64,000 nt of DNA from Halorubrum persicum (GTDB lineage Archaea > Halobacteriota > Halobacteria > Halobacteriales > Haloferacaceae). The position numbers and the translations under genes were made by a program. The stretch is taken from NCBI RefSeq assembly GCF_002727125.1, contig NZ_NHOA01000113.1:1-64000 (forward strand), read 5' to 3'. Position 1 is the stretch's first letter, and each line of letters starts with the position of its first letter. Under the pieces are notes generated by a model. It saw only the letters and a list, made by a program, of their open reading frames with translations, did not search any database and was not told the DNA's origin. Below are positions 1 to 64,000 of the stretch, in pieces.

Positions 1-2
1 GT

Positions 3-407
3 TCCGAACCCGTCGAAGCACATCTCTACGACCTCTTTGAGTACCACGACGATCTCGTCGGATCTTCCCACTACGCGAGCAACGGGATTCTGTTCATGAC
101 GTACTACTTCGACCAGTTTGAGGAGGACGGACAGGCGCAGATAAGCGACGCAAGCGATACAAAACGCCCGGAGCTGCTCGCAGACCTCGCCACTGACGTT
201 GACGAGTACACACAACTGGCGAACAAAATCGCTGACGACTGCGACGCGGTCGCTCCAGACATCCCTACCGACTGGGAAGATCGTGCTCTCTCGGAGGTGA
301 CGACCGCTGGCTACCAGCCGAACCACAAGCACGGCGTCGCGATCAATATCAAGCCGCTCGCGGAGAAGGACATCGTACCGGAGGTTGTCGAGGACAGGGT
401 GCTCTGA
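3..407 (+). CDS. pglX: BREX PglX-type DNA methyltransferase, C-terminal fragment (gene enters from the left edge)
   Basis: The reading frame is open from the window edge and ends 3 nt before pglZ, so the start lies outside. The last residues (YQPNHKHGVAINIKPLAEKD followed by a VL ending) resemble the usual end of BREX PglX/BrxX adenine-specific methyltransferases, where the chain finishes with a conserved 'GV-x-N-I-x-P-L' segment. Known role of the family: modifies host DNA at a non-palindromic site so that the BREX system spares it. The catalytic motifs are outside the window, so the identification rests on this tail and on the adjacent pglZ. The next gene starts almost at once, which suggests one transcript. 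Confidence 0.72.
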   Translation, partial: SEPVEAHLYDLFEYHDDLVGSSHYASNGILFMTYYFDQFEEDGQAQISDASDTKRPELLADLATDVDEYTQLANKIADDCDAVAPDIPTDWEDRALSEVTTAGYQPNHKHGVAINIKPLAEKDIVPEVVEDRVL

Positions 408-410
408 AAG

Positions 411-2603
411 ATGCAAGCGAAACAAACCCTCCCCGACGCCGCGAAAGACGTCATCCGAAGCGAGTTCGACCGAGCCGAGTCGTCCGACCCGATCGTCCTC
501 TGGTGGGACGACGGGAACTATCTTGAGGACATCATTGAGCAGGCCTGTGATGAACTCGGCGTTCACTTGAAAGTCGCTGAGGAGACGCCGCTGGAACTCC
601 GTGCCGATCCAGTCGACGGCGAACAGGTCTGGTACGTCCCACACGTCAAGGAGCCCGAAGACGCCGAGGGCAACTTCGACTGGTTCCGCGACGTCGAGCA
701 CACGGGCGGCGAGGTGGAGCTGAGCATCGAAGACCTCACCGTCCACGCGTTCGAGCGCGGGCAACTCAATGCGTGGGAGCTGAAAGCCGCGACGCAGGCG
801 GACGACCCCGCAAAGCGCCGCGAGATCGCGCGGATTCTCCACGACCAGCTCACCGGCGGACAGCTCCCGACGCTCGAGCAACTCCGCACGCAGATCGTTA
901 CCGGCGGCTATACTGACCCGGTCGTATTCGTGCTCGAGAACGGCTGGGGTGACATCGACGACAGTCCCGACACTATCGAGCAGATGCAGGACTTGCTGAC
1001 CAGCGAGGGCGTCGACGCGGTCGCCGGCGAGGATGACCCCGCGGGGATCGTCGCGGCGACGCGTCAGTGGGCTGTCGCCGAGTGGCTGATCCACGCCGGC
1101 GTCGACGCCGAGCGCTTCCCGACCGAGTTCCGCGCCAAGACGGCCGGCGCTCACGACCTCCCCGAGCTCAAGTCGCTGTTGAACACCACCACCTCGGCCA
1201 GCCTGCTCGCCGACCGCTACCTCGGTGAGGCGAGCTGGCCCGACGTCGTCACAGACGTTGATGACCCGTGGGAACTCGCGGACTGTATCGTCGACGCCGC
1301 GCTCGAGCGTCGCCTCTGGGAGGCATGGCACGCCTCGTTCGACGCCGGCAACTATGAGACGTGTCTCGAGCGCGCTGAGAAGCGGCACGATGCGCTTGTT
1401 GGGAGCGAGGACTTCCGTGGCACCTACCGCGGCGGCTACGGCCCGGACAGCCCGTGGACGCAGACATGGGCACAGGCCACGGAGGTTGCCCGCCTTGCGC
1501 ACCAACTCGACACGTGGGACGAGAGCGCCACCGACGACGTCGTCTCGCTGTACGCCGACCCGGATGACGGGACGTGGCAGATCGACAACGCGGTGCTGAA
1601 CCTCGTCGTCGCCGGCGAGCCCGAGTCTGGCCTCCCCGACGATCATCCGGCTGCCGATACGCTTGATGATCTCCGCACCCAACTCCAGTCGGAATACGTC
1701 GGATATCTCGAAGACCTTGGCGATCTCGTTATAGAGACTGTTGAGGCTGGTGCGCCGTTCGTCGACGAGGATCACTCCTACCAGTTCTTCACGAAGGAGT
1801 CCGACGGGCTCGAAAGCGGCCAGACGGTCGCCCTGTTCGTCATCGACGCGCTCCGCCTCGATCTCGCCCGCCGGCTCGCAGACGAGTTGCGCAACTACGT
1901 CGCGACCCTCTCTGCCGACGCCCCCGAGTTTGCCGTCGACGAAGACGTCTGGCTCGGGACGCTCCCCTCAGAGACCGAGTTCGGGAAGGCCGCACTCACG
2001 CCGGGTGAGATCCAGATGTTCGATGTGTCGTTGGTCGATGGCGAGTTACAGCCGCTGCGAAACAACCGCCGGGTGACGGTCAACCGCCGTGAGTCACTGT
2101 TGGGCGGTGACGGCTGGACGGTCACTCGCGAAGAAGATGAGGGCTGGCAGTCGACACGAGTCGCCTATTTCAAGAACGATCTTGACAACATTGGCGAGAA
2201 GAAACTCAGCGATCTTGAGGCGATGCTGGCGCGACGTGTCGACTCGCTTGCAGAGTTCATCGGCACGAAACTCGAACAAGGCGAGTGGGATCAGGCCTAC
2301 GTGCTGACTGACCACGGGTTCGTGCTGCTCCCGGACAACGCGTCGCCGGAGAAAATTTCGCGACCGGCAGAGGCATCCGACTCCGGCCGCCGGTGGATCG
2401 CCGGCGAGGATGTGGATGAGGATTCGCCCGGCGTGTTGCTCGATGCCAGCTCGCGATTAGGGTATCTCGATGCTAACGTTAGCATCCTTGCGAGCCCGCT
2501 CAAGCGGTTCAAAAAGCAGGGGTTGGGTGACGCACGATTCTACCACGGCGGCCTACTCCCACAAGAGTTCGTGCTCGACTTCATCAGTATCACGCAAGGG
2601 TGA
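411..2603 (+). CDS. pglZ: PglZ, alkaline-phosphatase-superfamily BREX protein
   Basis: A 730-residue protein. The C-terminal half carries the PglZ-type phosphatase fold: LFVIDALRLD with a metal-type Asp near residue 479, GTLPSETEFGKAAL with the expected Thr/Ser region, and LTDHGF with Asp634-His635. The N-terminal half is a poorly conserved helical region, as in other PglZ proteins. PglZ is a core component of every BREX system and acts with PglX and the BrxC ATPase in phage exclusion. The ATG at 411 follows the pglX stop by 3 nt. In haloarchaea the type 5 BREX arrangement includes PglX, PglZ and the helicase BrxHII, and a BrxHII-like gene lies at 7691. BrxA, BrxB and BrxC would be expected to the left, outside the window. 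Confidence 0.9.
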   Translation: MQAKQTLPDAAKDVIRSEFDRAESSDPIVLWWDDGNYLEDIIEQACDELGVHLKVAEETPLELRADPVDGEQVWYVPHVKEPEDAEGNFDWFRDVEHTGGEVELSIEDLTVHAFERGQLNAWELKAATQADDPAKRREIARILHDQLTGGQLPTLEQLRTQIVTGGYTDPVVFVLENGWGDIDDSPDTIEQMQDLLTSEGVDAVAGEDDPAGIVAATRQWAVAEWLIHAGVDAERFPTEFRAKTAGAHDLPELKSLLNTTTSASLLADRYLGEASWPDVVTDVDDPWELADCIVDAALERRLWEAWHASFDAGNYETCLERAEKRHDALVGSEDFRGTYRGGYGPDSPWTQTWAQATEVARLAHQLDTWDESATDDVVSLYADPDDGTWQIDNAVLNLVVAGEPESGLPDDHPAADTLDDLRTQLQSEYVGYLEDLGDLVIETVEAGAPFVDEDHSYQFFTKESDGLESGQTVALFVIDALRLDLARRLADELRNYVATLSADAPEFAVDEDVWLGTLPSETEFGKAALTPGEIQMFDVSLVDGELQPLRNNRRVTVNRRESLLGGDGWTVTREEDEGWQSTRVAYFKNDLDNIGEKKLSDLEAMLARRVDSLAEFIGTKLEQGEWDQAYVLTDHGFVLLPDNASPEKISRPAEASDSGRRWIAGEDVDEDSPGVLLDASSRLGYLDANVSILASPLKRFKKQGLGDARFYHGGLLPQEFVLDFISITQG

Positions 2604-2631
2604 CACTGCGCGCGTCGGTCGCCAGAAGAGG

Positions 2632-3912
2632 TCACTCCTCGCGGAGGTTCTCGGTGGCCTCGGCGACAATCTCGTCGATGATTTCGGCGAGCGGTTGATG
2701 CTCAGCGAACGCTGTGGCAAGCGTCTCGAAGTAGCTCTCTGGGAGATCTGACTGGTCGACGTCGTACGTTTTCTCCGTGTAATCCTTCTTCTGCCCCTTG
2801 TTCGTGATTCCAGCATCGTTGAGGGGCGTTTCAAGCCGATCTTGCCACCGATCGGTGTTGTAGAGTCGGTAGAACTCGTCTCGTAGGTCGACCCTCGTTG
2901 GACTCCGAAGTATGAACGTGAGCTCTCCACGGCTGAACGATTCTCGCTTGCGAATGAGGTGGACAAAATGTACCCGGAATCCGGTTGAACCGTGAGTATC
3001 CGTGTGATCTATCGTCGGTTCGAGATTGTCGTCGTCAAGGTACCAGCCGTCCTTGAACAAACAACCCCACTTTCCGTGGTCTGGACGGGTGTGCCACTCC
3101 TCAGTCCATAGTTCCCCGTCAACGTGAGCTTTGAACAGTTCCGGCCAGTCTTCGATCGCACGCTCCCGAAGGGATTCCGCGGCGTCAAGCAACCTGTCGA
3201 TATCGTCTCGATACTCTCCGAGTAACTGGATTTTCTCCTTCTGGGTTTCGGTGAAGTCGTCGCTTTCCATAGTGGTCACCTGAGTGATCGTCGATAGGAA
3301 CTCTCGCAGTTGGCTGACGCTCCGTTCCAGATAGCGCCCGTGTGAGCGCTCAAGTACCGTCTCAAAACTATCGATGACGTGACGCCAATACAAGTCATCG
3401 AACGCGTCCGCGTTGGAGTTCGGTGCGTACTTTTTCGAGAGGAATACGTAATGGTGCCCATCGTCAGGATACGTGTCCTTCCCCTCATTTCCGATGTGTG
3501 TGTCATCGACGTATCGGGTCGTCTGTTGGTCACCTTCGGTGGAGTCGACCTTTGATTCAATACAGAGGAACCAGTCTCCCGGGACACGGAGCACAATATC
3601 AGGACGGTTGTTATCCGGGGATGTGACTTCGGTCTCCACCTCGATATTCTCGAGATGGCGATGGTAGTACTCGAACGAGGAGTCCGCTTCCTGTTGGACT
3701 CTGTCTAAGAAACTCGTCAGAAGGTCGGTTCCGAACCCGTGTGGCTGATCAGGATCAAGGAAGTACGCCAACAGCGTATTCCACGTCTGTTCCGATCTCG
3801 CTGATCCGAGAATTCGAAGTGTTGCCTTCGGCGGCTCGGAGACATCTGGCAATGCCTCGAGTGACGTTCGGAGCTCACGAAGCCGCTCTTCTAGCTCCCC
3901 GACAGTCACCAT
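2632..3912 (-). CDS. PD-(D/E)XK superfamily nuclease-like protein
   Basis: A 426-residue protein. A nuclease core is visible in the N-terminal third: NRPDIVLRV with Asp105 and CIESKVDSTEGDQQ with Glu119 and Lys121, followed by the Gln-rich helix usual in this fold. The C-terminal 250 residues are a wHTH-poor region I do not recognise. I prefer the ATG at 3912 over one 51 nt upstream because an AT-rich TATA-like stretch sits at about 3936-3945, 25-30 nt upstream, which fits a leaderless transcript. It is convergent with pglZ and only 28 nt away, so it is probably an accessory or passenger nuclease in the defence island. The substrate is unknown. Confidence 0.78.
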   Translation of the reverse strand: MVTVGELEERLRELRTSLEALPDVSEPPKATLRILGSARSEQTWNTLLAYFLDPDQPHGFGTDLLTSFLDRVQQEADSSFEYYHRHLENIEVETEVTSPDNNRPDIVLRVPGDWFLCIESKVDSTEGDQQTTRYVDDTHIGNEGKDTYPDDGHHYVFLSKKYAPNSNADAFDDLYWRHVIDSFETVLERSHGRYLERSVSQLREFLSTITQVTTMESDDFTETQKEKIQLLGEYRDDIDRLLDAAESLRERAIEDWPELFKAHVDGELWTEEWHTRPDHGKWGCLFKDGWYLDDDNLEPTIDHTDTHGSTGFRVHFVHLIRKRESFSRGELTFILRSPTRVDLRDEFYRLYNTDRWQDRLETPLNDAGITNKGQKKDYTEKTYDVDQSDLPESYFETLATAFAEHQPLAEIIDEIVAEATENLREE

Positions 3913-4066
3913 TATGCGGCTATCAGAGCGAACCAGTATAATTAGTGGGGGAAGATTACCCAACTGACCGGGATATCTATCCTACTAATGGTTGGTCGAG
4001 CACGGTTGCAGTGCCTGCCGTGCGTGGTTCGAGAACTACCACAGACTGGTCCGGCTCGGTCTATTC

Positions 4067-4108
4067 TTAACCAACAACTACCCGGCATCTACACCCTTTG
4101 TTGGTTAA
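4067..4108. repeat. 42-bp palindrome with TTAACCAACAA arms, copy 1
   Basis: Left arm TTAACCAACAA (4067-4077) and its perfect inverse at 4098-4108 are separated by 20 unrelated bases. The same arms with almost the same spacing occur at 22666, 27124 and 58003. The centre is not conserved, so the arms and their spacing look like the functional part. It lies upstream of the reversed nuclease gene and of the broken channel gene. Confidence 0.8.
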
Positions 4109-4246
4109 TGTACTCTCATGCCCCAGCCTGTCCAGTCGACGTTTCGTCGGTCACGAGTGAGTAATGGACCTCGATGTCGTTGTATTGTGCGACCGGACGC
4201 TTTGGAACGCCTCCATGGACCAGTTCGATGACGCCAAGCCCGGGGA

Positions 4247-4686
4247 GTTCGTTTCTTCCGACTGCTGAAGTTCGCGCGATACTCTACTGCGATACAGACG
4301 CTCGGTTGGGCCTCCAAAGACCGGAAAGAGAAATTGGTCATCGCCTTGTTCACTAGTGGGCTGCTGCTCGTCGTCTCAAGCTCGGTAATGTACTTTATCG
4401 AGAATGTGGCTCGGCCGGGGGGGGGTTCTTGTCAATCCCTGTGACGACGTGGTGGGGCGTCGCCGCGCTCACGACCGTTGGCTACGGCGACATGTATCCT
4501 GACACAATTGCCGGCCAGTTCGTCGGTGCGATCACGCCGATCCTCGGAATCGGGATGCTTGCGCTGCCGGCGTCGACCCTCACGGCGGGGTTCATCGAGG
4601 AGGTAGAGAACGAACTCGACGAGCGAACGCAGTGTCCGCACTGTGGGAAGACCGTTCAGCTCAAAGACTTGGACGAGGTCGAGTAG
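4247..4686 (+). pseudogene. Broken voltage-gated-type K+ channel gene
   Basis: Two adjacent frames together read as the end of an archaeal K+ channel. The first gives VRFFRLLKFARYS (S4-S5-like), then a transmembrane helix ending VMYFIENVARPGGG. The second gives IPVTTWWGVAALTTVGYGD (pore helix and selectivity filter), the last helix, and a CPHCGKTV zinc-like tail. The switch falls at a run of about ten G at 4419-4428, so a G-tract indel is the likely break. The voltage-sensor N-terminus cannot be traced upstream. A start inside the second frame would give only a pore fragment, so I treat the locus as decayed. Confidence 0.8.
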
Positions 4687-4695
4687 CGAAAGTGG

Positions 4696-5190
4696 TCAGA
4701 CCGGTAGTGCAGCGCCGGCGACGACGGCGGCCGCGACGACGATGCCGCCGAGGCCGAGCATCGCATAGTTCGCGATCGGGTTCGCAGCCTTGAACAGATC
4801 GAGTGTGTAGTTGTCGTCTCTCAGCGGTGCGAACGGCTCGACGCCCATCGGAGTGAGTGCGTCAGCGAGTAGGTGTGAAATAATCGTCAGTGTGCCGAAA
4901 CCGAAAGCAAGGAGACCGAACAGCACGCCGCGGAGAATACTCTCCTGTATCCCGAGGAGAGCGCCGGTGAGCCCGAACACAGCGCCCACTACGAGTGCGA
5001 ACCAGACAGTGTGAGTTATTCCACGGTGCTTCACCAGTGGTACCTTCATATCTAGGTCTGGAACCATCGCCATTGATCCGACGGCTGCAGCGCCGATGAA
5101 GGCCATCTCAACTGATGTGAGCGCGGAGAGAACAAACCCAAACGGTGCGTACACGAGCAGCGACGCGCCGATGTGGCCTTTCTGGTGCAT
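4696..5190 (-). CDS. YdjM/DUF457-family membrane-bound metal-dependent hydrolase-like protein
   Basis: A 164-residue multi-pass membrane protein starting MHQKGHIGASLLVYAPFGF. The family's metal-type residues are visible: HIG near the start, PDLDMKVP, HRGITHT and SHLLADALTP. Four to five hydrophobic helices are present. I chose the ATG at 5190 because the reading frame further upstream is basic and unlike the rest. It is convergent with the channel remnant, whose stop is 10 nt away. A frameshifted paralogue is at 40784-41280; the two share the HLLADALTPMG region and the tail NPIANYA. The YdjM family is often linked to membrane phospholipid or regulatory hydrolysis, but the reaction here is unknown. 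Confidence 0.85.
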   Translation of the reverse strand: MHQKGHIGASLLVYAPFGFVLSALTSVEMAFIGAAAVGSMAMVPDLDMKVPLVKHRGITHTVWFALVVGAVFGLTGALLGIQESILRGVLFGLLAFGFGTLTIISHLLADALTPMGVEPFAPLRDDNYTLDLFKAANPIANYAMLGLGGIVVAAAVVAGAALPV

Positions 5191-5499
5191 ACGTAGATCT
5201 TGTCGACTTCCTGTAAGACTATTACGAGTATTCAGTCTTCGACACGCACTCCTACGCGAATTTGCGTGTCTTCTCAACGACAGAGTATTCGACCATGTTG
5301 CGGACACTTGAGAAGATTCATCCACCGCTCAACACAGGGGCCTCACGAATCGCTCAGTATAGGCGATCTACATACCGACACGCAGTACGGATCTACCTAC
5401 ATTGTGTCAGAAACCCCGTGAGAGATACAGAGGTTGTAGTCGTCACAAGAACTATCTTACATTCTCCATCTGTATCCCGAACCACCCGATAGAATGTGC
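5191..5499. other. Intergenic stretch, no gene seen
   Basis: This 309-bp stretch lies upstream of the YdjM-like gene and downstream of the peptidase gene. Short open frames on the plus strand here are basic and Ser/Arg-rich, unlike haloarchaeal protein. I see no hairpin or repeat I would defend. Confidence 0.5.
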
Positions 5500-6123
5500 C
5501 TACGAATTAAGCATATCGTGTAATTTTACGGTCTGTTTCGGGTGGTTGTATAGGATTTTGCGCACGATCCGACCAGTAATTGTACTGTCTCCTTGTCCCA
5601 ACAACTCTCGATAACCTTCGATAAAGTGTTCTTCACCAAGTTTCTGTAGGGACTGATAGTCTGCTATAATTTCTTCTACTCGGATAGCAATCAAAAATGC
5701 AACAAACGGCATGGTCAAAGAACCTATAGTATCGATCAACATGGCTGCTGATAATCCTCCGAAGCCGGTTTCAAGTATCAATTGTCCTTTTTGATACGTG
5801 ACGATGAGTAGAATAATAAGTAGCGCATAGATGATGCCCTTCCAAATAATGTTCCTGTTTTTATGGCTCTCTTCGTGGGTTAAAAGGAGCTGTTGGGCTT
5901 GAACAGAGAGACCCTCGGTCCAATGTAGGTTCCATATGATTGTACCAAATGGAGTTGCTTGTGCTAATCCCGGACTGTCTTTGTCGAATGTATATACTCT
6001 GATAGTCTTGTGGGGGAGTGTGATTTCTTTTTGTCCTTTCAGAGTTGTTCGTTTTGTAAATAGTACAAATACCCATGTTAGTACATATTTTATTTGCTCT
6101 ATGCCTCTCAACACGAGATTCAT
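5500..6123 (-). CDS. M48/M56-like membrane zinc metallopeptidase
   Basis: A 207-residue protein with an HExxH zinc motif in LLLTHEESHKNRN (His83-Glu84, His87) and a downstream Glu-rich helix, IRVEEIIADYQSL, in the place where M48/M56 peptidases supply the third ligand. Two hydrophobic segments (about 95-112 and 125-147) follow the motif. This is the layout of small membrane peptidases of the M48/M56 type. The gene is AT-rich and uses A/T-ending codons, unlike the GC-rich genes around it, which suggests recent acquisition. It sits alone between convergent and divergent neighbours inside the stretch that splits the BREX genes. The substrate is unknown. Confidence 0.72.
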   Translation of the reverse strand: MNLVLRGIEQIKYVLTWVFVLFTKRTTLKGQKEITLPHKTIRVYTFDKDSPGLAQATPFGTIIWNLHWTEGLSVQAQQLLLTHEESHKNRNIIWKGIIYALLIILLIVTYQKGQLILETGFGGLSAAMLIDTIGSLTMPFVAFLIAIRVEEIIADYQSLQKLGEEHFIEGYRELLGQGDSTITGRIVRKILYNHPKQTVKLHDMLNS

Positions 6124-6554
6124 ATTCGGACAAATATCTTAGAATACAAATCATTTCTGGAAGTGATAATCGTTTAAAAGCCAATGGAAACCACGGCTGC
6201 GATGGCGGCCCCACGGCGACCCACCGCACGACTATTGGCACACCTCCTTGAGCTGGTAGAACCCTCAACGCTCAATACGCAGGCGAATTCTACCGGCTAA
6301 TTCAGGATATAGACGGAGAAAATAACATTGTTCAGGTGTTGACTACACCCTCTGTATCTCGCACGCCGTTTTTATCAGATTCAGATGATTTCAGCAAGTC
6401 AATCGCAGTGTAACCAACATCTGCCGCAGCTACAATAGACTATGATGAACTTGATATCTGGTGATTGAGGATTGGTTTCTCGAATGAATTCTGTAGAGAA
6501 TGTATAGCTTGTCAACCCTATAGATATTTTATCAAGCAGAGATTAGTTGAGCTA
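6124..6554. other. Intergenic stretch with a possible short gene remnant
   Basis: There is no convincing gene. A GC-rich patch at about 6185-6300 reads MAAPRRPTARLLAHLLELVE on the plus strand and stops after about 32 codons; it differs in composition from the AT-rich flanks and may be a fragment of an inserted gene. An AT-rich TATA-like run at 6521-6532 precedes the pilin gene. Confidence 0.4.
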
Positions 6555-7073
6555 ATGAGTAAGGATGACCGCGCTGTTACTCCTGTCATCGCAACAATTC
6601 TCATGGTCGCGGTTGTGGTCGTTTTAGCAACAACCATTTCTGTATACTTCTACGATCTTAGCAACACTATAGAACCAGCCCCAAACGCCGCATTTGAGCA
6701 ACAACTGCTTGACGAAAGTGGTCCTAATGAGCGTCTTGAGGTTACCCTCACACATGGAGGTGGAATCCGTGCAAACCGGGTGCTGATCGTCGCAACAGAG
6801 CCAGTCGATATTGGTGGCCCAGATACGCCTCCAAATAGTGGGTTCGCAACGGTCGGCGAGAAATTGACCGAAGGGGAGGACCAGTCTGGCGTTGGTAACT
6901 ATTGGACAGCGGGGGAGACCATAAAACTCGGTCGCGAAGGAGACTTGTCTGGGATCACAATTCGCATAGTCTGGAACCCAACAGAGGTGAAAAAAGATGG
7001 CGCAGGTGGAACAGAACCAAGCGAAGTAATCGGCGAAAACGCTGCAGTAATTTGGGAACACACTGTTGAATAG
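6555..7073 (+). CDS. Archaeal type IV pilin (Pilin_N domain)
   Basis: A 172-residue protein whose N-terminus is the haloarchaeal pilin signature: short charged leader SKDDRAVTPVIATILMVA followed by a hydrophobic helix. Known processing of the family is cleavage by the prepilin peptidase PibD just before the hydrophobic stretch, after which the helix packs into the pilus core. The remainder is a polar, Gly-rich extracellular domain with no cysteines. I place the start at the ATG at 6555; a longer frame upstream adds a Cys-rich segment that does not fit. A small hairpin at the stop codon probably ends transcription. Confidence 0.88.
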   Translation: MSKDDRAVTPVIATILMVAVVVVLATTISVYFYDLSNTIEPAPNAAFEQQLLDESGPNERLEVTLTHGGGIRANRVLIVATEPVDIGGPDTPPNSGFATVGEKLTEGEDQSGVGNYWTAGETIKLGREGDLSGITIRIVWNPTEVKKDGAGGTEPSEVIGENAAVIWEHTVE

Positions 7074-7090
7074 GTGCCTTATTGGCACCT
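7072..7090. terminator. Hairpin at the pilin stop codon
   Basis: Arms AGGTGCC and GGCACCT with a 5-nt loop overlap the TAG stop at 7071-7073. No long T-run follows, so termination is an inference. Confidence 0.45.
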
Positions 7091-7277
7091 GCGGATCCTG
7101 ACGACGACCGATCGCACAATACAGGCATCGGGTCGACGGATCACCTACTGGATATACTGCGGTTCGTCCGGAGGGGGGCGGGTGCGTCTTCGGATAATTT
7201 ATTAAAATAAGTACAGTAAGATAGAGGATAACCACATATTTGTGAGCATTTATAAAGTCAGGCTGTGATAGAGTGTC

Positions 7278-7418
7278 ATGGGAGTGTTAGATATTCTTGA
7301 AGATGACATGACGGTAAAGCAAATGGGAGCTATCATGATTCTTTACATGGTGGCTCTGGCGATTTTTGGAGTAGTAGCAGTTATTGTGATACACGGTCTC
7401 GGATGGCAATGGCTCTAG
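7278..7418 (+). CDS. Small single-pass membrane protein (46 aa)
   Basis: The ATG at 7278 opens a 46-codon frame reading MGVLDILEDDMTVKQMGAIM, then a 20-residue hydrophobic helix ending GLGWQWL. A TATA-like TTTATAAAG at 7249-7257 is about 25 nt upstream, which fits a leaderless small gene. An acidic amphipathic head followed by one helix is a common plan for haloarchaeal small membrane proteins. It stands alone between the pilin and the helicase gene. Its function is unknown. Confidence 0.6.
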   Translation: MGVLDILEDDMTVKQMGAIMILYMVALAIFGVVAVIVIHGLGWQWL

Positions 7419-7690
7419 AAAATCGCTGTAAGCTGGTAGGGTGAATTATTAAATCAGAATGACTGAAGCAGGAAACCAACGATAATCTACGTCCGAAATA
7501 CTTTGATTGACAAGCATCCCCATTCTGACGTATAATTCAAACTTAACAGTGTGAAAAGAGCCCGTGAGAATGGTTCTATAACATCCTTGTCATCGTGCGT
7601 TGTCTGTTCACCCGTCTATCCACTACTGAGGAATTCGACAGAGCCACGAACATTCAAGACGCCGTCACCCGTTGCAGCCACTATCAGTTA

Positions 7691-10609
7691 ATGACGAGCG
7701 CTCCACAATTATCCCCCGGCCAGCGGGTGCTTCTCAATGACACTCCCGCCGAGGTAATCCGGACGCAGACTGTCGGCGATATCGAATATCTGCGGGCCTA
7801 TATCGAAGGAGAGGAAGCCAAAACCGTGTGTCTGGATGACGTTGAGGTCCAGCCGTCTGAGAGCGGGATTGAGACGCTTTCTGATTTCCAACTTGATTCG
7901 CTCCATCCTGACCACGAAGCAGTCTCCGCGCAGTGGTTCGACCTCCACACGCAGGCGACGAAACTCAAGCTTGCCCACGAACAAGGGCAGCTCCTGAGCA
8001 TCTCGAACTCGCTCGTTCGACTCGAACCCTACCAGCTCGACGCCGTCAACTGGGTGATGCAGAAACTCCGGCAGCGCGCGCTCATCGGCGACGACGTCGG
8101 CCTCGGGAAAACGATCGAGGCGGGGCTCATCCTCAAGGAACTCGCCGCCCGGAATCGCGCCGATCGTGTCCTGTTCGTCGTTCCGGCTCACCTCCAGAAG
8201 AAGTGGATCCGAGATATGGATCGGTTCTTCGACGTCGATCTCACGGTCGCCGATCGGGCGTGGGTCGACGGAGAGCGTCGACGCCTCGGTGAGGAAGCCA
8301 ACATCTGGAACCAAGACCAGCAACAACTCGTCACCAGTATGGCGTTCCTGCGACAAGACGAGTTCCAGCCTGCACTACAGGACGCGTTCTGGGACGTCGT
8401 CGTCGTCGACGAGGCACACAAAGCCGCTAAGCGAGGCGACTCGCCGAGCAAGACGGCACAGATGGTTGATACCATCACCGGAAACTCCGACTCGCTGCTG
8501 CTGCTCAGCGCAACTCCACACGACGGGAAAGGCGAGGCGTTCCGCTCGCTCGTCGAGTACATCGACCCGTTCCTTGTCGCCGAGAACCGCGAGCTCACAC
8601 AAGAAACGGTTGATCGCGTGATGATCCGACGTGGAAAGACCGACATCTACGACGAAGAGGGTGACCGGGTCTTTCCAGACCGTGAGGTCAACTCGGTCTC
8701 AATCTCGATGACACACGACGAGCGGCAGTTCTACCGTGCGGTCACCGACTACGTCAAAAACGTCTACAACCGCTCGGAGAAGCTGAACGAACCCGCGGTC
8801 GGGTTCGCGATGGCGCTCATGCAAAAACGGCTTGTGAGCAGCGTCGGCGCGATTCACGCGACGCTCCGTCGACGGCTTGACGATCTCCTCGATGAAGAAG
8901 CGGAGACTGATGGCCTGTCTGCGGAAGCGCGAGCCTATCTCGATGGCGAGGATTTGGACGAGGACGACAAAGAGCATGCAGAAGATGAGATCGCCGGGCT
9001 GACCGTCACCAGCACTGACGAACAACTCCACGAAGAGATCGATACACTCCGTGATCTCGTCTCACTGGCAGAGGATCTGCCGGTCGACTCTAAGGCCCAG
9101 AAGGTCAGACGGTTCATCTCCCAATTGCTTGAAGAGCAGCCGAACGAGAAGCTGCTACTGTTCACAGAGTATCGGGACACGCTCGACTACCTACTCGAGT
9201 ACGTTGAGGACGAGCCGTGGGCCGATGAGATTCTCGTGATCCACGGCGATGTCGACAAGCACGAACGGGCACGGATCGAAGACGAGTTCAACCACGGCCA
9301 GTCGCGACTGCTGTTCGCGACCGATGCCGCGAGTGAGGGGATCGACCTCCAGCATAGCTGCCACATCATGGCCAACTACGAGCTGCCGTGGAACCCGAAC
9401 CGGCTCGAGCAGCGGATTGGCCGTATCCATCGTTACGGACAGGAAGAAGAGGTCACAGTCTGGAACTTCCTCTTCGACGACACCCGCGAAAGCGAGATCT
9501 TCGAGATGCTCCAAACCAAGGTCGAAGAGATTCGCTCACAACTCGGAAACACGGCAGACGTACTCGGCATCCTCGACGACATCGACGTGGACTCGCTCAT
9601 TATGGAGTCGATCGAGAATGACGAGCCGCCGAGTGCGACCAAAGCGGAGCTCGAAGAGTTGATCGAAGAGCGACAGCGGACGCTCGAGGAGTGGTACGAA
9701 CGAAGCCTCGTCGATACGAGCACATTCGATGCGGAGAGTCGCCGGCAGATTCAGCAGGTCGTCGACGAGTCAGCGGATGTCTACGGGAGCGAAGGCGATA
9801 TTCGCGAGTTCTTCGAGCGGGCCGTCGAGGCCTTTGGCGGCGACTTCGAAAAGCGGGGCACCAACCTCTATCAAGCCGCGTTGCCGGACGGGATCGCCTC
9901 GCCGGGCCACGATTCGACGTTCGGTCCGTTCACGTTCGACCGCGACTTCGCGATGGAGCACGAGGATATCACCTATCTCGCTCCCGATACGGACGTCCTG
10001 CAACGGCTCATGGCACGCGTGTTGGAGGATGAGCGCGGTGAGGTCGGACTCAAACTCTTGCCGTTCGTCGACACGCCGGGGATCACCTACCACTATCGCG
10101 TGGCGTTCGAGGACGGCACCGGCGACGTGATTCGGGAAGAAACCATCCCCGTCTTCGTGGATGCTGCACACGAGGACGCACAGCAGGCACTTGGTGAACG
10201 CGTTGTTGAGGGTGACTCAATCGCAGCCAAACCCGACGTCGACGCGCTTCGGACAGTTCTCGACGCGCAATCCGACCTGCGGGCGGCTGCCGATCGGTAC
10301 GTGAGCGCGCGAGTCACCGAGATCAAAAACCAACTTCAGGAGAAGCGCCACGACGAGACCGCTCGCGAGCTGGAGAACCTCGAAGAATATGCACAGTCAG
10401 AGCGAGACCGGATCGAGTCCTTCATCGAAGAATACGAACGCAAAGCCGACGCCGGCTCGGACATGGACATCGCGATCCGTGGTCAACAGGAACGTCTTGA
10501 ACAGCTTGAGGACAGGATCGAAACGCGTCGCAACGAACTCCGGCGTCGAGAGCAGATTATCTCACTCGCACCCGAAGTAGAGAATTACTGTCTCACGCTC
10601 TCGTTGTAG
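7691..10609 (+). CDS. brxHII: SNF2-family helicase of the BrxHII/DrmD type
   Basis: A 972-residue SF2 helicase. Motif I is DDVGLGKTIEAG (Lys140), motif II is VVVVDEAHKAAK (Asp240-His243), motif III is LLLLSATPHDG, and the C-terminal RecA lobe ends with ASEGIDLQHSCHIMANYELPWNPNRLEQRIGRIHRYGQ. This Swi2/Snf2 layout with a long coiled C-terminus (Glu/Arg-rich, residues about 860-960) matches BrxHII of BREX and DrmD of DISARM. I favour the ATG at 7691; a GTG at 7595 in the same frame would add 32 residues unlike the family. Family role: ATP-driven translocation on DNA during phage restriction. It probably belongs to the pglX-pglZ locus but has been separated from it by about 5 kb. Confidence 0.88.
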   Translation: MTSAPQLSPGQRVLLNDTPAEVIRTQTVGDIEYLRAYIEGEEAKTVCLDDVEVQPSESGIETLSDFQLDSLHPDHEAVSAQWFDLHTQATKLKLAHEQGQLLSISNSLVRLEPYQLDAVNWVMQKLRQRALIGDDVGLGKTIEAGLILKELAARNRADRVLFVVPAHLQKKWIRDMDRFFDVDLTVADRAWVDGERRRLGEEANIWNQDQQQLVTSMAFLRQDEFQPALQDAFWDVVVVDEAHKAAKRGDSPSKTAQMVDTITGNSDSLLLLSATPHDGKGEAFRSLVEYIDPFLVAENRELTQETVDRVMIRRGKTDIYDEEGDRVFPDREVNSVSISMTHDERQFYRAVTDYVKNVYNRSEKLNEPAVGFAMALMQKRLVSSVGAIHATLRRRLDDLLDEEAETDGLSAEARAYLDGEDLDEDDKEHAEDEIAGLTVTSTDEQLHEEIDTLRDLVSLAEDLPVDSKAQKVRRFISQLLEEQPNEKLLLFTEYRDTLDYLLEYVEDEPWADEILVIHGDVDKHERARIEDEFNHGQSRLLFATDAASEGIDLQHSCHIMANYELPWNPNRLEQRIGRIHRYGQEEEVTVWNFLFDDTRESEIFEMLQTKVEEIRSQLGNTADVLGILDDIDVDSLIMESIENDEPPSATKAELEELIEERQRTLEEWYERSLVDTSTFDAESRRQIQQVVDESADVYGSEGDIREFFERAVEAFGGDFEKRGTNLYQAALPDGIASPGHDSTFGPFTFDRDFAMEHEDITYLAPDTDVLQRLMARVLEDERGEVGLKLLPFVDTPGITYHYRVAFEDGTGDVIREETIPVFVDAAHEDAQQALGERVVEGDSIAAKPDVDALRTVLDAQSDLRAAADRYVSARVTEIKNQLQEKRHDETARELENLEEYAQSERDRIESFIEEYERKADAGSDMDIAIRGQQERLEQLEDRIETRRNELRRREQIISLAPEVENYCLTLSL

Positions 10610-10854
10610 ATTCTGACCCTGTCCGATCAAGTCAGGAGGCTCACTAGCTTTGATTAGGAGATATCCTCCCTTCCTTGTTCAACTGGTGGGTCGCCAGTTT
10701 CCAGCAGGATACTGTCAGAGCTGTAGTTGAGGGAGAACTGTCCCACACCAGTACTCGTTGGGGATGACACACCAGCCACAGGAACTGGCCAGATACTGCC
10801 TAGAGATTGTTCCTCAAGGCAGGGCTTTATCGATGTGATGGACGAAGCGAAAGT

Positions 10855-11148
10855 ATGAGCGACTCGGCGTCGCCAAGCACCTCAGTCTCGCTGTCTGAGC
10901 CGGCCGATATTCCAGCAGTCTTGAATCGGGCCGGCATCGACTATGTCGGTGTGCATGATCAGCGACTACTGACGATCTATCGCACCGGAATTTTCAACGT
11001 GGTAACTGAGCCAGAGCCAGTATCGAATGCGTGCACACTCGAGATCGAATGTTGGGAAGCACCACTCCCGTCTCGTGGTGATGGTCGGTCACCACAGGAG
11101 CTTCTTGACGACCTTGCTGCCGTGTTCGAGCGCGGCGATAAGGCCTAA
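10855..11148 (+). CDS. Small hypothetical protein
   Basis: A 97-residue acidic protein of mixed alpha/beta composition with no recognised motif. The ATG at 10855 is chosen because a TATA-like TTTAT at about 10825 lies about 30 nt upstream; the frame before it is not haloarchaeal in character. Two phrases, PADIPAVLNRAGIDYVGVHD and TLEIECWEAPLPS, suggest a compact folded domain. It follows the helicase by 245 bp on the same strand. I cannot assign a function. Confidence 0.55.
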   Translation: MSDSASPSTSVSLSEPADIPAVLNRAGIDYVGVHDQRLLTIYRTGIFNVVTEPEPVSNACTLEIECWEAPLPSRGDGRSPQELLDDLAAVFERGDKA

Positions 11149-11245
11149 CATCCACGATCGCTCGGCCGCAACGGCGGTAAGCAGTTGAGACAGCAGGAAC
11201 GCTAGAAACAAATTATCCAGCACGAGTCAGTATATAACGCAATCT

Positions 11246-11683
11246 ATGAAAATTTCTGAGACGCTCCAGACGTTGTATACGGGAACTGTTGAGCACGACG
11301 ACGGCAGCTACCATATTACCGTCCCGGAGCGTGAGATAGCCACCGAGACAATCGCTGAAGATGAGACATACCGTGTTGCGCTTATTTCGACGTCAGCGTC
11401 GAATGCTGACGATACAGAGACGACTGACTCCATCCAACCTGCTGACCACGAAGATCAGCAGCAGGACTTCGAGGGCCCACCTGTCGAGGAAGGTGAGCAG
11501 CGGGAGGTTGAGATCGAGAACCTCGGTGACCAAGGTGACGGGATCGCGAAAGTCGAGCGCGGCTACGTCGTGATCGTCCCCAAGACGAACATTGGAGACC
11601 GCGTCACGGTTGAGATGCGACAGGTTCGCGAAAACGTTGCGTTCGCGGATGTCGTCGAGCACAACCCCCGTGAAGAAGTCTAG
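11246..11683 (+). CDS. TRAM-domain protein
   Basis: A 145-residue protein. Residues about 85-145 form a TRAM domain: VEIENLGDQGDGIAKVERGY, VVIVPKTNIGDRVTVEM and a final VAFADVVE strand. TRAM domains are OB-like RNA-binding modules; free-standing archaeal TRAM proteins act as RNA chaperones. The N-terminal 60 residues look like a short beta-rich domain starting MKISETLQTLYTGTVEHDDG, with an acidic linker between. The N-terminal half is longer than in the usual single-domain TRAM proteins (about 60-70 residues), and it may be a second RNA- or protein-binding part. It is a single gene with no obvious operon partner. Confidence 0.85.
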   Translation: MKISETLQTLYTGTVEHDDGSYHITVPEREIATETIAEDETYRVALISTSASNADDTETTDSIQPADHEDQQQDFEGPPVEEGEQREVEIENLGDQGDGIAKVERGYVVIVPKTNIGDRVTVEMRQVRENVAFADVVEHNPREEV

Positions 11684-11971
11684 AAGTTGCTGATTAGCAC
11701 GGACTAGTGGTTATAGAAGACTTCTCGCACACAAGCCGGATCGTTTAGTAGAAGGGGTGGAAGGAGCGTGTGACATAGATCCTTCCGACTGGAGTTTATC
11801 AGCACTTGAAAGTAAGCTTTTGGTGGGTTTCTGGGCCGGGCAAACTAGATTTCGGGGAGGCCGACTACCTGTTATCATCTGCAACAGACATTTACCGATT
11901 TGGTCACGGTCAGTACAGGGTATATAAATACACCCACTAAAAATTATACCGCAGGCAATTTAATGACCAGT

Positions 11972-12688
11972 ATGTCAAAATTTGATGAATATTTTAGAAG
12001 TACTTCGGATATCTTGGAAAGCGAATATGAGCGGTCCGCTGGTTTTGAACATAGTGGAACTGCAGGCGGCGCAAGAGAGTTTTTCGTAGAAAATTTTCTG
12101 AACAATATTTATCCAGAGAAGTTTGTCTTCGGAGATGGGGAGATAATTGATTCGAGCGGAGGAATCAGTGATCAAGCTGACGTAGTAATATATGATGAAC
12201 AGCTTCCTGTGTTAGAGTATGGTTCATCCAAGCATTTCCTTAGTGCAGGTGTGATGGCACATATTGAGGTGAAAACTGACCTGTCCAGTCAATTGGATAC
12301 TGCGCTCTCAAAGGTCCTCTCAATTAAACAACTCAATAAAGATATTACTCCTGTTATGTCGATAGGTCAGGTTCCAGATCATCTCTATTCCTGTGTATTT
12401 TCATACGAAGGTCCCTCAAAGTCCACCTTCAAGAAGAACGTATTAGATTTTTATCAAAATGAGCAGGTGCCTTCAGAGCAATGCGCAGATATGATCTGTG
12501 TGTTGGGGGAATACATTATGATAAAAAAACCAACCGATGATGGTGAGAAATTAGCCTTCCTTGAGACGGGCGATGATAGTCTAATGGCGTTTTTTGTCAA
12601 TTTGGCGGGAGCGGTCTCGAAAAACTACTGGCAGGGACGGCCCGATCTCTCGAAATATATGAGTACGAATCAAGCGAACCCCTTCTGA
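11972..12688 (+). CDS. DUF6602-like protein, probable PD-(D/E)XK fold
   Basis: A 238-residue protein. The N-terminal part reads REFFVENFLNNIYPEKFVFG, then GEIIDSSGGISDQADVVIYD and GVMAHIEVKTDLS, which match the DUF6602 pattern: an Asp in QADVVIYD and an E-x-K in AHIEVKT, as in PD-(D/E)XK nucleases. DUF6602 proteins are frequent in defence islands, so a nuclease or DNA-binding role next to BREX is plausible but inferred. The start at 11972 is preferred because ATTATACC at 11942-11949 is about 27 nt upstream; the ATG at 11963 is the alternative. The AT-rich codon use contrasts with the helicase and points to separate acquisition. Confidence 0.65.
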   Translation: MSKFDEYFRSTSDILESEYERSAGFEHSGTAGGAREFFVENFLNNIYPEKFVFGDGEIIDSSGGISDQADVVIYDEQLPVLEYGSSKHFLSAGVMAHIEVKTDLSSQLDTALSKVLSIKQLNKDITPVMSIGQVPDHLYSCVFSYEGPSKSTFKKNVLDFYQNEQVPSEQCADMICVLGEYIMIKKPTDDGEKLAFLETGDDSLMAFFVNLAGAVSKNYWQGRPDLSKYMSTNQANPF

Positions 12689-12889
12689 GTTAGTGATCAA
12701 TACGCAGTCTTCAGCGACCAGATGTTTCAGCCTATTTTGTGTCTGAAGAATAAGGCTTCAACAGAAGCTGCTGTTCCAATACTCCTTCTTACAAGACAAC
12801 GGATCTCAACAGCGCCGAAAAGGTAGTGCTAACAGACAACCACGAAAAGGGGGATATTAATATATACACACCCGGCCGAAACGGAAAGT

Positions 12890-13687
12890 GTGACCCACGT
12901 CGCGTTGTATGCCCGCGTCTCGACCGACCGCCAAGACCACGAGCGACAGATCCGCGAGCTCGAGGGGTTTATCGGTGAGGAGTATCCTGACGCAAGCGTC
13001 GAGCGATTCGCCGATATTATTTCCGGGACTGATGACGAGGGGGGTGTAGAGTATCACCGTCTCCGTGAAGCGATCGCTGATGGGGAAGTCGACGTCGTCG
13101 TTGTTCATGAGTTATCCCGACTCTCTCGGCTCGGTGGTGGCGAGATCCACAGCTTTCTACAGTACGCTCTTGAACACGAGACGAGCGTCCGGGATCTAGA
13201 GGTTGGGCTCGAGCTTGACGTCGACGACAGCATGGTCGATCAGGCGGTAACACAAATGATCGCTGGGCTCATGGGTGACCTCGCCCGAATCGAACAGAAA
13301 CAGAAAGTCCGCCGGATCCAATCAGGGATCAAGGTAGCTCAAGAGGCCGGCAAATGGACCGGCCGGCCACCGACCGGCTTCGAGGTTGTTGATGGGTTTC
13401 TCCGGGTTAACACGGAGGAGTACCTTCGGGTTCGAGCCGGCATGGAACGGATCGCCGGTGGAGAATCGATCGCCGGCGTCGCCGACGATACTGGTGTCGC
13501 CGCGAGCACACTCCGGGAACTGTATAACGACCGCCCGGATCTGTATCTTCGCGGTGAGACCAACGACGACCGCGTCGATGCCGCTCTTGAAGATGTTCGC
13601 CCACTGAACGAGCCCGCTGCTGAGCCTGACGAGGATCTCAACGAGCGACTCGAGCGGCTCGAACAAAAGGTTGAGAATCTTGACTGA
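12890..13687 (+). CDS. Serine recombinase (resolvase/invertase type)
   Basis: A 265-residue protein starting with GTG. The N-terminal catalytic domain has ALYARVSTDRQDHERQIREL with the nucleophile Ser11, the helix E segment DLARIEQKQKVRRIQSGIK, and GRPPTGF, which joins to a resolvase-type HTH (AGVADDTGVAASTLRELY). An acidic coiled tail (residues 240-265) follows. The TATA-like AATATATAC at 12858-12866 is about 27 nt before the GTG, so a leaderless transcript is likely. It may resolve plasmid multimers or move an element. The complete IS at 13691 begins 3 bp after the stop codon, so its downstream sequence has been replaced. Confidence 0.88.
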   Translation: MTHVALYARVSTDRQDHERQIRELEGFIGEEYPDASVERFADIISGTDDEGGVEYHRLREAIADGEVDVVVVHELSRLSRLGGGEIHSFLQYALEHETSVRDLEVGLELDVDDSMVDQAVTQMIAGLMGDLARIEQKQKVRRIQSGIKVAQEAGKWTGRPPTGFEVVDGFLRVNTEEYLRVRAGMERIAGGESIAGVADDTGVAASTLRELYNDRPDLYLRGETNDDRVDAALEDVRPLNEPAAEPDEDLNERLERLEQKVENLD

Positions 13688-13690
13688 ACT

Positions 13691-14623
13691 GCTCTGTTGA
13701 ATCCGCAGAAGGCGGCGGGATAGCGTCGCTCTGAAGGTGGAAGCGAAGCGGAAGAGCCGAATGTGTCCAAACTCCTCTTCCGCTTCGTTAAGCAAGCCGC
13801 GTCGCTGGCTCAAAAGCGCTGTGCCGCCAGTCCAACGGCGGTGAGTGATCCGACTGGCCACGGATTTCCCGGCTGGAAGCATGTCACGCTCCACTTTTTG
13901 CGGGTTCATATGGATGCGACGTACCGCGAAATCGTCGATTGGGCGAGTGAAATGGATCGCGTTCGTGGTCTTTTACAGCTATCGCGGACGGCATTTCCCG
14001 CACCCTCAACGCTGTACCGGTCGTTTGAGAGGGTGCCCATGTCCGTGTGGCGCGGTTTCCTTCGGGAGTCCGCGACCATCTGCGATCCGGGCTCGCACGG
14101 TGCCATCGATGCCACATTCTTCGACCGCGAAACGGCATCGAGACATTATCAACACCGCTCGGATCGCCACATACGCACGCTCAAAACGACGGCACTCGTC
14201 GATACAAACTCGTGTGCCATCCTCGATATTCACTGCTCGGCACACTGGCCTCACGATACGCAAACTGGCCGTCGAGTCGCCCTTCGTAACACCGAGAAAA
14301 TAGAGAGTCTCGCCGGTGACAAGGGCTATGACGACCAATCTCTCCGGGACGCCCTCCGATCAGAGGGCGTCCGGCCCCTGCTGCGTCATCGGTTGTTCGC
14401 TGCGTACGATCACGCGCACAACGCACGGTTGGACAGCGGGCTATACGACCAGCGCTGGATGGCCGAGACCGCCTTTTCGGCCATCAAGCGTCGGTTCGGC
14501 CCCGCTGTCCACCCTCGCGCGTGGTACCGCGAGTTCCGCGAGCTCGTGTTGATCGCCGCAGTCTTCAACCTCGAACAGGCTCTCAAACAGTGATCCCCAC
14601 GCCGTCATCGGATTCAACAAAGC
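13691..14623 (+). mobile_element. Complete IS5-type insertion sequence
   Basis: An element of about 933 bp. The left end reads GCTCTGTTGAATCCG and the right end is the near-perfect inverse (GCTTTGTTGAATCCG on the minus strand), and the similarity continues imperfectly for about 15 bp more. It holds one transposase gene. I do not see a clear target-site duplication. A short non-autonomous relative is at 40153 and a fragment at 60745. Confidence 0.85.
13763..14593 (+). CDS. IS5-family DDE transposase
   Basis: A 276-residue transposase. The catalytic triad regions are visible: GAIDATFFDRE (first Asp), AGDKGYDDQSLRDAL (second Asp) and WMAETAFSAIKRRFG (Glu with the K/R-rich helix). The N-terminus KLLFRFVKQAASLAQKR is a basic DNA-binding segment. 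The length and motif spacing fit haloarchaeal IS5-type elements, and the frame is uninterrupted, so the element is probably active or recently so. It acts on the inverted ends at 13691 and 14623 and might also mobilise the MITE at 40153, whose ends match. Confidence 0.9.
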   Translation: MSKLLFRFVKQAASLAQKRCAASPTAVSDPTGHGFPGWKHVTLHFLRVHMDATYREIVDWASEMDRVRGLLQLSRTAFPAPSTLYRSFERVPMSVWRGFLRESATICDPGSHGAIDATFFDRETASRHYQHRSDRHIRTLKTTALVDTNSCAILDIHCSAHWPHDTQTGRRVALRNTEKIESLAGDKGYDDQSLRDALRSEGVRPLLRHRLFAAYDHAHNARLDSGLYDQRWMAETAFSAIKRRFGPAVHPRAWYREFRELVLIAAVFNLEQALKQ

Positions 14624-14629
14624 AGACTC

Positions 14630-14785
14630 ATGAGTATCCGCACAGTACTTACTCGGCTACTGCCCGGTGACGAGACAGAGGTGGTCGTGGAGTGTCGCCA
14701 GTGCGGTGAGAATCTTGCGTCGGGCGCAGATGAGTGTCCCCAGTGTGGATCAGATGAGATAGAACACTTTCAGATTTCAGAGTAG
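14630..14785 (+). CDS. Small zinc-ribbon protein (51 aa)
   Basis: The ATG at 14630 opens a 51-codon frame with two zinc knuckles, ECRQCGEN and DECPQCGSD, in the usual CxxC-x16-CxxC arrangement. The N-terminus MSIRTVLTRLLPGDETEVV is strand-like. Such single zinc ribbons are common in haloarchaea and may bind nucleic acid or protein. The start codon lies only 6 nt after the end of the IS5 element, so the native promoter has been cut away and any expression must come from the IS end or from read-through. Confidence 0.65.
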   Translation: MSIRTVLTRLLPGDETEVVVECRQCGENLASGADECPQCGSDEIEHFQISE

Positions 14786-15025
14786 ATAGCGGCGTTCGGC
14801 ATACCTCAGTATTCTTCAGACAAATCATCGTCCGAACGCCCGGTTACTAAAGAGTGCGAACTAACCGGTGGGAATCCTACCAGTTCCAAGTGATGTTCTG
14901 AGTGGCGTGCAAGATACAGAGCGCGTATCCCGCACGGAATCATCTCCCAATTCGAGTACGCCGGATCGCTCAGTACAGCCTACTCTGAGAGAACCTTACA
15001 ACACTCCGAGAGCGGTGGGTGGTGA

Positions 15026-15442
15026 CTACGTGCTCGCGGGTGTACCATCGGCGTCTCCGCTATCGATGAGCGGGTAGTCGATGTGGACCTCGATGCGGTC
15101 GAACGGAACGACGGGTTGAATCGCACCGCTGGGCCCGCCCTCTTCGAGCGTGAGGATGCCCAGTACTTCCAGCTGCTTCAGGTCCGAGTGGACGTCGGAC
15201 ACGTCACGCTCGACGAGACGCGCTGCCTCGCGCATGCTCTCGGGCACCTCTTCCGCGATCGCCCGAATGAGCTCGAGGCGCAGCGGCGTGAGACTGTCGA
15301 CGAAGTCGTCGTAGGTGCCGAACTGGAGCGTTGCTGTTCCATCCTGATCGTCGAGATTGTCGGCCTCGACGTCTTGGACGAACTGGAGCGCGTCCTGACG
15401 GAGCTGTTCTCGGTCGTCGACGGTGATGTGGAGTGTGGTCAT
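15026..15442 (-). CDS. wHTH antitoxin-like regulator (HVO_A0114 type), partner of TumE
   Basis: A 138-residue protein. The first 25 residues (MTTLHITVDDREQLRQDALQ) form a strand-helix seen in the HVO_A0114 type, and residues about 55-105 form a winged helix (LIRAIAEEVPESMREAARLV, then VSDVHSDLKQLEVLGILTLE). Proteins of this kind are encoded directly after TumE-like toxins and are taken to be their antitoxins and autorepressors. It starts 27 nt after the toxin gene on the same strand. Related proteins are at 26521 and, as an N-terminal fragment, at 57429. The operator it may use is at 15796-15842. Confidence 0.8.
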   Translation of the reverse strand: MTTLHITVDDREQLRQDALQFVQDVEADNLDDQDGTATLQFGTYDDFVDSLTPLRLELIRAIAEEVPESMREAARLVERDVSDVHSDLKQLEVLGILTLEEGGPSGAIQPVVPFDRIEVHIDYPLIDSGDADGTPAST

Positions 15443-15469
15443 GGTCGGGGTGTGTCGGGTGGTGTTCGA

Positions 15470-15787
15470 TCAGTGCGGCCGGGGCGGATCGCCGCCGACG
15501 GCGTCCCAGTACTCGTCCGCGCTCGCCCAGAACTCAACAAGCCGGTCCTCCATTCCGGGGAACTCGACGTCGTCGAGGTCACCGGCTGCGGTGTGGTGTT
15601 CGTGGCCCTTCGTGTCCTCGTGGGAGTTGTCGTATCGGACGAGCGTGAGGTCGTCGAGAGTGCCCAGATGGAGCGTGTACTTCCAGCCCGAGGGGTACGT
15701 CTCGGTGTCGTCGGTCGGCCGGAGCACGACGTTCTCGACGAGACCGGCCTCGATGTGGGTGTACTGGAACAGCGGTTTCCGGGCCAT
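15470..15787 (-). CDS. TumE-like (DUF6516) toxin of a TA pair
   Basis: A 105-residue protein: LFQYTHIEAGLVENVVLRPT, YPSGWKYTLHLGTLDDLTLV, then GHEHHTAAGDLDDVEF and a C-terminal FWASADEYWDAV. This matches the TumE/DUF6516 family, small single-domain proteins paired with an HTH antitoxin; the toxin's target is not established here. It is the first gene of the pair, followed by the wHTH partner. The ATG at 15787 lies about 32 nt from a TATA-like centre inside a symmetric operator. A 3'-terminal copy of this gene (last 45 residues) is at 57720-57857, with the same gap to a partner start. Confidence 0.8.
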   Translation of the reverse strand: MARKPLFQYTHIEAGLVENVVLRPTDDTETYPSGWKYTLHLGTLDDLTLVRYDNSHEDTKGHEHHTAAGDLDDVEFPGMEDRLVEFWASADEYWDAVGGDPPRPH

Positions 15788-15795
15788 CTCTCATC

Positions 15796-15842
15796 TGTTG
15801 GGACACCGGCCAACGCTATAAGCGTTGGGCAGAAGTCCAACA
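15796..15842 (-). promoter_or_regulatory. Symmetric operator with the TATA box on its axis, upstream of the TumE-like pair
   Basis: The 47 bp read, in order: TGTTGG, 8 bp, CCAACGC, TATAA, GCGTTGG, 8 bp, CCAACA. The inner 19 bp is a palindrome around the TATA-like core and the outer half-sites are placed at exactly equal distances. The 8-bp spacers are not complementary, so this looks like four protein half-sites rather than an RNA hairpin. The position fits the promoter of a leaderless transcript for the toxin gene, so binding would block TBP. Confidence 0.7.
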
Positions 15843-16647
15843 CTGAACACAAACCGCTCGAGGTTCGCCACCACGGTCCGATCGACGCTACGGGCCATCT
15901 CATTACTGGGTAGGGGGCGGCGACCCCACACCGCTCCCGAAACCCAATCTTCCCAGAGGGGATGCCACAGTATCAATCGTTGCTAAGACACAGTAATGCT
16001 ATTTCGACTGTGTGAAACCACCTGCTCGGGCGTAAGCCAGACACGGGTTGCTCGCTTTGAGTTTCCGAATCCACCGATTCGCTCATCTATTTAAGTAGCT
16101 CGTAGCGCTAATTGTGCCGCTTACCCATTTGAGATTCCGATTTCATTAACAAAGTCGGAAACTCAAATTCAGTATTTCATATAGCCGTTAGTTAGAACGT
16201 CTGCTCGCTGAGGATGTGCACTTCAACAAGCAAGTAGACGGTGAGATTCACGAGGATAAACTTTCTAGTTTTCTCGTTAGCCGCTTCGACACAGAACACA
16301 AGCCGCAGAAAAACTAGCCGAGAATGCTTTGTCAGATAGTGACACTTGATAATCTTTGACCTGAATGGCCGACAGCACTCTTATAGTGGCAGATCCGCTG
16401 TGGTCCAATGTCACTGCTGGCATGTATAATTAAAACTGAATCTGTTAGAACAGTTAGCATAGTTTTTTGATATTGGTTGAGAGGACTGCTGTTGCTGTTT
16501 CTAAGTGGCGGTGATAACGTTCCTCTCTCAGATACCGGTTCTCCAGAAGCTACTGAGGTGTGTAGACTGTCTTATCACACCCTGCTGTTTCTGTGAACTT
16601 CACATTAGTGAGTGCGTTTTACAAAAAAGAGTGCCCGTTGGTAGTGT
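15843..16647. other. Long intergenic region without a gene, containing one palindrome
   Basis: About 800 bp between the TumE promoter and the pilin gene. Open frames here are short and do not look haloarchaeal. The region is AT-richer than its neighbours. It contains the palindrome at 16128-16167 and a single related half-site at about 16058. No other structure is supported. Confidence 0.6.
16128..16167. repeat. 40-bp imperfect palindrome with 13-bp arms
   Basis: TTTGAGATTCCGA (16128-16140) and TCGGAAACTCAAA (16155-16167) are inverse of each other with one mismatch, 14 bp apart. A third copy of the half-site, TTTGAGTTTCCGA, occurs at about 16058. The overall size resembles the TTAACCAACA palindromes but the arm sequence differs. 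Confidence 0.65.
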
Positions 16648-17019
16648 CTATTGTTCAATCGTCCGAATGACTGTTTCTGTGCCGTCGGGAAGGACTCCGA
16701 TTACTTGGATCCGACCATTAGTGTCGAAGCCCACATCTGCACTATCGCCTACGTCAGTAAGCGTTGCGTCACTCGAACCGGAAACAGTAACGTTTGCTGT
16801 GTTTCCTTTGTCAACGAGCGTTACGACAGCACTGCTATTGGATGCATTTTCAGTAACTGAGACTCCGGCATTTGCGTTCTGGCCGATTTGGTCACCGAGC
16901 CCGAGTACGAACGTCCCGATCACGGCCGCTAAAATTACAGTTATTGCGACCATGAGTATAACGCCTATAACAGGACTAACGGCCCGTTCACTGTCCTGAA
17001 ATGCTGTTTTGAGGTTCAT
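16648..17019 (-). CDS. Archaeal type IV pilin (Pilin_N domain)
   Basis: A 123-residue protein starting MNLKTAFQDSERAVSPVIGV followed by a hydrophobic helix (ILMVAITVILAAVIGTFVLG) and the G-D-Q motif typical of haloarchaeal pilins. The mature domain is about 80 residues, polar and Thr/Val-rich. The family is cleaved by PibD and assembled into adhesion pili. I use the ATG at 17019; nine further residues upstream (MSRWRHNKT) are basic and unlikely. It is one of three pilin-like genes in the window and has no secretion ATPase gene nearby, so it would rely on machinery encoded elsewhere. Confidence 0.9.
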   Translation of the reverse strand: MNLKTAFQDSERAVSPVIGVILMVAITVILAAVIGTFVLGLGDQIGQNANAGVSVTENASNSSAVVTLVDKGNTANVTVSGSSDATLTDVGDSADVGFDTNGRIQVIGVLPDGTETVIRTIEQ

Positions 17020-17264
17020 TGTTTTGTTGTGTCGCCAACGGGACAAATACGAAGGTTAACTACACTCGGGCGCAGTTCAACAGGTGCCCATTGAGGCGTC
17101 CTGTGTTGCGTAGCCGAGTCGGGTGGTCCAGCCACCCGGATCCTCGCTTTGTCTGTTGGTATGAATTGATTAACGGGGAGTGGAGTGATAAATACACCGA
17201 CCTAAGTATCTAATATGAAAATAGGCCCGCAAGACGTATCTCTCAGGCTGTCAACATACACCAC

Positions 17265-18032
17265 ATGGAACCGACGGCGCGCTCGATCGCGCGGACCTAC
17301 TCCGATCGCGTCTACCCCGACCCGTGGGAAAAGGTCGAGGACTACCAGCGCGTGCAGGCGTACGCCGCCGAGCACCCGAATGCTGGCCGGACAGCGGTGG
17401 GAACCGCGCTGGAACTACCGGCAGGGCGGGTTCGGCCGTGGCTCAACGGTGGACGACCCGATCCGGTGCGCGGGATTGAGACGGCGAGTGCGAACGGCTG
17501 GCTCGATCCCGAATGTGACATGGCAGGTGCTCTTGTTAAGCTGCTCGCCCACGTCCTCGCGGGTGGGAGTATCAACGAAACGTTCGTTCCTGCAATCACG
17601 ATCGGACGTCGGGTTGATCATGAGACAATCGAAGCGGCGTTCACGGCGGTCGGCGTCGACGCACACTGTCGCCATGTGAACAGCGACGGACGCGCGACTG
17701 AACTGTACCCGGCAACGGACGCTTCGGTACTCGGGCGGTGTCTCGTTGCGATGGGCGCCCCGAAGGGCGCAAAGACGGCCCTTAATGCCGTCCCAGCGGT
17801 CGTCTGGGAGAGCCCCAAGTCGATCCGGCGCCGGTTTGTCGAGGTGTATGTTGCGCACCGCGGTGCCCATTTCGAGACAAAGGCGACGACACGCATCCAA
17901 GAGGAGCGCCCGAAATCATATATCGCAGATCTACATAAACTAATCAGCGAATCCGTCTCCAGCCATGTCTCACACGGGGAGAGTGGGATCACTATTTCGG
18001 CGAACGCTGCTCGCGAGCTCGGGTTCGCTTGA
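17265..18032 (+). CDS. HTH plus LAGLIDADG-like DNA-binding protein
   Basis: A 255-residue protein. The N-terminus has a helix-turn-helix-like region (AAEHPNAGRTAVGTALELPA followed by GRVRPWLNGG). The rest resembles the LAGLIDADG fold used by homing endonucleases: FVPAITIGRRVDHETIEAAF, LGRCLVAMGAPKGAKTALNA, and IRRRFVEVYVAHRGAHFE, where a homing enzyme would have its second motif. The catalytic acidic residues of active homing endonucleases are not clear, so it is more likely a DNA-binding relative, a type common in haloarchaea. It is a single gene with its own promoter region. Confidence 0.65.
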   Translation: MEPTARSIARTYSDRVYPDPWEKVEDYQRVQAYAAEHPNAGRTAVGTALELPAGRVRPWLNGGRPDPVRGIETASANGWLDPECDMAGALVKLLAHVLAGGSINETFVPAITIGRRVDHETIEAAFTAVGVDAHCRHVNSDGRATELYPATDASVLGRCLVAMGAPKGAKTALNAVPAVVWESPKSIRRRFVEVYVAHRGAHFETKATTRIQEERPKSYIADLHKLISESVSSHVSHGESGITISANAARELGFA

Positions 18033-18185
18033 TCGATGTGGGTGCTCAACCGGAGATTTGGTTGGCTGATCCCGAAATGGAGACAATATTGTTGTTCTGT
18101 TCATACTAAGTTATTTGATATACATCAACAATTAGGGTGCGTTCGGTGGTATCAGACTTAAATATCTCGGAGATAGTTACTAACC

Positions 18186-18587
18186 ATGAATTGGTTTCAG
18201 ACATTTTCTCTTGTTTTCGGTCTACCGGCTTTTGCGATGGCTGCTCACGAATTAACGCATTTGGCAGTCGGTCGGATTGCTTGCCCACTTTCTGTCGAAC
18301 GTGTCTCATGGGTTCCATTCCGACTTCGCCTTGATTTTGACCGAATGCCGTCAAAAGCCACCCTTCGCATGATTGCGCTTGCCCCACTACTTGGTGGGAG
18401 TGTGGTTGCTGTCATCGCTATCCAAACTGGAGTCTGGCAGCAAATCCAAACCGCAGATCCATACTATCTTCACCGTCTTGCGGTAGGGTACTGGCTCCTG
18501 TACATCGCCCCCAGCCCTGCGGATCTCCGACTAGCGCTCTGGCCCCGAACAGAACGGACCATGGCTGTTCAATCGAACCCACAATGA
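18186..18587 (+). CDS. Small membrane zinc metalloprotease-like protein
   Basis: A 133-residue protein with three to four hydrophobic segments. Its first helix ends in FAMAAHELTHLAVGRIAC, which contains HELTH, an HExxH zinc motif placed at the membrane as in site-2 (M50-like) and DUF3267-like proteases. No clear second-helix Asp ligand of M50 is visible, so family membership is tentative. Its stop codon overlaps the ATG of the pilin-like gene at 18584 by 4 nt (ATGA), so the two are translated together. This makes processing or quality control of that surface protein a reasonable guess. Confidence 0.65.
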   Translation: MNWFQTFSLVFGLPAFAMAAHELTHLAVGRIACPLSVERVSWVPFRLRLDFDRMPSKATLRMIALAPLLGGSVVAVIAIQTGVWQQIQTADPYYLHRLAVGYWLLYIAPSPADLRLALWPRTERTMAVQSNPQ

Positions 18588-19879
18588 ACACCCAACCAAT
18601 TACCTCACTATTAGTAGACGACGACCGTGCTGTCGCACCGGTCATCGGAGTGGTTATTCTCTTCGGATTCCTGATTCTGACGCTCTCAGTGTATCAGGTA
18701 GAGGTTGTTCCACAGCAGAATGCGGAGACGGAGTTCCAACACTCGGGAGAAGTCCGTAACGACCTTGTCGAGCTTAGAGCGAGTATTCTACAAGCTGGCA
18801 GTATCGACCAGCCACAGTATCAGACAGTCCAGCTGGGCACTACCTACTCAACCCGCACCTTTTCGATAAATCCGCCAGCGCCAGCCGGAACCCTACGGAC
18901 GACACAGTCGTATCCGATCACGATCTCAAACGGGAGTGGCACACCAGACGGGACCATAACAATCCCAACTCGGTTTATCCAGTATCGGCCGGGGTACAAC
19001 GAACTCGATCGGTCTCCAACGTGGTACGACGCGTCCGTGCTGTACGTTGACGCTCGCGGTGAGGGGGGCGGAATCGCGGTGATCGAAGATCAGGCGCTCG
19101 TTGATGGTCGAGATGTGCAAATTACGGCTGTTCAACGAGAGTTCCAACGAAGCGGAACCGGCCGGGTGACGCTTGAACTCCGCCCAGCGCAGAATGTTAC
19201 TGGTGAGATTCCCACTGGTGATCTCACCGTGACGATCCCGACGCGATTGAATGAAAGCGACTGGGAATCCAAGACTGATCTTCCGACCAATAGTAGTGTC
19301 TACGTCGGCGTGACGGACACAGACACCGACGGTGTCGGCGGCTTCAACATATACAACCTAACGCTCAATACAACACCCGATAGGCTGACTGTAGATACCG
19401 TTGGCGTGCAGCAAGACCCTGATGAGCCGACGCAGAACGATGCTGCAAGCATCCCCGATGGATCAGGTAGTGATGGTGGAACAGATGGTGGCGATGGTGG
19501 AACGGATGGTGGTGATGGTGGCAGCGGTAGCCAGCCATCCTTCACCTCGCTTACCGCATCTGTTGATGATTATAATAAGGGTCAGGATGCGATCCGAGAT
19601 ATCAGCGTGAGTGGTACTGTTGATAATGTTGATTCTAATGGAGATATAGAGATAGAACTTACAGACGACAGTGGAACGCTAAATTCGAGGAGAATACCGA
19701 TGGCCGGTAGCTTTGATGAAGCCTTCAATACGGGGTCAGGTAATAGTGGGCCAAGCAACGTCGGGGTAACTGTTCGACTACTGGATGCGGCTGGAGATGC
19801 TTATGTGACTTGCACTAGTGATAGTGATCTGACAAATGGAGATAGTGAGTTAACATTGAATGATTTCACTTGTAATTAG
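18584..19879 (+). CDS. Large pilin-like surface protein
   Basis: A 431-residue protein. The N-terminus LLVDDDRAVAPVIGVVILFG plus a hydrophobic helix is a type IV pilin/archaellin-like signal, probably cut by PibD. The ectodomain is long, beta-rich and Thr/Asn-rich. Around residue 290 there is a low-complexity linker of repeated DGGTDGG units, followed by a second small domain with two cysteines (VTCTSDSD and the C-terminal TCN). It is much longer than ordinary pilins (120-180 residues) and resembles the haloarchaeal DUF7289-type pilin-like proteins. It is coupled to the upstream protease-like gene by a 4-nt overlap. A hairpin at 20043 may end the operon. Confidence 0.78.
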   Translation: MNTQPITSLLVDDDRAVAPVIGVVILFGFLILTLSVYQVEVVPQQNAETEFQHSGEVRNDLVELRASILQAGSIDQPQYQTVQLGTTYSTRTFSINPPAPAGTLRTTQSYPITISNGSGTPDGTITIPTRFIQYRPGYNELDRSPTWYDASVLYVDARGEGGGIAVIEDQALVDGRDVQITAVQREFQRSGTGRVTLELRPAQNVTGEIPTGDLTVTIPTRLNESDWESKTDLPTNSSVYVGVTDTDTDGVGGFNIYNLTLNTTPDRLTVDTVGVQQDPDEPTQNDAASIPDGSGSDGGTDGGDGGTDGGDGGSGSQPSFTSLTASVDDYNKGQDAIRDISVSGTVDNVDSNGDIEIELTDDSGTLNSRRIPMAGSFDEAFNTGSGNSGPSNVGVTVRLLDAAGDAYVTCTSDSDLTNGDSELTLNDFTCN

Positions 19880-20238
19880 GCCCGTGTTTCGAGACGAACG
19901 TCTGAGTTAGAACGCGCGGAAATACTGTGTGAGACGATCTTTTGATCCCCCGATAGAGCCACTGTCGCGCCAGCGAACCTGACGTAACAGGCCCACTGCG
20001 CAAATTACGCTTCAAGAACATCCAGTGGAATCATTCGTGTTTGGCACCGCATTAGCGGTGCCTTTGTCCTCTTTGACTCCATAGCGACAGCTCGGTAGTA
20101 TCAGCAATCTCCTATAGAAGAGCGACCCTAGAATTGTGTTTCTCCAGCGATGAATCCGGATACTTAGATGAGTATGAACGTCTGACGCACTATTAAGACT
20201 CTTCGACATCTCTACGCTCTTTGAGGGCAAAGACATCT
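19880..20238. other. Intergenic region with terminator and parA promoter
   Basis: It contains the hairpin at 20043-20062 and, just before parA, a CTATTAAGA TATA-like sequence at about 20190. I see no gene. Short repeats of CTCTTTGAG/AAAGA type near 20213-20235 could be part of partition-gene autoregulation, but they are too short to claim. Confidence 0.5.
20043..20062. terminator. Perfect 8-bp-stem hairpin with trailing T-rich tract
   Basis: GGCACCGC, ATTA, GCGGTGCC, then TTTGTCCTCTTT on the plus strand. It lies about 160 nt after the pilin-like gene stop. Confidence 0.55.
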
Positions 20239-21018
20239 ATGAGAATAGGAGTTACCAACCAGAAAGGGGGTGCTGGAAAGACGACCACGACGCTGAACGT
20301 CGCCGGCGCGCTGAACCAACGCGGCCACGATGTCCTTGTGATCGATCTTGATCCCCAAGGTCATGCGACTGAGGGACTCGGATTTGAGGAGCTCTACGAC
20401 GATTCCGATCGCGACTCACTGTTCGACGTCCTCCCTGATATTGACCGGATGGGCGACCTCGAGCAGCTGGTTGTCGAACATCAGGAGGTCGACGTCGTCC
20501 CGAGCCACGAGCGCATGATCAACGCCGAGGACGAGCTCGCGAACGTGATGAAACGCGAGGAGCGGCTCGATATGCTTCTCAACGAGAGCGATGCTGACGG
20601 GCGTTGGGACTTCGTCCTCGTCGACTGCCCGCCAAACCTCGGTGTGCTCACCGACAACGCGATCGTCGCGACGGGGAACGTCCTGATTCCGGCGCAGGCA
20701 AAGTCGACCAGCATCCGCGCGATCGAACTCCTGTTCAAGCAGCTCCGGAGCATCGAGTCGGCGTTTGGTGAGGTCGATGAGCTTGCACTCGTCGCGAACG
20801 AGGTCGGCGTCGACGGTGAGGCCGAAGAGATGATGGAATGGTTCAAAGATGTCTTTGAGGACAGAGAGAGATGTGAGGTCTTTGAGATCAGAAAGCGAGT
20901 TGCCCTTCAACGTGCGTGGAACGCAGGTGTGTCGATCTTCGAGCACGATGAGGATAGTGACATGGAGTCGGTCTACCTCGATGTCGCCGAGCACTTGGAG
21001 GGCTTTGTCGATGACTGA
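20239..21018 (+). CDS. parA: ParA/Soj-type partition ATPase
   Basis: A 259-residue ATPase starting MRIGVTNQKGGAGKTTTTLN with an intact deviant Walker A (KGGAGKTT). LVIDLDPQGHATEGL is the switch I/Walker A' region and FVLVDCPPNLG is Walker B. The C-terminus lacks extra domains, as in class Ib or chromosomal-type ParA. The start at 20239 is the last Met before the motif. Its 3' end overlaps the next gene by 8 nt. Family role: positions plasmid copies with a centromere-binding partner, probably the downstream protein. Confidence 0.92.
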   Translation: MRIGVTNQKGGAGKTTTTLNVAGALNQRGHDVLVIDLDPQGHATEGLGFEELYDDSDRDSLFDVLPDIDRMGDLEQLVVEHQEVDVVPSHERMINAEDELANVMKREERLDMLLNESDADGRWDFVLVDCPPNLGVLTDNAIVATGNVLIPAQAKSTSIRAIELLFKQLRSIESAFGEVDELALVANEVGVDGEAEEMMEWFKDVFEDRERCEVFEIRKRVALQRAWNAGVSIFEHDEDSDMESVYLDVAEHLEGFVDD

Positions 21019-21439
21019 CGACAACGGGGAGAAAAAACGGGACCGAGACCCGTGGCAGGATCGCTATGACCGCGACGACAATCGCGACGATGCACCCTTT
21101 GAGAGCGAGCAGGAGTCAGAAAGCGTAGAGACGTCGGATACGCCAAATACGTCAAAGAGCCCAAAGAGCTCAAAGAGAAAGGAAACACCAGAGATGTCTA
21201 AGAGCACAAAGACCGCAGAGAGCGAGGAGAGCGGTGGTACTGTCCGGGAACGGAAGAACGTGAATATGTACCTTCCAGAGGAGCTCGTCGAGGATCTACA
21301 GTTGCGGTACTCGGAGTTGAACGTCGAGTGGCGACGTCAGCATGGGGAGGATATGCCGAAGAACGAGGAGTACTACCCGGCAGCCATCCGGGCAGCGCTG
21401 GGGGAGTCTTCGATCGAGGAAGAGCTCGGGGTGGAGTAG
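21011..21439 (+). CDS. Probable ParA partner with ribbon-helix-helix-like C-terminus
   Basis: A 142-residue protein. The N-terminal 75 residues are highly charged and repetitive, containing runs based on the word KSSKRKE/KSPKSSK and many Glu/Ser, and are probably disordered. The C-terminal part, NVNMYLPEELVEDLQLRYSE and the following helices, resembles a ribbon-helix-helix or CopG-like DNA-binding segment. Translation overlaps parA (ATGACTGA). This arrangement is typical of small centromere-binding partners in plasmid partition operons. I infer that role from position; the sequence alone is not decisive. Confidence 0.65.
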   Translation: MTDDNGEKKRDRDPWQDRYDRDDNRDDAPFESEQESESVETSDTPNTSKSPKSSKRKETPEMSKSTKTAESEESGGTVRERKNVNMYLPEELVEDLQLRYSELNVEWRRQHGEDMPKNEEYYPAAIRAALGESSIEEELGVE

Positions 21440-21823
21440 AATTATTATATCGGTATACACTTTACAAAACATTGATACTGAGGTGTGAGCCGCGATCGAT
21501 CGACGATCGAGACGTGCTTACCCGGCTTCGAGGCGGAAGGATCGGGTTGTAAACTGCGGTGAAAGGGCTACACACCGCGTTCCCGGTAAATGTGTGTCTA
21601 CTTTTCGGGATAAAAAAGACTATCTCAAACACTGTCCCCATCACCACCACGTCCCGCGGCTTCAGTCTCGCTCATATATAGAAACGCGGAAAGGGGTCGT
21701 TGAGTTGTATCCGGCAGCGAATTAAGTAGCCAACTGAGACTCAGATCGCCGGACTAAGACAGGTATTCAAAATGTCAAATCATCTTTCGGCAGCTCTACA
21801 CAAGAGCGTTAAATCGGCAGTCT
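21440..21823. other. Intergenic region with a 49-bp repeat
   Basis: The region is between convergent genes and holds no gene. It contains the repeat at 21619-21667 (second copy at 22617). A short segment near 21480-21590 is GC-rich but has no coherent frame. Confidence 0.5.
21619..21667. repeat. 49-bp dispersed repeat, copy A
   Basis: It starts ACTATCTC and ends CTTCAGTC, and matches 22617-22665 at 44 of 49 positions with no gaps. On the minus strand both copies can read a short peptide containing TVFEIV, so they may be tails of the same lost gene. Confidence 0.75.
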
Positions 21824-22441
21824 TCAGATATCGAGAGTCAATGCGAAGTTAGCGAATTTGGCAGCTGTTCCGGCGGTCGTCGTGAGTTCCACGATATCTG
21901 CGTCGTCATAACCGTGGTCTCGCAACTCCGCAATATCTGCGTCGGTCACATCTGCGGGCGATTCGACGCTTTTTCGAGCGAATTCAATGGCGACACGCTC
22001 ATCGTCAGGGAGCTCGTCCTTGCGAGCATCGAAATCGGCTGCGACGGCGAACCGGTCTGCATCAACGTCTTCGATTGCAGCGCTCGTGGTGTGCCATGCG
22101 ATACAAATCGCTGCTCCGCGTTCATGGGCCACGACGGCCCCTAAGAGCTCTTTGAATCCACGGCCAAGGTTTCCGCCCTCAAACACTTGGCCTTCCTCAG
22201 CCCACCAGTTTTTGAATGTCTCGGGATGTTGAGCGAGCACCCCGGTGAATGCGAATCCCCATTCGCCCTCCGTGTCGTATTTGTCGGGAACGTCGTCTTC
22301 CTCTAACGCGCCTAGGATTGCCTCGGCGCGCTCCATATTTGCCTGTGCGGCCTCGGGTGCATCCTTGAGAATTTCTTGGACAGTTTCGGGGGGCTTCGGA
22401 GTGACGCGTGGGCCGACCTCATCAATCGTTTCTGAACTCAT
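21824..22441 (-). CDS. Carboxymuconolactone decarboxylase/AhpD-like protein
   Basis: A 205-residue all-helical protein. LGRGFKELLGAVVAHERGAAI followed by CIAWHTTSA corresponds to the AhpD/CMD active-site helix, usually ExxxCxxCxxxH. Here only the second cysteine and the His remain (AAICIAWHT), so a classical disulfide redox site is absent. The C-terminal half repeats the helical pattern (TDADIAELRDHGYDDADIVE), as in double-domain CMD proteins. The ATG at 22441 is preferred over a TTG two codons upstream. It could be a peroxidase-like or non-redox relative. It is a single gene. Confidence 0.75.
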   Translation of the reverse strand: MSSETIDEVGPRVTPKPPETVQEILKDAPEAAQANMERAEAILGALEEDDVPDKYDTEGEWGFAFTGVLAQHPETFKNWWAEEGQVFEGGNLGRGFKELLGAVVAHERGAAICIAWHTTSAAIEDVDADRFAVAADFDARKDELPDDERVAIEFARKSVESPADVTDADIAELRDHGYDDADIVELTTTAGTAAKFANFALTLDI

Positions 22442-22616
22442 ACTCAACAGTAGTGGCTCCGGTTTAACAAAAATGTCGTCCGCATCAGTAATTCAAACTA
22501 TCAATGAGACTGTCAGATCAAGGATATTGCCGAATTAAGCCGTAAGAAGCGCTTAAAACTAGAAGGAACTGTTTTCTGGACGTGTATGGTAACGGCAATA
22601 TTTCGATATTTCAAGA

Positions 22617-22665
22617 ACTATCTCGAACACTGTCTCCATCACCCCCACGTCCTGCGGTTTCAGTC
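22617..22665. repeat. 49-bp dispersed repeat, copy B
   Basis: It matches 21619-21667 at 44 of 49 positions. Its last base is immediately followed by the first base of the palindrome at 22666, which copy A lacks. Confidence 0.75.
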
Positions 22666-22707
22666 TTAACCAACAACTCGGTAGCCGAACCGTCAACTGT
22701 TGGTTAA
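22666..22707. repeat. 42-bp palindrome with TTAACCAACA arms, copy 2
   Basis: Left arm TTAACCAACAA at 22666-22676, right arm TGTTGGTTAA at 22698-22707. The centre (CTCGGTAGCCGAACCGTCAA-like) is unrelated to the other copies. It lies 44 nt before the small gene at 22752. Confidence 0.8.
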
Positions 22708-22751
22708 GATCGAACGGAGCGGCTTTTCGGAACCAAACGGATCGATGCTGT

Positions 22752-22913
22752 ATGGGCGACATCTTCCGCGTCAGCTGCCCCGGTTGCGGACAAGAGAAAG
22801 GCCCAATCACGACCCACCCCGGCACCGTCGGTATCCACTGTTCGTGTGGGGTCACCGCAACCGTCGATATCGGCGCGCAAAAGATAGATGGATGGTGGGA
22901 GCGGGAGGACTGA
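22752..22913 (+). CDS. Small zinc-binding protein (53 aa)
   Basis: A 53-codon frame from the ATG at 22752, with VSCPGCGQEKG and a second pair in VGIHCSCGVTAT, giving CxxC and CxC knuckles about 20 residues apart. The end GAQKIDGWWERED is polar with two Trp. This plan occurs in haloarchaeal small zinc-finger proteins (50-60 residues) that are often regulators or adaptor proteins; the role is unknown. The promoter probably lies at or next to the TTAACCAACA palindrome just upstream. Confidence 0.7.
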   Translation: MGDIFRVSCPGCGQEKGPITTHPGTVGIHCSCGVTATVDIGAQKIDGWWERED

Positions 22914-22965
22914 CCTGCCCTAAATAGAGGCCTATGTTTATGCTGCGTACCGGGCAAAACGTGGT

Positions 22966-23124
22966 ATGAGCCGTGAAGCCCCGTCTGACGCCGACATGGT
23001 CTCGGACGAGCAGCTCAGTGAGCTCCTCGCCGATGCTGAGGGGACGACGCCTGAGGAGATCGAGCGTGGCGCTGCCGAACTCGAGATTGCACCGCCTGAA
23101 GAGGCGACTGTCGTCGACGAGTAG
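22966..23124 (+). CDS. Small acidic protein (52 aa)
   Basis: A 52-codon frame: MSREAPSDADMVSDEQLSEL, then LADAEGTTPEEIERGAAELE and an acidic tail. The composition is strongly haloarchaeal (nearly a third Asp/Glu) and the pattern predicts two or three short helices. The ATG at 22966 has a GGTATG context without an obvious Shine-Dalgarno. It follows the zinc-finger gene by 52 nt on the same strand, so both may be on one transcript. It resembles small antitoxin-like or regulatory proteins only in a general way; I cannot assign a role. Confidence 0.5.
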   Translation: MSREAPSDADMVSDEQLSELLADAEGTTPEEIERGAAELEIAPPEEATVVDE

Positions 23125-23450
23125 CACGACTGTTTCGATGTGTCCTTAGTACCACTGAGCAACGGCTCTAACACAGGGGCCTCTCTCGACCGGGATCGGA
23201 AGGCCATCGACGTGGGGGCTCGCCCCCGCGGTGAGCTCCGACTTCTCGGGGGAGACTCACTCACGCGATCGGCAAGGTCGCCGACGGGACCTTCGAACAC
23301 TGCGAGTTCGGCGTCGATCAGGGATTCTCCCGACGGTCGGATCGTTCTCGAATCCGTCCCGATTCTCCCGGATACATGCGGACTAGCGGTTCTAACACTA
23401 GTTTTTGCTGTGTTTCAAGGCTTATACGTACAGGTTCGAAATGGACGGAC
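23125..23450. other. Intergenic stretch, nothing identified
   Basis: 326 bp without a convincing gene. A TATA-like CTTATACG at 23421-23428 near its end serves the next small gene. Confidence 0.5.
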
Positions 23451-23615
23451 ATGGCAGTCGACGGGGAACAGCCAGAGGAAGTCGATGAAGCTGAGGTGCT
23501 CCCTGATGAAGCAGCGGTGCTCCCCGAACGAGGCGAGGCCCTCGACGATGCCGATGATGACGAGCTCATCACCACCGAGGAAGCCGCTGAGCGTCTCGGC
23601 ATCGAGCTAGAGTAG
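23451..23615 (+). CDS. Small acidic protein with an excisionase-like HTH end (54 aa)
   Basis: A 54-codon frame. The first 40 residues are very acidic ([20 protein letters not shown] and on); the last part, [18 protein letters not shown], looks like the start of an excisionase/MerR-type helix-turn-helix (T-T-E-E-A-A-x-x-L-G-I) but stops before the second helix. The TATA-like CTTATACG lies about 27 nt before the ATG, which supports a real leaderless gene. It could be a truncated DNA-binding protein. The function is unknown. Confidence 0.5.
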
Positions 23616-24092
23616 CAGCGTGCCGCATCCCCCGGACGAACTCCGCATTCTCGGCGTCGTTTATAACACCGGTCGGCTACCAGACGAACCTCATGGTGTA
23701 TGGCCCCGGTGGGTACGCATTCACCAACTTCCTGCGAGTGGGTGGTCCGCAGCAACTACTCCTCGCCGTTGTCTGGGGCGTCTAGCTGAGACATGTGACT
23801 GCATACGCGCTTTCAGGCGCGGGATTGGTCGATGAAACGGATTGATAGTGTCTAGACGGAGTCACGCGGAACCCCCAAGCCAAAAAGTATTCACGGAGTG
23901 GCGCTGGTCGGTGTATTGGGGACAGTTGGTCCCTGACAGAGGTGGCAAACATTCCCTGCCTGCCTGCATGCGACCACCTCTGTGCCCCCTTACTATCCTT
24001 TAGCTCGTGGTGTCGACTGCGAACGTGATTCTGCTCACTGACTGCGATCTGCGCGATTTCCTTATACAGCAGATTCGATCTGGCCAAGATAC
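23616..24092. other. Intergenic region with a 48-bp palindrome
   Basis: 477 bp without a gene. ACAGAGGTGG at 23936-23945 and CCACCTCTGT at 23974-23983 form perfect 10-bp arms 28 bp apart. This is downstream of the reversed MATE gene, so it could be a terminator or a protein site. Confidence 0.5.
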
Positions 24093-25559
24093 TCAGTCAT
24101 CGACCGCCTGTACCTCAACCCCATCGTCGAACTCCGATCTTTCAGGGCCCTCTTGTCTGCGGACATCACCGTCACGCCACGTCCCTCGCCGAAACCATGC
24201 CCACGCGATGATCGCACCAGCGATGTTTGAAATGAAGAACGCAATCCAAATACCGCGAACACCGAACACCGCATCAGCGAACGGCAGCGGCAAGCGGTAC
24301 TGCGACGCGATGTACGCGATTGGGAGCCGAAGACCAGCGAGAGTGAGAATAGAAATTGCAGCAGCGACAAGCGTCTTTCCCGCACCTCGGAACCCACCTG
24401 TGAAAGCTCGCATGATTCCGATAAAGCCGAAAGACAATGCCACGTACCGGAGGAAGGTCGCGCCTTCAGCGACAACAGCTGGATCATTCGTGAACACGGC
24501 AACGATGGGTTGTGGTAGGAAGAAGATCACCACACCCATCAGCGCGAGAATGGCGAACAGGCCCTTCGCGGCGACGTAGTTTGCCTGTTCGGCACGATCG
24601 TATTTTCCTGCCCCGATGTTCTGCCCGCTCATTGTTTCAACTCCGCGTGCCACGGCGATCGCCGGCAGAAAAATCACCGAGAACACCCGAGTCCCAATAC
24701 CGAACGCCGCGACGACGGTTGTCGAGAACAGCCCGACGACGATGAGCAAGGCGTTGATAGAGAGCGCCCGGCCGGTCCCCTCGATGCTAGCCGGGACGCC
24801 GATTTTTAAAATTTTCTTGAGGTATTGGAAGTCGGGAACAAGATCTATGAGATGAATCTGGATCCCCCTGCTCCCCGACAGCATGATGCCTAATCCAACG
24901 ACCATCGCGATGCTTCGCGAAAAGACCGTGGCCACGGCTGCGCCTTGGATACCTAGCTCGGGGACAGCAACGGGCCCGACATCCCACCCGTTAATCAGGA
25001 AGGGATCGAGGACGACGTTGATGATCACCGTTCCCAACATGACGAGCATTGGTGTGATGGTGTCACCAGCTCCACGCATGAGCGAAATGAACACGAAGAA
25101 GCCGAACATGAAGGGTAAGCCGAGTGCGATCACCTGCATGTAGGCCGTCGCTCCCGGGAGCACATCCGGTGAAGCCCCGAGAAATCGTAGAAATGGACGG
25201 ACAAGCGGGTAGCCGGCCAGTCCTAATAGTACGGACCCCCCGAATGCGAAGGCCACTGTCTGTGAGGCTGCGTACTCGGCCTGCGCTGTTTCGCCAGCTC
25301 CGGTGTGTTGTGCGACGAGGACGCTCCCTGCGACTGACAGACCCATCCCGAGCGAGATCAATAAAAACACCATCGGGAATCCGAAGGAGATCGCTGCTAG
25401 CGCGTCTGTCGAATACTGACCCAACCAGAACGTATCTGCAAGGTTGTAGGCGGTCTGCAGAAGGTTCGTAATGACGATTGGTAGCGACAGGTACACCAGC
25501 GGCTTGAGTATCTCGCCGTCGGTGAGGTTCAGTTCGTCTTGCCCCTTGAACAGATTCAC
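24093..25559 (-). CDS. MATE-family multidrug efflux transporter
   Basis: A 488-residue protein with about twelve transmembrane helices in two homologous halves, starting near LVYLSLPIVITNLLQTAYNL and ADTFWLGQYSTDALAAISFG, the typical MATE opening. FGIGTRVFSVIFLPAIAVAR and SGQNIGAGKYDRAEQ match the start of the second half. The best start is the GTG at 25559, which overlaps the TetR stop as GTGA; an ATG 27 nt further up would overlap the regulator by 31 nt. The family uses an ion gradient (Na+ or H+) to export cationic compounds. It is the second gene of an operon with its likely repressor. Confidence 0.93.
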   Translation of the reverse strand: MNLFKGQDELNLTDGEILKPLVYLSLPIVITNLLQTAYNLADTFWLGQYSTDALAAISFGFPMVFLLISLGMGLSVAGSVLVAQHTGAGETAQAEYAASQTVAFAFGGSVLLGLAGYPLVRPFLRFLGASPDVLPGATAYMQVIALGLPFMFGFFVFISLMRGAGDTITPMLVMLGTVIINVVLDPFLINGWDVGPVAVPELGIQGAAVATVFSRSIAMVVGLGIMLSGSRGIQIHLIDLVPDFQYLKKILKIGVPASIEGTGRALSINALLIVVGLFSTTVVAAFGIGTRVFSVIFLPAIAVARGVETMSGQNIGAGKYDRAEQANYVAAKGLFAILALMGVVIFFLPQPIVAVFTNDPAVVAEGATFLRYVALSFGFIGIMRAFTGGFRGAGKTLVAAAISILTLAGLRLPIAYIASQYRLPLPFADAVFGVRGIWIAFFISNIAGAIIAWAWFRRGTWRDGDVRRQEGPERSEFDDGVEVQAVDD

Positions 25560-26146
25560 GCTGTCACCCCCTGACTTGGCGTCCACCCGATGTACCGTGC
25601 CAGCGTTCGCTCAACAGCTTCTCGTGTTCGGTCAGGTTCCTCACCGAGTGCCACCATTCGGACGTGAGAGCCATTGATGATCGTTGCGACAACGTACGCA
25701 ACCGTTTCGGGATCTACCTCGTCAAAGTATCCAGCTTCGATGCCATCACGCACGGCTGTCTCGACGACATCACGCACCGCGTCGTCGAGTTCGATGAACC
25801 GTTCACGGAAGAGGTCGTGGTGCGGTGCCTGCGCTTTAAGCTCCATCAGTGCGACCGGGAAGTCGTCGTTCTCAGACGATGGCTTCTCAAAAACGGCAGC
25901 AAGAAACTCACTCAACCGCTCGCGGGGGTCACGAGCCTCGCACGCGACTCGTGACTCAAACCGCTCTAGCAGGTCGTCGAGAAACGCGTTCAATAACTCC
26001 TCTTTCGTGTCAAAGTGGTAGTGGATTGCTGCAGATGTTACTGATGACTCATCAGCAATTCGTTGCATGGTGAGATCAGCGTAGCCGTACTCACAAAGCG
26101 CACGGCCAGTCGCTCCCATAATCTCAGTAGTGCTCTCAGAACCCAT
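25556..26146 (-). CDS. TetR/AcrR-family regulator of the MATE gene
   Basis: A 196-residue protein. The N-terminal HTH reads LCEYGYADLTMQRIADESSV then TSAAIHYHFDTKEELLNAF, the classic TetR DNA-binding region. The C-terminal helical domain (residues 60-190) would bind the inducer. It is the first gene of the operon and its stop overlaps the GTG of the MATE gene, so it probably represses its own transcript and the efflux pump. A short palindrome 12-30 bp upstream of its start is a candidate operator. Confidence 0.92.
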   Translation of the reverse strand: MGSESTTEIMGATGRALCEYGYADLTMQRIADESSVTSAAIHYHFDTKEELLNAFLDDLLERFESRVACEARDPRERLSEFLAAVFEKPSSENDDFPVALMELKAQAPHHDLFRERFIELDDAVRDVVETAVRDGIEAGYFDEVDPETVAYVVATIINGSHVRMVALGEEPDRTREAVERTLARYIGWTPSQGVTA

Positions 26147-26157
26147 GTTACGAGAAC

Positions 26158-26176
26158 TTACTAACTAGTCAGTTAA
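26158..26176 (-). promoter_or_regulatory. Candidate TetR operator and promoter
   Basis: TAACT-AGTC-AGTTA lies 12-30 bp upstream of the tetR start, within the place where a TATA box of a leaderless transcript would be (TTAACTGACTAG on the minus strand). Symmetry is short (5-bp perfect arms). Confidence 0.45.
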
Positions 26177-26275
26177 GAGAATTTTGGTTTTGTGGCTTTG
26201 TTGAGTACTGTTTAGCACCCAAGGCTGCTCGTTCACCGACCGGATACATATCACACTGCTCAGGTAATATGCGTA

Positions 26276-26420
26276 ATGAGCACTGAAACGGATACGAACG
26301 ACGCTCCCCAGATCAGGCGAACCATCACGCTCACTCAGGCGGACGACGGCTGGTGAGTCGCCCGTGACGAGGAGACAGGTGTTGCGAGCCAAGGTGAGAC
26401 GAGGCAGGGCGCCCAGTTCG
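26276..26420 (+). pseudogene. HicB-like antitoxin remnant with an in-frame stop
   Basis: From the ATG at 26276 the frame reads APQIRRTITLTQADDGW, a stop (TGA at 26354), then VARDEETGVASQGETRQGA, which together follow the haloarchaeal HicB antitoxin pattern (IT-L-T-x-x-D-D-G-x-W-V-A-R-D-E-E-T-G-V-x-x-Q-G-E-T-R). The stop replaces what is normally a Trp codon, so TGG to TGA is a likely point change. Similarity is lost after about 26420. No HicA toxin is beside it. GATACATATC at about 26243 is a plausible old promoter. Confidence 0.7.
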
Positions 26421-26520
26421 TCGTCGACGCAGAACCAGTCGACAGCTTGATCAATGTGGTAGTGGCTGTCAGGGCGAGGAACCTCAGAATCAACGTCGTC
26501 GAGCGTTGGCCTCTCAGCGC

Positions 26521-26916
26521 TCAAGCGTTCGCCTTACCCTCCCGACTCGACGGCGGCGTGAGCGGGAGGTCCGCGTCGATCTCGTCGTACCATACGACGG
26601 GGCGCTTCGCGCTGCCGTTCTCTTCGAGCTCGAGAAGGCCGTAGTCGGCCAGCTCGTTCACGTTGTCGAGAACCTCCGGTGGGTTCCGGTCGACAAGGCG
26701 AGCGAGTTCACAGATGCTCTCTGGTTCGTGTGCAACGATTGCTTCGAGGAGTTCGAGATTGGTCGACCGAAAGACGCGGCCGAACGTCTCGAGGTCCTCG
26801 ATCGACAGCGTTGGTTCACCGGGTTCGACGTCGTCACCGGCGTCGATCGCTTCGAGCCGCTCCTCGAGGCCGCTACGATCCGCGGATGTGATCTGGACGT
26901 GGAGTGTTCGGGTCAT
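26521..26916 (-). CDS. wHTH antitoxin-like regulator (HVO_A0114 type), orphan
   Basis: A 131-residue protein with the same plan as the TumE partner at 15026: an N-terminal MTRTLHVQITSADRSGLEER strand-helix, then a winged helix NLELLEAIVAHEPESICELA and LARLVDRNPPEVLDNVNELA, ending with YGLLELEENGSAKRPVVWYD. No TumE-like gene precedes it; the 200 bp upstream carry no similarity to the toxin. A TTG-initiated frame overlaps its stop (26524 down to about 26415) and begins with acidic sequence, but it runs into the antisense of the HicB remnant, so the partner gene seems truncated. The likely role is an autoregulator left without a toxin. Confidence 0.75.
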   Translation of the reverse strand: MTRTLHVQITSADRSGLEERLEAIDAGDDVEPGEPTLSIEDLETFGRVFRSTNLELLEAIVAHEPESICELARLVDRNPPEVLDNVNELADYGLLELEENGSAKRPVVWYDEIDADLPLTPPSSREGKANA

Positions 26917-27123
26917 GATGAGGTGGGTTGGGAATGGGGCTGCGATCGTGCGTCGGTTTGAGTGCTCGGAGAGTCACCGGCCGGTTCGTTTCTCTGGGGA
27001 GGAGTGTCGCCCGCCACGCACGGAAGATTTCTCTGGGTCGAACGTAGGGGCGTACCGGCCACGGTCGACGAAGCCGAATACGCTGTGTCTGTAAATATAG
27101 ATACGGGAGCGAACCTCACAGTC

Positions 27124-27164
27124 TTAACCAACAAGACTATGAGTTTGGACTCTTTGTTGGTTAA
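27124..27164. repeat. 41-bp palindrome with TTAACCAACAA arms, copy 3
   Basis: Arms at 27124-27134 and 27154-27164 are perfect inverses (TTAACCAACAA/TTGTTGGTTAA) with a 19-bp centre. It ends 14 nt before the next gene start. Confidence 0.8.
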
Positions 27165-27178
27165 CAACGGAGCAGCCG

Positions 27179-27490
27179 ATGTCAGAGGAGCCACCGATCC
27201 CACCGACAAGCCTCTCAGCGGAGCTAGTCGACGCGTTGAACCAGTCCACTCCTAAGCAACTCCGAGATATTGCTACGTACGCCGAGGAGCTGGCTGAACG
27301 CAAAGAACGGGAGACACATCGCGAGGAGGAGCCAGACCGAGACGAAGCGGACGATCTCCCAGACGATGTCCCTGCAAAAGCGACGATCACAATCAAGGAA
27401 ATTAACGACAATCGCTACTACTACTGGCAGTGGCGAGATGGAAACCAAGTTAGGTCCCAATATAAATCACCAGTCAGCCCTGACGAGTAG
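27179..27490 (+). CDS. DUF6788-like small protein
   Basis: A 103-residue protein. The N-terminal half is helical (LVDALNQSTPKQLRDIATYA and EELAERKERETHREEE), followed by an acidic linker and a C-terminal strand pair, TITIKEINDNRYYYWQWRDG and NQVRSQYKSPVSP. The Y-Y-W-Q-W and Q-Y-K features match DUF6788, a small family common on haloarchaeal plasmids and often near TA or transposon genes. The start is 14 nt after the TTAACCAACA palindrome, so the palindrome overlaps its promoter. The function is unknown. Confidence 0.65.
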   Translation: MSEEPPIPPTSLSAELVDALNQSTPKQLRDIATYAEELAERKERETHREEEPDRDEADDLPDDVPAKATITIKEINDNRYYYWQWRDGNQVRSQYKSPVSPDE

Positions 27491-27732
27491 AGCTGGTCAA
27501 AACAGAATAGACGGATCACCCCGGGTGTCGAGTGTAAATTGTCGTTAATCTGTATATTGTGCCGTACTGACGTGGATTTGAGAATTCACAGAATGTGTGA
27601 GCCCAAGAAGCAAAATGAGGCACCCCCGGGTGTGTGTGGTACTGTTCACAATGCGTGAAGCTGGACAATACTGTAGGGCCGCTGTATGCCACAGCCCTGT
27701 GATTTAATACCTCGCTGGGCCATTATGATTGT

Positions 27733-28047
27733 ATGAGCGTCCAGATCGAGGGGTTCGAAGAACTCACTGATCAGCTGGAGGAGCTATCTACTTCGGTCGA
27801 TGTTGAGCAAGATATCCCGATGGGGGAGTTGTTCACCGACGGGTTCATGGCCACAAATACGGACTTCGATTCGATTTCTGAATTCTTCGATGAGAGCCGC
27901 TGGACTGTCGAATCAGAAGAGGACTTTCAGAAGATCGACGAGGACGAGTTTGATAGGTACGTCGACAAGCATACAGGGTTCAGTTCGTGGGAGGCCATGC
28001 TCTCGGCGGCCGCACGAGAATGGCTAACCCGTCAAATCGAACTTTAG
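27733..28047 (+). CDS. Small acidic hypothetical protein
   Basis: A 104-residue acidic protein: MSVQIEGFEELTDQLEELST and later GELFTDGFMATNTDFDSISE and FSSWEAMLSAAAREWLTRQI. Small proteins with this opening and closing pattern are frequent in mobile elements of many prokaryotes, but I know no function. TTAATACC at about 27703 is near 27 nt before the ATG, so a leaderless transcript is likely. Its 3' end overlaps the converging gene at 28044 by 4 nt. Confidence 0.6.
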   Translation: MSVQIEGFEELTDQLEELSTSVDVEQDIPMGELFTDGFMATNTDFDSISEFFDESRWTVESEEDFQKIDEDEFDRYVDKHTGFSSWEAMLSAAAREWLTRQIEL

Positions 28048-28472
28048 AGCTCTTCTGAGTCTCCTGCTTCTTCGTATTCGGGTACCGAATCTGGATGCGG
28101 TCCCTCGTCATCCTCTTCACCTTCTTCTTGATGGTGTGTTGACTCATTCGACTCATCGGATTCTTCGATATGTACATGAAAGTCAATATCGTGCTTTCTA
28201 CCCCTGACACTGAACTGTGTCGAGGGGCCACTGGGATCATCGTCGCGTCGATAGCTATGAACAGCAAGAGCAAACGAACCAAGAGTTGCAACCGCGAGAA
28301 TGAGGCTCCAAAGGCTCCGGAGAATACCTGTGATATCGCCAAAAGCAGGATTCTCGAATATGATTCGGACTTCGATAATAAAGGTGAGAATGAGTAGGAT
28401 CAACCCTGCTGTTCCAAGGGCAAAAAGGGCGTAAGGTGATTTGAGACGATTAAGATCCACTCGTTCAGCCAT
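28044..28472 (-). CDS. Two-helix membrane protein with acidic tail
   Basis: A 142-residue protein. Two hydrophobic helices (YALFALGTAGLILLILTFII and ILRSLWSLILAVATLGSFAL) are followed by a cytosolic-type acidic tail of about 70 residues with His-rich HVHIEESDESNESTHHQEEG. No family is recognised. It converges on the preceding gene with a 4-nt overlap and is transcribed away from the Orc1 origin region. Confidence 0.6.
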   Translation of the reverse strand: MAERVDLNRLKSPYALFALGTAGLILLILTFIIEVRIIFENPAFGDITGILRSLWSLILAVATLGSFALAVHSYRRDDDPSGPSTQFSVRGRKHDIDFHVHIEESDESNESTHHQEEGEEDDEGPHPDSVPEYEEAGDSEEL

Positions 28473-28750
28473 CTTCTCGTCAATTGCTCAGGAAGAAGTA
28501 AACAGTTCTTCGGTGTACGCCGGGGTCAGGTTCGAAAGACTCCATCGCTTATCCGTTGTTACTATATGATAGTAACGAACAGCACCCGCGGTTGTCGCTC
28601 CCGAACTATTCCTTGCTCTCATCGGCGCCGTCGCGATTGTTGTCGTCACCGCTCCGAATCCGCCTCCTATTGGGGCGTGGCTAATCTACAGCCTACACCG
28701 TGGGGAGTGAAACGACAACCGTCGGGACGACACACGATAACGCCACGGCC
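28473..28750. other. Gene-free flank of the Orc1 origin, with a small palindrome
   Basis: No gene. GTTACTAT, ATG, ATAGTAAC (28558-28576) is a perfect 19-bp inverted repeat. It is followed by sequence leading to the first origin repeat at 28751. Confidence 0.5.
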
Positions 28751-29330
28751 GACACCCCACGTTGCCGCTGTAAAATCCCGTTGCGAGTCCGGCCCGTCAT
28801 CATAGCCGGCTCACACCCCACGTTGCCGCTGTAAACACTCGTAATATAGACTCCACCCGGCGAAATACCGATAATTGTCTTGTCAGAGCTGTCCTCGCAC
28901 ACTTACGCAACCAGTAGCTTTATTGCATATCGTGCTGTAAGTTACCGTACCACAATTTTGGCTTACTGAGACGCCATGTCGTTTTGGCGTCGAAGACAGG
29001 AACTGCAGAGTAACTGCTCTCATTCTGGACGAGAAGTATGAGAGTGTTCGTGTCTCTCGCGACCGATTTCTCATGTCAAGGATGGCTTCAAGTAGAGGAC
29101 TCGCATCATTCGAGTTTACAGCGGCAATCCGGGGTGTGCGTGTCCCACCGATCCTGTGTTTACAGCGGCAATCCGGGGTGTGCGTGTCCCACCGATCCTG
29201 TGTTTACAGCGGCACTGAGGGGTTTGAAATTAGAGCGTTGGTTGCAGACCGCGACAAAAACGCCAGATACAACGGGGTTTCGTCACCATCGTCACGATAC
29301 CGTCGTGTTTACAGCGGCAATCCGGTGCCG
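28751..29330. other. Orc1-linked replication origin
   Basis: Two repeats on the minus strand (28751-28775 and 28811-28836) face four on the plus strand (29114, 29158, 29202 and 29307). All share TTTACAGCGGCA followed by a G-rich end (GTGGGGTGTG or TCCGGGGTGTG). Inverted repeats with a G-string flanking an AT-rich stretch (about 28840-29110) and next to orc1/cdc6 are the standard haloarchaeal origin layout: ORB-like initiator sites around a duplex-unwinding element. The last repeat lies just before the orc1 TATA box, so the initiator probably represses its own gene. Confidence 0.88.
29114..29201 (+). repeat. Tandem duplication of a 44-bp unit carrying an origin repeat
   Basis: 29114-29157 and 29158-29201 appear identical. 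Each contains one full origin repeat plus the spacer GTCCCACCGATCCTGT. Confidence 0.85.
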
Positions 29331-29364
29331 AAGATATATATAGATTGCCTGAGTGCATTTTCGC

Positions 29365-30561
29365 ATGAGCGACACAGAGTCATATTTCGGCGATCCCGAC
29401 CCGATCTTCGCCGATAAGGAACTGCTGCGGGTTAATCACCTTCCGGAAGGTGACCGCATCATCGGTCGCGAGGAGGAACTCGGTAACCTCGCGAACGCAA
29501 TAAAGGACGCGCAGCGCGGGGGGACACCGAATAATGTGCTGATCTACGGAAAAACGGGGACTGGCAAGAGTCTCTGCTCGAAGTACATCACACAGGATCT
29601 GATCGACGCTGCTTCCGAGAATGGTGTTTCTGTCGACGTGGCGTACATCGATTGTTTTCAGGAATCCACTGAGACGCAGGTTGTCCGGGCGATCGCCGAG
29701 TCATTCAACATGACTGAGATAACTGCCGTGTCGGTCCCGGCATCAGGCGTTTCTACATCTGATTACTACCGTCGCCTCTGGACGATCCTCGATACCTGCC
29801 TCGACGTGGGGATCATCATTCTCGACGAGATAGACAAGCTTGAAGATGACAATATTCTCATGCAACTATCCCGAGCGGCCGAAGCCGGGAAGGTCTCGGA
29901 GAGCACGCTCGGCATCATCGGGATCAGTAACAAGATCCGATACAAACAGTCGCTCAATGAGCGCGTCAAGTCGAGTCTCTCCGAGCGAGACTTTGTGTTC
30001 CCGCCGTATGACGCGAACCAACTCCGCGCGATCCTTTCCTCACGGGCGGACGCGTTCAGAGATGGCGTCCTAGACGATGAGGTGATTCCGAAGGTGGCAG
30101 CGCTCGCGGCCAGAGAACACGGCGACGCCCGGAAGGCGATCGACATTCTCCGGTACGCCGGTGAAATTGCTGACGAGCACGGCGACGACGTGGTCCGTGT
30201 TGAGTACGTTGACGAGGCCCATGAACGCGAAGAGGAAGCGCGTCTCGCCGAACTAATTGGAAAGCAACCCGAACATTCGAAACATTTGCTCCAAGGGCTG
30301 GCACTCCAGATGCAGCAGTCGGCCGAAACCGACGCCATGATCCCCTCGAAACAGGTATACTCCGCGTACGAGGTCGTCTGTGAACGCGAGGGGACAGACC
30401 CGCTCAAGATCCGCCGCGTCCGCGATCTGCTCTCCGAACTGGCATTCCTCTCGCTGATCGAGCAAGACCGGAAGGGGCGCGGGAAGGGGAAGGGAGCCCA
30501 CACGGTGAATCAACTAGTCGATGACCCCGAGCTCGTCGTCGAGGCGTGTAAATCAGCGTGA
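29365..30561 (+). CDS. orc1/cdc6: Orc1/Cdc6 replication initiator
   Basis: A 398-residue AAA+ ATPase. Walker A is YGKTGTGKS (Lys68), Walker B is IIILDEIDKLED (Asp154-Glu155), sensor 1 is LGIIGISNKIRY and sensor 2 lies in REHGDARKAIDILRYAGEIA. The C-terminal winged helix (about 305-398) includes VYSAYEVVCEREG and RRVRDLLSELAFLSLIEQDR. The start at 29365 follows a TATATATAG box by about 25 nt, giving a leaderless mRNA; an ATG 12 nt upstream is less likely. The protein binds the repeats upstream and loads MCM. It gives this part of the window its own origin. Confidence 0.95.
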   Translation: MSDTESYFGDPDPIFADKELLRVNHLPEGDRIIGREEELGNLANAIKDAQRGGTPNNVLIYGKTGTGKSLCSKYITQDLIDAASENGVSVDVAYIDCFQESTETQVVRAIAESFNMTEITAVSVPASGVSTSDYYRRLWTILDTCLDVGIIILDEIDKLEDDNILMQLSRAAEAGKVSESTLGIIGISNKIRYKQSLNERVKSSLSERDFVFPPYDANQLRAILSSRADAFRDGVLDDEVIPKVAALAAREHGDARKAIDILRYAGEIADEHGDDVVRVEYVDEAHEREEEARLAELIGKQPEHSKHLLQGLALQMQQSAETDAMIPSKQVYSAYEVVCEREGTDPLKIRRVRDLLSELAFLSLIEQDRKGRGKGKGAHTVNQLVDDPELVVEACKSA

Positions 30562-30603
30562 TCGGAATCAGGTTAATCTGCGTGCGTATTGTTCGTGGTT
30601 GAT

Positions 30604-30890
30604 CAGAAAATGAATCGCGTGACGATGCCAAGCTGGTCGCGGTTGTAACCTACAAGACTGAGTCGATCCATCGTGGGATCAACACTCAAATCCAACACTC
30701 GGAGAATGGGTACCGTGTACAGGTGCCGGTAACCGAGACAGGGTTACAAACCGGCGACGGCCTCCCGTGTCACGCCGCGCCCGGCCTGCTAGTCATGGTG
30801 CCGCTCGACAGTGGTACCGGGACGCGCCGCCTGCTGGAGGCGCGCCGGACGCAGGCGTTCGATACTGAGGCCGAGATCGACGTGGCGTAA
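30604..30890 (+). pseudogene. Remnant of an unknown gene also found next to the 59-kb origin
   Basis: After a stop codon the frame is open without a usable start and reads DDAKLVAVVTYKTESIHRGI, then ENGYRVQVPVTETGLQTGDG and LPCHAAPGLLVMVPLDSGTG, ending at a TAA at 30888. The 59155-59391 locus shares the LQ-x-GDGLPCH-x-APGLLVM core. Both copies lack a clear N-terminus, and both lie just after an origin. I do not recognise the family. The frame ends exactly where the truncated PolB gene on the other strand begins to diverge, so a deletion joined them. Confidence 0.55.
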
Positions 30891-31189
30891 ACACAAAGGA
30901 GTGGGCGGGCATCCGTCCGGAACGTCTGCCGGTGCGACTCGACGTCGAGGCCGGCGACCGCCTGTTGCCCGCCGAGAAACGACCGGAGTTCGTTCAGTGC
31001 GTCCGAGAGCCCGTCCCGGCTCGGCGGTGTTGGCTCAGGACCGCCCGTTCGCCCGTAGAGGTCGTTCGGCGCGTCCCCGACGAACAACGTCGGTCGGTAG
31101 TCGTCGTGGACCTCGCGAGCGACGCCGTCGGGTGTGAGCGTCCACTTGGCGACGCGACCGTCCCCGAGAAAGTCCAGTGTGAGGGTCAC
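30891..31189 (-). pseudogene. Family B DNA polymerase gene truncated to its N-terminus
   Basis: The GTG start at 31189 overlaps the preceding stop (GTGA). About 100 residues (MTLTLDFLGDGRVAKWTLTP, REVHDDYRPTLFVGDAPNDL and HRQTFRTDARPLLCVY) resemble the N-terminal domain of haloarchaeal PolB-type polymerases, which are normally over 700 residues. Similarity ends near 30891, where the sequence turns into the antisense of the neighbouring remnant. The exonuclease and polymerase domains are missing, so the gene is dead. Confidence 0.6.
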
Positions 31190-31449
31190 GGCTCTCCGTC
31201 AGTGAGCTCGTCGACGCGTGCCTCCAGTTCGCTGATCTGCCGGTCCTGTTCGATCGCGATCGCCATCCACACCGGGGCGAGCGGGTCCGAGTGGTTGAGG
31301 GTGCCTGCGGCGTCTGCGTGGTCGCGAGCGTACACAAACAGCCGATCGAAGGTCTCCTGATCGCGCCGGCGGAGCGCTCGGCGATACGCGCTCCACTCGT
31401 CTTCGATCGCCCCGAGGCGATCGCGATATGTCGGGTTTGTCCGACCCAT
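31186..31449 (-). CDS. Small helical protein between the RecA-like and PolB genes
   Basis: An 87-residue protein, all-helical and charged: MGRTNPTYRDRLGAIEDEWS, then LRRRDQETFDRLFVYARDHA and a final coiled region, IEQDRQISELEARVDELTDG. Its ATG overlaps the stop of the RecA-like gene by 1 nt (TAATG) and its stop overlaps the PolB start. Such tight coupling suggests that the three products worked together, perhaps in DNA repair or translesion synthesis. The protein itself is unassigned. Confidence 0.7.
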   Translation of the reverse strand: MGRTNPTYRDRLGAIEDEWSAYRRALRRRDQETFDRLFVYARDHADAAGTLNHSDPLAPVWMAIAIEQDRQISELEARVDELTDGEP

Positions 31450-32144
31450 TACTGCACCCCGACGGGGCCGGCGGCGCGTTCGAGTGTCGTCGCCCCGTGT
31501 ATCCGAGCGCGGTGTTCGAGGACCTCTTGCCAGTACGCGAGTGTTGTCTGTATCCAGCCGTCGTCCGTATGGTAGACGAGCGTCTCCACGTCGCCTGCAG
31601 TGTCTTCGAACCGTGGTCCACAGGGCGTTGCCCGGCACTGGAGGTGCGTCTCGGCAGCGCGCTGCAGCGGCCGCGAGAAGTCGTCCTCGCGACACCGCGT
31701 AACGACGACCGGAACATTGTGGACGCGCGCGATCCGGGCGATCGACGCAATCGCGCGAATGAACATCTGGGTGGCGAGCTCGTCCTCGATATCGGCGTCA
31801 CGGTACATCCGGTCGAGGCCGGTTGCGACGACGACCGACGGCTGGTCGTGACTATCGAGACGCCCGGCGAGCCGATCGAGTAGCGACGTATGTTGATGGG
31901 CCGTGAACCCCCGAGCGATGTCGATCCGATCGAGCACACGGTCGGCCGGTGCCAGTTCGCGAAGCTGTGTCGTGTTCGCTCTGTTTGCACCATCCACCCA
32001 GTACGCTCGGCCGTCACCACCGAGCACCTGATCGAGAAGCAGCGCCTGCACGGGAGTGACACCGAGGTCATTGTCGACGTCGACGAGCGTAACGCCCGGT
32101 GTGAGCTTTGGGAAATCGGCGGTCGGTCGTCGAGAGGAGCGCAT
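31449..32144 (-). CDS. RecA/RadA-like ATPase-fold protein without a P-loop
   Basis: A 231-residue protein with the RecA-fold order: GVTLVDVDNDLGVTPVQALL in place of Walker A, GRAYWVDGANRANTTQLREL, ARGFTAHQHTSLLDRL, and a Walker-B-like PSVVVATGLDRMYRD. The first loop lacks the Gly-Lys-Thr/Ser needed to hold ATP. It is the first gene of an operon with the small helical protein and PolB. In bacteria ImuA, a RecA-like protein without recombinase activity, is paired with a mutagenic polymerase; a comparable role here is inference. CCTTTTAGA at about 32168 on the minus strand is a likely TATA box. Confidence 0.7.
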   Translation of the reverse strand: MRSSRRPTADFPKLTPGVTLVDVDNDLGVTPVQALLLDQVLGGDGRAYWVDGANRANTTQLRELAPADRVLDRIDIARGFTAHQHTSLLDRLAGRLDSHDQPSVVVATGLDRMYRDADIEDELATQMFIRAIASIARIARVHNVPVVVTRCREDDFSRPLQRAAETHLQCRATPCGPRFEDTAGDVETLVYHTDDGWIQTTLAYWQEVLEHRARIHGATTLERAAGPVGVQ

Positions 32145-32235
32145 AGTGGCATAGATGGAAAGCCGTCTAAAAGGGGTGAGCCATGGATGGGCGGCGAAAG
32201 TGGAAGTGGTTCGGATCGGTAAATCAGTTAAGCCG

Positions 32236-32874
32236 TTAGAGAGTGCGTTCTACCTCCAGACGGCCGTAATTCTCTCGCTTTGGCCCTGTGTAGTATGTCC
32301 CTTCGAGTGTTTCTGTTTCAGAATCGTACTCGATCGTAGTCGTCCCCGCGTGCTGGTCCAACTCGTCATGGAAGTCATCACCTCCATTGTCGTAATTGTA
32401 GGTTAGCGTCGGTGGCCCATCGTCGAACAGGATGGTCGCACCCGTGCTCTTTGAAGTCGAGTTCGGGCCAACCAACTCAACGAGAATCCGGTCCCACGAC
32501 TGCCTGATCCGCAAAGTCGCCTCCATCTTCACGAGACCGTATCCGAGTTCGTTGATGGCAACCACGTCTTCGTCGTCGTACTCGTCCGTGTCTGTGTAGA
32601 GGTGGCCGGTCCACTCGCCGCTAAGGTCTGGTGGTGAGCCGATAGCTAGTGAAATAGGCCAGATGTTCCACAGCCCCCTCGCAACGACGAAGTACACCGC
32701 TGTCGACGCCAGTACGAACGAAATCGTCACGTTGGCGAAGAAACCATATCCTGTGAATGAGGCGATCGATGAACCGAGATTGTCGGCTATCAGGACACCC
32801 GCTGCACCGAACCCAAAGAGTGTGACACGGCGGCGTCGGGGTTGGTCGGTCGAGAACCCGTGGGTCCCGCGCAT
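32236..32874 (-). CDS. Cap15-like CBASS effector (two TM helices plus beta-barrel)
   Basis: A 212-residue protein. Two helices (residues about 18-38 and 47-67) are followed by a beta-rich domain beginning LSGEWTGHLYTD and continuing KMEATLRIRQSWDRILVELV, ATILFDDGPPTLTYNYDNG, and TTTIEYDSETETLEGTYYTG. This order, two TM segments plus a small barrel opening with a G-x-W-x-G, matches Cap15, the CBASS effector that oligomerises in the membrane when a cyclic nucleotide binds its barrel and causes membrane damage. Its ATG overlaps the CD-NTase stop (TAATG), so the pair forms one operon. Confidence 0.8.
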   Translation of the reverse strand: MRGTHGFSTDQPRRRRVTLFGFGAAGVLIADNLGSSIASFTGYGFFANVTISFVLASTAVYFVVARGLWNIWPISLAIGSPPDLSGEWTGHLYTDTDEYDDEDVVAINELGYGLVKMEATLRIRQSWDRILVELVGPNSTSKSTGATILFDDGPPTLTYNYDNGGDDFHDELDQHAGTTTIEYDSETETLEGTYYTGPKRENYGRLEVERTL

Positions 32875-33803
32875 TAGAGATCGTCGAACATCGTCCGCAT
32901 CTTCTCGATGTACTCCTCAGCGTCGTCGGTGTTCCACTGCGTGTTCTCGTCTCCGAACAGGGCCTCCATCTCTGACACCTGATCGAAGTCAGCGAGGTCT
33001 ATGCTGTCCCGTTCGAACCACGAGAGCACGTCGTCGAAGCGGTCGGTGAGATCGGACGTTTTCAGTACGTGGTCGGGCACATTGTAGATCAGGCACTCGA
33101 TGTAGTATGAGGGCGTGTCGAGATTGAACCAGTGGTTGTCGTTGTAGTGGCCTCGGGCGTTTTTGAACATCCGAACTGTCTCGCGGAAGTTGTCGTGTTT
33201 CGCGTTCCCGTTCTCGTAGTGTACTTTCGGGAAGTTGACCCACCACTCGTCACCCACGAGCGGCTTGAACACCATCCCTTCTGTGTATTCGGGGTCTCCA
33301 TCTTCGGGATAGGTGTGGTAGATGCGGTATTCCTGAGCGGCGACCACGTCTACGTCGATGGGAAGCGGGTTATGACGACCCGAGATTTCGATCGCCTTCC
33401 CAGAATTATCGATGGGGTCCTTCAGCCGGTTTTCGCGATAGAATTGTCGCAGGGCCTGTACAACACTATCGCGAAAGCCGTCGTCGTAGCCGTAATCAGC
33501 CGGCGAGTTATCATCGTTGTATCGCTCACGCCCCTCAGCGGTGAGATCGCTGAGGTCCCGCTTCCACGGAGATCTGAGTTGTACGATCAGATCGAGATCG
33601 CTCGACCCTCTCGTGTTTGTGTAGTTCTTGTACGACCCTTGCGCGTAGACTGTGAACGCGTTGATGTCTGTCTGTTGAACGAGAGCTGACCGATCACGAT
33701 TCAGGTCACGCTTTATTCTTTCTCGGGCAGTCTTCGAGTTCTGGTTTGCGGCTGTCCTTCGCTTGGCCCATGTGTCTGGTATCTTGGACTTCCGAACCGC
33801 CAT
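32874..33803 (-). CDS. CD-NTase (cGAS/DncV-like nucleotidyltransferase) of CBASS
   Basis: A 309-residue protein. The nucleotidyltransferase core is intact: AQGSYKNYTNTRGSSDLDLI with Gly56-Ser57 and Asp69/Asp71, and a third acid in NPLPIDVDVV (Asp150 or Asp152). The C-terminal helical domain (about 170-309) is usual for CD-NTases. Known role: on phage infection it makes a cyclic oligonucleotide that activates the effector encoded next. A GGAGG is 11-15 nt upstream of the ATG at 33803, an uncommon clear Shine-Dalgarno for this window. No Cap2/Cap3 or HORMA/Trip13 genes are nearby, so this is a minimal type I system. Confidence 0.85.
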   Translation of the reverse strand: MAVRKSKIPDTWAKRRTAANQNSKTARERIKRDLNRDRSALVQQTDINAFTVYAQGSYKNYTNTRGSSDLDLIVQLRSPWKRDLSDLTAEGRERYNDDNSPADYGYDDGFRDSVVQALRQFYRENRLKDPIDNSGKAIEISGRHNPLPIDVDVVAAQEYRIYHTYPEDGDPEYTEGMVFKPLVGDEWWVNFPKVHYENGNAKHDNFRETVRMFKNARGHYNDNHWFNLDTPSYYIECLIYNVPDHVLKTSDLTDRFDDVLSWFERDSIDLADFDQVSEMEALFGDENTQWNTDDAEEYIEKMRTMFDDL

Positions 33804-34278
33804 TACTCGCCCGCCTCCGCTGCTTTTTGGGATGTAGTGTGTTCAATAGACATCCGGATGAAACAACGGTCGCCGGGGGTATAAGCGTAGCCAGAGCGGT
33901 GTGGAAGTGATAATTAACACTAGAATTCGCCAGAAGGCGGGTCATTCCCACGGGAACAAAAGGGGGGTTGAGTAGCCGCGTCAGCCGCAGCGGGAAATCA
34001 ATATAGCGATATACAATATAAATGTCTCTTCGTTCGTCCAGATAGGCTCTCGCGGCCAATATCACTCGATAACCACTCACAGACTCTCATATTCGCCAAG
34101 ATTACTTACTTTGTCTTAGTTGAGTAAGACAGAGTAAACTCTTAGTGCCTCCTACCCGTGGCCCCAATCGAGGCAGAATCAGAATCATGGCCGATCCTTC
34201 CACCGACGCACGCTCTAGCCCGACTGTCGCTGCTGGAGCGGCGTTCCGACGCCACGACCCCCACACTCCGGAGGGCCA
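33804..34278. other. Intergenic region between divergent CBASS and integrase genes
   Basis: 475 bp without a gene. It is AT-rich around 33990-34130. CTTACT and AGTAAG at 34105-34128 form a short inverted repeat. It presumably contains both promoters; an attachment site is possible here but I could not recognise one. Confidence 0.5.
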
Positions 34279-35580
34279 ATGACGGGCCGCCGCTCCGTTG
34301 AGACCGCGATCGACGACACGTTTACGAAATTTCTCACGGACAAGGGGAAGGGTGATGCTGGCGAGGACGGCGCGTACCGGACGGACGCCAAGCGTGAAAT
34401 AAATCGATTCAAGGAATGGTGTCTCGGTCAGAGAAGCGATAGTGCGAACGCCTCCCCGCCCGAGTCGTGGTCGGGTATCGTCGACGGCGACACCGTCCGA
34501 TTCGCGGACCTCGACACGACGGTGTTCTCGGACTACGCGCGGTACCTCTCGTCGGAAGGGAACACCGCCGGCACCGTGCTCACCTACTACGCGCACGTCG
34601 CGTCATGGTGCGGGTGGGCGCACGCGCAGGGATACATCCCGCGCCACTACGCCCGCGAGTCAGACGCCGAAGACCCGCTGCCGGAGAACGACGGCCGCCG
34701 GCCGGGTGACCAGCAGGCGTGGGAACCGATCCACCGCGACCTGATCACGCAGTTCGTCGACCGGCGTGTGTCCGAAGCGTTCGATGCGCTCGGCGCGATC
34801 GAGGTGCCTCACGCCGATCGAGGCGACCCGGAAAGCGAGACGTGGCAGGCCAAACAGCGCGCCCGGTTCGAGGCCTACCAGCGGTGTCGTGAGCAGGCGC
34901 TCGTGTATGTTGTCGCCTACACGGGCCTGCGCGGCTCGGAGTTCCTCTCGGCACCGAAAGAAGACCGCGACGGTCGGAACGGGATTCGCTGGCGTGACGT
35001 GTCGTTCGCAGACAGCAGCGTCACCGTGTTCCGAAAGAGCCGTGAGTGGAAGGAGGCATCACTCCCTGAGCCCGTTATCGGCCCGTTACAGCGGTACGCT
35101 GAGGTGCTGGACGTGCCGGACTCGTGGCCGGTGTTCACGACGCTACACCGCCCCTCGCTCGCCTCACACGTCGCCAAAGGACTCGCCACTGTCGGTCTCC
35201 GCGACAGCGCGATCGAGCGTGTTCGAAACGGGGCACCTGACCTGATCGTCGCTGCTGAGCACGACCTCGACGCGCCGAAGCCGCTCACCACCGACGGTGC
35301 CCGGTCGATCATGGAACGGCTCTGGACACACGACACACTCGCCGAGCGTCGCGACGAACTGGACCTCTCACTCGATGGCGACTATCTCGAACTACACGGC
35401 GGGCGTCGGGGTGTCGGAGAAGTGCTTGTTCGACAGTTCGGCTACGCCGCGGCAGCCCGGTATCTCGACAATAGTGAGGAACAGGTCCGCAAGGCCTACC
35501 AGCATATCGAGGCGGCTGAGCGCGCCGACATGGCGACAGAGGCGTTTTCACAGACAGACCAGCGAGTCAGTGATCAGTAG
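34279..35580 (+). CDS. Tyrosine recombinase/integrase
   Basis: A 433-residue protein. Catalytic residues are visible: VAYTGLRGSEFL with Arg218, LELHGGRRGVGEVLVRQFGY with His373 and Arg376, and the nucleophile Tyr407 in RKAYQHIEAAE. An N-terminal SAM-like domain (FSDYARYLSSEGNTAGTVLT) precedes the catalytic part. There is an acidic insertion around residues 130-170 (ESDAEDPLPENDGRRPGDQQ), common in haloarchaeal integrases. The H-x-x-R spacing is normal, so it is probably active. It could be the integrase of the mobile region carrying CBASS to its left or the partition module to its right. Confidence 0.88.
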   Translation: MTGRRSVETAIDDTFTKFLTDKGKGDAGEDGAYRTDAKREINRFKEWCLGQRSDSANASPPESWSGIVDGDTVRFADLDTTVFSDYARYLSSEGNTAGTVLTYYAHVASWCGWAHAQGYIPRHYARESDAEDPLPENDGRRPGDQQAWEPIHRDLITQFVDRRVSEAFDALGAIEVPHADRGDPESETWQAKQRARFEAYQRCREQALVYVVAYTGLRGSEFLSAPKEDRDGRNGIRWRDVSFADSSVTVFRKSREWKEASLPEPVIGPLQRYAEVLDVPDSWPVFTTLHRPSLASHVAKGLATVGLRDSAIERVRNGAPDLIVAAEHDLDAPKPLTTDGARSIMERLWTHDTLAERRDELDLSLDGDYLELHGGRRGVGEVLVRQFGYAAAARYLDNSEEQVRKAYQHIEAAERADMATEAFSQTDQRVSDQ

Positions 35581-35719
35581 AGCTCTGTCGAGATCAACAA
35601 CGAATGGTGGCCGTATCCTCTGTGGTCAGTCCGTCAGAAAGCGATCATCCAGAGAACTGGTACCGGTTTTCGACGGACATGACTCTCCACAGATGGGAAC
35701 AGTTGCACTGGCACGAATA

Positions 35720-36307
35720 TTATTCGTCTGGTCGTTCGTCGACAGCAGCGTCAAGCTCCTCAATATTGAGGCTTGTCGAGATGTCAGGCTCAGCCTCCAG
35801 AATGATCTCCTGAAGTTCTTGGAGGATGGTTTCTGCTTCAAGAACAGGGATCTCTTGTTCACGGGCCATGATCCGAGCGTTCATTTTCGACTGCGTGTAC
35901 GCCCGACCGTATTCGATCGCTGTTACGAGTCCGCTGACACCGTGACGGTCGATATAGAGGCTAATATTCTCGTTCGAGTGGCGTTCCGCGAGAGCAACGA
36001 GGAGCGTCGGCGTGATCTGGAACGTCTCCCCGCCGGCCTGAATCGTCATATCAACCTGACTCGCTCGATAGCGGTACGGTTGCGTCTCCGTAACCCGCTC
36101 CAAGAGATTGATCTCCACGAGATGTTTGATATCCTCGTAAATGGTTGTCGTCGAACTCTTGATGCCCTCAGACAGTTCCTTGACGGTTGGCGAGTCAAGT
36201 TCGAGGACACGAGCATACAGTTTGGCGAGCCGGTCGTTCCGAATCACGTCGGAGACGGCTAGCATCGTATCAAGCGGGTGTGAATGTGATACTGCGGATT
36301 CAGCCAT
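35720..36307 (-). CDS. wHTH regulator (DUF7437-like)
   Basis: A 195-residue protein. The DNA-binding part reads LAKLYARVLELDSPTVKELS and IKSSTTTIYEDIKHLVEINL with wing LERVTETQPYRYRA, then a C-terminal helical domain with ITPTLLVALAERHSNENISL and a long final helix (REQEIPVLEAETILQELQEI). It has the same plan as the protein at 37042, which precedes a PIN-like gene. TTAATATTTTG at 36328-36338 on the minus strand is close to 27 nt from the ATG at 36307, so a leaderless start is supported. No toxin gene is adjacent, so it may act alone or on the 37-kb pair. Confidence 0.72.
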   Translation of the reverse strand: MAESAVSHSHPLDTMLAVSDVIRNDRLAKLYARVLELDSPTVKELSEGIKSSTTTIYEDIKHLVEINLLERVTETQPYRYRASQVDMTIQAGGETFQITPTLLVALAERHSNENISLYIDRHGVSGLVTAIEYGRAYTQSKMNARIMAREQEIPVLEAETILQELQEIILEAEPDISTSLNIEELDAAVDERPDE

Positions 36308-36429
36308 GTATTTTAATTTCCGCAAAATATTAAAAATCTCCCGGCAGGATGAGGTCACGTAGATTCGATCTGAGGACAAAATCACAGCAGAGCCGAACCG
36401 TTATACACGTCACAAGTGGAGAAGATACT

Positions 36430-36885
36430 ATGGCGTACGAAAATCTCGATACGGAATTAGTGAATGCCCTTCTTGGAAACGGACGTGAGAGTTTACGAAG
36501 TCTCGGTGATCAGCTCGATGTTTCTGTGACAACGGTCTCGAACCATTTGGCAGATCTCGAAGACGCAGGTGCAATTGAGGGATACACGCCAATTGTCGAT
36601 TACAGCAAACTTGGCTACGACGTGACTGCCATTCTCCAGCTCAAAGTCGATGGCCCCGGGCTACCGGATATTACAGACGCGCTTCGCGATGAACCGCAGA
36701 TGGTGAGTGTGTATGAGACGACTGGCGATTACGACATCATCGCGATTGGAAAGTTCACAGATTCCGACGATATGAACAACCAGATCAAGCGCATCTTGGC
36801 CGATGCAGATGTACAAGAATCCAATACGAGCGTCGTCTTGAACACTGTGAGTGAACACACGCAGTTCAGCGTTGGTGACGACTAG
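36430..36885 (+). CDS. Lrp/AsnC-family transcription regulator
   Basis: A 151-residue protein. The N-terminal HTH is [20 protein letters not shown] then [20 protein letters not shown] with the tail [10 protein letters not shown], the usual Lrp/AsnC signature. The C-terminal RAM domain follows ([36 protein letters not shown]). The family forms octamers and responds to small ligands, often amino acids. The ATG at 36430 follows a GTTATACACG box by 22-28 nt. It is divergent from the wHTH gene at 35720 and upstream of the 37042 pair. Confidence 0.9.
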
Positions 36886-37041
36886 CGCGCTTGTGGAACG
36901 ATTTGCCGTATCTAGCTGCATCACAGCAGAACTGATTCTCACTCATCGCGAAAATCCCATCTCTCCTCTTCTTATCCAAACTATAGTGACTCAGTTCCGT
37001 GGCAAACGTTTATAGTTTCTAGTTTCGTAACTCTATACAAG

Positions 37042-37665
37042 ATGAGCTACGATACAGAACACGTGCGAAACGCGGGTGACACTCCGGGGATGATCACCGG
37101 AATCCCTACCTTCGCAGAATTACTCGAGAACCCGTCTCTCGCTAGTCTCTATACATCGATTTGGCGGTCCGGGACTACCACGGGCCCTGAACTCGTTGAA
37201 ACAACGACAGTCTCGAAGAAGACGGTGTACGACTATCTGCATAAACTGGAACAGGCGGGCCTGATCAGCAAAGTTGATCATGATAGCAGAACCGCCGTAT
37301 ACACCGCTGAAAAGTTCGAACTGACATTGACAGTCCGCGAGACAGAAGTCTCGATTACACCTGAACTTATCGAAGCGATCGCACAGAAGAACGAATATCC
37401 AGCGATCGAGCGGGTTCTCGAAGACCACGGCATCGTCACGTTCGCACTCGCATACGACCTCGTGAAAGCACACAGTGAGGGAGATGTCACAATCCGGCAG
37501 ATCGCGAGCCTCGCAGACCTTTCTTCTGGAACTGCGTATGATCTTGTCGAAGCCATCTATTCGATTCTCGATCTTGGTGACGACGAGTCGGGCCCGACGA
37601 CGTACACACCAGATGATTTCGATGAGAACGAAGGCGATCTCCTCGAGGAATTTGACGACAAGTAG
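37042..37665 (+). CDS. wHTH protein (DUF7437-like), antitoxin candidate
   Basis: A 207-residue protein. The winged helix is SLASLYTSIWRSGTTTGPEL, then VSKKTVYDYLHKLEQAGLIS with wing KVDHDSRTAVYTAEK. The C-terminal part contains SITPELIEAIAQKNEYPAIE and a second HTH-like segment, GDVTIRQIASLADLSSGTAY, before an acidic tail. It lies 5 nt before the PIN-like gene, so the two form an operon. Haloarchaeal DUF7437-like regulators are commonly paired with PIN-like proteins, which suggests a toxin-antitoxin or regulator-nuclease pair. Confidence 0.75.
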   Translation: MSYDTEHVRNAGDTPGMITGIPTFAELLENPSLASLYTSIWRSGTTTGPELVETTTVSKKTVYDYLHKLEQAGLISKVDHDSRTAVYTAEKFELTLTVRETEVSITPELIEAIAQKNEYPAIERVLEDHGIVTFALAYDLVKAHSEGDVTIRQIASLADLSSGTAYDLVEAIYSILDLGDDESGPTTYTPDDFDENEGDLLEEFDDK

Positions 37666-37670
37666 ACCGA

Positions 37671-38237
37671 ATGACGAGGATTTATACTGCGAATATTGCG
37701 GACACGGTGATGTTTCGGAACTTGGGAAAGCACCCCAGTCCGCACCTACAATCACTCAAAACTGCCGTAGAGGAAATCGGAACAGAAATTTGGGTGCCAG
37801 CAGCAGTCTACCACGAACTGGCGGATACCGGGAGTGCTGACTCACCGGCGAATCCGTACCTCGATATGGCTATCGAAGAAGGGTGGCTGCGGGTAGCCTC
37901 ACCGCTCCCCGGTAACCGCACAGCGGGATTCGATAGTAACGCTGGACCGGTTGAGAAAGCACGGTTCGTTGCAGATGGATTTCTCAATCAGCAAAGCAAG
38001 TATCCAGAGACGAACAACTGGCAGGATGCAGCAGTAGTCGCGTTGGCAGTTCGATTGTTCGATGCGAATGCTCGAATCCGCGTGATTACCCACACAGCGG
38101 ACGAAAATCTGGCCAAGGCGTGCGCTCGTATTCCTCCTGAATTTGGGTACTACGATATTAAATCCCGATACTATAATCCGCCCCAGACAGCAAAGGATGA
38201 GTTTCCAACTATTGACCAGCTTTCGTGGAATGAGTGA
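37671..38237 (+). CDS. PIN-like domain protein, toxin candidate
   Basis: A 188-residue protein. The order of acidic sites fits a PIN fold: IYTANIADTVMFRNLGKHPS near the start, WVPAAVYHELAD (Glu), TNNWQDAAVVALAVRL (Asp in a helix) and VITHTADENLAKAC (T-x-D/E-N-L-A-K-A, the typical last PIN motif). PIN proteins of VapC type are metal-dependent RNases. The first catalytic Asp is less clear than usual, since the sequence reads YTANIAD rather than LDTNVL. It overlaps nothing and ends 51 bp before the repeat region upstream of the second parA. Confidence 0.72.
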   Translation: MTRIYTANIADTVMFRNLGKHPSPHLQSLKTAVEEIGTEIWVPAAVYHELADTGSADSPANPYLDMAIEEGWLRVASPLPGNRTAGFDSNAGPVEKARFVADGFLNQQSKYPETNNWQDAAVVALAVRLFDANARIRVITHTADENLAKACARIPPEFGYYDIKSRYYNPPQTAKDEFPTIDQLSWNE

Positions 38238-38283
38238 TCCACCTCTAGGTCCCGCTCTGAGGCACTCGGTTTGATTATTGATA

Positions 38284-38493
38284 TATAACAGGCATCTATT
38301 ACAGATGTCTGTTACAGATGTCTGTAATAGATGGTTATTCTAGATAGTTCTATCAGGTGCATGCTTCAAAATCGGGATCTCATCAGTACAGCTTCTAGTT
38401 CCAAAATAAATACAGATCGTTGTTACAGAAAGATGTTCTAGATATTCGTTACAGATTGTAGTCCCGAATGTCTGACACAGATATATGTAACAG
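38284..38493. repeat. Iteron cluster upstream of the second ParA operon (centromere candidate)
   Basis: The core TTACAGAT and close variants occur repeatedly on both strands: ATTACAGATG at 38299, GTTACAGATG at 38311, the inverse CTGTAATAGA at 38322, TGTTACAGAA at 38421, CGTTACAGATT at 38448, and the inverse-like TATGTAACAGG at 38485. The tract is AT-rich and ends just before the parA start. A parS-type centromere doubling as operator is the most likely reading. Confidence 0.72.
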
Positions 38494-38501
38494 GCAATCA
38501 T

Positions 38502-39506
38502 ATGAGTCGGTATATGATAACGACTGTCATCTACGCTGAGTCCGGGGGGACGTACAAAACGACCATGACAGCAAACCTCGCGGTCGCGTTCAAGCGGATG
38601 GGGCTTGATGTCCTCGTGATCGACTTAGACCCACAGACAGGAAATCTCACCTCACTCTTTGACGTCGGAGAGAACCGTGGGAACCCGGATGCAGACAATC
38701 TCGTAAAGCACATTCTGGAAATGCCTGATAGCGACTTCGACGACCTCATCGAGACCTCTGAGGAGGGCATCGACATAATTCCGAGCCACGACATGTTGGG
38801 GGACTTCACCTCCAACCTTGAGCAGAAGATCTCCTATGAAACGGGGATGAAGGGTATCTCTCGGGACGAGTACCCCCGCTTCGAGCTTCTATACAATCTC
38901 CTCTGGGAGCGAGAGCAGTTGAACGAAACGTACGACGCAGTCCTCATCGACCCCAACGCGCGCGCCGAAGACCTCCTGTACAATGCTATCTACGCGCTTC
39001 GGACACTGGTAGCACCCGTTAAGCCAGCTGGGAAGGGAAGTCTCAGCCTCGATGGTCTTGAGGAGATGGTCGGAAACATGGAGACTGCGCTGGACATCGA
39101 AATCGGGCTTTCGTGCGTGGTTCCGTCCGGGGTTGGGCAGACGAACGCCCACAAGCAGTATCGCGATCAGTTCGAAAATACGGACTCCTTTGCAACGCCA
39201 GTCTCTATCGGGTCACGAGAGAGTCTGATGGACGCTATGTGGGAAGCCCGTGGCTCTGCGTTCAAAGTAGTCGAAGAGAGGTGGAAGACCTACGAGGAGG
39301 ACGGCGAGATGATCACGGAGAAAGGTGAGCGAAGAGTGCCCGACCGTGAACTCGAAACGCTGGAGAAGCTATGGCAGCTGGCGGGATTCATTGCGACGGA
39401 GACGTTCGGTGTAGATGTCGACGATGAACTCGTCCTAGATATCGATGACTACGGGACTGAGACGATGCGGTTCAACCTCACGACTGAACCGGAGGTGGCT
39501 GACTAA
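38502..39506 (+). CDS. ParA-like ATPase with an altered Walker A motif
   Basis: A 334-residue ParA/MinD-superfamily protein. The phosphate-binding loop reads YAESGGTYKTTMTANLAVAF, so the normal K-G-G-x-G-K-T-T has become S-G-G-T-Y-K-T-T: the catalytic Lys19 remains, but the signature Lys is replaced and a Gly is Tyr18. VLVIDLDPQTGNLTSLFDVG and AVLIDPNARAEDLLYNAIYA (Walker B) are intact in form. It has an extended C-terminal part (residues 260-334). It overlaps the next gene (TAATG) and follows the iteron cluster, so it is a plasmid partition ATPase different in type from that at 20239. Confidence 0.85.
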   Translation: MSRYMITTVIYAESGGTYKTTMTANLAVAFKRMGLDVLVIDLDPQTGNLTSLFDVGENRGNPDADNLVKHILEMPDSDFDDLIETSEEGIDIIPSHDMLGDFTSNLEQKISYETGMKGISRDEYPRFELLYNLLWEREQLNETYDAVLIDPNARAEDLLYNAIYALRTLVAPVKPAGKGSLSLDGLEEMVGNMETALDIEIGLSCVVPSGVGQTNAHKQYRDQFENTDSFATPVSIGSRESLMDAMWEARGSAFKVVEERWKTYEEDGEMITEKGERRVPDRELETLEKLWQLAGFIATETFGVDVDDELVLDIDDYGTETMRFNLTTEPEVAD

Positions 39507-40009
39507 TGGGGGGAGATTCATTCAAATCTGGGTCAGGGAACCTCAACTTCGGTGACGAGGAGGAAGAAGCAGATGACGAACCAGAGAAACCCGATGATAT
39601 CGCGAACGAGGAGGAAGATGATCAGGAACCCGAGGTAGCCACTTCTGCCGAAGTAGATGAATCCCGGACCTCCCGAGGAACAAAGAATGCGAACAGTCCC
39701 AGCGAGAAGAGCACGCCGACTACCCCGCCGGCCAGCGATACCGGAGCACACCAGACGAGCAGCCATCAGTATCCGTACTTCGTACGTCGGAGTAATGTCG
39801 GAGACGAACGAGACAATCGGCTTGAGATCTTCGCTCGCGATGAAGTCGTCTCCCGAGAAGCGGAGTTTCGTAGCCGGCTTGCTACGGAGCTCGGGGCCGA
39901 TGATATCGCGAAGACAGACGCCCGTGAGTATGCACTTCTCGCGGCGTTCGACAATGTGGAGGCCGTTGCAGAACTCATGAGAGGAGACGGGTACGGCGAA
40001 CTCGATTAA
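39506..40009 (+). CDS. Probable partition partner of the second ParA
   Basis: A 167-residue protein. The first 100 residues are acidic, Ser/Thr/Pro-rich and probably disordered (GDEEEEADDEPEKPDDIANE and on). The last 65 residues are folded and charged: YPYFVRRSNVGDERDNRLEI, FARDEVVSREAEFRSRLATE and a final helix pair. Disordered N-terminus plus small C-terminal DNA-binding domain is the plan of several haloarchaeal ParA partners. It is translationally coupled to the ATPase, so it is likely the centromere-binding protein of the iterons at 38284. Confidence 0.68.
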   Translation: MGGDSFKSGSGNLNFGDEEEEADDEPEKPDDIANEEEDDQEPEVATSAEVDESRTSRGTKNANSPSEKSTPTTPPASDTGAHQTSSHQYPYFVRRSNVGDERDNRLEIFARDEVVSREAEFRSRLATELGADDIAKTDAREYALLAAFDNVEAVAELMRGDGYGELD

Positions 40010-40152
40010 CTGCTGTTTTCGTTCACTTCACCCTGCAACCGCTGAGGTTCCACTTCCTTTCTCCCACGGTGGCGCATACTTGATATGAGACTTCAACGGG
40101 CTTAGAGATCTACGCAGTCCAACCATTCAATGAGGAGGATTCTGACTGGTGG
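40010..40152. other. Short intergenic flank of the MITE
   Basis: About 140 bp after the partition genes with no gene. Together with the MITE and the 100 bp after it, this makes a gene-free stretch of about 450 bp. Confidence 0.5.
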
Positions 40153-40359
40153 GCCCTGTTGAATCCGCAGAATGCGTCGGGATCTGGTCACTCCATATTC
40201 GTTTTAGGAGCGCTGTCGAGAGAACAGAGATAGAAACTTGCAGAGAACGAGGAGATCGGAGTCACTAGGGAAATCGATCCAACTCCTCGACGACGAAGAG
40301 TTAGATACTCGTGTCTTCGGAAATTGTGATGCCCGTCCCGTCATCGGATTCAACAGAGC
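40153..40359. mobile_element. MITE related to the IS5-type element
   Basis: A 207-bp element without a gene. The left end GCCCTGTTGAATCCG (40153) and the inverse right end GCTCTGTTGAATCCG match the ends of the complete IS at 13691, as do the inner words CGTCGGGAT (left) and CCGTCATCGGATT (right). The 150-bp interior has no similarity to the transposase that I can see. It is likely mobilised in trans by the IS5 transposase. No target duplication is evident. Confidence 0.75.
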
Positions 40360-40462
40360 ACACCCCAGAGCTATTCTTGGGTAAACCGTTCGTCTGATGT
40401 GTTGTCATAACATCATTTCATAAACCAGTAGTATTTCAAAACTCGAATACGTAAGAGAAAGT

Positions 40463-40744
40463 ATGTACGACCTCACAGGCTTTCAGCGGGACTTGCTATA
40501 CGTAATCGCCGGCCTTGATGATCCACACGGTCTCGCGATCAAAGACGAGCTCGAGGATTATTATGAAAAAGAGATCCACCATGGACGTCTCTATCCGAAT
40601 CTCGACACGCTTGTTGAGAAAGGACTTGTCGAAAAAAGTCAGCGTGATCGACGAACAAACGAGTATACAACTACTCGCCGGGGCACGAGGGAGATTGAGG
40701 CACGGGCCGAATGGGAAGCGAAGTATATCGACCACAGTGCCTGA
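40463..40744 (+). CDS. PadR-like transcription regulator
   Basis: A 93-residue protein consisting of one winged helix: LTGFQRDLLYVIAGLDDPHG, LAIKDELEDYYEKEIHHGRL then YPNLDTLVEKGLVEKSQRDR and wing RTNEYTTTRRGTREIEA. This is the archaeal PadR-like type (H-x-G-x-L-Y-x-x-L-D-x-L-x-x-x-G-L). Such proteins repress nearby genes. The next gene downstream, the broken YdjM paralogue, starts 40 nt after its stop, so it may have controlled that gene. Confidence 0.9.
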   Translation: MYDLTGFQRDLLYVIAGLDDPHGLAIKDELEDYYEKEIHHGRLYPNLDTLVEKGLVEKSQRDRRTNEYTTTRRGTREIEARAEWEAKYIDHSA

Positions 40745-40783
40745 CTAGCTCATCGGAGTCCATTCCACCCGATCATTCCAAGT

Positions 40784-41280
40784 GTGCATCGTCCCGGCCA
40801 CTACGGCGCGTCTCTTGCTGTCTATTCGCCAGTGGGGTTTGTCCTTACCGCCTTCGGTGCTAGTGAACTTGCGATTGTTGGTGGTGCTGACGTGGTGGAG
40901 GGGTCGATGCTTCCCGACTTGGATCAGCGTGTGCCATCTGTTCAATACCGCGGTCCGACGCACACCATCTGGTTCATGTTACTCGTTGCGTCCGCATTCG
41001 CTGTTACCGGCCTTGTCGTCGGTGTGAGCTCTACTGGGCTCATAGCCGGCGCCTTGCTTCCTCATTTGATGCCCTCGTTGGCGCTACCATGATCGGTGCA
41101 CATCTTCTCGCGGATGTGCTGACCCCGATGGGGATTCAGCCGTTCAAACCTCTTCGCAACGACAAGTACACGCTTGACATAGCGAAGGCCGCGAATCCGA
41201 TTGCCAACTACGCCCTTCTCGTTGCCGGTGGTGTGCTCGCCGGTGTTGCATTCATTTTTGGGAGTGTCCTCGCGACGTAG
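40784..41280 (+). pseudogene. Frameshifted YdjM/DUF457-family gene
   Basis: The first frame (MHRPGHYGASLAVYSPVGFV, then GSMLPDLDQRVPSVQYRGPT) stops at 41091. The second frame continues from about 41065 (FDALVGATMIGAHLLADVLT, PIANYALLVAGGVLAG) to 41280. Joined, they give the same order of motifs as the intact paralogue at 4696: HxG, PDLD, HT and HLLAD. One frameshift between 41050 and 41075 breaks it. The second part has its own ATG at 41089 but would lack the first metal site. Confidence 0.85.
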
Positions 41281-41920
41281 TGGCTCTCGGTCATGGTCAA
41301 TTCACTGTTCGCTACCTCGGATTGAACAGACAATCCGAATGCAGGTAGGTGATTGTTTAGTGGCGTTCTATTGCTATTCTCAGCAAAGGTTCAGTTGTTC
41401 CGGCTAAGACTAATGGTAGCCAATTCAGAGGGAACTTCGGAAACACTGAGCATGAATGTTTGAATTAACACAGCAACCACCCTTACAGTTTTAAAAGACG
41501 GGATTGTACAGTATGGTATGAGAAGGCCCAGTCAAGTCCAAGCGATCTCTATTGGACTAACTTATGATACATCAGATATGTCCAGTATCTGCCCTGTGTC
41601 CAGCCAACCCAGAGACGGCCAAATCCCGCAAGATTTGGCCGTCATCGGTCATAAAAGGGAGACCTGATACTCAGAGTAGCTGTACAAACAACACCACGCT
41701 CCGGTCGAACCTGCGAATTGTCCGACGTGGGAACCAGACTAGACATCTCGAATCAACTGGATTCGGTGATACCCCGAGTTGCAACTGTGGATCACACTGT
41801 AGTGGGCTTGTTTTGGCTCTGTGGCCGATTCCTAATCATTGGGTGACAAATAGTGGTGACTGTACGAGGACTACTTCACAAGCTCTAGCAGTAATCTCGG
41901 CTGGCGGAGGGGGTGTGTAA
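41281..41920. other. Leader region of the giant gene with a strong hairpin
   Basis: 640 bp without a gene. A perfect 12-bp stem (GACGGCCAAATC, loop CCGCAA, GATTTGGCCGTC) lies at 41614-41643. It may be a terminator of the upstream genes or a regulatory element. GGAGGGGG at 41906-41913 is a good ribosome-binding site for the gene at 41921. Confidence 0.65.
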
Positions 41921-44900
41921 ATGCTACACCCATTCAACTACTTTAACGACCACACACTCCCAGACTGGCTCAAAGGCCCTCGCCACCACCAACTCGGTGC
42001 CCGGGAACCAGACGCACCGCAAATCAACCAAGTCCTCGTCGACACAATCAACGAGGCCGCCGAGGGTTACGCCGGCAGCCTCAATCGGGTCCGGCCCCAC
42101 AAGGAAGAAGACGGTCTCAAATACGCCGAGGAACTCATCGCCGGGTTCCACAACGAGAGCGTCTCACACTCCAAGCTCGCCCAGCGGTTCAACCTCGCCG
42201 AGCAGCCCAAGAAGTTCTCCTTTGAGATGGTCCTGACCGACGAGACGGTCAAGTTCCACTGGGGACTCCCTGATAGTATCCACCAGCGGGAGTTCCGCCA
42301 GCAAGTCTCCGGGCTCTACCCCAACTCCGAGATCAAGCCTGTCGACAACCCCTTCCCCGAGATCGAACCCGGCATGTACCTCGCTGGAGGGAAACTCGAA
42401 CTCGAACAGCACAAGTACCGGCCACTCCGCGGGACGAGTGGGCCAGACGCCTTCGAGACGGATCCACTCCGCAGCACCCTGAGTGAGCTCGTCGGCTACA
42501 GCAACGAGGTCGCGATTGTCCAGTTCGTGTTCACGCCGGCAGGCCCCAACTGGACTGAAGGACACATGCCCCACGAATGGAGCGCCGACCAGATCAACGA
42601 TGGGTTGACCTACGGCCGCGTCAACGGGAGTTACTGGAACCCACGGCTTGACGACCCATCCGCCAAAGATCTCCGGGCCGCCGAGGAAGTCCTCAATCAG
42701 GAGGGCAAGCAGGCGTACTACCTCAACATTCGCTTCCTCGTGTTCGCCTCGTCACCGGATATCGCGAAACACCACGCCCACGGCATCGGGAGCGTCTTCT
42801 CCTCGCAGTACCACAACGAGGAGACCGGCCAGACGCTCCTGCCGCTCGCATTCAAAGAGCAAGGCGTCAAGGAACTCGCCCGGCGGACGGCCGCCCGCGA
42901 GTTCTCCTACGACCAGACCTCACTCAACGTCTCCGAGCTCGCCGGCCTCGCACACCTCCCCGGCGAGGAGGTGAACATGACGAACGTCGACTGGACGCGG
43001 AAAGGCGTCGGCAACCGCCCACCCGCACAGGCAAACCGCACGACCAAACCACCCGACATGCGGGTGAATCGTGACCTGTCGGAAATTGGCGGCGAGGCCT
43101 CGGCGATGGCGTCACTCTCAGGCGACCACACTGAGGAGACCGACACCGTCGGTACTGACGCCCCCGAAGAGGAAGACAACATCTTCATGAAGGGACTCGG
43201 CACCGTTCTCCGCTTCTTCTTCGACGACACCACCGATAGCGACGACGGCGACGACGGGCCCACAAAAACCGTTGATGTCGATTCATCCCCTGAGAAACAG
43301 GAGGCATTCAACGAGCTGTATCGTCAGTTCATCCACGGGGAAGTGACCCGTGAGAAGATCAAATCCCAGTTCAACGACAACGTCGCCGACAACCTCATCC
43401 GGAAGTTCCAGAACCGCCGGGCCGACGAACTCGGGATCGACCTCGAAGAATATGACGCTCGCGACGACGTCTTCAGCGCACCCGGAGCCCGCACCACCCC
43501 TGACGAGGAGGAGACACCCGCCACGGACGCCGACGAGTCCGACACAGGATCTTCAACCAAGTCCCAAACACCAAGTGGGCCAGATATCCCACCCGAGGAT
43601 GCCGAGGGCGTCACCGATCTCCCGGCCACGCCCGACGACGACCTGCCGGAGACGACTGACGACTCGACGGGCCCGCCAAGCCCGTACACACGCGGTCGCG
43701 AGAACCCCGCCCACCACAGTCACTACACCTACGACCAGTCCGACACCGACGTGCAACTTCGCCGGGAGCCCGGCCTCCAGCGGTACTTCCCATTCGAGCT
43801 CACGGCGACCGCCAGCGGGAAGGGACGCGCCCAAGAAGGAGACATCTTCGCCGGGTTCGACGTTCGCGACCGACTCGTCCACTCGCACACGCATCACCCG
43901 GACGAACCCATCTGGCTCGGCTACGACAACAACCCGATGGACGGCATCCGCGAAATCGGCCTCGAACCGTTCTCGTGGTTCCGGCACATGACGATCTTCG
44001 GGTCGACTGGCAAGGGCAAGTCCACCACCCTGAACATGATGATGAACCAGATCGCCCGGAAGGACTACGGGTTCGTGTTTATCGACCCGAAGGGCGACAC
44101 CGTCGACGACCTCATCACACAGTTGCCCGAGGAGCGGATGGACGACATCGTGTGGATCGAACCGGGGAGTGAGACATACGACCAAGTCGCAGGCATCAAC
44201 TTCCTCGAACCGGGCGAGTGTGAGACCCAAATCGAGTTCGACCGGGAAGTCGAGTCCATCATCAACGACCTCCGGGCAGTCCTGCGTGGGGGTGAATACT
44301 GGGGACCGAAGATGGAGGGAATCACCTCCAATGTCGCCCGGGCGATGATCCGGTCGCGACGCAAGTTCACGCTCGTGGACATGTACTACGTACTGGCCGA
44401 CAACGAGAGCCGCGCGAAGTTCTCAAATGTGGTCAGCCAAGAAGGGATGAGCTTCATCCACGAGTACACCACGAAAATCGCAGAGATGGATGTAGAGGAG
44501 ATAGACCCGGTTCTCCGGCGGATTCAGGACTGGGTCGAGGATCCGATTTCCCGCGGGATCGTGGCTCATCGCGATGGGACAATCAACATCTCCCACGCCG
44601 TTGAGGAAGGGAAGATCATCCTCGTGCGGAATACGGTGCGGTCCGACGAGATCCGGAAGGTTGTCTCGACGGGCATCATGCGCCGGGTGTGGTCGACCAT
44701 CCGAAAGCGCGAGAAGGTTGAGGAAGCTGACCGGGAGCCCTTCTTCGCGATCATGGACGAGTTCGACGACATCGCCTCCGAGAACATGGCGCTCGACAAG
44801 ATGCTCTCGAAGGCCCGCTCCGGGAAAATGGGCGTCATCACCTGTCTCCAGAACCCCTCGCAGGTGCGCGACATTGCGCCACAGACGCTCAAGCAGATGT

Positions 44901-47900
44901 TCGGGAATTCGGACACGCTGTTGAGCTTCGGTGTGACGGAGGTGGATGATGCTCGGATTATCGCCGAGCGGTTCGACGACGACTCGATCGACTCGGGGAC
45001 GCTCATGTCGCTGCCGGCGTACACGGCGCTCACGACGATCTCCACGATGGACGAGGACGGGCCGATGCGGTCGGACCCGCTTGCACCGGACACATTCGCG
45101 CCGTACCCGGCACGACGGACGCCCGAAGAGGCCGAAGAGATCATCGGCGAGAACCTCAAAGAGTACGGCGTCGACGCGCTCGAACAGAATCTCGAGGAGT
45201 CCGAGCACGCGTTGATGCATCTCGGCGGGGACAACGACCTGTCGAAGTGCTTCCTCGAAGCCGTGTGGTCGAAACAGATCCGCGAGAACGCTCTCGACGC
45301 GCTGCCCGGCGAGTACGAGACACTCGAGCCGGCACCGGCGCTCAACATCAACCCACCGGAGATGCAGGACGACGAGACGCTCACCGTTACCGTCGAGGAG
45401 GCGAACGAAGGCTTCCACCGGCGGACGTCGACACACTTCGAGGAGCTCCCCGATGGCGTACTGGTCGACCGGGAGTTCGTCAAGATAGTCGATGAAGAGG
45501 CTGAAGAAGAAGCCGACAACATCCGGGGGACCGGCGGGACGCCCGCGGGGCAAGTCCGGATCAACGACCCGAAGACAGAGCTGTCGATCACCGACAAGGG
45601 CATCCGGTCGGTACTAGAGCAGGCCGAAGACGACTCGCGGAACCAGACGGAGAAACACAACGAAGTCCTCCGCCGGGCGTTCGTGATGCTGTCGGCGACC
45701 GGAATGGAGGTCAGCATCGTCCAGCAGGACAACAAACAGGAGCTCCCCGACGCCGTGGCGTACCCACCCATCGACACGACGGTCGACACGAAGCAGGCGT
45801 CACGGCTTCTTGAACAGTTCAAAGCCGACTACCCGATTGCCGCAGAGCTCTCTGACGGCGGTGTCATCGCGATCGAAGCGGAGACATCGACGTATAAAAA
45901 GCCGGCACACACGTTGCAGAATCTCGCCCGGGCTGCTCGGAGCGGCCAGCGGGCGATGTTCCTGACGCCAGAGATGGAGGCCAAAGACCGGACAGCACCC
46001 GTCGCCCGCGTCAATCACATCCTCACCGACCCGATGTTCATCCGCAAGCATCTCCGGATGCGCCCGAACGAGGACACAGAGGATGCGGGTGAGCTTTCGG
46101 AGCGCGACCCGATGCCGCTGTACTACAACAAGACGGACTACCTTGAGTTGGGGACACCCACTGACGGTGAGCGCAAGCACGCACTCATCGAGAAAGGGAA
46201 ACAGGCGGTCTGGATCCACACCCACGACGACCAGATCCAATTGTACGACGGCATGACCGACGGCGCAAAGAAGGGCGCACTCCGGATGGACGAAGGGTTC
46301 GGCTCGACGAACGCCTTCGACGTCTGGTGCCGCTTTGACGAGCACAACAATGAGTGGGTCGTCTACCCCGGTGGCGAAGTCCAACGCTACCCGACACTCG
46401 GTGATCTCTGCGAGGACTGGCAGCCCGTCTACGAACCGTTCGTCCCCGAACGCGAGTTCGAGGAGACACCCACAGAAGACGATTGGGACATTGTCCAGAC
46501 GCCGCTCCCAGATTTCCTCTCGCCAGCAGACAAAGCCGACGACGAGGAGACTGACACCACCGGTGACGAGGAACCACCAGAGGATGACGCGGAGACAGCT
46601 CCTGATGGAACGTACACCAACATCGAGGAAGTACCAGAGGAGGCTGCACTTGACCAGCAGAACTCTGACCATGACGACGATGACACGGACATCGACTTAG
46701 ACCGCGCCGGGTTCACACGGGAGGCAGTTCCCATCCCCGACCGGGTTCTGCCGAGCAAACTTCCGAACAACACCGACAGCCACACCGGCGAATCCGTAAC
46801 CGGCGGCGAGCAGCACACAACCATCTCCTCGAAGGCGCTGGAGTCGATGGTCCCCGAGAAGCACATGCCGGTCTACCGGGCAATGGCTGCTCTCGACATC
46901 GGGGAGAACGCCCGTGACCCGGTCGGCATCCACGACGACGGCAATTCCTCGGGTGAGGGCGAGACACCGGCCACGGACGCGGCCGAGATGCCTGACGAGG
47001 AACCCGACCCAGACGTGGACACGACCGTGGATGAAGACGACCCGTTCGGCGTCGACGACGACAGCGCCGGGCCGGTCGGCATCCTCGAAGAAGACGACGA
47101 CAATAGCAAGGGCCCGATTGACGCCTTGACATTCACCTACGACGCAGCAATGAACAACCTGAGAACAAAGTACATCGCCAATAGCGACGAAATCGACGAG
47201 AATAGCTCACCCGACGATATCGAAATCGACTCCGAAGCAGTCACCGACAAATTCGGCGCGAAAGATCCCACCGACGCCGACTTCTGGCAAGACGTATGGG
47301 ACTCGGCGAACCTGAACCAGACCGAGGCCATCTTCCGGGAGAACCTGCCCGGTGCACTCCGGTACGGGCCCGGTGTCCGTGGTCCGCAGGCCGCCGACGC
47401 GATCAAGATCGGGATTGCGACGAACAAGCTCATGCCCGCCGGTGAGGATGCGCTCCGGCTGCCCGGACCGCGCGACTCTCCGCAAGATTACCTTACCGAC
47501 GAGGAGATCGCGGAGATGCAACGGCGGGACAGCTGGGTTCCCGTGTGGGACGCCCTCGGAACGGACCACGATGCCAACACCAATGTCTCGATGGCAGTAA
47601 TCGCGATTAAACGGGAGTACGACTTCAGAAACCCGATGGCACGGGCCGCGATCGGTGCAGGCGTCGATGCCGGCGTCATCAAAGAGGAAGGGAAGCAACT
47701 CGCACTCGGTGAGCGGACAGTCCCGGTGTTCTGGGATGAGCTACTGGACACCGCCGGGAACCAGCCGCATGACCCGCTCGCGGAGCAAGGCATGACCCTT
47801 GCCCTCTGGGATGCACACGACCTCTCTCAAGAACAGGCAGAAGCGACGATCGAGGCTGCCTGCGACCACGGCACAGTGTACCGCGACGACGAGACTGACC

Positions 47901-50900
47901 AGCTCAAGGTGAACACGCCACGCGACGAGAAAGGCCCCGAGATCGACCCTGTGGCCTTCGACCGGGATGCGTACCCGCCGAGCGAGGATGATGAGTCGGA
48001 CTCCGACTCCGGTGGCGACGGTTCTGGTGACGACGACTCCGATGACGACCCGGACGGTGGCGACACACCAACCGAGACAACTGACGAGGAATCTCCTGAG
48101 CAAACTTCTGAGGAACCCACAGAGATTACTGATCAGCAAACTCCTGAGCAAATTGGAGAGAATACCGACGACCAACCCGGCGCACAGAGCGACGCCGACG
48201 AAACGCGCCGCGTGGGACAGACCGCGGCCGGCGAGCCCCGTGCGGAGCCCAACAGCACGCTCGTCGACGCCGACCCGGAAGACCTCCGCTTGAGCCCCAC
48301 GCCGGACCTCGGCGCGGTCCAAGCCTGCCTCGAAGAGGCGGCCCGCTTCTTCCACAGCCAGTTGGACACGACGATCGACAACAACGTCACGTGGAACGAG
48401 GAACAGGCGTTCGAAGCGGGCTACCGGAAGCCCGAGACCCCGCGGGAATACTTCACCGCGCTCGACGAGCCCGACCCCGCCTACCCCGTCGAGCAAGATC
48501 CCGAGGCGGCCGACGCGATGCCGCCGAACGAGGACGCACAGACCTCCGGCATCCAGTCCACGGAGGATGCGGCAGACAACACGGGGGAGCCCGAGGACTT
48601 CGCGGCAGACGGACAGGCCTACCAGTACCTCGGTGCCGACCACCGGGGGTGGAGCGATGAGCTCGTCGCCGACAAACAACTTGGGTGGGCTCCCTCCTTC
48701 GGGAAGGAACTCTTCTTCCATCTCGAAAGCAAGGGGTTCAGTCACCACACGATGGTCGCGACGGGCCTCTTCACCAAGCCCACCGACGCCTACGGCGAGA
48801 ACGACGAGGGTGAGGGGTACGTCGACTACACCACGCTCGATGATCCCGACAACCCGAACGACCTCTCGTGTCTCTTCCGGGGGCGGTACATCTTCCCGTA
48901 CTACGACGAGGACGGCAAGGTGGCGTTCTTCATCGGGCGGCGGCCGGACTTCGACACTCAATACGGCACCCACACCGACGACTTCACGGAGGGGAAGTAC
49001 GCCAAGCTCGCGACGACGAAGAACTACACCATCGCCGACGAGCCGATCTACGGCCGTGAGACCATCGTCGAGGGCGAACCCCTCGCGATTACCGAGGGAA
49101 TGGCCGACGCGATCACGGCCCACGCACATGGCATCCCGTGCATCTCGCCGGTGACGAAGTCGTTCAAGATGAAACACCGTGACGTGCTCGCCGACATCAT
49201 CAAGCGCCGGGAGATCCCCGACGTGTACTTCCTCCAAGACTCTGACCCGCCAAAGCGGGTGGTCCTTGCGGAGGAAGACCGCGACCACGACGAGCGCCGG
49301 TGTGAACGCGACATGGCCCTGCGTGAGTTGTTCTGTACGGGCGCGTTCCCCGGCGACGAGATGTTCACCCAGAAGCTGGTTGTCGAAGCCGCTCGCGACG
49401 GGACGCTCCAAGACAAACTCGACGATCAGGAGCTCCGTGTCGGGCCGCCCGCTGACGCCGACGTCGACGCCGACGAGACGACGCCAGTGACAGCAGAGGA
49501 AGTCCCCGTTCACCTGTTGGAGACACAGGGAGAATTCCGGTCGAAAGGCCCCATCAGCGAAGTGATCGAACTCCACCAGCACGGGCCGGGCGTCGACAGC
49601 GCGGTCAACATGGGCCGGGTACTCGACACCCACACGCCCTCGCCGGACGATACCTTCACGGGAAGCGTCCGGGCGTCGGCCGAAGTGTACCGTGAGGAAG
49701 TCCTCAATGGGGACGCCGATCTCGTCGAGGACAACGACGAGCTCTATGAGACCGTCGCGGCTCGGCTCGGAGCCATCGACGTAGAGACCGAGACGGATGA
49801 GACCGCACAGAGCGCCGATGCAGACGGGCAGACAGAGCTTGTGCCCGACGACGAGCCCGAGTACACGGACTACGGTGGGACGAACGTGTGGCTCCTTGAG
49901 CTGCCGCAGTTCGGCGATGAGAAACGCGACCTCGACGACTTCCTCCAAGAGGGCTGGCTCGCCTTGACACCGCCCGCCGACTGGGCGCTGCGCCTGTCGC
50001 TGGGGAACACGCCGGTCCCGCCTGACGATGTGACGGCGAACCTCGATCCGGCCCCGGCATGGATGCAGACGCTCGCCGATCGGGCGGACCCAGTTGGAGA
50101 ATATCCGACCGGAATGGCCCCCGATTCACTCGGGTTCCCGACGGCCAATGACCTCCCCCAAACGGTGGGGACGATCACCGTCGATGGGGCCGCCGCAGAC
50201 CTCCCGATTTACGACCCATATATCATCCCGTCTGACCCCGACGCAGACCGGGATGAAATGGCGGCGACTCACCGGTGGCCTGTGGGTGATTTCGATGCGC
50301 TTCGCTCAGAGGGGAAGATGGCCGAGCCGATGCCCCAAGCACCCGGGGTCTACCCACCCCTCTCATTGTTCGGATTCATCCCCACGATCCACCCGTCACA
50401 GCACCCCGCTGCGAAAGGCTCCATCGGGGGGCTGGTGAACGACGCCAACGACTCGATGGACGTCGACCCACAGGAGATCGAAGCCCGGGTCGAAGAGGGT
50501 GACTATCGCGAGCTCACAGGGAGCCATAACCCCCTCTGGACACTCGACCTGCGCGACCTTGGACTCACGCCCGGCTCCCGTGGGAAAAACCCCTTCGGAC
50601 ACTTCGGTGAATCGGAGAATTACTTCGTCGTGATCGACGACGAAACCGCCTACTGTCACAAGCGGAATGCCCTCTATAACTTCCAGCATTTCGCGCTGTG
50701 TGACATGGGGAAGCGCGACCCCAAATATTCGGCAAGTGGTCAGACTCTCGATGATTTGGAATACCTCCATCTCTGGACCTACGCTCGCCAGAACAACCTC
50801 GTCCCAGAGCACACGCCCATCCCCCTCAAGGGGGTTGTTGGCTACGCGATCGAGCATGATTTTTGCGAGCCCGACGACCTCGAACAATTCGACGGTTCGA

Positions 50901-51553
50901 AGGAAGATTCCGACGGGGATGGCGACGAATCGAACGGCGACTCCGACGGGAGTACCACGGCAGGCAAGCGCGCCTTGAAGCTCCCGGAGGGTACCTTCTT
51001 CCCAGTTCTCAAAGACATCGAGAAGACGACAGGATACACGCCGCCGCAGCTCGCCGATAGTGACTGGTCGGGTGAGGAAGATGGCGACGAGTCGAGTGAG
51101 CCAGCGGACGCACCCGACGTTGACACAGCGTCGATCGCACTCGACACAATGATGGACCGGTACGGAACCCTCGTCACAGACGATGGCTTCCCACATCCGA
51201 TGGTCCAGTTCGCAAACATCCTTCTCGAGATCGAAGACGACCTCGATGAGGCTCGGAAAGACGACGGGGCCACTCCCGTCTCTGACCTCCGGAGTGCGTA
51301 CAACGCATGGGCGCAGATCAACACGCACAAGTTGGTTAAGGAAACTGATGTAACGGCAGATGAGTTGGACCTGTCGACGTACGGTGTTGGCGGATTCGCA
51401 AGTAAGTTCCGCGCCGAACTCGGCATCAGTCCGACGTCGAAGAAGGTGTCTCTCGACGGGCGTGGTCGCGCCAAATGCTGGCTCGGATTGGAGCTCACTG
51501 ACCCCGGCAAGAAGCTGGTTGACCTCGAAGATAAGTTCCCGATCGAAGAGTAG
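41921..51553 (+). CDS. Giant fusion: HerA/TraG-like ATPase, PD-(D/E)XK-like domain, wHTH modules and TOPRIM primase
   Basis: A 3,210-residue protein in one frame. Approximate parts: 1-600, an N-terminal region like that before conjugation ATPases; 600-1100, a HerA/VirD4/TraG-type motor with Walker A GSTGKGKST (Lys700) and Walker B FFAIMDEFDD (Asp946-Glu947), then CLQNPSQV; 1250-1345, a PD-(D/E)XK-like core with ELPDAVAY (Asp1277) and IAIEAETS (Glu1319, Glu1321); 1785-2005, three similar wHTH-like modules; 2230-2480, a DnaG-type catalytic core with TOPRIM AITEGMAD (Glu2392) and FLQDSDPP (Asp2440, Asp2442); 2750-3210, a region resembling the D5/P4 primase end, with VSDLRSAYNAWAQIN and GRAKCWLG. 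Acidic linkers separate the parts. It has a GGAGG ribosome site. The probable job is DNA transfer and replication of a mobile replicon; that is inference. Confidence 0.85.
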   Translation: MLHPFNYFNDHTLPDWLKGPRHHQLGAREPDAPQINQVLVDTINEAAEGYAGSLNRVRPHKEEDGLKYAEELIAGFHNESVSHSKLAQRFNLAEQPKKFSFEMVLTDETVKFHWGLPDSIHQREFRQQVSGLYPNSEIKPVDNPFPEIEPGMYLAGGKLELEQHKYRPLRGTSGPDAFETDPLRSTLSELVGYSNEVAIVQFVFTPAGPNWTEGHMPHEWSADQINDGLTYGRVNGSYWNPRLDDPSAKDLRAAEEVLNQEGKQAYYLNIRFLVFASSPDIAKHHAHGIGSVFSSQYHNEETGQTLLPLAFKEQGVKELARRTAAREFSYDQTSLNVSELAGLAHLPGEEVNMTNVDWTRKGVGNRPPAQANRTTKPPDMRVNRDLSEIGGEASAMASLSGDHTEETDTVGTDAPEEEDNIFMKGLGTVLRFFFDDTTDSDDGDDGPTKTVDVDSSPEKQEAFNELYRQFIHGEVTREKIKSQFNDNVADNLIRKFQNRRADELGIDLEEYDARDDVFSAPGARTTPDEEETPATDADESDTGSSTKSQTPSGPDIPPEDAEGVTDLPATPDDDLPETTDDSTGPPSPYTRGRENPAHHSHYTYDQSDTDVQLRREPGLQRYFPFELTATASGKGRAQEGDIFAGFDVRDRLVHSHTHHPDEPIWLGYDNNPMDGIREIGLEPFSWFRHMTIFGSTGKGKSTTLNMMMNQIARKDYGFVFIDPKGDTVDDLITQLPEERMDDIVWIEPGSETYDQVAGINFLEPGECETQIEFDREVESIINDLRAVLRGGEYWGPKMEGITSNVARAMIRSRRKFTLVDMYYVLADNESRAKFSNVVSQEGMSFIHEYTTKIAEMDVEEIDPVLRRIQDWVEDPISRGIVAHRDGTINISHAVEEGKIILVRNTVRSDEIRKVVSTGIMRRVWSTIRKREKVEEADREPFFAIMDEFDDIASENMALDKMLSKARSGKMGVITCLQNPSQVRDIAPQTLKQMFGNSDTLLSFGVTEVDDARIIAERFDDDSIDSGTLMSLPAYTALTTISTMDEDGPMRSDPLAPDTFAPYPARRTPEEAEEIIGENLKEYGVDALEQNLEESEHALMHLGGDNDLSKCFLEAVWSKQIRENALDALPGEYETLEPAPALNINPPEMQDDETLTVTVEEANEGFHRRTSTHFEELPDGVLVDREFVKIVDEEAEEEADNIRGTGGTPAGQVRINDPKTELSITDKGIRSVLEQAEDDSRNQTEKHNEVLRRAFVMLSATGMEVSIVQQDNKQELPDAVAYPPIDTTVDTKQASRLLEQFKADYPIAAELSDGGVIAIEAETSTYKKPAHTLQNLARAARSGQRAMFLTPEMEAKDRTAPVARVNHILTDPMFIRKHLRMRPNEDTEDAGELSERDPMPLYYNKTDYLELGTPTDGERKHALIEKGKQAVWIHTHDDQIQLYDGMTDGAKKGALRMDEGFGSTNAFDVWCRFDEHNNEWVVYPGGEVQRYPTLGDLCEDWQPVYEPFVPEREFEETPTEDDWDIVQTPLPDFLSPADKADDEETDTTGDEEPPEDDAETAPDGTYTNIEEVPEEAALDQQNSDHDDDDTDIDLDRAGFTREAVPIPDRVLPSKLPNNTDSHTGESVTGGEQHTTISSKALESMVPEKHMPVYRAMAALDIGENARDPVGIHDDGNSSGEGETPATDAAEMPDEEPDPDVDTTVDEDDPFGVDDDSAGPVGILEEDDDNSKGPIDALTFTYDAAMNNLRTKYIANSDEIDENSSPDDIEIDSEAVTDKFGAKDPTDADFWQDVWDSANLNQTEAIFRENLPGALRYGPGVRGPQAADAIKIGIATNKLMPAGEDALRLPGPRDSPQDYLTDEEIAEMQRRDSWVPVWDALGTDHDANTNVSMAVIAIKREYDFRNPMARAAIGAGVDAGVIKEEGKQLALGERTVPVFWDELLDTAGNQPHDPLAEQGMTLALWDAHDLSQEQAEATIEAACDHGTVYRDDETDQLKVNTPRDEKGPEIDPVAFDRDAYPPSEDDESDSDSGGDGSGDDDSDDDPDGGDTPTETTDEESPEQTSEEPTEITDQQTPEQIGENTDDQPGAQSDADETRRVGQTAAGEPRAEPNSTLVDADPEDLRLSPTPDLGAVQACLEEAARFFHSQLDTTIDNNVTWNEEQAFEAGYRKPETPREYFTALDEPDPAYPVEQDPEAADAMPPNEDAQTSGIQSTEDAADNTGEPEDFAADGQAYQYLGADHRGWSDELVADKQLGWAPSFGKELFFHLESKGFSHHTMVATGLFTKPTDAYGENDEGEGYVDYTTLDDPDNPNDLSCLFRGRYIFPYYDEDGKVAFFIGRRPDFDTQYGTHTDDFTEGKYAKLATTKNYTIADEPIYGRETIVEGEPLAITEGMADAITAHAHGIPCISPVTKSFKMKHRDVLADIIKRREIPDVYFLQDSDPPKRVVLAEEDRDHDERRCERDMALRELFCTGAFPGDEMFTQKLVVEAARDGTLQDKLDDQELRVGPPADADVDADETTPVTAEEVPVHLLETQGEFRSKGPISEVIELHQHGPGVDSAVNMGRVLDTHTPSPDDTFTGSVRASAEVYREEVLNGDADLVEDNDELYETVAARLGAIDVETETDETAQSADADGQTELVPDDEPEYTDYGGTNVWLLELPQFGDEKRDLDDFLQEGWLALTPPADWALRLSLGNTPVPPDDVTANLDPAPAWMQTLADRADPVGEYPTGMAPDSLGFPTANDLPQTVGTITVDGAAADLPIYDPYIIPSDPDADRDEMAATHRWPVGDFDALRSEGKMAEPMPQAPGVYPPLSLFGFIPTIHPSQHPAAKGSIGGLVNDANDSMDVDPQEIEARVEEGDYRELTGSHNPLWTLDLRDLGLTPGSRGKNPFGHFGESENYFVVIDDETAYCHKRNALYNFQHFALCDMGKRDPKYSASGQTLDDLEYLHLWTYARQNNLVPEHTPIPLKGVVGYAIEHDFCEPDDLEQFDGSKEDSDGDGDESNGDSDGSTTAGKRALKLPEGTFFPVLKDIEKTTGYTPPQLADSDWSGEEDGDESSEPADAPDVDTASIALDTMMDRYGTLVTDDGFPHPMVQFANILLEIEDDLDEARKDDGATPVSDLRSAYNAWAQINTHKLVKETDVTADELDLSTYGVGGFASKFRAELGISPTSKKVSLDGRGRAKCWLGLELTDPGKKLVDLEDKFPIEE

Positions 51554-51885
51554 TTAGCCGCCACCGCGCCCCCTCGTTTTCACTTTTCGCTACTCACTTC
51601 ACACCGATAGCTATCAGATTTAGTATGCAGTTTTGGCGCGACATTGAGTGCCACTTCACCCACCCGAGTCACTGTCCAATACACCATTGGCGACCAGTTT
51701 GTGCTACCGACAGCAGCCACTAATCTCCCATCAATTCCCCACCCAGATCGTCACCTGAGTCGGCCCGATCTCCAGAGATAGCACAGCCGATTCTTCAGCT
51801 GGACGCGCCCCTGCTCATAGCCAATTTTCAGCGCCGAAATACCCTCCAACACCCCCTCCGACACCCCTCCGACACCCCGACGCAG

Positions 51886-52294
51886 TCATGCGATTGTCCG
51901 AGGGGGTACTCCACGGTCTTCGAACCGACTATTTCACCCGGATTCCGAGAATTCTCAAAACCAGTCAAATTTCACTGATATACGCGTGGAATATGGGAGA
52001 TCATGAAATCCTGAAAATAACTAGACGGGGGCGGATGTCTTAGGGGGTCTAGAAATCATCGGCCACCCCTCGGACACCCCTCAGACAATCGCATGAAGGC
52101 ACGGACTTCAGACAATCCAAACACACCAGCTTTTGACTTTCTTTCGCATATAACAGTCACAATCTCGATACGTCGACGTTTTAGAGTGAAAATAACTAGA
52201 CGGGGGTGGAAGACGGCGATATTTCGGCGAAAAAATCGTCCGAGTAGCACCCCCCTCCGACATCCCGGCGCAGTCATGCGATTGTCGGAGGGGT
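51886..52294. other. Origin-like cluster of inverted G-tract repeats
   Basis: A 21-22-bp repeat, TCATGCGATTGTC then C/T/G and GAGGGG, occurs on the plus strand at 51886 and 52274 and inverted at 52075-52096. A second repeat of 24 bp, AAAATAACTAGACGGGGG with flanks, occurs in direct orientation at 52012 and 52187. The spaces between are AT-rich. Inverted repeats with G-strings around AT-rich DNA are the haloarchaeal origin pattern. It starts 330 bp after the giant primase gene. No initiator gene is adjacent. Confidence 0.65.
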
Positions 52295-53736
52295 GATCGA
52301 CCAATACTGAGTCACCCCCAATATGACTGGCTCGCATACCCGAGATACCCGCGGATAGCCGTTTCAGCGGGTTTCCAGAATCGGACTTAATTTCACCCTC
52401 TCAGAAAACCGGCTATTTCGGCAGCGGCGTGTTGAAAAGGTACGATATACCCCTGTTGGGTGGGGGTGTTCAGGCCAGAAGGCCAAGAGTAAGAAGAGTG
52501 ATACAGCAGTAGACAGGGACCACCCCAGTAATCCCCTGAAGGGGACTGGGTATCTGGAGACAGAGGAAGGAGGGAGAGGAAGGGGGAAGTGGACAGCAGA
52601 ATCAGCATGGACCTCACACGGCATCCAGCCTCACTCACCACTCCCATCCAGACGGCGGTCAGTATCCACGACCGCCTCAGACCACATCCGTTCCACCACG
52701 ATATCTCTCAGATTACTGAGGCACAGACCACCCCGAACTTCCCGAGGGTCAGTCGGACCCAACACAACGACAACACTCACGACTCCGATCGGCGTCACCG
52801 AGACCACACAGGACACCTCCAGCTGGCCGGCGGCCACACACCACTCGGCACTCTCTCCCCTCGGCGGGACGACGACGTCGACGTCGACACGACACCACAT
52901 CCGTTCACCTCACTCAGACGGCGACACCTCGATCCATCTCCCCGTCGATTCACGACTCCACGACCAGTATCACTTTTCGGAGACATCCACCGGCAGTCGG
53001 CCTCAGTATTCAGACGCCATTCGGCTGGCAGACACCACCGGACCAGACGCCGTGGGGGACGGCTGCACCACTCGGCGAGACCTCACCTCCGACGTCGGTG
53101 ACCGACTCCAAACGACGACGGCGTCACTCCCGACGAGATACCGATCGCCACTCGTCGACGCCGACCGGCGTCTCTCACCAACGGGGTATCGCCCAGCCTC
53201 TCAGTGACGGTCGTCACCACGACGATCAGCACCACAGTCGCGACGACACTACGCCGCTTCGAACTGGATACCCGAGAGGCTGCTACTGGACAACTGGATC
53301 CACAACGAGGGAAACCCCTCACGAAACTGACTATCGCCACGCCGGCGACGGCGACCCCCCAGACGGCTGGGTCACAGCCACGACGAACGGCCACTGCATG
53401 ACGGCCAGCCAGACGGCGACCGACCGGTGACGGTTCCACCCCGATCTCGACTCGGCGGTCGACCCACCTCGAGGACGGGTGTCCCCCCGACGATTCTCGC
53501 CATCTCTACCCGGCGACGACTGTCCCTCGGCGACAGCATCCGCTCAGCTCCTCAGGCGGAAACCTCTCAGTCTCCTGATGGACCCAAAGCTGTCCACGAG
53601 CCACCCCTCTAGCGAGGGGGCCTCGCTCTGTCTCAACACGGTGCAACGGACCGCCACCTCAACCCGACGAGGCATCGGCAGGCCCCACCCGAATGGTAGC
53701 ATTATTGCTGGCGTCCAGAGACGAGGTTTCAACACA
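52295..53736. other. Non-coding C-rich tract
   Basis: About 1.1 kb from about 52600 has strong C-over-G skew on the plus strand (about 27 C to 10 G in the 60 bases from 52628) without a haloarchaeal-looking frame on either strand. Reading frames here are His/Arg/Thr-rich rather than acidic. The skew weakens after about 53250. It could be a long untranslated leader or ncRNA for the gene at 53737, or part of the origin. Confidence 0.5.
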
Positions 53737-53940
53737 ATGAACGCACTACTCGCACTGCTGCTGTTCGGCATCGGCGTGGTCTTCAGCATCGTCCTCGCAA
53801 TCGCCTTCCTCTTCGCCATCATCGCCAACGCCAACACGGCTGACGCATCGGACGGCTGCGACTACTGCGACAGCGACTCGGCGACCCGTCTCGGCGGTGG
53901 TGAGGTCGCCTGTTCGGACTGCCGTCGGACGCACCTCTGA
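53737..53940 (+). CDS. Small membrane protein with a zinc-ribbon tail (67 aa)
   Basis: A 67-residue protein: MNALLALLLFGIGVVFSIVL opens a single long transmembrane helix, and the tail has GCDYCDSDSATR and VACSDCRRTHL, giving two CxxC knuckles 17 residues apart. A membrane anchor with a zinc ribbon on the cytosolic side would be a small adaptor. A T-run terminator follows at 53983. It is the first of a set of small genes after the giant gene. The function is unknown. Confidence 0.75.
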   Translation: MNALLALLLFGIGVVFSIVLAIAFLFAIIANANTADASDGCDYCDSDSATRLGGGEVACSDCRRTHL

Positions 53941-53982
53941 CCACGCCGCAAAACGGACCCAGTACGGCTGGTCGTCCGCCTC

Positions 53983-53989
53983 TTTTTTT
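53983..53989 (+). terminator. T7 terminator after the small membrane protein gene
   Basis: TCTTTTTTTGCG lies 43 nt after the stop. The same CCTCTTTTTTTGCG wording recurs at 54938-54950, so the two terminators are probably related by duplication. Confidence 0.7.
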
Positions 53990-54204
53990 GCGCCACCAAC
54001 CCACCACACAACAGCCGTAGTGCAGAGACAACAAAACACCCCTCTGAATCCACCAGATCACGACGGTCGAATCCCGGCTACTACCGACACCAGATCACCA
54101 CCGATCTCGACACCTCAACACACCCCCTTCTCACCACTCGTCTCACTCTACAGTTCGACTCCCGATCGACGTCGGCTCACCAGCTCCAACTTCGGCTCCT
54201 GTCT

Positions 54205-54225
54205 CGTTAGTACTATGTACTAACG
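54205..54225. promoter_or_regulatory. Perfect 21-bp palindrome before a small-gene operon
   Basis: CGTTAGTAC, TAT, GTACTAACG, followed directly by TGGGGG. It lies 127 nt before the ATG at 54352. It may be an operator for a dimeric regulator or, given the trailing G-tract, an initiator-type site. Confidence 0.5.
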
Positions 54226-54351
54226 TGGGGGACCAGCGGCACCGATCGAGACCACAGCCGAACTCCCCAATCGGGCCGACGAACCAGATCAACATTGTAC
54301 CCCTCACCCGGAGACGAGGGTTACCCGAGGGAGGTGACCCGAGAGTCAACT

Positions 54352-54594
54352 ATGAGTAGCAACACTCGCAGCTTCGACAGCAGCATCGCCATCAACCAGA
54401 CCGCGGACTTCCAGACGGACTGCATTCGACGGACGTGTCACAACCAGCCGCTTCCGGCGATGACCCATCAACTCAACGAGGTCGAGCTCCTCGATCAGAA
54501 CGGCACCCGGGCGGAGTACATCTGCTCGTGTGGGGCGGAGTTCTTCGTCGACCGGGAGGACAGCGAGATCATCGACACCGAGGAGGTCGCCTGA
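54352..54594 (+). CDS. Small protein with Cys motifs (80 aa)
   Basis: An 80-residue protein: MSSNTRSFDSSIAINQTADF, then a His/Cys region, DCIRRTCHNQPLPAM, and a C-terminal strand pair with EYICSCGAEFFVDRED. Four cysteines (two in DCIRRTC, two in CSC) could bind one zinc. The ATG at 54352 is chosen over earlier starts because the frame upstream is not haloarchaeal. Its stop overlaps the next ATG (TGATG), so it forms an operon with the membrane protein that follows. Confidence 0.65.
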   Translation: MSSNTRSFDSSIAINQTADFQTDCIRRTCHNQPLPAMTHQLNEVELLDQNGTRAEYICSCGAEFFVDREDSEIIDTEEVA

Positions 54595-54923
54595 TGGCAC
54601 ATCCCCGGCTCGACACCGACCAACTGTCTCCGGACTTCGACGAGGACGAGGACGACAGCGATGACGACGGCGGTCTCCTCGACCGTGCCGACTTCGACGC
54701 TCCCCACTGGCAGATCGTTCGGCAACTGCTCTCTCTCACGCCGACGTTCACGACGTTCGTGGTGTACGCCTTCCTCGGGTTGACGGCGGTGACGGCGTCG
54801 GCGTTCCTCGGCTTCGCCGTCCACCCCGTGTTCAACGTCGTGGCGGCGATGGGCTTCATCCTGATGTACCCGGCTGCCTTCCTCGGCTTCCTCGTCGTTG
54901 CCGCTGTGAAGGCGATGCAGTAG
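54594..54923 (+). CDS. Membrane protein, two to three helices (109 aa)
   Basis: A 109-residue protein: acidic N-terminal 30 residues (LDTDQLSPDFDEDEDDSDDD) then hydrophobic stretches TFTTFVVYAFLGLTAVTASA, FLGFAVHPVFNVVAAMGFIL and PAAFLGFLVVAAVKAM. No known family. It is translated after the Cys-rich gene with a 1-nt overlap and is followed 17 nt later by a T-run terminator, so these two genes form a unit. A membrane anchor or pore component of the mobile element is possible but unproven. Confidence 0.7.
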   Translation: MAHPRLDTDQLSPDFDEDEDDSDDDGGLLDRADFDAPHWQIVRQLLSLTPTFTTFVVYAFLGLTAVTASAFLGFAVHPVFNVVAAMGFILMYPAAFLGFLVVAAVKAMQ

Positions 54924-54940
54924 GCCCAGTCGATGGCCTC

Positions 54941-54947
54941 TTTTTTT
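54941..54947 (+). terminator. T7 terminator after the membrane protein gene
   Basis: CCTCTTTTTTTGCG, 17 nt after the stop; the same wording as at 53983. Confidence 0.7.
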
Positions 54948-54995
54948 GCGCTGGGGGAGACCGGCCGCAACCCGACAGCAACTGGAGATCGCAGA

Positions 54996-55360
54996 ATGAG
55001 CTCCCAGATGACCCTCTCTGAATCTCTGGACGCGGGGGATATTCAGCTCGAACCGCCTGCCGGACAGCTCCACCTCCACCTCACAAGCGCTCACTGGACG
55101 CTCACAGCGCTTCGGTGTGAATGTGGGCAGACATCACGCAGTGGCATACGACGACGCGTGCGCGTCAGCTAGTGCGTGCGTATGGAGACGACGACGAGAC
55201 GGTTCCGCACTGCCCGGCGTGTGTCCACGCTCGGAGTGGTGAAAACGGCGCGATCGAGACGGTTCCGAAGGCGATGTCGCAGTCTGAAGCAGAGTCCACG
55301 ATCGAGCGGATGGAACCCGAGCGCCAGCTCGAGGTCATACTGCGTGGAGGTGTCGAGTGA
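54996..55360 (+). pseudogene. Zinc-ribbon protein gene split by a frameshift
   Basis: The first frame (MSSQMTLSESLDAGDIQLEP then LTALRCECG) diverges at about 55125. The other frame continues ADITQWHTTTRARQLVRAYG and DDDETVPHCPACVHARSGEN to the stop at 55360. Together they give one zinc-ribbon-like protein with CxCG and HCPAC knuckles, which neither frame has alone. A single indel near 55121-55128 explains it. Overlapping genes with a start at 55121 are the alternative. The second part overlaps the GTG of the next gene, so an intact gene once sat in this operon. Confidence 0.6.
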
Positions 55361-55551
55361 CGTCCGTCGACGGCTCTGACGACTGGATGGAGCTAGTCCG
55401 CGTTGAGCGCGACGGCCTCGACGCCGCCGAGTCTCACTACCGCGATCGCTTTCAGGAACTCGACCGGACCGAGAACGACAAGCTGAATCGTGAGCTCGCG
55501 AAGCTGAGCGGCGTCCGCCAGCTGCGAGCGCTAGGTGATCGCGATGAGTAA
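55357..55551 (+). CDS. Small helical protein (64 aa)
   Basis: A 64-residue protein starting with GTG, overlapping the previous stop (GTGA). One long charged helix is predicted: MELVRVERDGLDAAESHYRD, RFQELDRTENDKLNRELAKL, ending VRQLRALGDRDE. It is likely a coiled-coil or helix-bundle protein. The stop overlaps the next start by 8 nt (ATGAGTAA). These tight overlaps indicate a multigene operon from 54996 to at least 55741. Confidence 0.6.
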   Translation: MTSVDGSDDWMELVRVERDGLDAAESHYRDRFQELDRTENDKLNRELAKLSGVRQLRALGDRDE

Positions 55552-55741
55552 GTCGGAGACCGCGGGTGAGATCTCTGAAGACATCACCGAGTCGATGTCG
55601 TGGCGTCACCTGATCCCGGTCGACAGCTGGGCACAGCGATGTCACGACACCTCTTTCGAGTACTTCGACGTCCGCGTTTGGAACATGGACTCGGAGAAGC
55701 ACCTCAAAGCCGCGCTGGACGTCGAGGTCGAGAGAGACTAG
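55544..55741 (+). CDS. Small protein with a possible internal amber stop
   Basis: A 65-residue protein: MSKSETAGEISEDITESMSW, RHLIPVDSWAQRCHDTSFEY, VWNMDSEKHLKAALDVEVER. It ends at a TAG (55739-55741). Downstream, the same frame stays open to 55806 (PRPKRVGLLNQRLAEIRGGE) and ends with TGA overlapping an ATG, the same coupling used throughout this operon. The TAG may therefore be a nonsense change in a gene that once ended at 55806. No family is recognised. Confidence 0.55.
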   Translation: MSKSETAGEISEDITESMSWRHLIPVDSWAQRCHDTSFEYFDVRVWNMDSEKHLKAALDVEVERD

Positions 55742-55950
55742 CCACGGCCGAAGCGCGTCGGGCTGCTCAACCAGCGGCTGGCAGAGATTCGAGGAGGGGA
55801 GCCATGACCGTCAGACAGGTGTCGGAACCCACCCAATCGTTTAAGGTTGCTCCCGTCGCCAAAATACAACATGCCCTAGTCGGAGAAAATATCGCGGGGG
55901 AGAAATCCCCCATCGCATCACACGGACCCAAGTGGTGCACGCCACAGGCC

Positions 55951-55988
55951 CCAACCACACAGGACTTAGACACTCTTTGTGTGGTTGG
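55951..55988. repeat. 38-bp palindrome with CCAACCACACA arms
   Basis: CCAACCACACA (55951-55961) and TGTGTGGTTGG (55978-55988) are perfect inverses, 16 bp apart. It resembles the TTAACCAACA palindromes in size and in the CCAAC word, but is a separate sequence. It lies about 120 nt before the gene at 56107. Confidence 0.65.
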
Positions 55989-56106
55989 AGCGGGTCTTAA
56001 GGTTTGCCCTATACTGCGGAGCGACAGCTCTGTCATGGGGTGGACAGGGTGTGATGCTTCAGAACTCGTCGGATCGTGCGATAGTCAGCAGCCTGACCCA
56101 CAACCA

Positions 56107-56289
56107 ATGTCGACCACACAGAAGGCGGAATCGGACAGAGAACTGATCAAGGCCCTCGACAGGCAGTCCGCAAACATCTGCAGTCGCTGTGACGCGATCT
56201 TGCCAGCCTCATCAGAGATAGACACCCCCGGCGATGATCGGCGCGAGTGCCCTCGTTGCCGGCTCATTCAGGAGGTTCCGGCGGCATGA
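56107..56289 (+). CDS. Small zinc-finger protein (60 aa)
   Basis: A 60-residue protein from the ATG at 56107: MSTTQKAESDRELIKALDRQ then SANICSRCDAILPASSEIDT and DDRRECPRCRLIQEVPAA. The two CxxC pairs are about 25 residues apart and could bind one zinc. The frame is open further upstream to 55804, but the composition there is not haloarchaeal and it crosses the palindrome at 55951. Its stop overlaps the ATG of the coiled-coil gene by 4 nt (ATGA), so the two are co-translated. Confidence 0.65.
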   Translation: MSTTQKAESDRELIKALDRQSANICSRCDAILPASSEIDTPGDDRRECPRCRLIQEVPAA

Positions 56290-57221
56290 GCGCGGACTCG
56301 CCGTCGGAGACGAACGGACACAAGCCCGCAGAGTCGATCGACTGGGAGTCGCTCTGGACACGCTTCGGAGATGGCCTGAGCACCGAGATGAGTTGGTCGC
56401 AGTTGACCACAGTCGTCGAGATCGGCACCGACGCCGCTGATGTCGAAGAAGCCTCAGAGCTTATCGACACTGCCAGAGAAGAAGACGAGTTAGATTATAC
56501 CGGCTCTGGCTTTATCCTCGCCGGAGCTGTGGAAGGCGTGACTTCCAAAGACGAAGAAGTGATCGGTGAAGATGAACTCACAGCAGAGCAGGACACCGAG
56601 ACCGTCCAAAAATCAGAGAGTCAGTCCGCGACAGATGCAGAGACGACGATCTCGCAGTCCGAGCTCGAAGACATGCAGGCGCGGCAGGATGCCCTCTCAA
56701 CGCAGCTGGACAACTTCCGTGAGGAGAATGCTATGCTGAAGAAAGCCGTCGCGAATCTCTGCGGTGTCAATCGCGTGCTCGTTGATGAACTGCCTGACGC
56801 GGCGCGTGAGCAGCGTGCAACGAACCAGCGTGTGAACGCGACGGTCGAGAAGATCAGCCAGCAGATGGACTCGCTCGGCGACGTCGTCGATGAAAAGAAG
56901 AACACAAAAAAGAACCGCGTCATCATGGTGCGGAAACATCTCGTCCAGAAAAACGAGAACTCGGAATCTGAGTACCGGATGACCTACACCGAGGTGCAGG
57001 CGCTGTTCTCGACGCCGGGAGAGGACGACGGGATCTCCGACAGCTACGCGCATACGATCATGACCGCGGCGGCTCAAGGCGACAGGAAGGACGTTGAGGC
57101 TCACGACGCCTTCGAACTCGTGTCGGGAACGGGGAAGAAGAAACTCCGCGTCGGCATGGAGAAAATCGAACAGGGGAGTTTTTATTCGCCAAAAAACCGC
57201 GGTGACGGAGAGGGGGACTAA
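56286..57221 (+). CDS. Coiled-coil protein with basic C-terminal domain
   Basis: A 311-residue protein. The first 75 residues may be a small helical domain (IDWESLWTRFGDGLSTEMSW and VEIGTDAADVEEASELIDTA). Residues about 130-215 are a coiled coil (SELEDMQARQDALSTQLDNF, REENAMLKKAVANL, and MDSLGDVVDEKKNTKKNRVI). The C-terminal part, VIMVRKHLVQKNENSESEYR then MTYTEVQALFSTPGEDDGIS, is basic then mixed and looks DNA-binding, with LVSGTGKKKLRVGME near the end. It is the last gene of the small-gene cluster after the giant ATPase-primase and could be a structural or DNA-binding partner of it. Confidence 0.65.
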   Translation: MSADSPSETNGHKPAESIDWESLWTRFGDGLSTEMSWSQLTTVVEIGTDAADVEEASELIDTAREEDELDYTGSGFILAGAVEGVTSKDEEVIGEDELTAEQDTETVQKSESQSATDAETTISQSELEDMQARQDALSTQLDNFREENAMLKKAVANLCGVNRVLVDELPDAAREQRATNQRVNATVEKISQQMDSLGDVVDEKKNTKKNRVIMVRKHLVQKNENSESEYRMTYTEVQALFSTPGEDDGISDSYAHTIMTAAAQGDRKDVEAHDAFELVSGTGKKKLRVGMEKIEQGSFYSPKNRGDGEGD

Positions 57222-57428
57222 CACCATGCTCTACACCACCGGAAAGCCGCCTCCGCTTTCACTTCTCCCCAACCGTAGTTGTACTAGCTTGTGTCGCTAG
57301 TTGTGTCTGTGTCGCTAAACGCGGTCGCAACGCGGTGTTTAGAGAAAGTTAGAACGGGCAAAGACGAGAATGGCGGTTTTTTGATCGCAAAAAAAGTTGC
57401 AGTTAGATCCCCGAGGTGTTATTCTCCA

Positions 57429-57689
57429 TCAACGGCAGTCGTCACAGATGTCGCCACGGGCGTACTCGTCGGTGAGACGTGCGTACTCGCCGCAGAACGG
57501 ACAGGGGCCGATGTTGACATCGTCGATCGCGCTGTTGATCGCACCGCACACTATCTGCATCCACTCGTTGCCCTTATCCGGACGAGAGTGGAGCACTTCG
57601 CGATCGTCTTCGGCGACGTCGTGGGCGAACTGGAGCGCGTCTTGGCGGAGCCGTTCTCGGTCGCCGACGGTGATGTGGAGTTTGGTCAT
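57429..57689 (-). CDS. Chimera: antitoxin N-terminus joined to a zinc ribbon
   Basis: An 86-residue protein. Its first 25 residues (MTKLHITVGDRERLRQDALQ and FAHDV) match the TumE partner at 15026, but the winged helix is replaced by DREVLHSRPDKGNEWMQIVC and a zinc ribbon, CPFCGEYARLTDEYARGDIC plus DDCR. It starts 30 nt after the TumE remnant, the same arrangement as at 15442/15470. It may be translated but cannot bind DNA with the missing winged helix. A functional fusion is possible; a decayed TA locus is more likely. Confidence 0.55.
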   Translation of the reverse strand: MTKLHITVGDRERLRQDALQFAHDVAEDDREVLHSRPDKGNEWMQIVCGAINSAIDDVNIGPCPFCGEYARLTDEYARGDICDDCR

Positions 57690-57719
57690 GGTCGGGGTAT
57701 TGATGTCGGTGGTGTTCGA

Positions 57720-57857
57720 TCAGTGCGGGCAGGGCGGATCGCCGTCGGCGGCGTCCCAGTATTCGTCCGTGCTCGCCCAGAACACGACAAGCCGGTCCTC
57801 CGTCTCGAGGAACTCGACATTGTAGAGATCACCGGCTGCGGTGTGGTGTTCGTGGCC
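57720..57857 (-). pseudogene. TumE-like toxin gene, 3' fragment
   Basis: The last 45 residues (GHEHHTAAGDLYNVEFLETE and RLVVFWASTDEYWDAADGD) match the toxin at 15470-15787 with few differences. The upstream part of the frame is unrelated, so the N-terminal 60 residues are lost. DNA similarity to the 15-kb locus extends from the chimera's start through this fragment. Confidence 0.8.
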
Positions 57858-58002
57858 CCTCGTGTCTGGGAGAGCGCGGGTGGCAACAGACTGTCGACGC
57901 GCAGGCGGTCCGTGGTGCTGCTCGGAGTGATCACAGACCGGCCACGGACGTACTACGACCACGACGAGCACGGAACCAACCGACATCGGGAAGCGAGATA
58001 GT

Positions 58003-58044
58003 TAACCAACAAACTTACTATCAAGTGCGCCAGTGTTGGTTAAT
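58003..58044. repeat. 42-bp palindrome with TTAACCAACA arms, copy 4
   Basis: TTAACCAACAA at 58003-58013 and TGTTGGTTAA at 58035-58044. It overlaps the end of a decayed frame on the minus strand and lies between the TumE remnant and the orphan origins. Confidence 0.8.
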
Positions 58045-58170
58045 ACTGAGACGCAACTCTTCGACGGCGCGGTCGTCGAGAGGGTCTGGTATCGGAAGGT
58101 CTTCGACGTTTGTCTCGGTCTCCTCTGCAGAGAACTCTAACTACTCAGCGAGGAACTCATGCAGGCGCAG
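58022..58170 (-). pseudogene. C-terminal remnant of an unknown gene
   Basis: The minus strand reads LRLHEFLAE, a TAG, then LEFSAEETETNVEDLPIPDP and LDDRAVEELRLSINQHWRT to a stop at 58022. The composition is acidic and haloarchaeal, unlike other frames here. I do not recognise the family, and the upstream part is not present. Confidence 0.35.
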
Positions 58171-58295
58171 CGTCGTCAGCCGAGCGCGATGTAGAGACCT
58201 CGAGATTGAGAATCACCGGCGGCACGGGGGAGGATGTCAATTGGTCGTTGAGAGTGCCGATCGGGGAACCACACTGGAGCTGAGGTGAGACGGAA

Positions 58296-58719
58296 CCCCC
58301 CCACACCACGTTTCCGCCGTAAGTTGGAACCCGCCGGGGAGGGGGGATCGGAGGATGTAGTAAATTGCCGCTATCTCAGACGAGATATTTGAGCCGGGAA
58401 TAGTAAAAAACCTACTTGTGCCGTAATTAGACGCTGTAACGTACGAATCGTTCGTATAACTGAATCAAAAAGAAATGCCGCTTTCCTCTCGACTTTACAC
58501 TCCGCCGCCCTACCCTACCGTAATCCATCTTCGGCATACTGAAGAGCCGAAGCGTCTTCGGCGATGAAGATGCGAAAGCAAGGTAGAGGTCGCCTATCGT
58601 GGTTTCGTCGTTTTTCCCGTGGCTTAGCGCGTGAGTCGGCATTTCCACGAGTATCAACGGCGATTTCGACCCCGCACCCCCTCTTTTCTGACTTACGGCG
58701 GAAACGTGGTGTGGGGGTG
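58296..58719. other. Orphan origin-like region A
   Basis: A repeat of about 29 bp with core CTTACGGCGGAAACGTGG and a G-run occurs inverted at 58296-58324 and 58691-58719, flanking about 365 bp that is AT-rich in places. The core is close to that of the Orc1-linked repeats at 28811 (TTTACAGCGGCAACGTGG), so a related initiator probably binds both. No orc gene is adjacent. Confidence 0.7.
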
Positions 58720-58840
58720 TCCACAAAAAATCGTTGTGTTACCACGGGGTTAGAACAAGTATGGTTGATATGGGCGGGAGTTGCTGGTCGTGGAGGCGGG
58801 TGGCTCTTTCGAGACTAACACATGAACATTTTAGACGGGA

Positions 58841-59103
58841 CCCCCCCGGGCCCCCCATGTCCGCATAATCTACAAAGATAGCAGGCAGCAGTGCCCCGGG
58901 CCACCGCGCCGATGGCCGTTTACGACGATCCGACAGTCCACGCCATAACGTCTCTATCGTTCGAAAAATCACTACACCGCGTCTAACTAACTGTTGATGA
59001 ACTGGAAAAATACCCCCTCCCCCTGTTTCTGTAGATTTATGCGGACAAGGGGGCCCGGGGAGTATTTAAATAACGGAGCGAGCGGACGATGCGGACAGGG
59101 GGG
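58841..59103. other. Orphan origin-like region B
   Basis: CCCCCCATGTCCGCATAATC plus TACA at 58851-58874 faces TGTAGATTTATGCGGACAAG plus GGGG at 59030-59053, with a third, partial copy (GATGCGGACAGGGGGG) at 59088-59103. This is a second, unrelated family of inverted G-tract repeats, about 120 bp from region A. The interior is AT-rich around 58940-59030. Confidence 0.65.
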
Positions 59104-59154
59104 TTTTGTAACCGGGTAGACAGTGATTGGCCTCCTCCTCCGCCTGAAGTGTAG

Positions 59155-59391
59155 GTGCCGACGACCGGGACGAGCCTACAGTCCGGCGACGGGCTCCCGT
59201 GTCACACCGCGCCGGGCCTCCTCGTCATGACGCTGCTCGATGTCGGTACCGGCGCGCTTCACGAACTGGCCGAGGACGCCGACAGCTACGAGCTTCGCCA
59301 CGATGACCACTGGCGAGCCATCGACGACAACTTCGAGGCGGTTCAGCAATCGACACTAGTAGCTGTTCCGCTATCCCACATTATCGTCTGA
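59155..59391 (+). pseudogene. Homologue of the 30.6-kb remnant next to the orphan origins
   Basis: A 78-residue frame from a GTG: TTGTSLQSGDGLPCHTAPGL, then LVMTLLDVGTGALHELAEDA, DSYELRHDDHWRAIDDNFEA. It matches the 30604-30890 remnant over LQ-x-GDGLPCH-x-APGLLVM and has a longer, acidic C-terminus. The N-terminal 60 or so residues seen in the other copy are absent here, so the gene seems cut by whatever placed the origin repeats beside it. The function is unknown. Confidence 0.5.
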
Positions 59392-59477
59392 ACCAGATCT
59401 GGCAGTTGGTCCAAACGTGCTTTGACGACACCCATTGGATGCTTATCGATGAATTCTGCACTCGCACAGAGAGTCGC

Positions 59478-60173
59478 TCAATTATGAGACAACGGAGTGA
59501 CGTACGATTCAATGAAATCAATGAGCTTGTCTTCTAGCTCTTCTCGATTGACGAAGTATCGGAATCGAAGACTGTACGCATCATCCATCTCATCGATGGA
59601 CGCACTGCTAAACGTCGGATTGTACGTATTCGTGTCATCACTACTCCGTTCGGCTTCAGAGAAGATACAGAACGTCTTCGGGTCACGTAGACGTGATTCG
59701 GGGTCTCGAAGTTGGAAGTACTCCGGAACTGCGCCTGCTTCAGCACCAGCCCCGGTCGTGAGACCAGCTTTCGTGAAGACGAACACGTTTCCCTCACTTG
59801 CGTTCGCGAACGCAACCGATTGGTCGATTACCGCCATTCCGGGTTCATCGAGGGCCTCACCCGCGACATTTTGTTTTGTCGGAATATCAACATCGCTCGC
59901 GATGAAGAGCGTTGCTTGTGTTTCGTTCGACACTTCCCGACAAATCGATCTGAGTGTCGATTGAATCTCGTCGGGAGCAACATCGTCGTCCTCGGGAGCG
60001 AGTGGATCAGGCGGTAGTGGATAGTCGTCGCCGTTGGGATAGAGATACGATGGATCTAGCAGGCGATATGGGCCCATCAGAAATACGAGTACATCGGAAT
60101 CATTTGCCCACGAGATGGATTCAATGATGACGTCTCGAACCGGTGTTCCTTCGTACGTCTCGAGATTAGACAT
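59478..60173 (-). CDS. DUF7509-like protein
   Basis: A 231-residue acidic protein: SDVLVFLMGPYRLLDPSYLY, LRSICREVSNETQATLFIAS, DVDIPTKQNVAGEALDEPGM, AFANASEGNVFVFTKAGLTT and GAGAEAGAVPEYF. The GPY, ASDVDIPT and F-V-F-T-K motifs resemble the haloarchaeal DUF7509 family, which looks like a nucleoside- or ligand-binding Rossmann-type fold, a group that often occurs in defence or stress loci. The start at 60173 is preferred over two upstream ATGs by a TATA-like TTGATATGA about 30 nt above it. It is divergent from the ArsR-type gene at 60275. The role is unknown. Confidence 0.6.
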   Translation of the reverse strand: MSNLETYEGTPVRDVIIESISWANDSDVLVFLMGPYRLLDPSYLYPNGDDYPLPPDPLAPEDDDVAPDEIQSTLRSICREVSNETQATLFIASDVDIPTKQNVAGEALDEPGMAVIDQSVAFANASEGNVFVFTKAGLTTGAGAEAGAVPEYFQLRDPESRLRDPKTFCIFSEAERSSDDTNTYNPTFSSASIDEMDDAYSLRFRYFVNREELEDKLIDFIESYVTPLSHN

Positions 60174-60274
60174 TGCGTTATCTTCGTCTCGAAGCCCTCC
60201 CATCATATCAATACTGTTTCTCAGATGTCTTAACAACGATTAAGTATATTAGTCTCGCCGCTCAACGAGTACGT

Positions 60275-60661
60275 ATGAGTGAACGTGAACGAGTGAGAGA
60301 TGAGCGAGAAGAGGCCGTTGAAGCCCGTCCAGAGGGATACGACCGAATCGAATCGGAACTGCTCAACAATTCTCTCGACCTCGAGCGTGAGGCGGAGCGA
60401 TTCAAGGCGATGGGCGAATCGACCAGATTCACGCTCCTGTATCTACTGGCTCAGGAGGGCCAGATCGGAAGTGGAGAGCTTGCAGACTTGCTTGATCGAC
60501 GCCAGAACGACCTGTACCACCACCTTAACACACTGGAAGATGCGGGTCTCGTCGGTAAATTCCGCGACGGACAGACGCGGGTTTACGAACTGTCGCCGCT
60601 CGCCGAGGCATTCGTTCCGCAGATATTCGAAGCCATCAGCGACCGCGCTGAAGCGGTATAG
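60275..60661 (+). CDS. ArsR-type winged-helix regulator
   Basis: A 128-residue protein. A charged N-terminal 45 residues precede the winged helix: REAERFKAMGESTRFTLLYL, GQIGSGELADLLDRRQNDLY then HHLNTLEDAGLVGKFRDGQT. This fits archaeal ArsR/HTH_20-type regulators. TTAAGTATATT at 60239-60249 is about 27 nt before the ATG, so the mRNA is likely leaderless. It shares the intergenic region with the DUF7509-like gene and probably controls both. Confidence 0.85.
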   Translation: MSERERVRDEREEAVEARPEGYDRIESELLNNSLDLEREAERFKAMGESTRFTLLYLLAQEGQIGSGELADLLDRRQNDLYHHLNTLEDAGLVGKFRDGQTRVYELSPLAEAFVPQIFEAISDRAEAV

Positions 60662-60744
60662 CAGGCTGTATCTTAACCGATCCACCGGTACCGACCATGG
60701 CAGTTAAACAACTGATAGACTCATCTATCTTTCTGCAAGGAGTG

Positions 60745-60957
60745 TTTTGTTGAATCCGATGACAGCGTCGGGATCACTGTTTGAATGCTTGTTCGAGATT
60801 GTAGACTGCGGCGGTCAACACGAGTTTTCGGAACTCGCGGTACCACGCGCGAGGACGGACAGCGGAACCGAACCGACGCTTGATGGCCGAAAAGGAGGTC
60901 TCGGCCATCCAGCGCTGCCGTATTGCCTGCTGTCCAACCGTGCGTTGTGCGCGTGAT
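60745..60957 (-). mobile_element. IS5-type element fragment (right end and transposase C-terminus)
   Basis: The end TTTTGTTGAATCCGATGACA is followed on the minus strand by the transposase tail: RWMAETSFSAIKRRFGSAVR and WYREFRKLVLTAAVYNLEQA. It matches the complete IS at 13691, and the rest of the gene is missing. Confidence 0.85.
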
Positions 60958-61052
60958 CGTACGCAGCGAATAAACACCGGTATTTTAAGGAATATTCTAG
61001 TCGAGAACGACTAAGTACGTGGTATCACAACTATCACCCAAGTCACCCCCAA

Positions 61053-61451
61053 ATGTCCGAAACTGATCGCCAGCCAACAGAGGAGGTTCGGCAGCCGGAA
61101 CCGCCGCTTCCCGAAGAGAGCGGGCTGACGCTTGAAGAGTATCTCGCTATGCAACAGGCGATCGGCCACCCGACCCGGTTCCGGATCCTCCGCACTCTCG
61201 TCGCCAACGACGAACTGAGTGCTGCCGATCTCAAGGCCGCGGTGGATGTCAAATCCCACAATTTCCACTACCATCTCAACGAACTGGTCGATGTCGGGCT
61301 CGTCGACAAGCGCCAGCGGCGAACCGCTGACAGCCAAGGTTTCTATACGTACTATCGGCCGACCGCAATAGGGCAGGGAATTCTCAAGCACGGTGTTGAG
61401 GAGCTGATGCGCCGTGAACGGGAATTTAACGACGCGTATGGATCAAAGTGA
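61053..61451 (+). CDS. ArsR-type winged-helix regulator
   Basis: A 132-residue protein: an N-terminal Pro/Glu-rich stretch, then YLAMQQAIGHPTRFRILRTL, LSAADLKAAVDVKSHNFHYH, LNELVDVGLVDKRQRRTADS and a helix end. It is the archaeal ArsR/HTH_20 plan, the same type as that at 60275 but not a close copy. It is a single gene between the IS5 fragment and the IS4-family element. Both neighbours are mobile DNA, so its regulated partner may have been lost. Confidence 0.88.
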   Translation: MSETDRQPTEEVRQPEPPLPEESGLTLEEYLAMQQAIGHPTRFRILRTLVANDELSAADLKAAVDVKSHNFHYHLNELVDVGLVDKRQRRTADSQGFYTYYRPTAIGQGILKHGVEELMRREREFNDAYGSK

Positions 61452-61580
61452 TGGTGACACCCACTACGTGGTTCAATCGAGTCAACGAGCTTGTCTTTAG
61501 CTGGATATAGGCGATGAACTACCCCAAACGATGATTTGTCCATACAGGGACGTATCGTCTTGACATCCTCCCCGCGCTGA

Positions 61581-62943
61581 ACAGTAGTTGCCGAACCTGA
61601 CTGAGGCTCTTGATGCTGGGCTGTGTTGGTCAACAGATGATCCAGACAGCTGAGGCGAAACAGGTTTGCCGTGCTGCGTCGACGGTGCTGTTCCCAGAGC
61701 TCGAATTCGGCGTGAAACCGTGTGGGAAGTACACGAGAGAGGATTTCCAAGAAATCCTCTCTCGGATTGCGTTTGATCAGGAGTTCGCAAATACGGATGG
61801 GAAAACGCTCCAGCTTGATCGTGACGAGCACGTCGATATCACCGCTACGGCGCGTAATTCGCTCGCTAAATCGCTGCTGTATCACTTGCGCAATCTCTCT
61901 ACAGACGCCATCACCGACCAGTTCGATGGCGTCCGAGATCGAGTGTTCGAAGTCCTCCGGTCTCAGCGCCGACTTCCCGCGTTCGTCGATGTTGCCATCG
62001 ATCTCCACGAGTGGCGCTTCTACGGATCTGCCGACACTGACCACGTCCTAACCACGTACCCAGATCTCGGAACGAACAAGGCGTTTTGCTTCGCAACATT
62101 GTGTATCGTCGCTCCTCGCACGCGATTTACGCTTGCGGTAGTCCCGATGGACGCGAACGGCTTTCGCGCCAAGCGCGAAGCCGTTCGTTCCTTGCTCGAG
62201 ACAGCCAAACAGTATGTCTCCATTCGATACGTCTACCTCGACCGTGGATTCTACCAAGTCCACGTCGTCGCAGAGTTAGAACAGCAGGATGTCGAGTATA
62301 TCGTGCGTGCGCGTCCGAGTAGTGGAATGAAAGACCGTCTCAGCGCCGGCGCTGAGACGGTTGCTGACGAGTACACGATGCAGCGAAAGCGCAAACCAAC
62401 AGCGTCGGTAGATGTCACAGTCTTCGCGGTTCCGCACCGCACAAGCGAAGACGAGCACGTCTGGTTCGTGACGAATTTAGATGTGGACTCATCGACAGCA
62501 AGAGCATACGCGGCGGCATTCCGCCGCCGCTGGGGGATCGAAACGTCATATCGACAGCTCGGCGATTTCCTCCCGAGAACGTCATCGCCGACGTTCTCGG
62601 TAAGACTGTTCTACTTTCTGTTCGCGGTGTCGTTGTACAATCTGTGGGTGTTAGCCAACGTGTTAGCTTCAGCTGAAACAGTTCCAGAGACACCGCAGAT
62701 ATCAACACGGATCTTCCGTAGGTTCGTTCTCTCAACAGACTACGGCTGAGTTCACACTCGACTCTGACCGGGATGACCGGTGAGTACGCCTTATTGCGGA
62801 GAAGCATCGCCCGGAAACGCCGCTAACGCGGCGTTCCCTCTCTCTCACTGAATCTGTCACAGCAAAAATCCGCTACGATCGTGAAATGTGCGAACCCAAC
62901 AGCTCGGTTAGTACGGAACGAGATTTGATTCGGCAACTACTGT
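61581..62943 (+). mobile_element. IS4-family insertion sequence inserted in an IS200/IS605-like hairpin
   Basis: The ends ACAGTAGTTGCCGAACC (left) and GATTCGGCAACTACTGT (right) are inverse with about one mismatch. The flanks, CATCCTCCCCGCGCTGA on the left and AAGCGCGAGGCTTTCTCCTC on the right, join into the hairpin that closes haloarchaeal IS200/IS605 elements. No target duplication is clear. Confidence 0.75.
61613..62749 (+). CDS. IS4-family DDE transposase
   Basis: About 378 residues. The triad sits in VAIDLHEWRFYG (Asp131 counted from the TTG at 61610), YVYLDRGFYQVHV (Asp211) and RRRWGIETSYRQLGDF (Glu311, within the Y-R-E-K-like IS4 signature). The insertion between the second Asp and the Glu is beta-rich, as in IS4-type enzymes. 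The frame is complete, so the element may be active. The exact haloarchaeal IS subgroup (for example ISH3-like) I cannot decide. The ATG at 61613 is the first good start inside the left inverted repeat. Confidence 0.85.
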   Translation: MLGCVGQQMIQTAEAKQVCRAASTVLFPELEFGVKPCGKYTREDFQEILSRIAFDQEFANTDGKTLQLDRDEHVDITATARNSLAKSLLYHLRNLSTDAITDQFDGVRDRVFEVLRSQRRLPAFVDVAIDLHEWRFYGSADTDHVLTTYPDLGTNKAFCFATLCIVAPRTRFTLAVVPMDANGFRAKREAVRSLLETAKQYVSIRYVYLDRGFYQVHVVAELEQQDVEYIVRARPSSGMKDRLSAGAETVADEYTMQRKRKPTASVDVTVFAVPHRTSEDEHVWFVTNLDVDSSTARAYAAAFRRRWGIETSYRQLGDFLPRTSSPTFSVRLFYFLFAVSLYNLWVLANVLASAETVPETPQISTRIFRRFVLSTDYG

Positions 62944-63035
62944 AAAGCGCGAGGCTTTCTCCTCCATTCTCCGTAACCATCCCAAGTCAGCGTGCGGTGC
63001 CGTGAGAATCGGTGATCTTCAGCGTGAGGGGAATG

Positions 63036-64000
63036 TCAAGTGGAAAGTTTGGACGGTGCCTGCTCGCTGGTGGATTGTCGTGACTCAGAGTGATAGAGCG
63101 CCTCGCCTGTTTCAGCATCGAATAAGTGGAGACGCGCGGGGTCGTAGGTGACTGACACCGTCTCGCCAGCAGTAACTTGGGTTCGTGGTTCTGCCTGAAT
63201 GTTACATGACGTGCTACCAATTGAACAGTGGAGGAGCAGACTGTCTCCAAGCGGTTCCCGTACGTTCACTTCCGCGTTGATAGTCGGTAACTGGCCATCC
63301 GTCTGTGCATCCGAGAGGTGAAGATCTTCGGGTCGGATACCAAGGATCGCACGCTGACCATCGATGACTTGTACGTCACCTACCCCATTCTGGTTCGACT
63401 TGAGCTGGTCGGTGCCGGAGGGGAGGGGAATCTCAAATGTTTCGTGGACAGCGCGTCCGTCTTGGATCTCAACGGGAATCATGTTCATCGCTGGATCGCC
63501 AATAAACTCTGCGACGAATCGATTCGCCGGGAAGTCGTACAGGACCTGTGGCTCGTCAACCTGCATGATTTGCCCATCATTCATGACGACGACTCGCTCC
63601 CCAAGCGTCATCGCTTCTGTCTGGTCGTGGGTGACGTAAACTGTCGTTGTCTCTAGCGTGGAGTGGAGCCGAGCCAGTTCCGCACGCATCTGGATCCGGA
63701 GTTTTGCATCAAGATTACTGAGCGGTTCGTCCATCAGGAACGCATCTGGGTCACGAACGATGGCGCGGCCGAGCGCCACGCGTTGCCGTTCACCACCGGA
63801 CATCGCATCGGGCTTTCGATCGAGAAGATCAGCGATATCAAGGGTATCGGCCGCCTCTGTTACGCGACGATCAATTTCTTCGTCGGTGAAATCACCGCTC
63901 GATTTCATTCCAAAGGTGATATTGCGTCGCCCGGTCATATGCGGGTACAACGCGTAGTTTTGGAACACCATCGCGACGTTCCGATCCTTTGGCTCGACGG
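63036..64000 (-). CDS. ABC transporter ATPase, MalK/UgpC type (start outside the window)
   Basis: About 320 residues are present; the frame is open to the right edge, so the P-loop lies beyond it. Visible are the Q-loop MVFQNYALYPHMTGRRN, signature MSGGERQRVALGRAI, Walker B AFLMDEPLSNLDAKL and switch His in VYVTHDQTEAMTLGERVVVM. The C-terminal regulatory domain follows (about residues 200-310), with AILGIRPEDLHLSD and VTAGETVSVTYDPARLHLFD. This is the CUT1-type ATPase that serves sugar or polyol uptake with two permeases and a binding protein. Their genes are expected to the right. Confidence 0.93.
   Translation of the reverse strand, partial: VEPKDRNVAMVFQNYALYPHMTGRRNITFGMKSSGDFTDEEIDRRVTEAADTLDIADLLDRKPDAMSGGERQRVALGRAIVRDPDAFLMDEPLSNLDAKLRIQMRAELARLHSTLETTTVYVTHDQTEAMTLGERVVVMNDGQIMQVDEPQVLYDFPANRFVAEFIGDPAMNMIPVEIQDGRAVHETFEIPLPSGTDQLKSNQNGVGDVQVIDGQRAILGIRPEDLHLSDAQTDGQLPTINAEVNVREPLGDSLLLHCSIGSTSCNIQAEPRTQVTAGETVSVTYDPARLHLFDAETGEALYHSESRQSTSEQAPSKLST

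Follow-up and report, generated by a model that had tools for sequence, protein, structure and literature searches.

The window analysed here, a stretch of 64,000 nucleotides from Halorubrum persicum, corresponds to positions 1-64000 of a 99,777-bp contig (NZ_NHOA01000113.1) and carries on its forward strand a gene of 3,210 codons without an internal stop. The encoded protein joins, from N to C terminus, a T4SS partner, a VirD4/TraG-like motor, a nuclease-like domain, a winged-helix (wH) region, a DnaG-type primase and a C-terminal D5-type winged helix. A ParA gene lies 2.4 kb upstream, further upstream is an Orc1/Cdc6 initiator that likely drives vegetative replication of the contig, and three related DNA sites follow the stop codon. 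The features are as follows:

29353-30561, + strand: Orc1/Cdc6 initiator (TIGR02928, 7e-122), on the fusion gene's contig
38502-39506: ParA gene
41921-51553, + strand: fusion gene, 3,210 aa, ATG to TAG, its architecture shared by at least 10 further records
42020-43057, + strand: Nter domain, residues 34-379, a separate gene preceding the coupling protein in haloarchaeal T4SS operons
43820-45250, + strand: VirD4/TraG/HerA-like ATPase motor, residues 634-1110, Walker A 694-702, Walker B 941-950
45608-46510, + strand: PD-(D/E)XK-like region, residues 1230-1530, D1277, E1319 and E1321 invariant
47240-48100, + strand: wH-like conserved region, residues 1774-2060, also in primase-less fusions and a free-standing Halonotius primase
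48611-49300, + strand: DnaG_N and TOPRIM core, residues 2231-2460, E2392, D2440, D2442, partner motif DLDD at 2670-2673
49880-50914, + strand: Cmid, primase-associated domain, residues 2654-2998, travels with the TOPRIM core
51248-51538, + strand: C-terminal D5-type winged helix, residues 3110-3206, wing motif RGRAKCWLG at 3181-3189
51864-51905, no strand assigned: Dyad 1, CCCCTCCGACA-core-TGTCCGAGGGG, core on the reverse strand CAATCGCATGACTG
52012-52035, + strand: secondary repeat TGAAAATAACTAGACGGGGGYGGA, second copy at 52187-52210, kept in relatives
52066-52099, no strand assigned: Site 2, in-register core ACAATCGCATGAAGG, degenerate dyad, opposite orientation
52252-52293, no strand assigned: Dyad 3, CCCCTCCGACA-core-TGTCGGAGGGG

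A first-pass annotation had described one uninterrupted 3,210-residue frame, and both the frame and the motif positions it gave are correct (GSTGKGKST at 694-702, FFAIMDEFDD at 941-950, PD at 1276-1277, EAE at 1319-1321, and E2392, D2440 and D2442). GC content by codon position (0.66/0.41/0.79) is typical for a haloarchaeal gene, and the protein is strongly acidic (21% D+E). The search across taxa for the same architecture that had been proposed as a check yielded at least 10 further records with full fusions of 3,114-3,389 aa, in the same domain order and at 25-97% identity; the supposed uniqueness of the fusion to this genome thus gives way to a family with at least 10 other members. These are found in Halorubrum (Halorubrum laminariae, on two contigs, Halorubrum distributum and Halorubrum Atlit-26R), Natronorubrum (Natronorubrum thiooxidans), Haloferax (Haloferax elongans), Halobaculum (Halobaculum marinum and Halobaculum magnesiiphilum) and genome G159 (twice). 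As fusions of the same size occur in independent assemblies, including complete plasmids of the two Halobaculum species, a sequencing or assembly join of two genes is ruled out.

The motor scores above the curated cut-offs of Pfam TrwB_AAD_bind (9.8e-10, 38.3 bits against a cut-off of 20.5), TraG-D_C (4.5e-6, 27.0 bits, cut-off 22) and DUF87 (8e-8), bearing out the HerA/TraG-type motor of the first-pass annotation, and its residues K700, D946 and E947 are invariant among relatives; we regard the VirD4/TraG-like assignment as solid. The N-terminal membrane anchor of VirD4/TrwB is absent and the fusion protein has no transmembrane segment, its maximum 19-residue hydropathy being 1.26; the same measure gives 0.79 and 1.18 in the two-gene relatives, versus 2.58 in VirB4 and 2.74 in p6069. 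Those relatives belong to haloarchaeal T4SS operons, which in Natrinema CP031298 and pNATPE01 run in the order pilin, p3442, p5388, p6069, VirB4 (identified by NCBIfam NF045971, 4e-54), Nter, motor and NrS-1-HBD protein. The 399-aa gene before the motor (L068:10599-11798) corresponds to fusion residues 34-379 (profile E 2e-70), and the 1,020-aa motor gene is matched by the fusion profiles of the motor (9e-139), of the nuclease-like domain over the same region (8e-22) and of the winged helix, over its last 100 residues (4e-10), a C terminus that also scores on Pfam Pox_D5 (1.8e-4). At nearly all genomic motor loci there are two genes, Nter then motor, placed behind VirB4 where the stretch covered it. 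On these matches, the N-terminal half of the fusion is the equivalent of a pair of neighbouring genes that come immediately after VirB4 in the T4SS operons of haloarchaea. The Natrinema coupling proteins share with the fusion a motor, a nuclease-like domain and a D5-type winged helix in the same order, with the Nter gene adjacent and a core DNA site about 160-180 nt downstream; unlike the fusion, they consist of two genes with no TOPRIM inside and an NrS-1-polymerase-HBD protein next door, and their loci hold VirB4, pilin and pore genes. That neighbour carries the NrS-1 primase-polymerase's helicase-binding domain (PF22763, 3.6e-31) and lies right behind the coupling protein at L068:15194-16495 and at other T4SS loci. 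A 1,454-aa coupling protein of another subfamily, in Halomontanus rarus CP119799 (L073:7883-12247), likewise ends in a D5-type winged helix (Pox_D5 5.5e-7). A PDB profile search with the Nter domain gave nothing significant, and an IMG/VR scan with the motor gave no match.

Two other components of a transfer apparatus were sought. VirB4, in the two types searched, was not found in this genome, Halorubrum distributum, PV6, two Halobaculum genomes or the Halorubrum ezzemoulense plasmid, and self-transfer from this genome alone is therefore doubtful; one of the two G159 fusions lies about 3 kb behind a VirB4-like gene. Pfam and NCBIfam scans recognised no relaxase family, whether in the fusion or in four genes of the T4SS operon (coupling protein, VirB4, Nter and NrS-1-like). 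The nuclease-like region follows the motor, and of the PD-(D/E)XK-like core assigned to it on first pass the residues D1277, E1319 and E1321 stand, together with K1327, which is invariant among fusions, while the fold is unproven: the region has no Pfam or PDB profile match, and an AlphaFold model of motor plus nuclease (residues 636-1535, from an alignment of 7 sequences only) reached a pLDDT of 34.6. In D1277...E1319-x-E1321 a glutamate takes the place of the lysine of the D...[DE]xK motif, a replacement likewise found in BamHI.

The DnaG-type TOPRIM core is confirmed by Pfam DNAG_N (2.1e-6, above its curated cut-off), by TIGR01391 dnaG (3.5e-7), by a profile match to Bacillus subtilis DnaG (5guj, 2e-13) and by an AlphaFold model of residues 2085-3210 that matches the DnaG RNA-polymerase domain (5w34, 1.9e-8), and the assignment is solid. 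E2392 is invariant, and DxD reads D-x-[DE] in most relatives. Likeness to the RNA-polymerase domain of DnaG (PF08275 plus TOPRIM) extends over sequence, predicted fold, acidic residues and the DLDD partner motif; unlike DnaG, the fusion is joined to a conjugation motor, has D or E as the second DxD acid in relatives and lacks a detected CHC2 zinc-binding domain, for which there was neither a Pfam match nor a C-x2-[CH]...C-x2-[CH] pattern in the protein. A PDB profile search with Cmid returned nothing significant, and an IMG/VR scan with the primase returned one contig. Of the three wHTH-like modules previously noted, confirmation extends to a single conserved stretch at 1774-2060 and, at the C terminus, to the winged helix of 3110-3206.

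The primase module also stands alone, on plasmids of 10.8, 14.0 and 23.7 kb, all without Cdc6; on one of these (L070), the part scanned by Pfam held no other recognisable Rep. By their gene content, the free-standing primases look like the only plausible replication gene of 10-24 kb plasmids without Orc1/Cdc6. Those of Halorubrum BOL3-1 p13 and Halomarina BCD28 unnamed5 share TOPRIM-Cmid with the fusion at 35-39% identity but differ in standing alone and in the C-terminal part that follows, which is long, unrelated and contains a TrmB/MarR-like winged helix. In the H. persicum genome itself, a 15.7-kb contig (L022, G000:C13:1-15718), probably a small plasmid with a primase-type Rep, has as its largest gene (ORF 6778-12051) a free-standing TOPRIM-Cmid protein of 1,757 aa. 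Within the fusion the module is an insert into the coupling protein, placed ahead of the winged helix, because the two-gene coupling protein already ends in a D5-type winged helix and because fusions without TOPRIM exist: that of pHAR01 lacks residues ~2090-3045 (the primase) and keeps its C-terminal end, and those of G047 and G018 measure about 2,030-2,520 aa. The winged helix is kept in pHAR01, in G018 (L123) and, weakly, in G047 (L122).

In the motor tree, fusions are split from two-gene forms by a supported branch (96/88), apart from which stands the G198 fusion, where Nter, motor and nuclease were fused independently; primase-less fusions are nested among those that bear the primase: pHAR01 falls within a clade supported at 100/100 (exact place 92/74), and L123 is sister to Halobaculum magnesiiphilum (100/97). 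In the TOPRIM tree, which is unrooted and has long branches, a single clade of fused primases is rejected (AU p 8e-49): those of Halorubrum and Natronorubrum group with free-standing Halonotius proteins (96/94), those of Halobaculum and Haloferax are separate (98/92), and the G159 ones fall elsewhere. Repeated primase capture and capture with later release both fit this tree; whether the link between motor and primase was made repeatedly or once and then released, either course suggests that both work in one step. A 1,061-aa protein encoded on Haloferax gibbonsii pHG3 has a TOPRIM part that hardly differs from that of the fusion in Haloferax elongans (L061/L074), perhaps a recent release from, or capture into, a fusion.

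The first-pass annotation had further pointed to origin-like DNA downstream of the gene, and such DNA is indeed present as the three sites between 51864 and 52293. They recur about 310, 530 and 710 nt (span about 300-740) behind the stop in all Halorubrum and Natronorubrum copies, each about 50 bp long and composed of a C-run arm, a constant core resembling AAAAYCGCA[A/T]GACG and a G-run arm, and a 20-nt pattern of the sites has three matches in the window versus 0 expected. Ten Halorubrum/Natronorubrum copies, the primase-less pHAR01 among them, have the dyads in register; none in register were found behind the Haloferax, Halobaculum or G159 fusions. Although arms vary from one plasmid to the next, 93% of inner positions pair between cognate arms versus 39% across plasmids, the former figure being inflated since copies were chosen partly for having a stem. 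Rfam found nothing in the downstream DNA. About 2.2 kb downstream of seven Halorubrum copies there is a conserved ORF of 67 residues (53737-53940 here), whose product has a single hydrophobic helix and, towards its C terminus, four cysteines.

Variation of the arms is matched in the protein. Of the D5/P4-like end proposed earlier, the D5-type winged helix holds and the helicase does not: Pfam and NCBIfam gave no SF3 helicase or D5_N match in the fusion, and relatives show nothing of this kind beyond the Pox_D5-type winged helix at their C terminus. The winged helix is the fastest-changing domain of the fusion, and its wing changes with the arms, RGR[AP][KR]C[WY] pairing with GGACA arms, GKQVRTWFG with GGATA, RPRKTVWFG with TTGACC and EDGNRPTVWYG with TTGACGTA. 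In two close pairs, Halorubrum laminariae_b versus PV6 (84% identical winged helix) and Halorubrum distributum versus Atlit-26R (85%), wing and arms nonetheless differ in step. Winged-helix identity is 0.70 within an arm type versus 0.42 between types, a difference equalled in 56 of 20,000 label permutations, in a test that ignores relatedness and for a wing motif chosen after the alignment was seen. We read this covariation as a winged helix that would bind the arms as half-sites; as the arms follow the wing motif, an RNA-hairpin reading of them is less likely than one of protein-read half-sites. The dyads were also considered as the primase's own sites, a possibility rejected because pHAR01 keeps them without a primase.

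The core extends beyond the fusions. Seven coupling-protein loci without TOPRIM (L068, L069, L073, L128, L130, L131 and L134) carry one same-strand core each, roughly 100-180 nt past the stop of the coupling-protein gene (163-178 nt in 6/7), and repeats such as TGTCCACGCA often flank the core in T4SS loci. Match density behind the coupling-protein stop is 17.5-fold that elsewhere in the loci (all loci), for a consensus derived from the fusion copies and one T4SS copy and with L069 and L128 being near-copies. An unbiased scan of 391 genomes with AAAAYCGCAWGACGG gave matches in 92 genomes, versus two matches for the reversed control. Six of 30 inspected core loci adjoin a coupling-protein gene, with an NrS-1-like gene next in five; the others lie elsewhere, some perhaps in promoters. 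As most inspected matches lie elsewhere, the core motif alone is not diagnostic, and its many other chromosomal occurrences led us to reject it as a specific oriT marker. In several haloarchaeal genomes (L148, L149, L151, L153, L159, L162 and L163) a recurrent GTACCAAAC-like stretch follows the core motif AAAACCGCAAGACGG at a distance of about 20 nt, an arrangement that is perhaps the promoter of a chromosomal gene.

Taken together, we lean towards reading the fusion as a coupling protein of the conjugation type into which its T4SS partner and a plasmid primase have been absorbed and which acts at an oriT-like site. The proposal made on first pass, that one polypeptide couples DNA movement to priming during conjugation-like transfer, survives in that motor and primase do share a polypeptide whose parts are genes of a T4SS operon, and is weakened, as far as self-transfer goes, by the lack of a match to either type of VirB4 searched. 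From the parts, their order, the selection on them, the site and the covariation we infer the steps of docking, cutting, pumping and priming. The winged helix would dock the protein on the downstream oriT-like site, where the D...ExE domain may nick or trim the DNA in place of a relaxase; the hexameric motor would drive a single strand to a mating pore, and synthesis of the complementary strand would be started by the DnaG-type primase, in donor or recipient. In hosts without VirB4, the plasmid might be mobilised via the pore of another element or through the cell bridges of haloarchaeal mating. In the fullest and more tentative form of this reading, the fusion could be an all-in-one transfer initiator. 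The CGCA[A/T]GAC dyads would be an archaeal oriT on which one protein performs every step: recognition, a cut by the nuclease of the coupling protein rather than by a relaxase, pumping of the strand and priming of its complement.

A replication or maintenance protein is a possible, if not the favoured, alternative, in which the primase fires at the three dyads as at an iteron origin, the motor is a HerA/FtsK-like helicase or segregation pump, and conjugation is only ancestry. The free-standing relatives that look like the sole Rep of their plasmids, the several hosts without VirB4 of the two types searched and the nearby ParA gene agree with it, as does the position of the site right behind the gene, a layout shared with the SNJ2 replicon, where a site directly behind the initiator gene ORF19 supports replication (PMC13107129). 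It sits less well with the presence of Orc1/Cdc6 on every fusion-bearing megaplasmid record tested, including this contig, with pHAR01, which retains dyads and winged helix without the primase, and with the core site behind T4SS coupling-protein genes that have no TOPRIM. That the gene is a remnant of a conjugation locus, decaying or neutral and drifted by gene fusion, is improbable. Truncated copies do occur, in Halorubrum ezzemoulense (with an IS630 transposase gene at the broken end), Halorubrum PV6, H. yunnanense, Halobaculum rubrum and G115, but catalytic residues are invariant across far relatives and the family is under purifying selection from Nter to Cmid, every domain showing a dN/dS of 0.04-0.34 in six pairwise comparisons, linkers and wH at the upper end. 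In the same comparisons faster evolution, reaching 0.78, is seen in the last linker and in the C-terminal winged helix, with the exception of the winged helix against Halorubrum laminariae_a, which is nearly identical. Least probable of all is membership of a defence system, which a match of the motor to PADLOC MADS mad8 (3.7e-17 at residues 688-1037) and HerA models might suggest: mad8 also matches the Natrinema T4SS VirB4 (8e-13) and VirD4 (5e-18) and so reads the ATPase fold only, no other MADS part was recognised among the window genes scanned, and the nearest homologues lie in T4SS operons.

Among conjugative primases of bacterial plasmids, TraC of RP4 and Sog of ColIb are separate proteins exported to the recipient. 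If the fusion is the coupling protein we favour, a primase would serve DNA transfer in both cases, and only the haloarchaeal one is part of the motor protein. The Ced and Ted systems resemble the fusion in being archaeal T4SS-type transfer with a VirB4-like ATPase and no relaxase known, and Ted loci in having HerA-like and ParA genes nearby (PMC9905601). Ced, and probably Ted, are import systems of thermophiles (PMC9905601), and no primase fusion has been described for them; in the fusion, unlike there, coupling protein and nuclease-like domain are one protein. No relaxase has been recognised for archaeal conjugation, though ssDNA is probably transferred (PMC9905601). A candidate relaxase substitute is the coupling protein, with its invariant D...ExE motif and the conserved site nearby. 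The literature searched held no description of an archaeal oriT, and the open literature searched none of the fusion, of a primase insertion into a coupling protein or of the site, an absence that is weak evidence.

Each part of the fusion is already known in kind. What stands out is their union in one genetic unit, which brings together the coupling protein and its nuclease-like domain, the partner protein, the primase and the DNA site that covaries, a site whose core recurs behind the coupling-protein genes of haloarchaeal operons with an intact T4SS. It offers concrete targets in D1277, E1319 and E1321, in the wing at 3181-3189 and in the 430-bp DNA. If the all-in-one reading is true, the same site and the nuclease-bearing coupling protein of the two-gene operons would be the missing relaxosome of haloarchaeal conjugation. 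The fusion may help to show how archaeal DNA transfer starts without a known relaxase.
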